DNA of 35,999 bases from Deltaproteobacteria bacterium (lineage in GTDB: Bacteria; Desulfobacterota; Syntrophia; Syntrophales; UBA2210): NCBI GenBank assembly GCA_016933965.1, contig JAFGTS010000005.1, positions 1-35,999 of the forward strand, in the 5' to 3' direction. The position numbers and the translations under genes are program-made. Positions within the stretch are counted from its first letter, which is position 1. Every line of letters starts with the position of its first letter. Shown piece by piece: positions 1 to 35,999 of the stretch. The notes under the pieces are model-generated. The model was given only the letters and a program-made list of their open reading frames with translations. It was not told the DNA's origin and ran no database searches.

Positions 1-2
1 GG

Positions 3-1013
3 AACGAGAGGGGCGAGCCGGTCTGCATGATGGATTCCTTTCTGGACATTACGGAGCGCAAGCGGATGGAGGAGGAGCTCCGGATCAAGGACAGCGCCAT
101 CGCATCGTCAATAAACGGCATCGCTATAGGCGACCTTGAAGGGAATATCACCTATGTGAACGATGCCTTTCTGAGACTCTGGGGTGGAAAGGACAAAGCC
201 GAAATTCTGGGCAAATCGGCCGTGACCTTCGCGCAGTCGGAGTCGGAGGCCATCGACATAATCAATTTCGTTCGCGAAAAGGGGAAATGGCTCGGTGAAA
301 TAACGGGAACAAAAAAGGACGGGACCCCGATCACCGTTCAGATTTCCGCGAGCATCGTCAACAATGACAGGGGAACTCCGATCTGCCTGATGTGTTCCTT
401 TGTCGACATTACAGAGCGGCGCAGGGCTGAGGACGCCCTTCAGCGGGCTTACGGGGAACTGGAACTGCGGGTTCATGAAAGGACCCGTGAACTGACGGAG
501 GCGAACATACGGCTCAAGAATGAGATCGAGGAGAGGGTGGTGGCGGAGAAGGAGCTTCGCCGGAAGGAGCGTGAACTTGAGTTGAAGTCTCTGAATCTTG
601 AAGAGGCGAACACGGCCATGAAGGTACTGCTCAAACGCCGCGAGCAGGATAAGGAGGAACTTGAGGAGCGGATGCTTTCCAATGTCAAGGAGCTTGTCAT
701 GCCCAACATAGAAAAGCTCCGCAACGCACATCTGAACGAACGGCAACAGGTGTATCTCGATATCCTCGAGTCCAACCTCAGGGATATCGTGTCTCCCTTC
801 CTGAGAAAGCTCTCGTCACAATACATGAACCTTACACCCACGGAAATACAAGTGGCCTCGCTGGTTCGCGAGGGAAGGACGACGAAGGATATTTCTGAGA
901 TATTGAATGTTTCGGACCGGGCCGTGGAGTTTCACAGGAACAATATCAGGATGAAGCTGGGGCTGAAGAACAAAAAGACCAACCTCCGTTCATACCTGCT
1001 TTCGTTGAATTAA
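3..1013 (+). CDS. PAS-domain regulator with C-terminal LuxR-type HTH (5' end cut off)
   Basis: The frame is open to the left window edge, and its first codons (NERGEPVCMMDSFLDITERK) repeat the closing motif of the next PAS domain (NNDRGTPICLMCSFVDITER). The ATG at 27 is therefore internal and the gene begins outside the window. Visible order: tail of one PAS domain, a complete PAS domain (about residues 20-130 counted from position 3), a long charged coiled coil of about 110 residues, and a LuxR-family HTH in the last 65 residues (LTPTEIQVASLVREGRTTKD). Such proteins are cytoplasmic sensors that bind DNA through the LuxR HTH; there is no receiver or kinase domain in the visible part. The ligand and targets cannot be told. 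Its stop overlaps the stop of convergent trmO. Confidence 0.85.
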   Translation, partial: NERGEPVCMMDSFLDITERKRMEEELRIKDSAIASSINGIAIGDLEGNITYVNDAFLRLWGGKDKAEILGKSAVTFAQSESEAIDIINFVREKGKWLGEITGTKKDGTPITVQISASIVNNDRGTPICLMCSFVDITERRRAEDALQRAYGELELRVHERTRELTEANIRLKNEIEERVVAEKELRRKERELELKSLNLEEANTAMKVLLKRREQDKEELEERMLSNVKELVMPNIEKLRNAHLNERQQVYLDILESNLRDIVSPFLRKLSSQYMNLTPTEIQVASLVREGRTTKDISEILNVSDRAVEFHRNNIRMKLGLKNKKTNLRSYLLSLN

Positions 1014-1525
1014 TCCCCCTTCTTGTCCCGATCGTCCGTGCCGTCCTTGAACCGTTCGTCCGCCACCCGGTTGAGGTTCTTCACCGGCCTGCATGAGAAC
1101 CATCCCGTTCTGACGGGAGACCCCCCGGCAAAATCCGGTATATGAGGTTTGATGTCGAGAAGCGGTGTGCCGTCCACCATGTCAACGTTTTTGATGAAAA
1201 GGACGTTTCCGTCGATACCGGTCAACTCAACCACGGACAACCCGATGGGATTGGGACGCCGCGGCGCCCTTGTCGAAAAGACCCCCCGTGTCGCGGTATC
1301 GAGAAAAGGCACCACTTTGAGAGAAAACCCGTTCGAGAGATGGAAATGATAGATCAGGACAATATGGGAAAAACCGGTAACGTCCTGCAATCCTTCGCAG
1401 TAGGACGCCTCCAGTTCGACGGTTCCCTCGATCCCTATAGCCGCCACGGGCTGTATCGGAACGTTCTTGATGGTCTTGAAGGGTGTATGAATGATCCCGA
1501 TAGGACTGTATGTGATTTCTTTCAT
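1010..1525 (-). CDS. trmO: tRNA (N6-threonylcarbamoyladenosine(37)-N6)-methyltransferase TrmO
   Basis: The 171-residue protein belongs to the TsaA/TrmO family, which uses S-adenosylmethionine to methylate N6 of t6A37 in threonine tRNAs. The family pattern is clear: the start (YSPIGIIHTPF), the core block with TRAPRRPNPIGLSVVEL at about residues 86-102, and the acidic motif LDIKPHIPDFA at about 122-132. It has the single-domain bacterial length. The ATG at 1525 is preceded by AGAGGT as a weak ribosome site. The last two dozen residues are charged and not conserved. It is convergent with the upstream regulator (stop codons share TTAA) and lies in the same direction as the MBL hydrolase, 48 bases downstream of it, so the two may be cotranscribed. 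Confidence 0.93.
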   Translation of the reverse strand: MKEITYSPIGIIHTPFKTIKNVPIQPVAAIGIEGTVELEASYCEGLQDVTGFSHIVLIYHFHLSNGFSLKVVPFLDTATRGVFSTRAPRRPNPIGLSVVELTGIDGNVLFIKNVDMVDGTPLLDIKPHIPDFAGGSPVRTGWFSCRPVKNLNRVADERFKDGTDDRDKKGD

Positions 1526-1573
1526 ATGGGGTACCTCTGCCGATACCGGAGAATCGTCGTTCTGATCCCCGGT

Positions 1574-2227
1574 TCAGGATATCTCGATAACCGTTCCCGC
1601 GCCGCCTTCGATAATTCTGTTGGGGAACCGGGCGATTATCTCCGTTCTGTATTCCGTGCAATGGGTGGGACAGATCAGGCTCAGTTCTTTCAACCGGTCG
1701 AAATCGTTGAATCCGTGAAGACCGCCGATGAGGCCACGGGGTTTTCCATAGGGTGCCGCTGCTTCCAGGATCATCGCCACGCCGGGATGGGAACATCCCA
1801 CGATGACGACCGTCCCGCGGGTCGTTTGCATCACCAGGGACTGTTCGATGCCTCCCAGAAGACCGGTGAGATGAATGTCATTTTCCAGGTCGACCGGCGC
1901 GTCGGTGGCGATAATGACCTGCCGGGCGGAAGAATGAGGGACGATGGAAGGGGCCGGCAGGTGGAGCGTAACGTCCCTGTTCAGTGATAGAAAGGCTGCA
2001 AGGCCGCCGGTATGGTCCCAGTGGTCATGGGAGATTACAACGGAATCGATCGTGGCGGCGTCGACACCCAGAACATTCATGTTTTCCAGCAAAATATCAC
2101 CCCGGGCCCCTGTGTCAAAGAGGATCCTTCGATCGCCCGCTTCGACGAGACAGGCAAAACCCCAGTCCGACCGAAGATCGCGTTGCCGGCTGTAATTGTC
2201 GTAGAGTATCGTCAGTTTGATGGCCAT
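1574..2227 (-). CDS. MBL-fold metallohydrolase, dihydropterin-synthase-like group
   Basis: The 217-residue protein carries the metallo-beta-lactamase metal motif HDHWDH (residues 67-72) after a beta strand ending in DSVVIS, then the later metal-binding positions VGCSHPG and GGLHGF, and a C-terminal THCTE motif. The overall layout fits the group annotated as 7,8-dihydropterin-6-yl-methyl-4-(beta-D-ribofuranosyl)aminobenzene-5'-phosphate synthase-like; in bacteria the substrate of these proteins is not settled. I chose the ATG at 2227 because GGAGG sits seven bases upstream and the conserved MAIKLTILYDN start follows. The longer open frame to 2512 adds about 95 residues of non-protein-like composition. 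No signal peptide, so cytoplasmic. Confidence 0.88.
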   Translation of the reverse strand: MAIKLTILYDNYSRQRDLRSDWGFACLVEAGDRRILFDTGARGDILLENMNVLGVDAATIDSVVISHDHWDHTGGLAAFLSLNRDVTLHLPAPSIVPHSSARQVIIATDAPVDLENDIHLTGLLGGIEQSLVMQTTRGTVVIVGCSHPGVAMILEAAAPYGKPRGLIGGLHGFNDFDRLKELSLICPTHCTEYRTEIIARFPNRIIEGGAGTVIEIS

Positions 2228-2413
2228 CGCCGCCTCCGCGGGTCTGTTGTTATGTGATCCCTGTCTGGAATTATGGCAGACTCCCGCATTTCCGCCATTT
2301 TGAATGTTCCCTCTACCATAATCGATCGCTTCTGTCGACCCATAGGCTGCATGTTCCCGCTGATTGTATATGTGTGAGGTGAGGAACCCCTGTCTCGGGG
2401 ATATCGACGGTCC

Positions 2414-2465
2414 TGAAAAAAGAAAGGGACCGGCTCTTGGAAAGGAGGAAAACCAAGGCCGGCCC
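2414..2465 (-). terminator. Rho-independent terminator-like hairpin, minus strand
   Basis: Read on the minus strand, an arm at 2465-2453 pairs with 2440-2426 in about 13 base pairs with two single-base bulges, leaving a 12-base loop. It is followed directly by TTTCTTTTTT. On the plus strand there is no T-run after the stem, so it should act only on minus-strand transcripts. It lies about 190 bases before the MBL gene start, a position that suits attenuation of a leader or blocking of read-through. No coding gene was found upstream of it on that strand. Confidence 0.5.
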
Positions 2466-2620
2466 CTGGTTAATAATGTGAGGTGTATTGGCGTTGACAA
2501 TTTAAAAAGCAATGTCTATGCCACAAAAAGGATGACGTGGGGCATCACCGATAAGCAGTCAACATTAAAGAAAAAACATAAAAAAGCATTATTCTCTTCC
2601 TCGAACGTTTAAAAAAGAGA

Positions 2621-2671
2621 TGGATAAAAAATAACCATTTGTGGTATCCGGGTGGATACAAAATAACCATT
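2621..2671 (+). promoter_or_regulatory. Two 19-bp direct repeats and a palindrome, candidate enhancer site
   Basis: The 19-base unit TGGATA(A/C)AAAATAACCATT occurs at 2621-2639 and 2653-2671 with one mismatch, exactly 32 bp apart (three helical turns). Between and overlapping them is the perfect palindrome GTATCC-GGGT-GGATAC at 2644-2659. The block ends about 75 bp before the -24 element at 2745, the usual place for an NtrC-type activator. The likely binder is the response regulator at 4592; that is inference. Confidence 0.5.
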
Positions 2672-2744
2672 CGGGGATGTGAAATAGCGATGAGCCTTTC
2701 TGAAAACACGGGGATATTCGCGGGTGCGGACCGCCCATTAAGAA

Positions 2745-2760
2745 TGGCATCAATATTGCT
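2745..2760 (+). promoter_or_regulatory. Sigma54 (-24/-12) promoter of the sensor kinase
   Basis: TGGCAT at 2745-2750, five bases, then TTGCT at 2756-2760 matches TGGCAY-N5-TTGCW, with exactly ten bases between the invariant GG and GC. It stands in front of a kinase whose partner is a sigma54 activator, which fits autoregulation. Transcription would begin near 2771, only about five bases before the kinase ATG, so the mRNA would have almost no leader. That closeness is the main reason for caution. Confidence 0.6.
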
Positions 2761-2775
2761 GTCCCTATCGGTGCT

Positions 2776-4551
2776 ATGACGATGGCACGCAAGCGATCAT
2801 GGATAACGGTACCGCCCCTGATAATTATCGGGGCCGTGATAATTCTCGGGGCGATCCTGCTCTTCGTTACCCTTGAGAACATACACAGAGAGAACGAAAA
2901 CGCGGAAAACCTTCTTTTGGAACGAGGAAGCGCGCTCATCCGCTCCTTTGAAGCGGGCATCAGGACCGGAGTCCTGGGCATGCAGTGGGACAGTCCCCAG
3001 ATCAGAAAATGGCTCACGGAAACGGCCCAGCAACCCGGCATATTCTACCTGGTGGTAACGGATCACACCGGGAAGATCCTCGCGCACAGCGATCCCTCAA
3101 AGATCGGCGAGCAGTACGAAACGGAACTGGATCTCGAGTCCGTCACACAATCACCTCTGCCCACGTGGAGAAAAAAATCAGAATCCCGTGGCCAGGAGGT
3201 ATTTGAAATTGCAAATAAGTGCTCGCCCCTTCCCGGCCAGCTGGTTACTTACATTCGAACGGAGTCACCCCATGAATGGCTCCGTTTGCAGATATCCGCA
3301 AAGGAAGGTGAAGAGATCGCCAGACTCGCCATGGTCGTGGGGCTGGATATGGCACCCATTGAACGGGCCAGAAAGGAAGATATACGAAACACCATTCTCG
3401 CGGCACTGTTCCTGCTGCTCCTGGGATTTGCCGGGATCGTATCTCTCACTCTCGCCCACGGATACCGTGCGGCGAGAACGACGCTGACAAAGATCAAGGC
3501 ATTCTCCGATACTCTTGTGGACAACATGCCGGTAGGCATCATAGCCCTTGACCGCGAGGAACTGGTAACATCAATAAACCCCACGGCGGAACTGCTTCTG
3601 CGTACAACCCGGGAGACGTCCGTCGGAAAACCTGCCGATAAGGTCATTCCCGGGCCGATCAGGAAAATGACGGAAGAACTGAAGAGGGGTGAACACATAA
3701 CAGCCCATGAACTGGAATGTGCCGTAGAACCGGGTTTGACGCTTCCGCTTGATGTAACGGCCACCATTCTGGAAGAGGATGACGGAACGTTTCTGGGCCA
3801 TGTCTTTCTCATTCGGGATCTCACTGAGATACGGAAACTGCGCCGGGAGATAGAGAGAAGCCAGCGGCTGGCGTCCCTGGGACGGCTTGCCGCGGGAATA
3901 GCTCACGAAATAAGAAACCCCCTGAGTTCGATCAAGGGATTCGCCACGTACTTCGGGGAACGCTACCGCGATGTTCCGGAGGACCGGGACACGGCGCAGA
4001 TAATGGTGGAAGAAGTGGACCGGTTGAACCGCGTCATCGGCGAACTTCTGGAGTTCGCGCGTCCGATGAACATCCAGTTGCGGGAAACATCACTGCCTGA
4101 ACTGGTGCAGCATGCGGTGAAACTTGTCGAAGAACAGGCCCGTGACAGGAACATCACTCTCGCGGTGCATGCCGGTTCGGAAATTCCCGCCGTTCCTGTC
4201 GATCCGGACCGGTTCAATCAGGTCCTGCTGAACCTCTATCTGAACTCCATACAGGCGATGGAAGATGGCGGCCTGCTGACGACGAACATCATTCCGAACG
4301 GACCGCGTGAGGTGAGCATTATCGTGACCGATACGGGAAAGGGAATCCCCCGAAAGGACCTGGGAAAAATATTTGATCCCTATTTTACGACCAAGCCCTC
4401 CGGAACAGGCCTGGGTCTTGCCATCGTCCACCGCATCATAGAGGCCCACGAAGGGACCCTGCGCGTCGAGAGCGAACCGGGGAAGGGAACAACGGTGCGA
4501 ATATCGCTGCCCCTTCAGAGTGGCGGGGTGGTGAATAACAGAGGGGTGTGA
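2776..4551 (+). CDS. Membrane sensor histidine kinase, ZraS/NtrB-like
   Basis: The 591-residue protein has a transmembrane segment at about 10-32, an extracytoplasmic sensor region of about 170 residues (contains FYLVVTDHTGKILAHSDPSK, Cache/PAS-like), a second segment at about 206-230, a PAS domain at about 240-355, a HisKA domain with His377 in GIAHEIRNPLSSIKGF, and an HATPase domain ending with DTGKGIP and GTGLGLAIVHRI. It phosphorylates the response regulator encoded 40 bases downstream. The architecture is that of ZraS-type kinases paired with sigma54 activators. The ATG at 2776 lacks a good ribosome site and a second ATG follows at 2779; no other start precedes the first membrane segment. 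The signal is unknown; the nearby storage protein makes a metal or oxyanion possible, as inference only. Confidence 0.92.
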   Translation: MTMARKRSWITVPPLIIIGAVIILGAILLFVTLENIHRENENAENLLLERGSALIRSFEAGIRTGVLGMQWDSPQIRKWLTETAQQPGIFYLVVTDHTGKILAHSDPSKIGEQYETELDLESVTQSPLPTWRKKSESRGQEVFEIANKCSPLPGQLVTYIRTESPHEWLRLQISAKEGEEIARLAMVVGLDMAPIERARKEDIRNTILAALFLLLLGFAGIVSLTLAHGYRAARTTLTKIKAFSDTLVDNMPVGIIALDREELVTSINPTAELLLRTTRETSVGKPADKVIPGPIRKMTEELKRGEHITAHELECAVEPGLTLPLDVTATILEEDDGTFLGHVFLIRDLTEIRKLRREIERSQRLASLGRLAAGIAHEIRNPLSSIKGFATYFGERYRDVPEDRDTAQIMVEEVDRLNRVIGELLEFARPMNIQLRETSLPELVQHAVKLVEEQARDRNITLAVHAGSEIPAVPVDPDRFNQVLLNLYLNSIQAMEDGGLLTTNIIPNGPREVSIIVTDTGKGIPRKDLGKIFDPYFTTKPSGTGLGLAIVHRIIEAHEGTLRVESEPGKGTTVRISLPLQSGGVVNNRGV

Positions 4552-4591
4552 CAGGGGTCCGCAACGCCCCGGCTTGAAGAAGGACAGGAGC

Positions 4592-5944
4592 ATGGATCAG
4601 AAGGGGACAATTCTCGTTGTTGATGATGACCGGGCACATCGTACCATGCTGCGGACGCTTCTCAAGGGGTGGGGCTATCCCGTGGAGGAGGCGGATGACG
4701 GCGACAGGGCCGTCGAGATGGTACGTGAACGTGCCTTTGATCTGATCCTGATGGATATCCGTATGGTGCGGGTTTCCGGGCTCGAGGCCCTTGAGATGAT
4801 AAAGGATATCAACCCGGCCATTCCGATCATCATCATGACGGCCTATTCATCCATTGAGACCGCGAAGGAGGCCCTGAAAAAAGGAGCCTATGATTACCTC
4901 ACAAAACCACTGGATTTCGACGAACTGAAGATCATCATGGCCCATGCCATGGAGCACCGGCAGCTTCGCGAGGAAAACCGGATGCTCAGGGAACACCTGG
5001 GGGCGCAGTTCGACCCGGGGAATATCATCGGCCGCAGCGAGACCATGGTGCAATTGATGGAAACCGTGGCCCAGGTGGCGCCCTCGGACGCCACCGTTCT
5101 CATTTCCGGTGAATCGGGAACGGGAAAGGAACTGATCGCCGGGGCGATCCACTATAACAGTTCCCGGAAGCTCGGACCTTTCATCAGAATAAACTGTGCC
5201 GCCATTACGGAAACCCTTCTTGAGTCAGAACTGTTCGGGCATGAAAAGGGTTCCTTTACCGGTGCCGATCGGAAAAAGGAGGGAAAGTTCCGACAGGCCG
5301 ACGGAGGTACCCTGTTCCTCGATGAAGTGAGCGAGATGTCGCTCTCGATGCAGGTAAAATTGCTCCGGGTCCTGCAGGAACGTGAGATAACGAGGGTCGG
5401 CGGTGAAGAGGTGATACCCGTCAATGTCCGTGTCATCGCGGCCACGAACAAGGACCTGGTCAGGGAAGTGGATGAAGGGCGTTTTCGTGATGACCTCTTT
5501 TATCGCCTGAACGTGGTCTCCATCAGGGTGCCGGGCCTGGTGGAGCGCCGGGATGATATTCCGCTCCTGTCGCAGCACTTTCTGAACCTCTTCGCTGAAA
5601 AGAATAACAAGAACATACGGGGATTCACGCCACAGGCGATGGACCGGCTCATCAAGCACCGGTGGCCGGGGAATATCCGGGAGCTCATGAACGTTATCGA
5701 GCGTGCCGTCGTGCTCACCAGGGCCGAGTATCTCGACGAGGATGACCTGTCGATCGCCGGCGGGCAGGGCCAGGCTGCAGCCGCCGAATTCTCCGGGAAT
5801 GTGCCCCTCGAGGAGGTTGAAAAAAGCACCATACTCAAGACGCTCGATATAACGGGAGGGAACAAGAGCGAGACAGCGCGGCGGCTTGGGATCACCAGGA
5901 AGACACTGCGGGAGAAGCTGAAGAAATACGGGGTGTCCGATTAA
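4592..5944 (+). CDS. Sigma54-dependent response regulator, NtrC/ZraR family
   Basis: The 450-residue protein has a receiver domain with phosphoacceptor Asp55 (LILMDIRM), an AAA+ domain with Walker A GESGTGKE at 173-180, the sigma54-contact loop GSFTGA at 220-225, the GGTLFLDE Walker B, an arginine-finger region, and a C-terminal Fis-type HTH (GGNKSETARRLGITRKTLRE). Phosphorylation should drive oligomerisation, remodelling of sigma54 holoenzyme and promoter opening. The loop reads GSFTGA rather than the commoner GAFTGA, a tolerated variation. I chose ATG 4592, preceded by AGGACAGGAG; the upstream TTG at 4574 adds six residues. It lies 40 bases after the kinase and 90 bases before the storage-protein gene on the same strand. 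Confidence 0.95.
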   Translation: MDQKGTILVVDDDRAHRTMLRTLLKGWGYPVEEADDGDRAVEMVRERAFDLILMDIRMVRVSGLEALEMIKDINPAIPIIIMTAYSSIETAKEALKKGAYDYLTKPLDFDELKIIMAHAMEHRQLREENRMLREHLGAQFDPGNIIGRSETMVQLMETVAQVAPSDATVLISGESGTGKELIAGAIHYNSSRKLGPFIRINCAAITETLLESELFGHEKGSFTGADRKKEGKFRQADGGTLFLDEVSEMSLSMQVKLLRVLQEREITRVGGEEVIPVNVRVIAATNKDLVREVDEGRFRDDLFYRLNVVSIRVPGLVERRDDIPLLSQHFLNLFAEKNNKNIRGFTPQAMDRLIKHRWPGNIRELMNVIERAVVLTRAEYLDEDDLSIAGGQGQAAAAEFSGNVPLEEVEKSTILKTLDITGGNKSETARRLGITRKTLREKLKKYGVSD

Positions 5945-6034
5945 ATAATACTGGCTGCAACAAGCACGGGAGGGGGCGGTCGGCGACGCGTGCTGAATAG
6001 CGGCGGCCCCGGCCTTCCTTAAAAAGGAGAGTGA

Positions 6035-6892
6035 ATGGCGAAACTGACAAAGGAAAAGGGTGCCCGGGGGCGACTGCACATCGAATCACCGCTGACGGGT
6101 GAATCCCTTGTCAGCAAGGAATTTCTGAAGAGAACGGAGATAACCGATCATTTCCGGATGCATCCCGATATCAATGTCGTCAAGATCGGGGGTCAGAGTA
6201 TCATTGACAGGGGGCGGGACGCCCTCCTGCCTGTTCTCGACGTCCTTGTCCAGGCCAAGGAACAGCATAAGATACTACTTATGACAGGCGGTGGGACGAG
6301 AGCCCGCCATGTATTTTCTATCGGCATGGACCTGGGCATGCCGCCCGGCGTCCTTTCAAAACTCGCCGATAAGGTGTCCTGGCAGAATGCTGAAATGGTC
6401 AGCGTCCTCCTTGCCAAACACGGCGGGGTCAAGATCGGTCACGGTGACAATCTCGAGCAGCTTACCATGTTCTGCCAACTTGGCTTCCTGCCGATCACTT
6501 ACGGTGTCCCTCCATATGGATATTTTGAACATCCGGCCCAGTTCGGCGCCATTCCTCCCCACCGGACCGACTGCGGCGCCTTTCTCCTGGCGGAAAATAT
6601 CGGTGCCCGTTCACTGATCTATCTCAAGGATGAAGCAGGTCTTTTCCCCCTGGACCCCAAGAAGGTGAAACAGGCGCAGCGTAAGGGTTTGCGTCCTTTT
6701 AAACGGATTTCCGTTGACGAACTTCTCGATATGGATCTCGACGACCTCATCATCGAACGAGATGTACTGACCCTCATGAAACGGGCGAAACTTATCGACA
6801 AACTGCAGGTGATCGACGCCCTGCATTATCCGGGGCACATTCTGGCGGCCCTTGAAGGCGAGGAGGTGGGTACCGTCATCTACCGGTCATAG
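6035..6892 (+). CDS. Molybdenum storage protein (MosA/MosB)-like amino acid kinase
   Basis: The 285-residue protein has the amino-acid-kinase fold and resembles the Azotobacter MoSto subunits along its length: VVKIGGQSIIDRGRDA near residue 48, GGGTRARHVFSIGMDLGMPPG at about 87-107, IPPHRTDCGAFLLAENIGA at about 171-189, and a C-terminal KLQVIDALHYPGHILAALEG. Known MoSto is an alpha3beta3 cage that uses ATP to pack polyoxomolybdate or tungstate inside. Only one subunit gene is seen here, so the cage may be homomeric or the partner is elsewhere. Ribosome site AAAGGAG lies seven bases before ATG 6035. It sits after the sigma54 two-component pair and before the tungstate transporter, which supports a Mo/W role. 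UMP kinase is a weaker alternative because the length and HR-D-GAF motifs fit MoSto. Confidence 0.85.
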   Translation: MAKLTKEKGARGRLHIESPLTGESLVSKEFLKRTEITDHFRMHPDINVVKIGGQSIIDRGRDALLPVLDVLVQAKEQHKILLMTGGGTRARHVFSIGMDLGMPPGVLSKLADKVSWQNAEMVSVLLAKHGGVKIGHGDNLEQLTMFCQLGFLPITYGVPPYGYFEHPAQFGAIPPHRTDCGAFLLAENIGARSLIYLKDEAGLFPLDPKKVKQAQRKGLRPFKRISVDELLDMDLDDLIIERDVLTLMKRAKLIDKLQVIDALHYPGHILAALEGEEVGTVIYRS

Positions 6893-6914
6893 GGGAGATG
6901 TTTGTCAGTACCTA

Positions 6915-7121
6915 TCAATCAGCCGGTTTTTCTTCCTTGCCGGCCTTGAGGATCACCAGTTCGGCGCCTGTCGCCGCCGCGATCTGCTCAAGCTCCATTT
7001 TTCTCATGTGCACGGCATGGAAGGTAAGGTCGACGCCGCTGACGCCGCATACCCGGAAGCGGGGCTTTTTTTCCCCCTCTTCGATCTTTCTTCGCTCTCG
7101 AACAAAAATCAACGGTTTCAT
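6915..7121 (-). CDS. Small conserved-looking protein of unknown function, 68 aa
   Basis: I do not recognise this protein. The start is well supported: ATG 7121 has AAAGGAGA eight bases upstream, while the longer frame to 7193 adds a hydrophobic non-conserved leader that overlaps the divergent PadR promoter. The sequence is MKPLIFVRERRKIEEGEKKP at the N-terminus, then a segment with a single Cys (FRVCGVSGVDLTFHA), then a helical part with MRKMELEQIAAATGAELVIL and a charged tail. It has no signal peptide and no membrane segment. It is divergent from the padR-like gene (70 bases between starts) and convergent with the storage-protein gene (22 bases). The arrangement suggests it may be a target of that regulator. 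Confidence 0.65.
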   Translation of the reverse strand: MKPLIFVRERRKIEEGEKKPRFRVCGVSGVDLTFHAVHMRKMELEQIAAATGAELVILKAGKEEKPAD

Positions 7122-7191
7122 AGCGTTCTCCTTTTCAGGAATATTTAAATAGTATATATATCCTAAAAGAACATATGTCAAAGGATAGATC

Positions 7192-7557
7192 ATGGAAAGA
7201 GGAAAAAGAAAACGTCACCCATCAGAGGGCAGGCAGGAGCGGTACATTCAGCCGTCACTGCTGCTCGGTCTCTGTAGCGGTTCATCCTATGGTTACGAAT
7301 TGATAAAAAAAATAAAGGACCTTGGATTCATTCAGGGACCGGTGCCGCCGGGAATGATCTACCGGCACCTCCGGCAGCTGGAAGATGACGGCCTTGTATC
7401 CTCCCGGTGGGACACGAAGGGAACGGGACCGGCGAAGCGGATCTATCATCTCACCGAGGCAGGAACGGAGATGCTCGCCCTCTGGGTGGACTTCATGGAA
7501 GAGCAGAAGAACTGCCTGAACGCCTTTCTTGAGCGATATGAACAACTTATAAGGTGA
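7192..7557 (+). CDS. PadR-family transcriptional regulator
   Basis: The 121-residue protein is a winged-helix regulator of the PadR family: YIQPSLLLGLCSGSSYGYEL opens the domain, followed by the recognition region GMIYRHLRQLEDDGLVSSRW and the wing with GPAKRIYHLTEAG. A short C-terminal helix (about residues 95-121) would give the dimer, as in PadR-s1 types. Such proteins usually repress a neighbouring or divergent gene and release DNA on binding a small ligand. The most likely target is the divergent 68-residue gene and its own promoter. The first ten residues are basic. The convergent TiaS-like gene ends 20 bases downstream. The ligand is unknown. Confidence 0.9.
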   Translation: MERGKRKRHPSEGRQERYIQPSLLLGLCSGSSYGYELIKKIKDLGFIQGPVPPGMIYRHLRQLEDDGLVSSRWDTKGTGPAKRIYHLTEAGTEMLALWVDFMEEQKNCLNAFLERYEQLIR

Positions 7558-7577
7558 GGGAAAACTGAAAATCCTTC

Positions 7578-8318
7578 TCAGGGGAGCATGGTTACCTTTC
7601 CCCCTCTTCCCTTTGGTTCGTCAATGCATTCCCAGACACCATTTTGCCGGGCCTTCAGTGGGATGACGGCCTGGCCGCCCCAGAAACGGGGACGGACCCA
7701 GCCTTTTGAGATGACCATATCATCGGGTGAAGGAACGCAGGCGTTCCTGTCGAGCGATACCGCCTGGATACAATGCCTTGAAAATTCCGATACAGGAAAT
7801 ATTGCAGGGAAGTCGCGGAGCCGGCCGAACTCTATGAAACGGCCGCACCAGCCCGTCGCGGTAAGCCCGACCGCAGCGGCCGCACCGATGATTCCGTCAT
7901 TCGTACCGCCGTGGCCGGAGAGGTGAATACCATCCGTCGCCCGAAGGGCATCCCGCTGGGTTACGACCTCCTTCACGCATCGATAGCCGAAGCCCTTCAG
8001 TTCGTTGAGAACGCCGTTTCCTTCGATGGCGACGCAGATGCCGGGGTCACTCCCCTCCAGGGAATATTTCCTGACGTGTTCGATCGCCCGGCAGGTGATC
8101 GTGTCCAGCAGGGATCTGTCGGGAACATGAACGACAACACAGGCGGCGCTGTTGTGGGACGTATAGGGGATAGCATCATTTACGAGAAGTTGCTGGCGTA
8201 AAACACCCCAGAGCCGGCATTCCTCCGGAAGAAAGTTCTCGAACCATCTGGCCAGTTTTCCCGTTCCACGGTCGGAATCGAGCGTGTCCGTATCATCAAA
8301 CCCGATATATGCTTTCAT
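7578..8318 (-). CDS. TiaS-like protein (N-terminal domains only), last gene of tungstate operon
   Basis: The 246-residue protein begins MKAYIGFDDTDTLDSDRGTG, the signature of the archaeal tRNA-Ile2 2-agmatinylcytidine synthetase kinase domain (GIDDTDS type), and continues with a ferredoxin-like part containing GHGGTNDGIIGAAAAVGL at about 165-182. Archaeal TiaS is about 420 residues and ends in an OB fold and a zinc ribbon for tRNA binding; both are missing here. Bacteria normally make the equivalent tRNA base with TilS, so tRNA agmatinylation is unlikely. The gene starts 31 bases after wtpC ends and is in the same direction, with GGGAAAG before ATG 8318. Its role may relate to tungstate or molybdate use, or to a small-molecule phosphorylation. 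This is inference from position. Confidence 0.72.
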   Translation of the reverse strand: MKAYIGFDDTDTLDSDRGTGKLARWFENFLPEECRLWGVLRQQLLVNDAIPYTSHNSAACVVVHVPDRSLLDTITCRAIEHVRKYSLEGSDPGICVAIEGNGVLNELKGFGYRCVKEVVTQRDALRATDGIHLSGHGGTNDGIIGAAAAVGLTATGWCGRFIEFGRLRDFPAIFPVSEFSRHCIQAVSLDRNACVPSPDDMVISKGWVRPRFWGGQAVIPLKARQNGVWECIDEPKGRGGKVTMLP

Positions 8319-8349
8319 GTTTTCTTTCCCGACGGGTACCGGCAGCCGT

Positions 8350-9387
8350 TCAAAAACAGTGTATCGATGATGCCTTGAATGACACGTGCAGGGGTACCCC
8401 TTCACTGATTTCAAGTTCTATCAGAGATCGTTTTGTTATCGATGCCTTGAAGGTCGATGAACCGACTTCGACCTCCACCTCGTAATACAGCCCCTGGTCG
8501 ATCACTTTCCTGACGGTGCCGGGAAAGGTGTTTCTCATGCTGGAATCGATGTTTTCCCGGCTGAGGACCACGTCTTCAGGGCGAATGGCCACATAACCCC
8601 TGCTGTTCGGCGGTTGCCGCCCCACGTCGATTTCGATCCCTCCGTAACGGGCCGTCTGATTGGTAAATTCAACGGGAAAGAGATTTTTCATCCCCACGAA
8701 GTCGGCGACAAAGGCGGAGTTGGGGCGCTGGAAAATGTCCTTGATGCTTCCCACCTGCACGATCTTCCCCTCGTTCATGATAGCGCCGCGGTCAGCCAGT
8801 GAAAGGGCGTCGATGAAGTCGTGGGTGACCATGAAAAACGTGGACCGGGACGACCGGTGAAGGCGCTTGAGTCCTCTTCGGACCTCTTCACGGAACCCGG
8901 GGTCCAGGGCCGACAACGGTTCGTCGAGAAGCAGGATCTTCGGTTCCACCATGAGCGCGCGGGCAAGGGAAACACGCTGGTTCTCCCCGCCGCTCAGGTT
9001 CGTGGGGAGCCGTTTCAGCAGATGTGAAAGGTTCAGGTCCTCCACGAGGTGATCCATCCGCCGTTTCCGTTCCCTTTTATCCACCCGGTGAAAATGAAGT
9101 CCGTAGGTGATATTTTCCGCCACCGTCAAATGCGGAAAGAGGCAGAAATCCTGGTATACGATGGCCACGCCCCGTTTTTCAGGGGGGCGCCGTGTCACGT
9201 TCCGCTCTTCAATGAAAATGTTCCCCCTCTCGATCGGGACCAGTCCAGCGATTGCCTCAAGAAGCACGGTCTTTCCGGCGCCGGTCGGTCCCATGAGCAC
9301 GAAAAACTCGTTTTCACCGATATCAAGGGTAATGTCTGAGAGGACGAAATCACCCAGTGTGGTGCCGGCATGTTCGATTCGGATCAT
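8350..9387 (-). CDS. wtpC: Tungstate/molybdate ABC transporter ATP-binding protein
   Basis: The 345-residue ATPase shows Walker A GPTGAGKT (33-40), a Q-loop in VYQDFCLFPHL, the signature LSGGENQR, Walker B ILLLDEPLSALD and the switch histidine in VTHD. The last 110 residues form a TOBE-like domain (GYVAIRPEDVVLS), typical of ModC/WtpC, which can bind oxyanion and inhibit transport. It powers the permease encoded just upstream, whose stop overlaps this start as ATGA. The partner binding protein is of WtpA type, so tungstate is at least as likely a substrate as molybdate. Sequence alone cannot rank the two. Confidence 0.92.
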   Translation of the reverse strand: MIRIEHAGTTLGDFVLSDITLDIGENEFFVLMGPTGAGKTVLLEAIAGLVPIERGNIFIEERNVTRRPPEKRGVAIVYQDFCLFPHLTVAENITYGLHFHRVDKRERKRRMDHLVEDLNLSHLLKRLPTNLSGGENQRVSLARALMVEPKILLLDEPLSALDPGFREEVRRGLKRLHRSSRSTFFMVTHDFIDALSLADRGAIMNEGKIVQVGSIKDIFQRPNSAFVADFVGMKNLFPVEFTNQTARYGGIEIDVGRQPPNSRGYVAIRPEDVVLSRENIDSSMRNTFPGTVRKVIDQGLYYEVEVEVGSSTFKASITKRSLIELEISEGVPLHVSFKASSIHCF

Positions 9388-10169
9388 GTCTGTTTTCCAC
9401 TCCTGAGCGTGAGTATCCGGAGGATCAGAAAGAGCAGCAGGCAGACCGTCACCAGCCAGACGGCCACCGGTTGAGAGTACCGCAACCCGTATCCTTCGAA
9501 ACGCTCATAGATGAGAACCGGCGCGATCATTGGATGGTAGGCGACGATGACGACGGCGCCGAACTCGCTGATCGCCCGCGCCGAGCACATGATAAGACCG
9601 ATGAGCATGCTCCGCCAGGCAAGGGGGAAGGTGATCCGTGAGAAGGTTTCGAACATGGTCGCGCCGAGGCTTCGTGATACGTTCTCCAGGCGCGGCGAGA
9701 TGCTTTCAAAACCGTTCTTGACGGTATTCACATAAAAGGGGATCCCCACAAAGGTGAGGACCGTGACGATTCCTGTTACACTGCCCATGATCCGGATCCC
9801 CAGTTCGCTGAAGAGCTCGCCGATCCAGTGATTTTTTCCGGCCACGCTGAGGATCGCGATGCCCACCACGGGATGGGGGATGACGATCGGAAGATCGATG
9901 ATGCTTTCCACGAACCGCTTACCGTAAAAGGTGGTGCGTGCAAGGATATAGGCAAGAGGTGTCCCGAAAACAAAAGAAATGAGTGCGGCCAGTCCGGCCG
10001 TGTATATACTCAGCCAGATCGACCGCACCACATTCGGGTCCTTCATGGTTTCCCGCATCATGACCAGAGACGGCGCGGTCAGCATTTCGATCAGGGGAAC
10101 CAGGATGAAAGCGATTATCAGAACACCGCATGATACAGTGACCCAGAAAAACGGTTCTTTCCGTATCAT
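9384..10169 (-). CDS. wtpB: Tungstate/molybdate ABC transporter permease
   Basis: The 261-residue protein has about six hydrophobic segments, beginning with FFWVTVSCGVLIIAFILVPL, and the cytoplasmic EAA loop VSRSLGATMFETFSRITFPL that contacts the ATPase. The segment PIVIPHPVVGIAIL before it is characteristic of molybdate, tungstate and sulfate permeases. It forms the inner-membrane channel of the WtpABC importer. It starts 73 bases after wtpA ends and overlaps wtpC by four bases. ModB would be an equally valid family name; WtpB is preferred because of the neighbouring binding protein. Confidence 0.92.
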   Translation of the reverse strand: MIRKEPFFWVTVSCGVLIIAFILVPLIEMLTAPSLVMMRETMKDPNVVRSIWLSIYTAGLAALISFVFGTPLAYILARTTFYGKRFVESIIDLPIVIPHPVVGIAILSVAGKNHWIGELFSELGIRIMGSVTGIVTVLTFVGIPFYVNTVKNGFESISPRLENVSRSLGATMFETFSRITFPLAWRSMLIGLIMCSARAISEFGAVVIVAYHPMIAPVLIYERFEGYGLRYSQPVAVWLVTVCLLLFLILRILTLRSGKQT

Positions 10170-10242
10170 AAATATCTTTCTAACCTTTAATGCTTTCGTA
10201 AAAAGTCACAACAAAAGGCACAGGGACTTTTATCCGACATCG

Positions 10243-11229
10243 TCAATCCTTCACTTCCACGAGATTCTTCAATTCCGCCGGGAGACGCTCCAGCATGGCG
10301 GCCGTGGGAACCCGGCAGGGGATGAAGGGAGGCTGGCCCATGTCCTTGAGGACCTTCAAACCACCCTGGGGATCAAGCATGTATGCCAGAAAGGCGATCG
10401 CCGCCTCTCTGTTTGGTGCGTTCTTTATGAGGGTGACACCGTAAGTACAGGAACTTCCCTTCATCTCCATGAAGGTGCCCGGTTCCTTGCCGGTGACCTT
10501 GACGACCGCTTCCGCATAAAGGTTATCGTACTGGTAATTTCCGAGATTTATCTCGTCGGGAAGAATAATGTATTTGAGTTCGTGCTGAACGGCGACTGAA
10601 AGGTATTCCCAGGCATAATCCATGTTGCCCGTCTGGAGGAGCGAGACGAGCTCGACGGACTTGGGCCTGATGTTCTCGATGGGGCGATTGGCCAGTAATT
10701 TTTCATAGAGTCCCGGGATCTTGTAATATTTTTCCGCGAGCTGCAGGACCATGAGGGAGCGGTATCCGCAGGGGTCGAGATTCGGGTCGGAGTGGCCCCA
10801 GACAACTCCTTCCTTCTGAAGGATCTCATACCAGTTTCCCGCATTGACCTCGCCGGCATAAGCGCTCTTGTCGGTATAGCAGAGGACGAGCTGGTTCGTC
10901 GCGAAACGGATGTTCACGTCTGCATATTCAGGCACCAAAAGCTTGTCGATGACCGTGTAATCCGCCGACGCCATGATGTCGCAGGGTTTCTTGAGGTCCG
11001 ATACCTTCCGGGCCGCCTTCTGACTTCCGCTTGCCTCGCGCTGAAGGTCAACCTTCGGATATTTCGCTTCAAAGGCCTTTTCCATGGCTTCAAAAGGAAC
11101 CGAAAGGCTTCCGGCGTGGAACATGTCCAGCGTTCCCGACGGTTCCGCCGGTGCGCCCCCAGGGAACGCACAGAAGATAAACATGAAAAAAGCCGCCGCG
11201 ATGAATACTGACGAATATTTTAATTTCAT
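10243..11229 (-). CDS. wtpA: Tungstate/molybdate-binding periplasmic protein, WtpA type
   Basis: The 328-residue protein has a signal peptide ([20 protein letters not shown], probable cut after APA at about 28), then the WtpA/ModA opening [20 protein letters not shown] and [13 protein letters not shown], positions that bind the oxyanion. Length and layout match archaeal WtpA more than enteric ModA (about 257 residues). It captures tungstate and/or molybdate in the periplasm for WtpBC. AAGGAAAGGAG lies just upstream of ATG 11229. It is the first gene of the operon wtpA-wtpB-wtpC-tiaS-like and faces a divergent HTH/PBP regulator across about 260 bases with a promoter and candidate operator. Confidence 0.93.
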
Positions 11230-11328
11230 GGTTCCAGACTCCTTTCCTTTTTGCCGGAGTTTTTTGCGGGTCGGCTGTTGCCGGCATCACTTTTTTCAAA
11301 CAGCCACGGCCGCCCGGACAAAGTCCTT

Positions 11329-11357
11329 TTTAAAACAAAATTGTCATTATCTGTCAA
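11329..11357 (-). promoter_or_regulatory. Sigma70-like promoter of the wtpA operon
   Basis: On the minus strand, TTGACA (11357-11352), 17 bases, then TTTAAA (11334-11329) gives a consensus -35, ideal spacing and a 4/6 -10. It lies about 100 bases upstream of wtpA, leaving a leader of roughly 95 bases. Confidence 0.5.
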
Positions 11358-11379
11358 TATCAAATACTATTCATAACAA
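11341..11379. promoter_or_regulatory. Candidate operator overlapping the wtpA promoter
   Basis: TTGTCAT at 11341-11347 and ATAACAA at 11373-11379 form a near-perfect inverted pair (6 of 7) separated by 25 bases. The pair spans the -35 element and part of the spacer of the wtpA promoter, where a repressor would block transcription. The divergently encoded HTH/PBP protein is the natural candidate to bind. A second perfect palindrome, CAACATGTTG at 11459-11468, lies just before that regulator's own start. Neither site matches a motif I can name with certainty. Confidence 0.35.
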
Positions 11380-11493
11380 ATACGGATGAGTTGTTTCGAT
11401 AGGGACATATGACCATTTCCTGAGTTCCTCCGTGACCAACGACCCGGAAGACCACGCACAACATGTTGACAATCTTATCGATTGACGAAGGTC

Positions 11494-12396
11494 ATGATCC
11501 GTGGTACTGAATCCCGCATGGATGAAATGCTGACAACGAAGGAACTCGCCGAGATTCTCCGGTTGAATGAGAAAAAGGTGTATCAACTTGTCAGGGACGG
11601 TGGTGTGCCCCACGTGCGGATCGCCGGCAAATGGCTTTTCCCCCGTAAACATGTGATGCGCTGGCTCGATGAGCAGGTGCATCGTGAACGGGACATCCGG
11701 ATCATGGGAAGTGACGATGTCCTCGTGGACCGTCTCATTTCCCTCTATTCCCGTGAGCAGTACCCGGAATCGATGGCCTTTTATGCGGCCATGGGAAGCA
11801 CGAAAGGAATTGACGCCCTTTCACGGAAAAAGGGCCACGCCTGCTGCACTCATATCCTTGACACGGAAACGGGTGAGTATAATCTTCCCGTACTTGCGCG
11901 ACTGATGCCGGACCGGCAGTATGTGGTGATCAATCTCTGGTACCGGAAACAGGGGCTCATCGTCAAAAAAGGGAACCCCCTGGGGATCGGGTCGCTGGCG
12001 GACGTGGCGAGGCGAAAGGCGACGTTCATAAACCGGAACAAGGGTTCCGGTACAAGGGTCCTGCTGGAATATCTCCTGGGCGAAGAAGAGATCGACGAAC
12101 GGGACATCACCGGATTTACCGATGAAGTGGATTCTCATCTCGGTGTCGCCCTGAGAGTTCTTTTCGGTGAGGCCGATGCCGGTGTCGGTATCGAATACGT
12201 TACCCATCCCCTGGGACTTGATTTTGTGCCGATCCGGGAAGAACGGTTCGATCTCGTCGTGCCGAAGGAACTCTGGTCAACGGGGATCGTCAGGGAATTC
12301 GTTTCCTACCTTGATCCGCTGAGGATTAAAAAAATATCCCGTAACCTTCCGGGCTATGATCTTCGTGAAACAGGAAAAGTGATATTTGAGGGCTGA
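11494..12396 (+). CDS. HTH regulator with periplasmic-binding-protein-like sensor domain
   Basis: The roughly 300-residue protein joins an excisionase/MerR-like HTH (LTTKELAEILRLNEKKVYQL, with HVRIAGKWLFPRKHVMRWLD) to a PBP-like domain of about 220 residues related to oxyanion-binding proteins (LPVLARLMPDRQYVVINLWY; FINRNKGSGTRVLLEYLL; FGEADAGVGIEYV). This fusion is known next to molybdate or tungstate transporters in anaerobes and is thought to sense intracellular oxyanion. It is divergent from wtpA. The start is uncertain: TTG 11482, ATG 11494 and ATG 11518 are in frame, and none has a well-spaced ribosome site; the HTH fold begins just after 11518. No signal peptide precedes the sensor domain, so it acts in the cytoplasm. 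Confidence 0.85.
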   Translation: MIRGTESRMDEMLTTKELAEILRLNEKKVYQLVRDGGVPHVRIAGKWLFPRKHVMRWLDEQVHRERDIRIMGSDDVLVDRLISLYSREQYPESMAFYAAMGSTKGIDALSRKKGHACCTHILDTETGEYNLPVLARLMPDRQYVVINLWYRKQGLIVKKGNPLGIGSLADVARRKATFINRNKGSGTRVLLEYLLGEEEIDERDITGFTDEVDSHLGVALRVLFGEADAGVGIEYVTHPLGLDFVPIREERFDLVVPKELWSTGIVREFVSYLDPLRIKKISRNLPGYDLRETGKVIFEG

Positions 12397-12422
12397 CGGG
12401 GCAGGCGGTGATTCGCGGTTTC

Positions 12423-12677
12423 TCATCCATACCGCGCTTTCATGATCACAATATAAAAGGAGAACGAAAACCCCACGGCGTTTCCTGCGATAACGGGTGC
12501 CGAGCGGATCAGAATACCGTAAATGAACCAGAGAAAGAGCCCCACCGATAGGACCGAAAAGGCCCAGAGCGAAAGGTCCTTTGTTTTTTTGGTCCGGTAC
12601 ACCTTGATGACCTGGGGTGCCATGGACAGGGCCGATATGAAGGCGGCGACGAACCCGATGATGGCGGCTGTTTCCAT
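12423..12677 (-). CDS. SemiSWEET-type sugar transporter (PQ-loop, 84 aa)
   Basis: The 84-residue protein has three predicted membrane helices: ETAAIIGFVAAFISALSMAP, then the PQ motif and a basic loop (PQVIKVYRTKKTKDLSLW), LSVGLFLWFIYGILI, and AVGFSFSFYIVIM. This is the three-helix unit of SemiSWEETs, which dimerise to make a sugar pore. It follows manC by 49 bases in the same direction, which hints at mannose or another hexose, though substrate cannot be read from sequence. It is convergent with the HTH/PBP regulator, 26 bases away; CGCGGT 12414-12419 and ACCGCG 12431-12436 could pair across that junction. Confidence 0.88.
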   Translation of the reverse strand: METAAIIGFVAAFISALSMAPQVIKVYRTKKTKDLSLWAFSVLSVGLFLWFIYGILIRSAPVIAGNAVGFSFSFYIVIMKARYG

Positions 12678-12726
12678 GTGATTTCCGATCGATCCTGTTC
12701 CGGGCCATGGGAAGAGACCCGTGGGT

Positions 12727-13800
12727 TCAGAGATACTCCTTGCGCTGTTTTCCTTCCAGTTCTTCCACGATCTTCCGCACCTCCTGGGAATGACCTCTTT
12801 TGCAGATCATGAGAGAGTCCCCGGTTTCAACCACGATGATATCCTCAATACCGACCAGGGCAAGCAGTTTTTCACCACCGAGCACCAGGGTGTTTCGAGT
12901 ATCGGCGGTCACGATATTCCCCTGGAGGGCATTGCCATCGGGGTCTTTTTCCAGAATTTCCCAGAGCGCGTCCCAGCTTCCGAGGTCACTCCAGCGAAAA
13001 TCACCTTCGACGCACAGGACGTTCCGTGCCATTTCAAGGACCCCGTAATCGATCGAAACCGGTGTGATCCGCGAATAAGCCCCGGCGAGGGCGTCCCGTT
13101 CCGCTGTCGTGCCGAGGGAATCACTGACGGCGCTGAGCGTTTCATACATCTCGGGGAGAAACCGCTGTATCTCCTCAAGAATGGCGGAGGCTTTCCAGAG
13201 GAACATGCCGCTGTTCCACAGGAAGGAACCTGTTTTGACGTATGTTTCAGCTGTCTCGCGGTCCGGTTTTTCCCGGAATGAAGCAACGTCGTAAACGGCC
13301 CTTCCTCTGATCTCATCGATCTTAGGCCCCCGCTCCACGTATCCGTATCCTGTTTCGGGCGCCGTCGGCCGGATGCCGATGGTGACCAGGTGCGAACCGC
13401 GGGCGGCCGCGTCGCGGGCCGCGGCAAGGGTGTCGATAAATTTTTCTTCGTCCAGGACCAGGTGGTCCGACGGCAGCACGGCCATGATCGCGTCGGGATC
13501 ACGCTTCACAAGGTACAGGGCGGCCAGGCAGATACAGGGCGCGGTATTTCGTCCCATCGGCTCGATGATGATGTTCTGTTCGGGGATTTCAGGAAGTTCC
13601 CGGCATACATCGGCTGCATGGTTTGCGGCGGTGACGATGATGGTATCGGCGGCCGGCACAAGGGGCTGTATCCTGTCGACGGTGCATCGGATGATCGACC
13701 GGTCCCCCGTCATGCAGAGAAGGTGTTTCGGCCTGCATTCCCTGCTCAGGGGCCAGAACCTGGTCCCCCGGCCGCCGGCCATGATGACGGCATACATCAT
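12727..13800 (-). CDS. manC: Mannose-1-phosphate guanylyltransferase
   Basis: The 357-residue enzyme makes GDP-mannose from mannose-1-phosphate and GTP. The nucleotidyltransferase signature VIMAGGRGTRFWPLSRECRPK is at about 5-25, followed by IIEPMGRNTAPCICLAAL and VLPSDHLV, then FREKPDRETAETY, WNSGMFLWKA and GDFRWSDLGSWDAL. It has the short single-activity form without the C-terminal isomerase domain found in 470-residue ManC/AlgA. The start overlaps the preceding CoA-transferase/GNAT stop as ATGA; a second ATG follows at once. GDP-mannose feeds surface polysaccharides, but no glycosyltransferase is in the window. Confidence 0.95.
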   Translation of the reverse strand: MMYAVIMAGGRGTRFWPLSRECRPKHLLCMTGDRSIIRCTVDRIQPLVPAADTIIVTAANHAADVCRELPEIPEQNIIIEPMGRNTAPCICLAALYLVKRDPDAIMAVLPSDHLVLDEEKFIDTLAAARDAAARGSHLVTIGIRPTAPETGYGYVERGPKIDEIRGRAVYDVASFREKPDRETAETYVKTGSFLWNSGMFLWKASAILEEIQRFLPEMYETLSAVSDSLGTTAERDALAGAYSRITPVSIDYGVLEMARNVLCVEGDFRWSDLGSWDALWEILEKDPDGNALQGNIVTADTRNTLVLGGEKLLALVGIEDIIVVETGDSLMICKRGHSQEVRKIVEELEGKQRKEYL

Positions 13801-15698
13801 GAGAGGCTCCCCTGTGGTTTGTTCACGGCATCGCCTTCTTCCGTGAAAGGTATGGTGAACTCGTACACGCCGAAATTGACCACGGCATGGATCGGATATC
13901 CCAGCTTCTCAAAGACCTTGATCATGGGCTTGTTGTCGGTGATGACGTCCGCCGTAAAGCCCTCGATATCGTTCTTCTTTGCCAGTTTGATCAAGGTCCT
14001 GAGGAGATAGGAACCGATGCCGATCCCCTGGTATTTCTCGTCGGTGATGAAGGCCACATCGGCGAAGGTGGGGCGGTCCTTGAGACGGACATAGCGGGCC
14101 TCGGCGATGATCCGTTCATGCCCCTCCTCTTCTATGATGCCCACGATCGACATGGTGCGTTTGAAATCCACGTTCACGTATTCCTGCATCTTCATATGCG
14201 GCATGGTCTTGATGGGACTGAAATACCGGTAATACACGGCCTGATCGGAAAATCGGTAAAAGAGCCTGCGCATGTCGTCTTCATCGGAGGGTTTGATGGG
14301 CCGGAAACGGATCGTTGTGCCACCCTTGAAGGTCTGGGTATATGAGATCTCATGAGGGTACAGATGCCCGGATTCGGTCAGGTATATCTGGTCCCGGTAC
14401 AGGATGTTGCTCGTCTTGGCCATCTGGACCAGGGCGCCCCGGTCATCGGGATGGGCGATGTCTATCAGCGCCAGGGCGCGTTCACGCACCGTCTTGCCCC
14501 GCAGGGAGGCCACCCCGTATTCCGTCGCGATCATGTCGAGGGATTCCCGGTTGGTGAACTGATTGGGGAATTCTTCCACGGAGAGCATGATGTTCGGTTG
14601 TCCCTTGAGGTTCCGGCTGGGGAGGGCGAACACGGTCCGTCCGCCCTTTGAAAGGGCCGCGCCGGCGAACATCTCCTGTACCTCTCCCGGTCCCGGGTTC
14701 ACGTTCCCCTTGCCCGTGTGAAGGGCGATCCCTCCTGTGATATCCACTTTCCTGGCCGGCAGGATCGCGATGAAATTATCGTTCTGGCTGATGTTCTGAG
14801 GGTTCGCGATAACGTCGATCCCCTGGAATTCGATCAGCGGGTTGCGGTGGATCCACTTCAGGAGCTTATCCGTTCCCAGGGCATAGGCGGCCACGGTCTT
14901 GCCCCGGAAAAAGTCCTTTTTCCGGTTCGTGACCACACCGGTTCTTACCAGGTCCATCACAGCATCGGTGAGGGTGATGGTATGAATGCCGAGATCATGC
15001 TTGTGTTCCAGATGCCGGGGGAGCGCCTCGAAGAGCGGTCCGATCGAGTAGTGGATGCAGCTGCCGTCCTTGATGACGGTGGCCACATTGGCCGCCAGCT
15101 TGTCAAAGGAATCGTCGTAGGGCCACCGGTTGAGATAGAGCGGTTTCTCCGTCGATTGCACGAGAAAATCAAAATCGCCGGCATGTACGAAGGTATCACC
15201 CAGGGTGCAGGGAATGTCTTCGTTGATCTCGCCCACAACGAGAGATGCGCAGTCCATGGCGTACCGTGCCGCGTCGATGGCGATGCCGAGGCTTGCAAAC
15301 CCCTGCTCATCGGGTGTTGAGATCTGTATGAAGGCCACGTCAACGTCGATCGAACCGGACCTGAAAAGCCAGGGAATGGAGGATGTCCTGCTCGGTACCA
15401 GGTCGATGCGCCCTGCCGTGATCGCTTCACTGGCAAGCCACCCGGCGAAAAAGGTCTTCAGGCGATATTTGTGCCGGTATCTCTCGTCGATGGGTATGGC
15501 GTCTCCGAAACTGACAAGCTGGACGAGTTCAAGGTCTCGCAGATTGCTCTGGTCCGACATCATGAGGTGCTTGACCAGTGTGCGGGGCTCGGCCTGGCCT
15601 GTCCCGAGAAAAATGCTCATTCCCGGCTTGACCTCGGCCAGGACCTCTTCGGGGGTGACGATCTTCTTTTTCCAGTCATCGGAAAGCCTGTACGACAT
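13797..15698 (-). CDS. Acetyl-CoA hydrolase/transferase-like protein fused to GNAT acetyltransferase
   Basis: The 633-residue fusion has an acetyl-CoA hydrolase/4-hydroxybutyrate CoA-transferase-like region (about 1-440; GMSIFLGTGQAEPRTLVKHL, later TEYGVASLRGKTVRERALAL and IDIAHPDDRGAL) and a GNAT domain (about 470-620; acetyl-CoA loop YQGIGIGSYLLRTLIKLAKK). In active CoA-transferases of this family a catalytic Glu stands in a block like INSAIEVDLTG; here the equivalent block reads ILPARKVDITG (312-322), with Lys317 at that place. The transferase half may therefore be non-catalytic, perhaps an acyl-CoA sensor for the acetyltransferase, or may use another residue. It starts 101 bases after the rRNA methyltransferase ends and is translationally coupled to manC. 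Confidence 0.88.
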   Translation of the reverse strand: MSYRLSDDWKKKIVTPEEVLAEVKPGMSIFLGTGQAEPRTLVKHLMMSDQSNLRDLELVQLVSFGDAIPIDERYRHKYRLKTFFAGWLASEAITAGRIDLVPSRTSSIPWLFRSGSIDVDVAFIQISTPDEQGFASLGIAIDAARYAMDCASLVVGEINEDIPCTLGDTFVHAGDFDFLVQSTEKPLYLNRWPYDDSFDKLAANVATVIKDGSCIHYSIGPLFEALPRHLEHKHDLGIHTITLTDAVMDLVRTGVVTNRKKDFFRGKTVAAYALGTDKLLKWIHRNPLIEFQGIDVIANPQNISQNDNFIAILPARKVDITGGIALHTGKGNVNPGPGEVQEMFAGAALSKGGRTVFALPSRNLKGQPNIMLSVEEFPNQFTNRESLDMIATEYGVASLRGKTVRERALALIDIAHPDDRGALVQMAKTSNILYRDQIYLTESGHLYPHEISYTQTFKGGTTIRFRPIKPSDEDDMRRLFYRFSDQAVYYRYFSPIKTMPHMKMQEYVNVDFKRTMSIVGIIEEEGHERIIAEARYVRLKDRPTFADVAFITDEKYQGIGIGSYLLRTLIKLAKKNDIEGFTADVITDNKPMIKVFEKLGYPIHAVVNFGVYEFTIPFTEEGDAVNKPQGSLS

Positions 15699-15726
15699 TA
15701 TATGACTCCTTGCTTAAAGTCGGCTT

Positions 15727-15753
15727 ATTATACTGCTTTGAAAGGATTATCAA
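15727..15753 (-). promoter_or_regulatory. Possible sigma70 promoter of the CoA-transferase/GNAT-manC run
   Basis: On the minus strand a perfect TATAAT (15732-15727) follows TTGATA (15753-15748) with a 15-base spacer, shorter than ideal. It is 29 bases before the gene start at 15698, and AAGGAG lies between them. The perfect -10 carries the call. Confidence 0.4.
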
Positions 15754-15799
15754 GCACAAACAGGTACGGTCGTTCTCCTGTCGGACCCGGCCGCGGCAC

Positions 15800-16993
15800 T
15801 CATGGATCAGCGTTTTCCCCGCGAACACCGGACCGGTCCTTCCTGCTTCCCCGATAGAGGGCGTATTCCAGCAACCGGCATTCGATGGGTCCGTTGAAAA
15901 AGGGGATCCTCCGTGACGTTCGAAGGCCGACCTCCTTTGCCAGGGCGAGATTGCCCGTGAAAATGTATCCGTCAAGACCCTGGCATCGCTGTTTGAAGAA
16001 ATCGCCGATCCCATGGTAGGTCGACCGCAGGGAATCCACATCTCCAAGCCGCTCGCCGTACCCGGGATTGAGCATCACCACACCACCGCCCTCAGGCACC
16101 GCGGTCCTTGAGAAGTCGCAGACGCCGAATTCCAGGACATCTTCCACCCCCGCGCGGGCCGCGTTCCGCTTCGCCGCCTCGATCGCCTCTTCGCTGATAT
16201 CGGTGGCGATTATTTTGATATCGCAGGATCTTTTTGCGTTCCTGTTCGCCCTGTTCCTCAAGGTCCGCCAGAGGCGGCCGTCGTATCCCACAATGTGCAT
16301 GAAGCCGAAATTGTCCCGGAACGAGCCGGGTGCCCGGTCGAGGGCGATGAGGGCTGCCTCGATCGCCAGCGTCCCGCTGCCGCACATGGGATTGACGAAG
16401 TGCGATGTCCCGCGCCAGCCCGTTGCGAGAATGACCGCCGCGGCCAGGGTTTCCTGCATGGGGGCGTGCAGCGGGATTTTCCGATACCCGCGCCGGGACA
16501 GGGGCTCTCCCGAGGTGTCAAGGTAGATATGACAGGTCGATTCATCCCAGTGGAGATGGACGACGGTCCGCTCTCGTCCGGGACCGGAATCGGGTCGGCG
16601 GCCGTATTTGCGGTTGAACCTGTCGGCGATGGCATCCTTGCATTTCAGGTTGGCATATTGCGAGTCACGAATGCTGGGGGTTGAAACGGTCGAGGTAACG
16701 GAGAAGTATCCATCGCGCTCAAGGTAGCGCTCCCAGGGTATGCTGGAGACGCCGGAGTAAAGTTCCCGGGGGTTGCCGGCCGTGAAGGAACCGACCCGGC
16801 AGAGGACCCGATGCCCCGTCCGCACATGCAGGTTCAGCTTCATGGCGTCTGCAAGGGTTCCCTCCGTGAATACCCCCGTTTCGATCTCTGAGACGAGGGC
16901 AAACCCGAGCCCCTGCACCTCATCTCTCAGGAGTACCGATGCTCCGCGGGGACAGGTGATCAGGATAGGATATATGCTGGATGAAAAGGGCAT
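15800..16993 (-). CDS. THUMP-domain rRNA N2-guanine methyltransferase, RlmL/YpsC-like
   Basis: The 397-residue protein has an N-terminal ferredoxin-like/THUMP part (about 1-165) and a Rossmann methyltransferase domain. Family landmarks are DTSGEPLSRRGYR (159-171), APMQETLAAAVI, the SAM loop NPMCGSGTLAIEAALIA (201-217) and ATDISEEAIEAAKRNAARAG (263-282). The catalytic (N/D)PPY motif reads NPGYGERL (309-316), so the second proline is replaced by glycine. Active homologues modify guanine N2 in 23S rRNA. The substitution may alter activity. There is a 40-base gap after phoB on the same strand and only a weak ribosome site before ATG 16993. Confidence 0.87.
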   Translation of the reverse strand: MPFSSSIYPILITCPRGASVLLRDEVQGLGFALVSEIETGVFTEGTLADAMKLNLHVRTGHRVLCRVGSFTAGNPRELYSGVSSIPWERYLERDGYFSVTSTVSTPSIRDSQYANLKCKDAIADRFNRKYGRRPDSGPGRERTVVHLHWDESTCHIYLDTSGEPLSRRGYRKIPLHAPMQETLAAAVILATGWRGTSHFVNPMCGSGTLAIEAALIALDRAPGSFRDNFGFMHIVGYDGRLWRTLRNRANRNAKRSCDIKIIATDISEEAIEAAKRNAARAGVEDVLEFGVCDFSRTAVPEGGGVVMLNPGYGERLGDVDSLRSTYHGIGDFFKQRCQGLDGYIFTGNLALAKEVGLRTSRRIPFFNGPIECRLLEYALYRGSRKDRSGVRGENADP

Positions 16994-17033
16994 TGTATCT
17001 TTCTATGAAAAAAACAGCATGGCGGCGATGCCG

Positions 17034-17744
17034 TTACGCTTCGTCACCAATGTCGGCAAACCGGTACCCGAAACCCCGGATGGTAAGGATAAACCGTGGA
17101 TTGGAGGGGTCTTCCTCTATCTGTGCTCGAAGTCGGCGGATATGCACGTCGACGGTCCTGGGCTCAACGAAGGCTTCATCGCCCCAAACGTAATCGAGCA
17201 GTTGGTCGCGCGTATAAAGCCGGCCGGGATGGGCCGCCAGAAAAGCGAGAAGTTTGAACTCCGTGGGGCTCAGCTCGATCTTTCGGCCTCGGAGGGTTAC
17301 CGTGTGGTGACCTCTGTCCACCTCGAGGCCGCCGTGACGGATGACATCCTGTCCACCCTCCACCTTTTGCCGTTCCGTCCTTCGAAGAATCGTTTTGACG
17401 CGGGCGACAAGCTCCCTGACACTGAAGGGTTTCGTAATGTAATCATCGGCGCCCATCTCCAGCCCCAGGACCCGGTCCAGTTCGTCATTTTTCGCCGTGA
17501 GCATGATGATGGGGAGGTCCTGGAGATCGGCGCTCTGCCGTATGATCCTGCATATCTCCATCCCCTGAATGCCCGGAAGCATGAGATCGAGGATCATCAA
17601 TCTCGGCTGTTCCTTCTGAATGATCTGAAGGGCCCGCTCTCCATCATGGGCCCCGATGGTGGAAAACCCTTCCTTTTCAAGATTGAAACAGATCAGGTCA
17701 ACGATATCTCTTTCATCGTCGACGACGAGTATTTTATCTGTCAC
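17034..17744 (-). CDS. phoB: Phosphate regulon response regulator PhoB
   Basis: The 236-residue OmpR-family regulator has a receiver domain with Asp9/Asp10 and phosphoacceptor Asp53 (LMILDLMLPG), the switch region MLTAKND and conserved Lys in TKPFSVRELVAR, and a winged-helix domain (IELSPTEFKLLAFLAAHPGR; RTVDVHIRRLRAQIEEDP; RGFGYRF). It starts at GTG 17744 because the only nearby ATG runs out of frame into a stop; GGAGG lies 12 bases upstream. It would be phosphorylated by PhoR at low phosphate and bind Pho boxes such as that before pstS. Unusually, it is split from phoR by a plus-strand symporter gene. The assignment as PhoB rests on this neighbourhood. Confidence 0.9.
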   Translation of the reverse strand: MTDKILVVDDERDIVDLICFNLEKEGFSTIGAHDGERALQIIQKEQPRLMILDLMLPGIQGMEICRIIRQSADLQDLPIIMLTAKNDELDRVLGLEMGADDYITKPFSVRELVARVKTILRRTERQKVEGGQDVIRHGGLEVDRGHHTVTLRGRKIELSPTEFKLLAFLAAHPGRLYTRDQLLDYVWGDEAFVEPRTVDVHIRRLRAQIEEDPSNPRFILTIRGFGYRFADIGDEA

Positions 17745-18069
17745 CGGGTGACATATCCTCCACCATTTTTCATTTCTCGAAAAGTAGATATAACTGTAAA
17801 CAGGAGAAGAAAAATTCTCAAGAACTTAATGACACGAAATTCATATTCCTGGAAAAGCTCTCAATTCAAATATGTTGCCCTTTCACAGTGGTGTGTCCCC
17901 GTGAGGGCCGAATAAACTTTTTGCGGCCGGAGACTGTTTCTGTTTGACTCACTATTTCTTTATTGTTATTTCTACACAACCTGTTATTGAAAGGTGACGC
18001 GGGGCAAGTTCACAGGTTGCCGGCCGTGATCGATACATCGGCGTAAACCGTAATCCCGCAAGGAATTAT
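17745..18069. other. 325-bp intergenic region between divergent phoB and the Na/Pi symporter
   Basis: AT-rich, with no coding frame. It must contain promoters for phoB (minus) and the symporter (plus). I looked for pairs of CTGTCAT-like repeats at 11-bp spacing and found only weak half-sites (for example CTGTTATTG near 17980), so PhoB control is not shown by the sequence here. AAGGA lies seven bases before the symporter ATG. Confidence 0.6.
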
Positions 18070-19677
18070 ATGGAATTCAACGTGTTACTCGGGGTCATCG
18101 GCGGGCTGGGGCTGTTCCTTTTTGGAATCAATCTTCTCAGCACCTCCCTCAAGGCCCTTTCTCTCGGTATTCTCAAAAAACTCCTGGACAAGGTCACGTC
18201 AAACAGGGTCCGGTCCGCACTCGTCGGTGTCGTCGTTACCTCCATCATACAGAGCTCGAGCGCCACATCGGTACTCCTCATCGGTTTCCTGAACGCGGGG
18301 CTTATCACGCTGGTGGGTGCACTGCCCGTTATCTTCGGAGCCAATATCGGAACCACCATTACGGCCCAGCTCATCGCCTTCAAGCTGACGAAATCAGCGC
18401 TTCTCTTCATCTTTATCGGCGCCATCGTGTACCTGTTTTCGAAAATGGAAAAGAACAAGAACCGGGGCGCGGCGCTGCTGGGGTTCGGGATCCTCTTCCT
18501 CGGATTGTCGACGATGGGCGCCGCCGTCAAGCCCCTTGCCCAGAATGAAGCGGTCGTTCAATTATTCCTGTATTTCGGCCAGAAACCGCTTCTCGGGATC
18601 CTGACGGGATTGATCGTGACCGTCGTTCTCCAGAGCAGCAGTACAACGGTGGGCATGGTCATCGCCTTCGCCTCCGCCGGCCTTCTGGATCTTCCGTCGT
18701 CCATATATCTGGTTCTGGGAGATAACATCGGGACCTGCATCACGGCGATCATTGCCAGTATCGGGGGAAAACTCGCAAGCAAGCGGCTTGCTCTCGGTCA
18801 CACCCTGTTCAATGTGATCGGGACGATGATCATGTTTCCCCTCATCCCGCTCTATGTGCGTTACATGCCGCTTCTCTCCGGCGATATCGCCCGGCAGATA
18901 GCGAACACGCACACCATCTTCAACCTCATTAACACCATCATCCTGCTGCCCTTTGTGACGCTCTTCGTCGCAGTTCTCATGAAATTGATCCCCGGTGAGG
19001 ATTATGAAAAACGGGGTATCAGGTACCTTGACCGGAACCTGCTGGTGACGCCGAGCATGGCGATCAAGGCAACGATAAAGGAACTGTCCCAGATGCTGAT
19101 TATCTGCCAGGAGATGCTGGACAAGGCGAGAAAATGCGCGATCGATTACAACCACAAGCTGAAGAACGAGATCACCGTTGACGAGGAATCCGTTGATGAA
19201 ATGCAGAAAAGTATCACGGACTACCTTGTCGAAATCGCCCAGAGTGATCTTACCGATAAGGAGAAACGCCTTGTGCCGGCACTTCTGCACAGCGTCAATG
19301 ACCTGGAAAAGGTGGGGGACTACTGCGAGGCCATTGTGAAACTTTCACAGCGAGCCTATGAGTATAACCTGCCCTTTTCGTCGGCGGCAAAGGTTGAACT
19401 GGAGAAGCTCTTCGACAAGACGTCGACCCTGATGCGGCATACGAAGCGCGCCATGGAAGATGACGATCATGTGTCGGCGACGATCACCCTGAATATCGAA
19501 GGCGAGATTGATGAACTGATCAACCAATATAAGATAAACCACCTGAAGCGACTTGAGATCGGAACCTGTATCAGTGACGCGGGGCTGGTGTATTCGGACA
19601 TCCTGACCGACATCGAGCGTATGAACAATCACCTCTGCAATATCACGAAGGGAATCCTCCATATCGGGAAACGATAG
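18070..19677 (+). CDS. Na+/phosphate symporter with C-terminal PhoU-like domain
   Basis: The 535-residue protein belongs to the NptA/YjbB (PNaS, SLC34-like) family. The transport core of about 310 residues carries the inverted-repeat QSSS motifs: TSIIQSSSATSVLLIGFLNAG near residue 58 and VVLQSSSTTVGMVIAFASAG near 188, each in a hydrophobic pair of segments. The C-terminal 210 residues are helical and PhoU-like (LVPALLHSVNDLEKVGDYCE). It moves phosphate across the inner membrane with sodium, often as an exporter in bacteria. It is divergent from phoB and convergent with phoR, inserted between the two halves of the phosphate two-component system. Confidence 0.92.
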   Translation: MEFNVLLGVIGGLGLFLFGINLLSTSLKALSLGILKKLLDKVTSNRVRSALVGVVVTSIIQSSSATSVLLIGFLNAGLITLVGALPVIFGANIGTTITAQLIAFKLTKSALLFIFIGAIVYLFSKMEKNKNRGAALLGFGILFLGLSTMGAAVKPLAQNEAVVQLFLYFGQKPLLGILTGLIVTVVLQSSSTTVGMVIAFASAGLLDLPSSIYLVLGDNIGTCITAIIASIGGKLASKRLALGHTLFNVIGTMIMFPLIPLYVRYMPLLSGDIARQIANTHTIFNLINTIILLPFVTLFVAVLMKLIPGEDYEKRGIRYLDRNLLVTPSMAIKATIKELSQMLIICQEMLDKARKCAIDYNHKLKNEITVDEESVDEMQKSITDYLVEIAQSDLTDKEKRLVPALLHSVNDLEKVGDYCEAIVKLSQRAYEYNLPFSSAAKVELEKLFDKTSTLMRHTKRAMEDDDHVSATITLNIEGEIDELINQYKINHLKRLEIGTCISDAGLVYSDILTDIERMNNHLCNITKGILHIGKR

Positions 19678-19691
19678 CTATCATGCCCTTC

Positions 19692-21458
19692 CTACCCGTT
19701 ATCGGCGCACTCCGCATCAACGGATAGTGGAAGGGTTAATGAAACAGTGGTGCCCCTTCCGAATTCGCTTGTGATCTCCATGCTGCCCCCAAGGGCCTTT
19801 ATGAGGTGTTTTACGATCGAGAGACCGAGGCCCGTTCCGCCGAGGTCCCGTGAGCGGGTCTTGTCGACGCGGTAGAACCGTTCACCCAGCCGGGGGATAT
19901 CTTCTTTGGGAATGCCGATCCCCGTGTCCTCTATCGAGATCGTCACCTGTTTTTCTTCTTCGCTCGAAGCCGCCCGGAGGGAAACCGTTCCCGCCTCGGG
20001 CGTGAATTTAACGGCGTTATCAAGCAGGTTCAATATGATCTGTGCGAGCCGGTCGCGATCCGCCGCAACCGGAGGAATATTGTCGGGTACGTCCTTTTGA
20101 ATATTGATGTTCTTTTCGGCCGCTTTCGATTCGGCTATGGGCATGACGGAACAGATGACGGAAGCGAGGGAGATTTTCTCGATATCAAGTTTCATTTCAC
20201 CCAGTTCGATGTCCGAGATCGTAAGAAGGTCATCAACCAGTCTGTTGAGGCGCTCACCGTGCCGGTGAATGGTGCTCAGGAATTTTTGGGCGGTCTGTGA
20301 ATCGTCGATGGCCCCATCCTGCAGTGTTTCGACGAATCCCAGGATCGCCGAAAGGGGCGTCTTGATCTCATGGGTGACATTGGCAACAAAGTCGGCCCGC
20401 ATTTTCTCCAGCTTCTTGACGCGCGTGACATCATGCAGGACGATCAAGGTCTTTTCAAGGTCCAGCACGGGAGAAATGTTCACGTCAAGGATGACCTGAT
20501 CTTCCATTCTCAGGGTGATTTCCGTTGATATGGGACTCTGTGTCGCCTTGAACTCTTCGATCGCGTGCTGGAGCTCTATGTTCCTGAAGGCCTCTATCGG
20601 TGTTCTTCCGATGATGTCCCGGTAACGGGTCCCGAAAATGGTGTTGAACGCGGAATTGAGCGCTTCTATCCGGTTTTCCCTGTCCAGTATCAGGACGCCG
20701 TCGTTCATGCTGGCGAAGGCGGCTTCCAGTTTCTTTGTTTCCTCGTTAGCGATGCGGATCTTGTCACGCAGTTCGGACACGAGGTAGTTTATGTTTTCGG
20801 CGAGCCGTCCCCGCTCGTCGTTTGCGTGAATGAGAAGTGACTGGGAAATACCTTCTTCACGAAGTCTTTTCGTATAGAGCTCCATTTCCTGCACCGGAGA
20901 AACCAGACGGGAGGTGAATATGAATGCGATCAGGAATGAAACGGCGCCGACCAGCAGGAATGACTGGAGGATCAGAATGAAGAGGGCATTGACGGACTGC
21001 CGTATCTCCATGAGCGGGCGTGCCAGTCGAATATAGCCGGTTATACCGTATTCGTTTCGGACGGGGATAGCGGTATAGAGGGTGTTGATGCCGAGGGTCT
21101 TACTGTATCGGACGGCGGTCCCCTTTCCCTTGATGCGTGCCTCCTGGATCTCCGTTCGATTGAGATGGTTGTCCATTTCGGCCGGGATCGCTTCTGAATC
21201 GGCCAGGACCGAGCCGTTTGCATCGATCAGGGTGACACGGCAGTTGGTAAGCCTTGCCAGTGTTGAGACCTCACGTTCCACTTCCGGCATCGTTGTAATG
21301 AGTCCCAGCGTCTCGGTGTAGCTCATGATCTCCCGCTCGATGCGCATCGTCAGTTTCGATTTGATCTGGCTGTTGGCAAGAAAGCCCACGATACCCATGG
21401 CGAGGGCGACGATGATCACATATGTGGCGAATACCTTGTAGAAGAGGTGGGTTTTCAT
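19692..21458 (-). CDS. phoR: Phosphate regulon sensor histidine kinase PhoR
   Basis: The 588-residue kinase has a membrane segment at 8-28, an extracytoplasmic domain of about 130 residues, a second segment at about 163-187 (LILQSFLLVGAVSFLIAFIF), HAMP, PAS (about 245-350), a HisKA domain with the phosphorylated His in VANVTHEIKTPLSAILGF, and an HATPase domain (NLLDNAVKFTPEAG, DTGIGIPKEDIPRLGERFYR, GTGLGLSIVKHL). It is the last gene of the pst operon and overlaps phoU by four bases (ATGA). It has the large periplasmic domain of Gram-positive or deltaproteobacterial PhoR, unlike enteric PhoR. Partner is PhoB at 17034. Confidence 0.92.
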   Translation of the reverse strand: MKTHLFYKVFATYVIIVALAMGIVGFLANSQIKSKLTMRIEREIMSYTETLGLITTMPEVEREVSTLARLTNCRVTLIDANGSVLADSEAIPAEMDNHLNRTEIQEARIKGKGTAVRYSKTLGINTLYTAIPVRNEYGITGYIRLARPLMEIRQSVNALFILILQSFLLVGAVSFLIAFIFTSRLVSPVQEMELYTKRLREEGISQSLLIHANDERGRLAENINYLVSELRDKIRIANEETKKLEAAFASMNDGVLILDRENRIEALNSAFNTIFGTRYRDIIGRTPIEAFRNIELQHAIEEFKATQSPISTEITLRMEDQVILDVNISPVLDLEKTLIVLHDVTRVKKLEKMRADFVANVTHEIKTPLSAILGFVETLQDGAIDDSQTAQKFLSTIHRHGERLNRLVDDLLTISDIELGEMKLDIEKISLASVICSVMPIAESKAAEKNINIQKDVPDNIPPVAADRDRLAQIILNLLDNAVKFTPEAGTVSLRAASSEEEKQVTISIEDTGIGIPKEDIPRLGERFYRVDKTRSRDLGGTGLGLSIVKHLIKALGGSMEITSEFGRGTTVSLTLPLSVDAECADNG

Positions 21459-22177
21459 GAACCTTTTTCCGTTACTCCGGGGTCATCCGTATTACAGGGA
21501 GGTGCGCTCTCGTGCCGCACGTTCTTTCCGGTAATCATGTATATGACCATGTCGGCGATGCTTTCGGCATGGTCCGACACGCGTTCAAGGCTCTTTGATA
21601 TCTGCATGATGAGAAGAGAGCGGTGTATCGTCTTCGGATCGGCCATCATGAAGGTCAGCAGTTCCCGGAATATCTGTTCGTTGAGACTGTCCACCCGCTC
21701 ATCCTCGCGCCTGACCTCGTCTGCCAGAGCGCAATCCTCATTGATGAAAGCGTCGAGGCTTTTACGGATCATTTCGCGGGTTATCTCGGCCATGCGGGGC
21801 AGGTCGATGTACGGTTTGAGCTGGGGCTGTTCGTTCAGGAGCATGGCCTTTTCGGCTATTTTCGCGGCCATATCGCCGATCCGTTCCAGGTGACCGTTGA
21901 TCTTTACCGCCGTTGTGATGAACCGCAGATCGCGGGCGGTCGGCTGTCTCAGGGCCAGGATCCGTGTGCACATTTCCTCGATTTCCTCGTCGAGCCTGTC
22001 GATTTCCCCGTCACCTTCGATAACGTTTTGCGCGAGCCGGGAATCTCTTTCAAGCAGTGAGCGGGTCGAGTCATAGATGGATTTTTCGACCAGGGCCCCC
22101 AGGTACAGTATTTGTTCTTTCAGGGTTTTCAACTCACGCTCATAGTGGCTGCTGGTATGGCTTTTTTCCGTCCCCAT
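21455..22177 (-). CDS. phoU: Phosphate signalling protein PhoU
   Basis: The 240-residue protein is an all-helical PhoU with two three-helix-bundle repeats. Each repeat has the metal-binding E/DxxxD pattern: ILYLGALVEKSIYDS with VIEGDGEIDRLDEEIEEMC in the first half, and LDAFINEDCALADEVRREDE with SLERVSDHAESIADMVIYMI in the second. It links PstSCAB and PhoR and keeps PhoR in its inhibitory state when phosphate is plentiful. AGGGGGA lies before ATG 22177, 14 bases after the pstB stop, and the gene is coupled to phoR. Confidence 0.95.
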   Translation of the reverse strand: MGTEKSHTSSHYERELKTLKEQILYLGALVEKSIYDSTRSLLERDSRLAQNVIEGDGEIDRLDEEIEEMCTRILALRQPTARDLRFITTAVKINGHLERIGDMAAKIAEKAMLLNEQPQLKPYIDLPRMAEITREMIRKSLDAFINEDCALADEVRREDERVDSLNEQIFRELLTFMMADPKTIHRSLLIMQISKSLERVSDHAESIADMVIYMITGKNVRHESAPPCNTDDPGVTEKGS

Positions 22178-22191
22178 TATTGTGTCCCCCT

Positions 22192-22953
22192 TTATCCGAA
22201 TCGGCCGGTGATATAATCTTCCGTCTGTTTTATATCCGGCGTGGTGAAGAGCTTTTCCGTCGGATTGTATTCTATCAGCTTGCCCAGGTAGAAGAAGCCG
22301 GTGTAATCCGAAACGCGGGCGGCCTGCTGCATATTGTGCGTCACGATGATGATAGTATATGCTTTTTTCAGTTCTTCCACCAATTCTTCGATCTTTGCGG
22401 TGGATATCGGGTCGAGCGCCGAGGTGGGTTCATCCATGAGAAGGATATCCGGTTTCATGGCAAGGGCACGGGCGATGCAGAGGCGCTGCTGCTGACCGCC
22501 GGAGAGGGCCATGGCTGACTGATTGAGAATGTCCTTCACCTCGCCCCAGAGGGACGCCTGTTTCAGGCTCTGTTCCACCAGTGCTTCAATGTCGGCCTTG
22601 TTCCATTGTCCCGTCAGTTTCGGTCCATAGGTAATGTTGTTGTATATGGACTTCGGAAAGGGATTCGGTTTCTGAAAGACCATGCCGATCCGTCTTCGGA
22701 TATCAACGGGATCGACCTTCGGATCATAGATGTTGATGCCCTCGAATATGACCTCTCCCTCAACCCGGGAGCCGTCTATCAGGTCGTTCATCCGGTTCAA
22801 GAGCCGCAGCAGTGTCGATTTGCCGCATCCCGATGGACCGATGAGCGCCGTTACCCTGTTTTTCCCGAAATCCATGGAAACGTCGACAAGGGCCTTGAAA
22901 TTCCCATAGTAGAAGTTGACGTTTTTTGTTTGTATGATCGGGCTATTATCCAC
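22192..22953 (-). CDS. pstB: Phosphate ABC transporter ATP-binding protein PstB
   Basis: The protein of about 253 residues has the PstB layout: [20 protein letters not shown], Walker [10 protein letters not shown], the Q-loop [20 protein letters not shown], signature [16 protein letters not shown], Walker [14 protein letters not shown] and H-loop [17 protein letters not shown]. It drives phosphate import through PstCA. Two GTG starts are in frame: 22962, overlapping the pstA stop, and 22953, which has AAGGTGG five bases upstream. I prefer 22953; the longer form adds only three residues. Confidence 0.95.
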
Positions 22954-22955
22954 GA

Positions 22956-23810
22956 CTACCACCTTTTCTTTTTTCTCATGTAGCTTCTCATGATGATGGC
23001 GATCAGGTCAACACCAAGTACAAGTGCGACGAGAACGAGAATTGTGCCGTACTGAAGAGGTCTTGTCTCTTCGATATGGGTCCCCGCCGTTGCAAGGACA
23101 TAGACATGATAGGGAAGGGCCATGACCTCATCGAAGATGGATTTTGGCAGCTTTGACGTAAAGAACGCCGCTGCCGTGAACATGATCGGTGCCGTTTCAC
23201 CCGCGGCACGACCGATACCGAGGATGGAACCCGTCAATATGCCTGGAAGCGCACTGGGAAGGACGATACGCAGAATGGTCTGCCATTTTGAAACGCCGAG
23301 TCCGAGTGATGCCTCGCGGAATGTCTGGGGTACCGCCTTGAGCGCTTCCTCTGAGGCGCCGATTATGGTGGGAAGTATGAGGAATCCGAGCGTGAGGGCC
23401 CCAGAGAGGATACAGGAACCGAAATGAAGAAAGACGACGAAAAGGCCGAGACCGAAGAGGCCGAAGACGATCGAGGGAACCCCTGCCAGGCAGTTCACGC
23501 CGACGCGGATCATCCTCACGACCCGACCCTGCTTCGCATATTCACTGAGGAAAATGGCCGACGCCACTCCCAGGGGCAGGGCCACGATGATGGCGCCCGC
23601 CGTCAGGTAGAGCGTCCCGAGAATGGCGGGCATGACCCCGCCCTTTGTCATGGAATCGCGGGGCGGCTTCGTCAGGAACTCCCAGGAGATCGCGTCCACG
23701 CCATGGAGAAAGATGTATACCAGAAAGCCGAAGATGGAGGCGGCGAGAATCAAGGCGGAGAGGCGAACCACGAGAAAGAAGAGGTTCTGTTTGAAATATC
23801 GTAATCTCAT
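22956..23810 (-). CDS. pstA: Phosphate ABC transporter permease PstA
   Basis: The 284-residue inner-membrane protein has six hydrophobic segments. The EAA loop is [20 protein letters not shown], preceded by the [12 protein letters not shown] motif and followed by [23 protein letters not shown], typical of PstA. It pairs with PstC to form the phosphate channel. It overlaps pstC by four bases and ends just before pstB, so the three are translated together. The C-terminus is basic (MRKKKRW). Confidence 0.95.
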
Positions 23811-24694
23811 AACGTGGCGGAGCCGACCTCCTTGAATCGATTGGAAATATAATCGGCGATAAGATTGAAGGCCAGGGTCAGGAAAAAGAGAACGATACCC
23901 GTTGCGAACAGGGCATAGTAGTGGTCGCTTCTGAAGGGCGCCTCTCCCATCTCCGCGGCGATGCTTGCCGGCATGGGCCGTACGGAGTCGAAAATACTTT
24001 CAGGGATCGCCGCCGCTCCCCCGGCGACCATGAGCACCACCATGGTTTCGCCGATAGCTCGTGCCATGCCAAGTATGACGGCCGTCGAAACGCCGGAGAG
24101 GGAAGCCGGTATGATCACGCGGGTGATCGTCTCGAATCGTGTGGCACCCAGAGCGTAGGATGCCTCCTTGAACTCCTGGGGAACAGAATAAATGGCGTCC
24201 TCCGATATGCTTGAGATCGTGGGGACCGCCATGAGGGCGAGAACGATCGAGGCGTTCACAATATTGAGACCTGTGGGGAGGTCGAATGTTTCCTGAAGCC
24301 ACGGAGCTAGCACGGCCATGCCGAAAAATCCGAGTACCACTGAGGGAAGCCCGGCCAGGAGTTCAACAACAGGTTTGAAGATCTCCTTGATCACGGGGGG
24401 GGCGACCTCGGCTATATATATGGCTGAGAGGAGGCCGAGCGGGATGGCGATGATCGAGGCGAATATCGTAACGGCAAAGGAACCGATGATAAGGGGCCAT
24501 ATCCCGAATGAAGGGGGGTCATAGGTTGGGTACCATTCAAGACCGAATATAAAATCCTTTACTGAAACGACCTTGAAGATGGGAAGCCCCTCCATGAAAA
24601 GAAAGATCACAATGAGCCCGAGGATGAGAATTGATACCAGTGCAAACAAAAAAAAGACGTTTTTGATGATTTTTTCTTTTTGGGTTCTCGTCAT
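23807..24694 (-). CDS. pstC: Phosphate ABC transporter permease PstC
   Basis: The 295-residue permease has six hydrophobic segments and the PstC landmarks PLIIGSFAVTIFASIIAIPL, ELLAGLPSVVLGFFGMAVL, SEDAIYSVPQEFKEASYALG and MARAIGETMVVLMVAGG. It forms the channel with PstA. It starts 105 bases after pstS ends; that gap holds a strong hairpin. Start ATG 24694 has a plausible but AT-rich upstream region without a strong ribosome site. Confidence 0.95.
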   Translation of the reverse strand: MTRTQKEKIIKNVFFLFALVSILILGLIVIFLFMEGLPIFKVVSVKDFIFGLEWYPTYDPPSFGIWPLIIGSFAVTIFASIIAIPLGLLSAIYIAEVAPPVIKEIFKPVVELLAGLPSVVLGFFGMAVLAPWLQETFDLPTGLNIVNASIVLALMAVPTISSISEDAIYSVPQEFKEASYALGATRFETITRVIIPASLSGVSTAVILGMARAIGETMVVLMVAGGAAAIPESIFDSVRPMPASIAAEMGEAPFRSDHYYALFATGIVLFFLTLAFNLIADYISNRFKEVGSATL

Positions 24695-24732
24695 TATGTA
24701 TTTCCCGAATGACCGTTCACTGAACGACCCGA

Positions 24733-24763
24733 TGCCGGGAGGTCCGGATACTCCTTCCCGGCA
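24733..24763 (-). promoter_or_regulatory. pstS-pstC intercistronic hairpin
   Basis: TGCCGGGA at 24733-24740 pairs perfectly with TCCCGGCA at 24756-24763, and two more inner pairs can form, leaving an 11-base loop. No T-run follows on the minus strand, so this is better read as an mRNA-stabilising or attenuating stem that lets pstS be made in excess over pstC than as a full terminator. A smaller palindrome, CGTTCACTGAACG, lies at 24714-24726 between it and pstC. Confidence 0.5.
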
Positions 24764-24799
24764 CCGTGGTCGTCAGCTTTGAGATGGAAAATTATACCA

Positions 24800-25618
24800 T
24801 CAATACAGCGGAACGTATCCTTCCTTTTTGACGATTTCCTGACCTTTGGGGCTCAGAACAAAAGTGATGAATTCCGCCGTTGTCCCTGTCGGCCACCCGT
24901 TGGTGAACATGAAAAGAGGGCGGGCAACAGGATATGCCCCGGAGAGGACCGACGCGTTGGATGCGGTGATACCGTTCACATTGAGGGCCCTGACATCACT
25001 GTTGAGATATCCGAGGCCGATATAGCCGATGGCGTACTTGTTCTTTGAGACCGCCTGGACCACGGCACCGTTCGAGGCCTGAAGCTGGGCCCTGGGTGTG
25101 ACCTTCTCTTTGTGCAGGACCTGTTCCTCCCACACTTCGTAGGTCCCCGAGCTGGTATCCCTCGACACGACAACGATCTGCAGGTCACTGCCGCCGACTT
25201 CCTTCCAGTTCGTTATCTTTCCCTGATAGATCAGACTGAGCTGCTCGATGGAGAGCCCGGTCACCGGATTAGACGTGTGGACGATCGGAACGATGGCATC
25301 CATGGCAACCCGGTGGGGCACTGGATACACGTCGTTATCCTGGGCCATTTTCACTTCCTTGTCCTTGATGAAACGTGAAGCGTTGGCGATGTCGGTAGAT
25401 TTGTCGACGAGCGCCTTGATGCCGTTCCCGGAACCGCCGCCGGAGATGGAAATGTTCACGCCGGGATGGGCGGCCATGAAAGCTTCAGCCGCGCCCTGGG
25501 CAACGGGAAGGACCGTTGTCGAACCCTTAATGACGACGGTTTCACCAAAAGCGGTGCCGGCACCTGCGAGGGCACAGAAGATGACCCCTATGCACAACAA
25601 TTTTATGATGTTCTTCAT
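24800..25618 (-). CDS. pstS: Phosphate-binding periplasmic protein PstS
   Basis: The 272-residue protein has a signal peptide (KNIIKLLCIGVIFCALAGAG, cut near residue 24), then the phosphate-binding motifs VIKGSTTVLPVAQGAAEAF, SISGGGSGNGIKALVDKSTD and SRDTSSGTYEVWEEQVL. It captures phosphate in the periplasm for PstCAB. ATG 25618 has AGGAGG ten bases upstream; a longer frame to 25675 would put a charged stretch before the signal peptide and is rejected. It is the first gene of pstSCAB-phoU-phoR, under the Pho box at 25690-25718. Confidence 0.95.
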   Translation of the reverse strand: MKNIIKLLCIGVIFCALAGAGTAFGETVVIKGSTTVLPVAQGAAEAFMAAHPGVNISISGGGSGNGIKALVDKSTDIANASRFIKDKEVKMAQDNDVYPVPHRVAMDAIVPIVHTSNPVTGLSIEQLSLIYQGKITNWKEVGGSDLQIVVVSRDTSSGTYEVWEEQVLHKEKVTPRAQLQASNGAVVQAVSKNKYAIGYIGLGYLNSDVRALNVNGITASNASVLSGAYPVARPLFMFTNGWPTGTTAEFITFVLSPKGQEIVKKEGYVPLY

Positions 25619-25673
25619 GTTTTTCAATCCTCCTTGGTATTTTTCTTCCAGAATACATTTTGTTTTGCCGTGC

Positions 25674-25718
25674 ATAATAGGTACTTAATGTTACAGGATG
25701 ATGACAGCCCGATGACGA
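25674..25718 (-). promoter_or_regulatory. Pho box and -10 of the pst operon
   Basis: Reading the minus strand, three CTGTCAT-like repeats follow each other at 11-bp period: TCGTCAT (25718-25712), CTGTCAT (25707-25701) and CTGTAAC (25696-25690). Ten bases later stands TATTAT (25679-25674). The two inner repeats with their 4-base spacer match the known Pho box, and the spacing to the -10 is that of PhoB-activated promoters, which lack a -35. PhoB from 17034 is the expected activator. Confidence 0.75.
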
Positions 25719-25889
25719 TACGGTTAAATTATCGGCATGAAAAAGATCAATATAGAGTGCCCGGTGACGTCGCTGATTCATGAAAAGCCTTCATCCCGTT
25801 GTGTTCCCTGGGTCCCGGAGACATTTTGTCTTGATAAATCACGAGGGGAGTTGTACAAACCAGGAAATGCATTCGAAGGAGAATCTGTA

Positions 25890-27188
25890 ATGTACTGGGA
25901 AAAGGATATTGAGACGATGGATCGCGCCGAGCTTGAAAACCTTCAGCTCGGAAGGCTGCGGGATACGGTCGGGATCGCTTCGGCATCCCCGCATTATAAG
26001 AATCTCTTTGAAAAGATCGGCTTTGATCCAACGCAGATTGCCTCTCTCGATGACCTGCGGCGGATACCGCTGACAACAAAGGAAGACCTTCGGGAAAACT
26101 GGCCCTATGGGTTTCTCGCCCTCCCGAAGAGCGAGATGGTGAGGATGCACTCCTCATCGGGGACAACGGGGCGGGCGACGGTGATCTTTCATACCCGGAG
26201 CGATGTCGATGCCTGGACGAACCTCCTGGCCCGGTCGATGTATATGACAGGTGTCCGCAGGGAGGATGTCTTTCAAAATATGATGACCTACGGCCTTTTC
26301 ACGGGAGGCCTGGGGTTCCACTACGGGGCGGAGAAACTGGGAATGCTGGTTATCCCCGCCGGGGCAGGGAACAGTAAAAGACAGATCCAGCTGATGAAGG
26401 ATTTCGGAACCACGGTGATCCACATCATTCCCAGCTATGCCCTGCATCTTTACACGGTCTTTGAAGAAATGGGCGTTGACCCCCGGTCGGACACTGAATT
26501 GAGGATCGCTTTTCTCGGGGCCGAGCCCCATTCGGAACAGACGAGGAAGAAAGTGGAAGAACTGTATGGTGTCAGTGCGTTCAATTCCTACGGCCTTTCT
26601 GAAATGAACGGTCCCGGTGTGGCCTTTGAATGCTTACAGCAGCAAGGGATGCATATCTGGGAGGACAATTATATCGTGGAAGTCATAAATCCCGACACCC
26701 TCGAACCCGTTCCGGAGGGAGAAGAGGGGGAACTGGTGCTTACCACGCTTCAGCGAAGCGGTATGCCGATCTTGCGTTACCGAACGAAGGACCTGACCAG
26801 GGTCATTCCGGGACCCTGCGAATGCGGCAGGACCCACCGCCGCATCGAACGCATCAAGGGAAGAACCGATGATATGCTCATCGTCAAGGGCGTTAACATC
26901 TTTCCCATCCAGATCGAGAAAAAGTTGATGGATGTTCCCGGGGTGGGGACGAACTTCCTTATCATTCTCGAGCGCGAGGGGTTCAATGACCGCATGATCG
27001 TGAAAGTGGAGGTCATGAAGGAATTTTTTTCAGGCGACCTGAAGCAGCTTGAGAAATTGCGGCGGACCATCACTGAGGAATTAAAAGGCGATATCCTGGT
27101 GACCCCCCGGGTGGAACTGGTGGAACCGAACACGCTTCCCAAGAGCGAGGGGAAGGCCGTGCGGGTGATCGACAAGAGGGAGATGTAG
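25890..27188 (+). CDS. Phenylacetate-CoA ligase-type adenylate-forming enzyme
   Basis: The 432-residue protein belongs to the PaaK family, which activates aryl acids with ATP and CoA. Motifs: the ATP loop HSSSGTTGRATVIFHTRSDV at about residue 86, FNSYGLSEMNGPGVAFEC at about 232, the hinge RYRTKDLTRVI and RIKGRTDDMLIVKGVNIFP, and the C-terminal lysine in LPKSEGKAVRVID. ATG 25890 follows GAAGGAGAA by six bases; the open frame upstream to 25737 lacks family similarity. An ACT-ACT gene lies 31 bases downstream, a pairing common in anaerobes, where the ligase may act on aryl acids from amino-acid fermentation. Exact substrate is not readable. Confidence 0.92.
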   Translation: MYWEKDIETMDRAELENLQLGRLRDTVGIASASPHYKNLFEKIGFDPTQIASLDDLRRIPLTTKEDLRENWPYGFLALPKSEMVRMHSSSGTTGRATVIFHTRSDVDAWTNLLARSMYMTGVRREDVFQNMMTYGLFTGGLGFHYGAEKLGMLVIPAGAGNSKRQIQLMKDFGTTVIHIIPSYALHLYTVFEEMGVDPRSDTELRIAFLGAEPHSEQTRKKVEELYGVSAFNSYGLSEMNGPGVAFECLQQQGMHIWEDNYIVEVINPDTLEPVPEGEEGELVLTTLQRSGMPILRYRTKDLTRVIPGPCECGRTHRRIERIKGRTDDMLIVKGVNIFPIQIEKKLMDVPGVGTNFLIILEREGFNDRMIVKVEVMKEFFSGDLKQLEKLRRTITEELKGDILVTPRVELVEPNTLPKSEGKAVRVIDKREM

Positions 27189-27219
27189 ACATTCCAGCGG
27201 TGGAAAGGAGCATCGGAAA

Positions 27220-27675
27220 ATGATAGCCTATCAGTTGTCAATATTTGCGGAGAACAAGCCGGGGCGGCTCGCGAAGATCACGAAACTGCTGGCGAAGGCG
27301 AAGATCAATATCAGGGCCATATCGATATCGAGTTCCGATGCCTTCGGTGTCATCAACATGCTCGTCGACGACCCCGAGCGGGCCCGGTCCGCCTTGACGG
27401 AGGGGGGGCTGACGGCGAACCTGAAACCGGTCATTGCCGTCGTCATCGAGGACAAGCCAGGCGGCCTCGACCGTCTGATCACCCTTCTCGCCGACAAGAA
27501 CATTAATATTGAAAATGCTTACGGTTTCGTCCTGGAGAGCTGGAAGAAGGCCGTTTTCGTCATCGACGTGGAGCAGATCGAGGGTATCGAAGAGGTTTTG
27601 AGAAAATCCGGCTTCGAGACACTCAACGCGGAGGCCCTGGCTGCAGCGGAGCCCTTTCACTACATGAAGTATTAG
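27220..27675 (+). CDS. Tandem ACT-domain protein
   Basis: The 151-residue protein consists of two ACT domains: residues about 1-70 (YQLSIFAENKPGRLAKITKL, then INIRAISISSSDAFGVINML) and about 70-140 (AVVIEDKPGGLDRLITLLAD, then INIENAYGFV). ACT domains bind amino acids and control partner enzymes. There is no catalytic domain, so this is a free-standing regulatory protein. Its place right after the phenylacetate-CoA ligase, with AAAGGAG before ATG 27220, suggests an aromatic amino acid or aryl-acid ligand and control of that enzyme; that is inference. It ends just before a repeat-rich zone. Confidence 0.9.
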   Translation: MIAYQLSIFAENKPGRLAKITKLLAKAKINIRAISISSSDAFGVINMLVDDPERARSALTEGGLTANLKPVIAVVIEDKPGGLDRLITLLADKNINIENAYGFVLESWKKAVFVIDVEQIEGIEEVLRKSGFETLNAEALAAAEPFHYMKY

Positions 27676-27681
27676 CGACTC

Positions 27682-27790
27682 CGCAAAAAGTCCACATGCT
27701 GCGTTGCGCTTCATCCTTCGTCATTGCGACGTACGAAAAGTACGACTCATTCCTCAGGATTCGCGCGCCTTGCCTCTGGAGCTTTTTGCG
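27682..27790. repeat. 109-bp imperfect palindromic repeat element
   Basis: The ends CGCAAAAAG (27682-27690) and CTTTTTGCG (27782-27790) are perfect inverted copies. The exact middle is a hairpin, CGTAC-GAAAA-GTACG (27730-27744), and the arms between are partly complementary. This is a MITE- or REPIN-like non-coding unit just after the ACT gene, where it could also end transcription. Its outer 15 bases recur inverted at 35883-35897. Confidence 0.7.
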
Positions 27791-27823
27791 AAGCCGCTTC
27801 TTATGCACCGTTATTGCGATTTC

Positions 27824-27887
27824 TGTAGTTGGCCGATGTAAGAAAAGGCGACAAAGGGGCAAAGCAACAGAGTGACAAAGTGAGAGA
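27824..27887 (+). repeat. Left outer inverted repeat of cassette, octamer-rich
   Basis: TGTAGTTG at 27824-27831 opens the arm. Then from 27847 come five octamers of pattern GYGRCARA (GCGACAAA, GGGGCAAA, GCAACAGA, GTGACAAA, GTGAGAGA). The whole arm matches the reverse complement of 28522-28590 with scattered mismatches. Confidence 0.75.
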
Positions 27888-27952
27888 TGAATATAATCTG
27901 TAATGAATTTCAAATTACAAACCGGTCCTGTCATTCTGGAATCAAACGTTTT

Positions 27953-28012
27953 ATTTGTGCGAATATCAAGGAAAACACTTTGCCACTTTGTCGCTCTGTC
28001 ACTGTTTTTTTA
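27953..28012 (+). repeat. Left inner inverted repeat of cassette
   Basis: About 57 bases, starting ATTTGTGCG and passing through ATATCAAGGAAAACAC into three octamers read on the opposite strand (GTGACAGA, GCGACAAA, GTGGCAAA). It matches the reverse complement of 28460-28516 with about four mismatches. It ends directly before the ribosome site of the gene at 28024. Confidence 0.8.
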
Positions 28013-28023
28013 GAGAGGTACCC

Positions 28024-28461
28024 ATGACACACGAAGATTCTGGTAATTATTCCGGAAAGCATCCGGAAGGGACAGAGGTGGACCCGGTCGTGGCCGAGAA
28101 GCTGCTGGCGGTTGCGAAAGAGGGGGGAGTCGGGTGCGCGGCGGCACACGCGATAGCCGGCGAATGTGGCCGGGAGCCCGGCGTTGTCGGTCGGACGATA
28201 GATCTCCTTGAACTGAAGATCCAGCGGTGTCAGCTCGGTCTGTTCGGGTATCTGCCGAAGCACCGCATCGTGGAGGCGGCGGCATCGGTGGAGCCGGAGC
28301 TTGAAAATGCAATCAGAGTTGCTCTTCAGGCGGGCAAGCTGACCTGCGCCGCTTCATGGGATATCGCCCGGCGGTTCAGCCTGCCGAAAATGGCCGTTTC
28401 ATCGGCCTGCGAGAAACTGGGCATCAAGATATCGACATGCCAGCTGGGGGCGTTTAGATAA
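28024..28461 (+). CDS. Small protein with two HTH-like repeats, framed by inverted repeats
   Basis: The 145-residue protein has no family I can name. It contains two similar units, about residues 22-76 and 91-145. Each has a helix with CAA (GVGCAAAHAIAGECG; KLTCAASWDIARRFS), a second helix (GVVGRTIDLLELKI; MAVSSACEKLGIKI) and a closing motif (RCQLGLFGY; TCQLGAF). The predicted helix-turn-helix-strand layout suggests a duplicated winged-helix DNA- or RNA-binding fold. ATG 28024 has AGAGAGG six bases upstream; the open frame extends back to a TTG at 27955 inside the inverted repeat and is rejected. The coding part is GC-rich like its neighbours, while the flanks are AT-rich and repetitive. The right inner repeat begins at its stop codon. 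Confidence 0.75.
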   Translation: MTHEDSGNYSGKHPEGTEVDPVVAEKLLAVAKEGGVGCAAAHAIAGECGREPGVVGRTIDLLELKIQRCQLGLFGYLPKHRIVEAAASVEPELENAIRVALQAGKLTCAASWDIARRFSLPKMAVSSACEKLGIKISTCQLGAFR

Positions 28462-28516
28462 AAATAGTGGCAGAGCGACAAAGTGGCAAAGTGTTTTCCT
28501 TGATATACGCACAAAT
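28460..28516 (-). repeat. Right inner inverted repeat of cassette
   Basis: Reverse-complement copy of 27953-28012, beginning at the last bases of the stop codon of the 145-residue gene. The differences from the left arm are single bases (for example TGTGCGT against TGTGCGA), so the arms could pair into a long cruciform or stem that encloses the gene. Confidence 0.8.
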
Positions 28517-28521
28517 TATTT

Positions 28522-28590
28522 TCTTTTCTCACTTTGTCGCTCTGTCGCTTTGCCCCTTTGTCGCTTCTCTAATAAATTCCGGCAACTACA
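28522..28590 (-). repeat. Right outer inverted repeat of cassette, octamer-rich
   Basis: Reverse-complement copy of 27824-27887. Read on the minus strand it runs TGTAGTTGCCGG at the outer end, then GCGACAAA, GGGGCAAA, GCGACAGA, GCGACAAA, GTGAGAAA. Its octamers are more regular than those of the left arm. Confidence 0.75.
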
Positions 28591-28603
28591 AAAGAACGAT
28601 TCC

Positions 28604-28631
28604 CGAATAGCGAACAACGAATCTCGGATCC
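28604..28631. repeat. Short heptamer tandem repeat
   Basis: Four adjacent seven-base units, CGAATAG, CGAACAA, CGAATCT and CGGATCC, with changes at the last bases. It stands just outside the right end of the inverted-repeat cassette, 17 bases before the stop of the next minus-strand gene. Confidence 0.5.
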
Positions 28632-28648
28632 CAGTTTCCTAATCCCGA

Positions 28649-29767
28649 TCACAGTTCCAGCGCTTCAGTCATCTCATCGCCCTGGAAAAGCCTGATGCCA
28701 TTTTCACGGGCCCGCTTCAGGAAATCTCCACTGTCGAGACAGGCCTCCGGCGGCAGGACGCCGGTAGCCGTTATCGTTCCTTCGAGGAGCATCTGAACGG
28801 CGATCGAAGCGGGAATACCGGTGAGCACATCCATGTGAGCGACGGCACCGTATGCAAGATGCACCCGTTTTCCATCCTTTTTCCCCGTTGTATCGACCCG
28901 GCAGGCCGAAGCCGTTTCCGGCGGTTTGTCGATCTTTTCAAAAACCGGCAGCAGCGGGTTGACGATGGCGCCCAGAAAATCCTTTCCCGAACGGGTATTG
29001 ATAATCCGCAGGAAGGACAGGACCTTGCCGAGCACGTTGAAATAATCCTCCACCAGCCCGCCTTTGAGAGTGACGTTCTGTGCTTCGATGTGCCGGGGGA
29101 TCGTCACCGGTTCAGGGTGGCCCAAGTGAAAAACATTGACCATTCCCACCGGTGCGGGAAATCTTATAAGTTCCCGTCCGGAGCCCGCGGGAATGCGAAG
29201 GGTCCTGCCGTTCTGGAAGGAAGGAACGACCCCGGCGAAAATATGGAACGTATGGAGCGTGACGGCCTTGCCGACGGTGTCCGAGGCATGACATCCCCAG
29301 GCGACGGCGATGGTTTCGACCTCGTCGAATAAAGCGGTTGCCTTTCTCGCGAGCATATTCGTCACGCCCGGCGTCCATCCCACGCCGGTGATGAGCGTCA
29401 GACCCTTTTCCCGGGCGGCTTCGTCGAGCCGCAATATCCCCTCTGCGGCATCGTAATCATCACAGATGCTGACATAGTGAACACCCGCTTCGATGCAGGC
29501 CCTGGCGATCCTTACTTCGTATTTGTAAAAGGGACCGATGGTTCCCAGCGCCACAGTGTGGCCTCTCATGGTTTCCACGAGGTTTGTGTGATCATTTGCG
29601 TCGACTTTTACCGCTCGGCACTTGGTTCCCAAAGAGCGTGCAAGCTGTTGTGCCTCACCAATGTTGAAGTCCGCGATAGTGATTTCCTTTACTATGTCAC
29701 GGGAGGCGAGGTCCTGCACCGCCCGCCGCCCCATGGCTCCCGATCCCCCCAGCGCGATTACTTTCAT
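28649..29767 (-). CDS. Saccharopine dehydrogenase-like NAD(P)-binding protein
   Basis: The 372-residue protein has a Rossmann fold at the N-terminus (MKVIALGGSGAMGRRAVQDL, then ITIADFNIGEAQQLA) and the saccharopine-dehydrogenase-family middle (TIGPFYKYEVRIARACIEAG, VHYVSICDDYDAAEGILRLD, LITGVGWTPGVTNMLARKA). The C-terminal domain contains KDGKRVHLAYGAVAHMDVLT. The family makes or cleaves C-N bonds between lysine-type amines and keto acids, or acts as carboxynorspermidine synthase-like enzymes. The substrate here is not determinable. ATG 29767 follows AAAGGAGGGA; the longer frame to 29806 is rejected. It lies 65 bases after the phosphorylase gene on the same strand. Confidence 0.88.
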   Translation of the reverse strand: MKVIALGGSGAMGRRAVQDLASRDIVKEITIADFNIGEAQQLARSLGTKCRAVKVDANDHTNLVETMRGHTVALGTIGPFYKYEVRIARACIEAGVHYVSICDDYDAAEGILRLDEAAREKGLTLITGVGWTPGVTNMLARKATALFDEVETIAVAWGCHASDTVGKAVTLHTFHIFAGVVPSFQNGRTLRIPAGSGRELIRFPAPVGMVNVFHLGHPEPVTIPRHIEAQNVTLKGGLVEDYFNVLGKVLSFLRIINTRSGKDFLGAIVNPLLPVFEKIDKPPETASACRVDTTGKKDGKRVHLAYGAVAHMDVLTGIPASIAVQMLLEGTITATGVLPPEACLDSGDFLKRARENGIRLFQGDEMTEALEL

Positions 29768-29832
29768 GACTCCCTCCTTTGTTGGAAGAATGATCCCCAT
29801 CCTCATAAAAATGGTCCACTGGCTCCCCGTCC

Positions 29833-30552
29833 TTACGAAATGTTCCGTTCCCTCCTGTCAAGATAAACGTTTATGACGGCAAGGACGTTTTTTGCGTTGC
29901 GTTGTGCCCCGTCCCGTATCTCGTCGGCGTTAAGGGGTTTTTCGATAAGCCCGTTGCCGTAGTTGTCGATGGAGCATATTGACGCGTAGGGGATATCGAG
30001 TTCCCGGCAGACAATGGCTTCGCTTGCCATGGTCATTCCCACAAGGTCGGCGAACCGGGAGATGAACCTGATCTCGGCACGCGTTTCGAGCCGGGGTCCT
30101 GTTGTCTGCCAGTACACACCCCCGTCGATGACCGTTATGGATGCCGCTTCCGCCGCTGCGTATAATTGCCGTCGCAGAGGTTCGTCGAGCGCCGGAGTGA
30201 TGTGTTTTACCCTGTTGGAAACGGCGGTCGCCGTGTGCGCAAGGGAGATAAAATCATCGGGAATGACGATCATGCCCGGTTTCAGTTCTTTCTTCAGAGA
30301 GCCTGTGGAGTGGACGCCGATGACCTCAGTCGCACCCAGGTCCTTCAGTGCCTGCATTGTGGCGGGATGGTCGATCACATGGGGGTGAATGTACTGGTCT
30401 GGTTGTGTTCCATGGCGGGCGACATAGATGAACCGGTCGGAGACATGAACATCGGCTGTGCCGAACCTGTTCGAAACATGCTCCTTCCCGATGTTTCTTA
30501 ATGATGCTTCCTCATAGAAAAGAGTTCCCCCAATGAGCCCCACCTTTTTCAT
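29833..30552 (-). CDS. MTA/MTI phosphorylase family protein
   Basis: The 239-residue protein belongs to the trimeric purine nucleoside phosphorylase family that includes methylthioadenosine and methylthioinosine phosphorylases. Motifs: KKVGLIGGTLFYE at the N-terminus, ARHGTQPDQYIHPHVIDHPA for phosphate/sulfur-ribose binding, VIGVHSTGSLKKELKPG, the loop GVYWQTTGPRLETRAEI, then VGMTMASEAIVCRELDIPYA and SIDNYGNGL. The base-specificity region SIDNYGNG keeps an Asp as in MTA phosphorylase but differs in the following residues, so adenine or hypoxanthine preference is open. It recycles the methylthio product of polyamine or SAM metabolism. It is shorter than human MTAP (283). Confidence 0.9.
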   Translation of the reverse strand: MKKVGLIGGTLFYEEASLRNIGKEHVSNRFGTADVHVSDRFIYVARHGTQPDQYIHPHVIDHPATMQALKDLGATEVIGVHSTGSLKKELKPGMIVIPDDFISLAHTATAVSNRVKHITPALDEPLRRQLYAAAEAASITVIDGGVYWQTTGPRLETRAEIRFISRFADLVGMTMASEAIVCRELDIPYASICSIDNYGNGLIEKPLNADEIRDGAQRNAKNVLAVINVYLDRRERNIS

Positions 30553-30641
30553 CGTCGCCCCCGGTGAATGTCCCGTTTCGTCAGTATTGCCGTGACGCTA
30601 TCAAATTCCGGCGAAACTGTCAAAGAAGTCATGAAATGGTG

Positions 30642-30670
30642 TTGACATCATACTAAATAATAAATACATT
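30642..30670 (+). promoter_or_regulatory. Sigma70 promoter of the thioredoxin-bamD pair
   Basis: Consensus TTGACA at 30642-30647, 17 bases, then TACATT at 30665-30670. The gene start follows 33 bases later with GAAGGAGTT in between. The perfect -35 and ideal spacing support it. Confidence 0.65.
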
Positions 30671-30702
30671 ATGCCCCAACATGAATCAGAAGGAGTTCAA
30701 GA

Positions 30703-31035
30703 ATGGCTGACAATGATTATGTGACGCATGTAACGGACAGCACCTTCGAAAGCGAAGTTCTCAGATCGAAGAAACCGACCCTTGTTGATTTCTGGGCGCC
30801 CTGGTGCGGCCCCTGTCTTCAGATGGGTCCTGTGGTGAAGGAACTTGCCGCGGAATATAAGGATTCGGCGAAGGTAACAAAACTGAACGTGGACGAAAAC
30901 CCTGAATCTGCGGCGAACTATGGGATAAGAGGCATTCCCACGATCCTTCTTTTCAAGAACGGAAAACTCGAAGAGACCATTGTCGGGCTCGTACCGAAGG
31001 AACGCCTGGAAACGGCACTCAAGAAAGCCCTGTAA
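30703..31035 (+). CDS. trxA: Thioredoxin
   Basis: The 110-residue protein is a classic thioredoxin: the active site WCGPC at 34-38 in VDFWAPWCGPC, the Asp and partner strand in KVTKLNVDENPESAANYGIR, and cis-proline in RGIPTILLFKNG. It reduces protein disulfides in the cytoplasm; no signal peptide. It differs from E. coli TrxA by LQM after the active site. GAAGGAG lies nine bases before ATG 30703. Its stop shares one base with the start of the next gene, so it is coupled to the BamD-like lipoprotein. Confidence 0.95.
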   Translation: MADNDYVTHVTDSTFESEVLRSKKPTLVDFWAPWCGPCLQMGPVVKELAAEYKDSAKVTKLNVDENPESAANYGIRGIPTILLFKNGKLEETIVGLVPKERLETALKKAL

Positions 31036-31706
31036 TGATGAAGTATATAAAACTTCTCTGCGTGCTCCTCCTGGTTATCTCTCTTGCCGGGTGTCACTGG
31101 TGGGGAAAGAAGGATGAGCGCTTGACCCCGGAGACCCTCTACAGCAAGGGACAGTCAGCCTATCAGGACGGTGATTACGCCGATGCCATCACGTTCTTCC
31201 AGCGTTTGAAGGAAGAATATCCCCTCAGCAAGTACGCGATCACGGCTGAACTGAAGATAGCGGATTCCTATTTCAACAAGGAGGATTATATATCCGCGGA
31301 ACTCAGCTATCAGGATTTTCTTGATTTCCATCCGACGAACGAAAATCTGCCCTACGTGATGTTTCAGATCGGCATGTGTCATTTCAACCAGATGCGCTCC
31401 ATCGACCGGGACCAGACAGAAACCCATCGGGCAAAGGAAGCCTTTGAAAAGCTCATCGCCCGGTTTCCCAGCAGCCAGTATACCTTCATGGCGGAAAAGA
31501 ACCTGCGTGATTGCCGGAAGAAACTGGCGGAACACGAATTCTACGTGGGTAATTTTTATTTCAAGACGGGGCATTACGAAGCGGCCCTGAAAAGATTCAA
31601 GGAGATCGAGAACGAATATCCGAATCTCGGTCTCGATTACAAGGTCAGTTATTATATCAACGAGACGCATAAGCGTATCGAACGGCAGAAGGGGAAAAAA
31701 GAATAA
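31035..31706 (+). CDS. bamD: Outer-membrane assembly lipoprotein, BamD-like
   Basis: The 223-residue protein has a lipoprotein signal (KYIKLLCVLLLVISLAGC, lipid on Cys20) and then tetratricopeptide-like helices: LYSKGQSAYQDGDYADAITF, SKYAITAELKIADSYFNKED, PYVMFQIGMCHFNQMRSIDR and EFYVGNFYFKTGHYEAALKR. This is the BamD/YfiO pattern and length. BamD sits on the inner face of the outer membrane and works with BamA to insert beta-barrel proteins. A second ATG is next to the first. Coupled to thioredoxin by TAATG overlap. Confidence 0.92.
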   Translation: MMKYIKLLCVLLLVISLAGCHWWGKKDERLTPETLYSKGQSAYQDGDYADAITFFQRLKEEYPLSKYAITAELKIADSYFNKEDYISAELSYQDFLDFHPTNENLPYVMFQIGMCHFNQMRSIDRDQTETHRAKEAFEKLIARFPSSQYTFMAEKNLRDCRKKLAEHEFYVGNFYFKTGHYEAALKRFKEIENEYPNLGLDYKVSYYINETHKRIERQKGKKE

Positions 31707-31763
31707 GCCGGGTCCTTTCCACGGACGAGAGGTAATATCCGCCTCATCTGCCGCCTCAATGCA

Positions 31764-33359
31764 CTACCGGCGTGACGGAACTTCTGATCCGGGCAGACGT
31801 ATTCTCAGGACGGCTTCCCGGGTCGTCTCCGTTTCCGAACCGGACGTATCAATGATGATATGCCGGTCGTTCGGAAATTCATCGATCTTCTCAAACCGTG
31901 CTTTCTGTTCGTGATAGATTTCCCACCGGCCGTCGGATGCCTCGTTCCGATCGGACATCCTCCTGTCGAGGCGTTTTCTGACAACATCCCCGGGACAGAC
32001 CGACTCGACGACATACAGATCCGCCCCCAGAGTTTCGGCAAGCCTGCGGGCACGCTCTCGCTCCGCTTTTGTTCTGAAAGAAGCGTCTATGATGACGGAT
32101 CTCCCCGCTTCGACGGCCGCCGCGGCCAGTTCAAATACTCGCTCGTAGGTTTTCTGAGAGATCTCTTCTGAGTAGATGCCGACACCAAACGGTTCATAGT
32201 GCCGTTCCGATGCCTTCCTGCTGAGCATCTCTTTTCTTACCACGTCACTTCGTATGATCTCGGCCTCGAGGAACGGTGCCATATTCCGGGCCAGAACGCT
32301 TTTCCCCGTTCCCATGAGACCCGCCATGATGATCACGATAGGCTTTTCGGGACGGGCGGCGTAGCGGACGGAGAGGTCGAAGTACCGTGATGCCGTTTCC
32401 ACCGCCTTTGCGCGCTCCTCCGGTGAAACAGCGGTGTCTTTGCTCTTGAAGCCGATGACCTTTGCGCGGACGTAAGCGAAGTAGCATTTGTAAAAATTGA
32501 GGAGCATGGCGATATCCCGGTCGCCAGAGTATTCCAGGTAGGAATTGATGAAGCGGTCGCTCAACCACGGGTGGTCGTTGTAATCAAGGTCCATGGCGAG
32601 GAACGAGACTTCCGCCGCGACATCGAGATACCGGAAACGCTTGTTGAACTCTATGCAGTCGAATATGACGATATCATCACCGGTGATGCAGATGTGCTCG
32701 AGGTGGAGGTCTCCGTGACAGTCCCTTATCCGGTGTTCCTGAACACGCCGGTCGAAGAGGGTCCGGTTTACCTGAAGGAAATGATACACGTAGTTCCTGA
32801 TAAACCGGTACTGACCTTCCGTAATGGTGGTGCCGATATACTCCTCGGTCTGTTCAAAGTTCTCTTCATGGTTCCGGCATATCGTATCGAACCCGCCGGT
32901 ACGGTCTATTTCACCGCCCGTTTCCGCTTCCCGGTGAAAGAGGTGCACCTTTCGGGCGACGGCATCCATGACGGAGTCGTCAACGGTTCCCTCGGCAAGA
33001 AGGCGGTTCAGCATGCGTTCCTGGGGGATCCTTTTCATTCGCACGGCATATTCTACGGTCCTGCCGGGGCCGTCCAGCGCCAGGGAGCCCCCGGTTGCCT
33101 CCCGGATCTCGACGACATCCAGGTAAATGTCCCGGGCCAGGCGCCGGTTCAGACGGACCTCCTCCTCACAGTAATATTTTCGTTTTTCCAGCGTGGTGAA
33201 ATCGAGAAACCCGAAATCGACGGCCTTCTTGACTTTGAAGACCATCTCCCCGGCGATGAATATGAAAGAGATATGTGTCTGTATGCACTCCACCGACTCC
33301 GGCGGGTCGGGATAGAACAGGGGATTCGTCATGGAGGATACGATCGGGGGATGTGTCAT
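31764..33359 (-). CDS. Aminoglycoside-phosphotransferase-like domain fused to P-loop kinase
   Basis: The 531-residue protein has two parts. Residues about 1-325 form an APH-type kinase fold (FKVKKAVDFGFLDFTTLEKR; HGDLHLEHICI at 215-225; IVIFDCIEFNKRFRYLDVA). Residues about 340-520 form a zeta-toxin/Pnkp-like P-loop kinase (GLMGTGKS at 347-354; SVIIDASFRTKAERERARRL). This fusion (COG2187 with COG0645) is widespread, but its substrate is unknown, and resistance to aminoglycosides is not implied. ATG 33359 has AAGGAGAA six bases upstream; the frame to 33425 would overlap rlmN and is rejected. It follows rlmN by 29 bases. Confidence 0.88.
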   Translation of the reverse strand: MTHPPIVSSMTNPLFYPDPPESVECIQTHISFIFIAGEMVFKVKKAVDFGFLDFTTLEKRKYYCEEEVRLNRRLARDIYLDVVEIREATGGSLALDGPGRTVEYAVRMKRIPQERMLNRLLAEGTVDDSVMDAVARKVHLFHREAETGGEIDRTGGFDTICRNHEENFEQTEEYIGTTITEGQYRFIRNYVYHFLQVNRTLFDRRVQEHRIRDCHGDLHLEHICITGDDIVIFDCIEFNKRFRYLDVAAEVSFLAMDLDYNDHPWLSDRFINSYLEYSGDRDIAMLLNFYKCYFAYVRAKVIGFKSKDTAVSPEERAKAVETASRYFDLSVRYAARPEKPIVIIMAGLMGTGKSVLARNMAPFLEAEIIRSDVVRKEMLSRKASERHYEPFGVGIYSEEISQKTYERVFELAAAAVEAGRSVIIDASFRTKAERERARRLAETLGADLYVVESVCPGDVVRKRLDRRMSDRNEASDGRWEIYHEQKARFEKIDEFPNDRHIIIDTSGSETETTREAVLRIRLPGSEVPSRR

Positions 33360-33388
33360 TAGGTTCTCCTTCCCGGTGATGTGCCGGG

Positions 33389-34426
33389 TCATTCCGGTGA
33401 GGACTCGCCGGTCAGTTGGCCGCATGCCGCCAGGATGTCACTGCCCTTGCTCATGCGGACCATCGTCGTGTAGCCACGCTCGATGAGGATGTTCCGAAAG
33501 GCCTGGACCCGCTCCTCGGAGGGTGTTTTCAGGGGTGAGCCAGGAAATTCGTTGAAGGGGATGAGGTTTATCTTGCATCGCACCGTTCTCAGCAATCGCG
33601 CCAGTTTCTCGGCATCATCGTCACCGTCATTGACACCGGCTATCACGATATACTCAAAGGTGATCCTTCGCCGCCTGGGCATATTGTATGCGCGGCAGGC
33701 TTCAAGAAGCTTGTTGAGAGGGTATGTACTGTTGACGGGCATGAGTGCCTGTCGCGTCACGTCATCCGCCGCGTTGAGGGAAACGGCCAGGTTCGCCGAG
33801 GTATCCCTGCCCAGGCGGTATATGAGGGGAACGAGGCCACAGGTTGAAACGGTGACGCGCCGCTTCGAGACGGCAAGCCCCCAGTCGTCCGTGATGATAC
33901 CGATGGCCTTCACGGTATTTTCGTAATTCGCCAGGGGTTCTCCCATCCCCATCATGACAATGTTCTTTATGTCTTTTCCCTCGGGAAAGGTGAACCGCAG
34001 GCGAGTGACCTGGTCCACGATCTCCGACGTTCGCAGGTTCCGTTTGAGTCCCATGGTGCCCGTATAGCAGAAGGCGCATCCCATCGCGCACCCCGCCTGG
34101 GTGGAAATGCACAGCGTCCAGTGATTTTTCTCACGGATAAGGACACTTTCAATGGCAAGCCCGTCATCAAGGCGCCACAGCGCCTTTTTGGTGCCGTCCC
34201 GGGATTCGATGATCTTTTCCAGGGCGAGAGAGCTGATCCGGGCGCGGGAGGACATGCTGTCCCTGAAATCCCGTGAGAGGTCCGTCATGTCTTCAAAAGA
34301 GGTCAATCCGAAGCGATAGATCCATTTCATGATCTGTTTCGCCCGGTACCGCTCTTTCCCGAGGTCGGCGATGAACGCCTCCATTTCAGGGCATGTAAGG
34401 TCTTTGAGATCGGGCAGCTGTGTCAT
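33389..34426 (-). CDS. rlmN: 23S rRNA/tRNA adenine-C2 methyltransferase RlmN
   Basis: The 345-residue radical-SAM enzyme methylates C2 of A2503 in 23S rRNA and of A37 in some tRNAs. It has the cluster motif CAMGCAFC (Cys113, 117, 120), the SAM region MMGMGEPLANYENTVKAI, STCGLVPLIYRL, and the C-terminal methylated-Cys region SDILAACGQLTG. Start: ATG 34426 begins MTQLPDLKDLTCPEMEAFIA, the usual N-terminus; a TTG at 34501 would add 25 residues of unrelated sequence. The ribosome site GGAAGG is very close to the ATG. Confidence 0.93.
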   Translation of the reverse strand: MTQLPDLKDLTCPEMEAFIADLGKERYRAKQIMKWIYRFGLTSFEDMTDLSRDFRDSMSSRARISSLALEKIIESRDGTKKALWRLDDGLAIESVLIREKNHWTLCISTQAGCAMGCAFCYTGTMGLKRNLRTSEIVDQVTRLRFTFPEGKDIKNIVMMGMGEPLANYENTVKAIGIITDDWGLAVSKRRVTVSTCGLVPLIYRLGRDTSANLAVSLNAADDVTRQALMPVNSTYPLNKLLEACRAYNMPRRRRITFEYIVIAGVNDGDDDAEKLARLLRTVRCKINLIPFNEFPGSPLKTPSEERVQAFRNILIERGYTTMVRMSKGSDILAACGQLTGESSPE

Positions 34427-34530
34427 CCCTTCCCGTCCGTTATCGATGATCCCGCAGAGCCTGCGGGTGGAGGTTGTATCTGAAGTGCCTTCATAATTCA
34501 ACAGAAACTTTACTCAAAAGAGGAACACCT

Positions 34531-34878
34531 TCATTCCTTAACGCCATAGAGCGGGCAGAGCGGTGATGAACCGGGCTCAAAGTTCCTGCACGTCAGCGGT
34601 CGCGTTTCATAAATACTGCATGAATACCATCGTCCGGTCCATTCGAGAAAGGGGCAACCATGAAGGGGTAGCCCGGATCGCGCCGAAATGAGACGGTCCC
34701 CCGCCCAGACAGGGCGGTCGCGGTCGATGATATGCAGGATGTCGGAACGGCCCTCTCGACGCCAGCGCTCACGGTCGGCATCAGTGATATAGGCGGACAG
34801 GTGTGCCAGGCAGCAGGCGCCGCATTGCCTGCAGGATGTTTTTTCGCTCTTTTTTATTATGCCGGCTCCTTCCTTCAT
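34531..34878 (-). CDS. YkgJ-family Cys-cluster protein
   Basis: The 115-residue protein has the Zn/Fe-binding Cys pattern of the YkgJ (UPF0153) family: CRQCGACC near residue 16, then CPFLEW, CSIYETRPLTCRNF and CPLYGVKE. Eight or more cysteines would bind a metal or cluster; the function of the family is not known. ATG 34878 begins MKEGAGIIKKSEKTSCRQCG; no strong ribosome site is seen. Upstream frame to 34989 overlaps the divergent gene and is rejected. It lies 104 bases before rlmN on the same strand. Confidence 0.85.
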   Translation of the reverse strand: MKEGAGIIKKSEKTSCRQCGACCLAHLSAYITDADRERWRREGRSDILHIIDRDRPVWAGDRLISARSGLPLHGCPFLEWTGRWYSCSIYETRPLTCRNFEPGSSPLCPLYGVKE

Positions 34879-34962
34879 ATCAACTGCTTGACCCGGTGGC
34901 GGGAATCGGATAACTGACGGGAATACTCTAAAGCTGAAAAACGGACCATTTCGGAGAGTCGT

Positions 34963-35871
34963 ATGCCTCGACTGAACGTGACCGGTCACTTTTACCGGAA
35001 CCAGCCGGTTGACCTTTTGACGGAGTATACCATATGCGAGTCCCTTTCATCCACGAATTCCCCGTATATGGCCGCGCTTGAGCACCCCCGGACCTACGGC
35101 GCCCTCGTGGGTGAAAGACTGCGCGCCTGCGGCCTGCTGCACAGGGGGTGCCGTCTCTGTGAGATCGGCGGCGGGAGGGGAAGCCTCATGGCGGGGCTCC
35201 TTGAAGAACATGGTGATCTGGTCGACCATGTCCTGATGGTGGACCTTTCCCTTTCCTTTCTGAAGACGCAGAGAAAACGGCTGGAGTCGTGGAAGGACAG
35301 GGTAAGCTTTCTGAATGCCGATGTCAGCGGGTTTCTGCCTCCCCTGACGGATACATACCGCGTGATACTGAACGAGGTTGTGGGGGATCTCGATACCTGG
35401 GTGGATATTGAGAAACGTGAGCTTCCGTTTCCCGTGGCGACCCTGATCGAACGGTATCGTCTTGATATTCCCCGGACGGGCGCCTTTCATTTCAACATCG
35501 GCGCGATCCTCCTCGTTGAGGAACTGTGCCGGAGGAACATCCCCGCCTTTATCGCCGAGCATGCCGGTGACTGCCTGATCCCCGCGGGGATGGAATACCT
35601 TTCCCGCGGGCTTCAGAGCGATGGATATCCGCGGGAGATCAGACTGAAGGAACACTCGGAATTTACCATACGGTTCGATCACCTCACGGCCGTTGCCCGA
35701 AGGTGGGGAAGGACCGTTCGAACGGGGCCGTTGATCGATCTGGTGGGTATCAGCCGGTCACCGAAAATGAAGTTCATTTTTACCGCCGGTGCCTGCGCGA
35801 CCGATGAACAGGAGCATATCCTCGAGTTGCTGGATCATATTCGGGAGTATCGATGGCTCATTATCAGTTGA
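34963..35871 (+). CDS. Class I SAM-dependent methyltransferase-like protein, target unknown
   Basis: The 302-residue protein has the Rossmann motif LCEIGGGRGSLMAGLLEEHG at about residues 64-83, then VDHVLMVDLSLSFLKTQRKR and VSFLNADVSGFLPP, and an acidic/aromatic post-motif NEVVGDLDTWVDIEKREL. It looks like the SAM-binding part of MidA-type or related methyltransferases, but the C-terminal 150 residues (HFNIGAILLVEELCRRNIPA, EHSEFTIRFDHLTAVARRWG) are not ones I recognise. ATG 34963 follows CGGAGAG. It is divergent from the YkgJ-type gene by 84 bases and ends at a repeat-rich stretch. Confidence 0.75.
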   Translation: MPRLNVTGHFYRNQPVDLLTEYTICESLSSTNSPYMAALEHPRTYGALVGERLRACGLLHRGCRLCEIGGGRGSLMAGLLEEHGDLVDHVLMVDLSLSFLKTQRKRLESWKDRVSFLNADVSGFLPPLTDTYRVILNEVVGDLDTWVDIEKRELPFPVATLIERYRLDIPRTGAFHFNIGAILLVEELCRRNIPAFIAEHAGDCLIPAGMEYLSRGLQSDGYPREIRLKEHSEFTIRFDHLTAVARRWGRTVRTGPLIDLVGISRSPKMKFIFTAGACATDEQEHILELLDHIREYRWLIIS

Positions 35872-35882
35872 AGCGTAACGCG

Positions 35883-35940
35883 GCATGTGGACTTTTTTCA
35901 AAGCCGCAATAATGACAGTCTCGCAAAAAGTCAAATATCG
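35883..35940. repeat. Partial copy of the palindromic repeat family
   Basis: GCATGTGGACTTTTT at 35883-35897 is the reverse complement of 27685-27699, the edge of the 109-bp element. A second fragment, TCTCGCAAAAAGTC, follows at 35931 and back. The copy is broken and stops at the window-end repeat. It follows the methyltransferase gene and may act as its transcript end. Confidence 0.5.
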
Positions 35941-35945
35941 TGTCA

Positions 35946-35963
35946 CTCCCGCGAAAGCGGGAG
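35946..35963. repeat. Perfect GAAA-loop palindrome of a dispersed repeat
   Basis: CTCCCGC-GAAA-GCGGGAG forms a seven-pair stem with a GNRA tetraloop. The sequence after it (CCCATAACTGCTTAAAAATA) runs to the window edge and fits a widely dispersed bacterial intergenic repeat type; only its left part is visible. Confidence 0.6.
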
Positions 35964-35999
35964 CCCATAACTGCTTAAAAATACTGGATTCCGTGTCAA

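Follow-up and report, generated by a model that had tools for sequence, protein, structure and literature searches.

A predicted tungstate/molybdate import and storage module around a single-subunit MoSto relative and two uncharacterised partner families

Within the 35,999-nucleotide stretch analysed here (positions 1 to 35,999 of contig JAFGTS010000005.1, hereafter the window) we recognise a compact group of genes that is best read, with a probability of about 0.58, as a tungstate/molybdate import and storage module. At its centre would stand a single-subunit relative of the storage protein MoSto, with two accessory factors: S68, a 68-residue protein of an uncharacterised family, and TiaSL, a stand-alone protein resembling the kinase-like (TCKD) part of TiaS. 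The original prediction had listed a storage subunit, the 68-residue gene, a PadR regulator, wtpABC, a TiaS-like gene and an HTH/PBP regulator, all of which proved to be real and to lie where it had placed them. Its wider proposal, that uptake, storage and sensing of one oxyanion are gathered here and that the unknown members belong to the pathway, is borne out in its genomic part by repeated co-occurrence, and its functional part coincides with our best reading. The functional coupling of MoSto, S68 and TiaSL is well supported; the wider module is indicated by the importers or formate dehydrogenases found near many loci and by the importers that also accompany unlinked TiaSL copies.

The association of the three genes was assessed at several taxonomic depths. 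The 60 relatives included 16 genomes with S68, 15 with MoSto and 17 with TiaSL; S68 was adjacent in all 15 MoSto genomes, and all 16 genomes with S68 also had TiaSL. The phylum set (297 genomes, at least 85% complete) contained single-copy MoSto in 19 genomes, with S68 adjacent and TiaSL present in every one of them, and the joint presence of the trio extended over 11 families. Fisher tests on these 297 genomes (p = 5e-28 for S68 with MoSto, 4e-25 for TiaSL with MoSto) ignore phylogeny and, the genomes being related, overstate the evidence. An independent repeat in the Syntrophomonas class (63 genomes) recovered MoSto in 24 genomes and S68 in the same 24, adjacent each time (24/24), while TiaSL occurred in 22 of these 24 as against 7 of the 39 others. 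No genome with an intact MoSto of the single-copy clade but without S68 was found in either set. The original prediction had made its survival depend on such recurrence in relatives, which is what we observe; PadR recurs as well, 38 of 79 loci having it divergent to S68. TiaSL need not be a neighbour: it is a divergent copy away from the cluster in at least 7 of the phylum's MoSto genomes, and was located elsewhere in the genome in 23 of 30 genomes picked because they mostly lacked TiaSL near S68. None of the five canonical mosAB loci checked (three phylum genomes, two Azospirillum plasmids) had S68 or TiaSL alongside. Aldehyde:ferredoxin oxidoreductase was considered as a further co-occurring marker and set aside as weak (p = 0.01), being present in all 19 trio genomes but also in 231 of the 297 overall. 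Literature searches on MoSto operons with extra partners, on PadR with molybdate and on TiaS with tungsten returned nothing relevant among the papers covered.

Scanning named genomes with an S68 profile yielded 141 relatives, and 80 loci were kept, mostly from Desulfobacterota and Bacillota, plus single loci labelled Chloroflexi, Synergistales and SAR324. MoSto lay beside S68 in 75 of 79 scored loci; those without it alongside were L067, L074 (whose contig holds a full set some 10 kb away), L119 and L132 (contig edge). Two architectures prevailed. In the window type (34 loci) S68 is flanked by a convergent MoSto on one side and a divergent PadR on the other, and the operon type (39 loci) has S68 followed by MoSto on one strand and no PadR, often with TiaSL in front (TiaSL>S68>MoSto). 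Both kinds of S68-MoSto pair stand side by side in one locus (L090, 7184-10250), and S68 is duplicated in tandem in L126 (10001-10617) and in genome G180 (contig C36). Neighbours over the 80 loci comprised TupA (19), WtpA (9), ModA (9), MOT1-like transporters (8), formate dehydrogenase alpha subunits (9, plus 7 N-terminal pieces) and FmdE-like proteins (9), counts that are lower bounds as many contigs are short; the names TupA, ModA and formate dehydrogenase stem from one representative per cluster, and MOT1 and FmdE from reading the sequences. In 19 of the 42 well-flanked loci, no molybdenum/tungsten transporter, formate dehydrogenase or FmdE gene was recognised within 8 kb.

The MoSto gene (6035-6892, forward strand) encodes a protein of the amino-acid-kinase fold whose best PDB match (phmmer) is A. 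vinelandii MosB (E = 9e-61 over residues 16-283), with MosA at 2e-46 and UMP kinases next at only 7e-7. The ATP-site motifs KIGGQS, GGGTRxRH, RTD and KDExGL are invariant in 13 homologues and common to MosB. The MoSto of A. vinelandii (MosA/MosB; PDB 2ogx, 4f6t) is a hexameric cage in which about 100 Mo or W are stored. The description of the subunit as MosA/MosB-like is upheld by homology to both, but has to be amended in that no tandem paralogous pair exists: the window's genome and the 18 other trio genomes have one MoSto gene each, and canonical mosAB pairs were confined, within the phylum set, to G067, G103 and G110. We therefore file the window protein under a related clade and not as mosAB. 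In a tree of 81 MoSto proteins this single-copy clade (99/94) is separate from canonical mosAB and divides by architecture into operon-type (100/94) and window-type (100/100) branches, bar one Chloroflexota row. Canonical pairs also occur near tungsten/molybdenum transporters in the phylum (L149); the single-copy clade differs from them in being one gene, always with S68 and nearly always with TiaSL.

A further difference concerns the metal site. Residues E129, H140 and H156, which we take to be the polyoxometalate ligands of A. vinelandii MosA, are replaced in the window protein by G135, F146 and G162, while H130 and Q136 are retained as H136 and Q142 (alignment through Azospirillum MosA). 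Since these presumed ligands are mostly lost, Azotobacter-style storage by the window protein is not assured; members of the clade may store another species, may receive ligands from S68, or may have another function altogether. A review describes covalent binding of octamolybdate by one histidine and one glutamate of MoSto, giving no residue numbers (PMC6294228). MoSto has also been called rather unique, with databases devoid of known homologues (PMC6448029). We note that public records call the MosB homologues on the Azospirillum plasmids (L197, 7983-8795; L198, 7998-8810) uridine kinase or UMP kinase, so that a search by name misses such relatives of MoSto.

S68 (6915-7121, reverse strand) invariably adjoins this MoSto clade. 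Its 82 aligned homologues show dN/dS of about 0.04-0.2 in close pairs, which marks it as a truly coding gene. I5, F6, R8, R10 and H38 are invariant, and E9, K12, E17, K18, K19, P20, R21, R40 and E43 nearly so; the conserved basic residues R8, R10, K12, K18, K19, R21 and R40, together with H38, form a dense set that would fit binding to an anionic cluster or an acidic surface. The AF2 model (mean pLDDT 79) comprises strands at residues 4-11 and 20-28, a helix at 41-51 and a strand at 54-58. Neither a sequence match nor a usable fold match was obtained in the PDB (Foldseek best E = 0.49; VIA best Z = 4.1), and there were no matches among 72,556 plasmid records. Pfam gave stray single-member hits only (DUF5915 in 2 of 82, best E = 3e-5), which we took as chance. 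Natural fusions of S68, TiaSL and MoSto were sought and none found, the long ORFs merely carrying an unrelated upstream frame. The Tub and Mop proteins, TOBE proteins of about 70 residues (PMC11980592), likewise have a presumed role in tungsten/molybdenum storage; S68 resembles them in size but has no TOBE match.

The PadR-family regulator (7192-7557, forward strand), transcribed divergently from S68, has a clear winged-helix domain (Pfam PadR, 63 bits against a cut-off of 27, E = 2e-17). By sequence reading, a predicted S68 promoter occupies 7153-7181 on the reverse strand (-35 TTGACA at 7181-7176, 17-bp spacer, -10 TATATA at 7158-7153), a layout common to PadR-type loci. Over it lies a putative 21-bp palindromic operator (7156-7176), with the consensus ATATATCCTTNAAGGATATAT, found directly 3' of a -35 element (TTGAC/TTGAT) reading towards S68 in 35 of 39 PadR-type loci and slightly displaced in L084 and L090. 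The window's palindrome, itself one of the training sites, has a PWM score of 29, whereas 20 shuffles reached no more than 12.1. A scan tolerating up to 3 mismatches gave no second site in the window's genome, and the best site of most other PadR-type genomes likewise falls at S68/PadR; the same scan found none in the PadR-type G207 or the operon-type G031, G147 and G199, and two weak matches in the operon-type G052. Given a single operator, placed over the S68 promoter, PadR is most simply understood as the dedicated local repressor of S68, which it probably is, and it may also repress itself. The original prediction is refined here: PadR does recur beside S68, but it apparently controls S68 alone and not the island. 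That the controlled gene is S68 rather than MoSto suggests that S68 alters what the store does.

TiaSL (7578-8318, reverse strand) lies 31 bp after wtpC on the same strand; its start is the ATG at 8318, and a longer listed frame begins at a TTG at 8414. Its AF2 model (pLDDT 91.8) superposes on TiaS, the tRNA-Ile2 agmatidine synthetase (4rvz, 3amt), with Z = 21.2 and an rmsd of 1.9 Å over 146 residues of 4rvz; the two share the kinase-like TCKD fold and the DDTD motif, invariant in TiaSL wherever the position is covered. The 246-residue chain aligns only to residues 1-243 of the 420 in TiaS and lacks the C-terminal OB and zinc-ribbon tRNA-binding domains, for which reason it should not be named TiaS; its score with the TiaS NCBIfam equivalog is 30.8 bits against a cut-off of 600. 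The genomic context differs too, being one of metal import. Thr18, presumably the autophosphorylation site of TiaS, falls on Gly18 of TiaSL in the ungapped alignment, and we make no claim on its conservation. A similar length and fold (Z = 17.1) are found in 3u02, a stand-alone TiaS-like protein of unreported function from Pyrococcus furiosus, a tungsten-using archaeon. TiaSL copies unlinked to S68 lie beside TonB receptor and ECF transporter genes, or beside BtuF-type ABC importers. In six loci (L152, L153, L155, L156, L158 and L159) such a MoSto-unlinked copy adjoins a TonB-dependent receptor, a double-ABC ECF ATPase and a CbiQ-like T component, a set that we regard as a candidate outer-plus-inner membrane metallate importer.

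The importer itself is of the ordinary Wtp type, with nothing unusual about it, and is replaced by Tup or Mod types in other loci. WtpA (10243-11229), a tungstate/molybdate-binding protein with solved homologues, exceeds both NCBIfam equivalog cut-offs (458 bits against 355 for NF003196). For the permease WtpB (9384-10169) and the ATPase WtpC (8350-9387) the corresponding models are the top matches, with scores below the cut-offs (NF040839, 297 against 340 bits; NF040840, 387 against 440); all three genes are on the reverse strand. Divergent from wtpA, a one-component regulator (11482-12396, forward strand) combines HTH_17 (Pfam E = 8e-15) with a PBP_like domain (1e-64), and HTH-PBP regulators occur near 13 of the 80 loci. 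The PBP_like domain is also found fused to archaeal-type MoeA1; tungsten has been proposed as its ligand, and it co-occurs with TupA (PMC11733289). A cytosolic tungstate/molybdate sensor is a plausible role for the HTH-PBP protein. Its operator region was inspected by eye and we claim no motif there. A SemiSWEET gene (12423-12677) adjoins this regulator and is near the HTH-PBP gene in L058 as well.

We reason that the module would work as follows. WtpABC would import the oxyanion, and the MoSto relative, probably a homo-oligomer, would pack it into an ATP-dependent cage. S68, as the obligate accessory of this clade, most likely uses its conserved basic residues to bind either the cage or the anionic content, and could thereby control loading, retention or release of the store. 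TiaSL, kinase-like and tied to several importer kinds, might consume ATP in a step that lies between import and either storage or release. PadR, acting from the operator over the S68 promoter, would repress S68 and so make it the switched component, and the HTH-PBP protein may sense the cytosolic oxyanion and probably controls wtpABC. A bolder and distinctly tentative version would join the MoSto homologue, S68 and TiaSL in one three-component, ATP-driven metallate machine. In it, TiaSL would use ATP for activating or transferring the oxyanion, the cluster-binding or gating groups absent from the MoSto clade would come from S68, and the control that PadR exerts on S68 would allow filling or emptying of the store on demand; if true, this would be relevant to the release of metal from MoSto-type stores inside cells. 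Since S68 and TiaSL accompany MoSto across several phyla, metal storage of this kind probably needs partners not yet described. The clade occurs in anaerobes from several phyla, sulfate reducers and syntrophs among them, and is tied to two uncharacterised protein families and a putative, defined regulatory site. This offers S68 and TiaSL as named partners with which loading and unloading of such a store in vivo can be addressed, and connects a MoSto-type store with organisms that have many formate dehydrogenases and aldehyde:ferredoxin oxidoreductases.

The loss of the presumed MosA ligands also agrees with a system in which nothing is stored and the trio (an amino-acid-kinase-fold enzyme, a TiaS-like kinase and S68 as a small carrier or scaffold) processes the metallate with ATP, or makes a small molecule or modification for tungsten/molybdenum enzymes. 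Amino-acid kinases and TiaS are both ATP enzymes, and formate dehydrogenase and FmdE-like genes are among the neighbours; we nevertheless consider it unlikely, given that the closest solved relatives are by far MosB and MosA (E about 1e-60 and 1e-46, kinases only 7e-7) and that importers dominate the neighbourhood. S68 could, instead, serve the importer or TiaSL, as its regulator or assembly factor, and have only the metal in common with MoSto, without touching the cage. Genomes G059 (locus L067) and G306, which have S68 with TiaSL and a PadR but no MoSto, speak for this, as does the adjacency of TiaSL to several importer kinds; yet S68 tracks MoSto (adjacent in all 19 and all 24 genomes above) even where TiaSL is unlinked, and we hold such a role to be rather improbable.

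Least credible by a wide distance is that the genes are passengers of horizontal transfer, travelling together without functional coupling. The patchy distribution and the presence of the module in several phyla would suit it, but S68 and MoSto stay adjacent although the gene order around them takes two forms, many trio genomes retain a divergent TiaSL at another place, and S68 is under strong purifying selection.

Several other features of the window deserve mention. No Rfam elements or tRNAs were found in it. Upstream of the MoSto gene, sharing its strand and separated from it by 90 bp, lie a histidine kinase and an NtrC-type response regulator (2776-5944), a pair that is not kept in L033. 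A TrmO/TsaA-like gene lies at 1010-1525, and similar genes adjoin TiaSL in L073 and occur near MoSto in L102. The region 13797-15698 encodes a CoA-transferase-like protein with a GNAT-like C-terminus; 4 of the 80 loci (e.g., L059, 16307-18154) have a homologue of it close to S68. Further downstream, 17034-25675 forms a phosphate-uptake cluster with PhoB/PhoR-like regulators, PhoU, PstBACS-like genes and a Na/Pi cotransporter-like gene (names by ORF reading).
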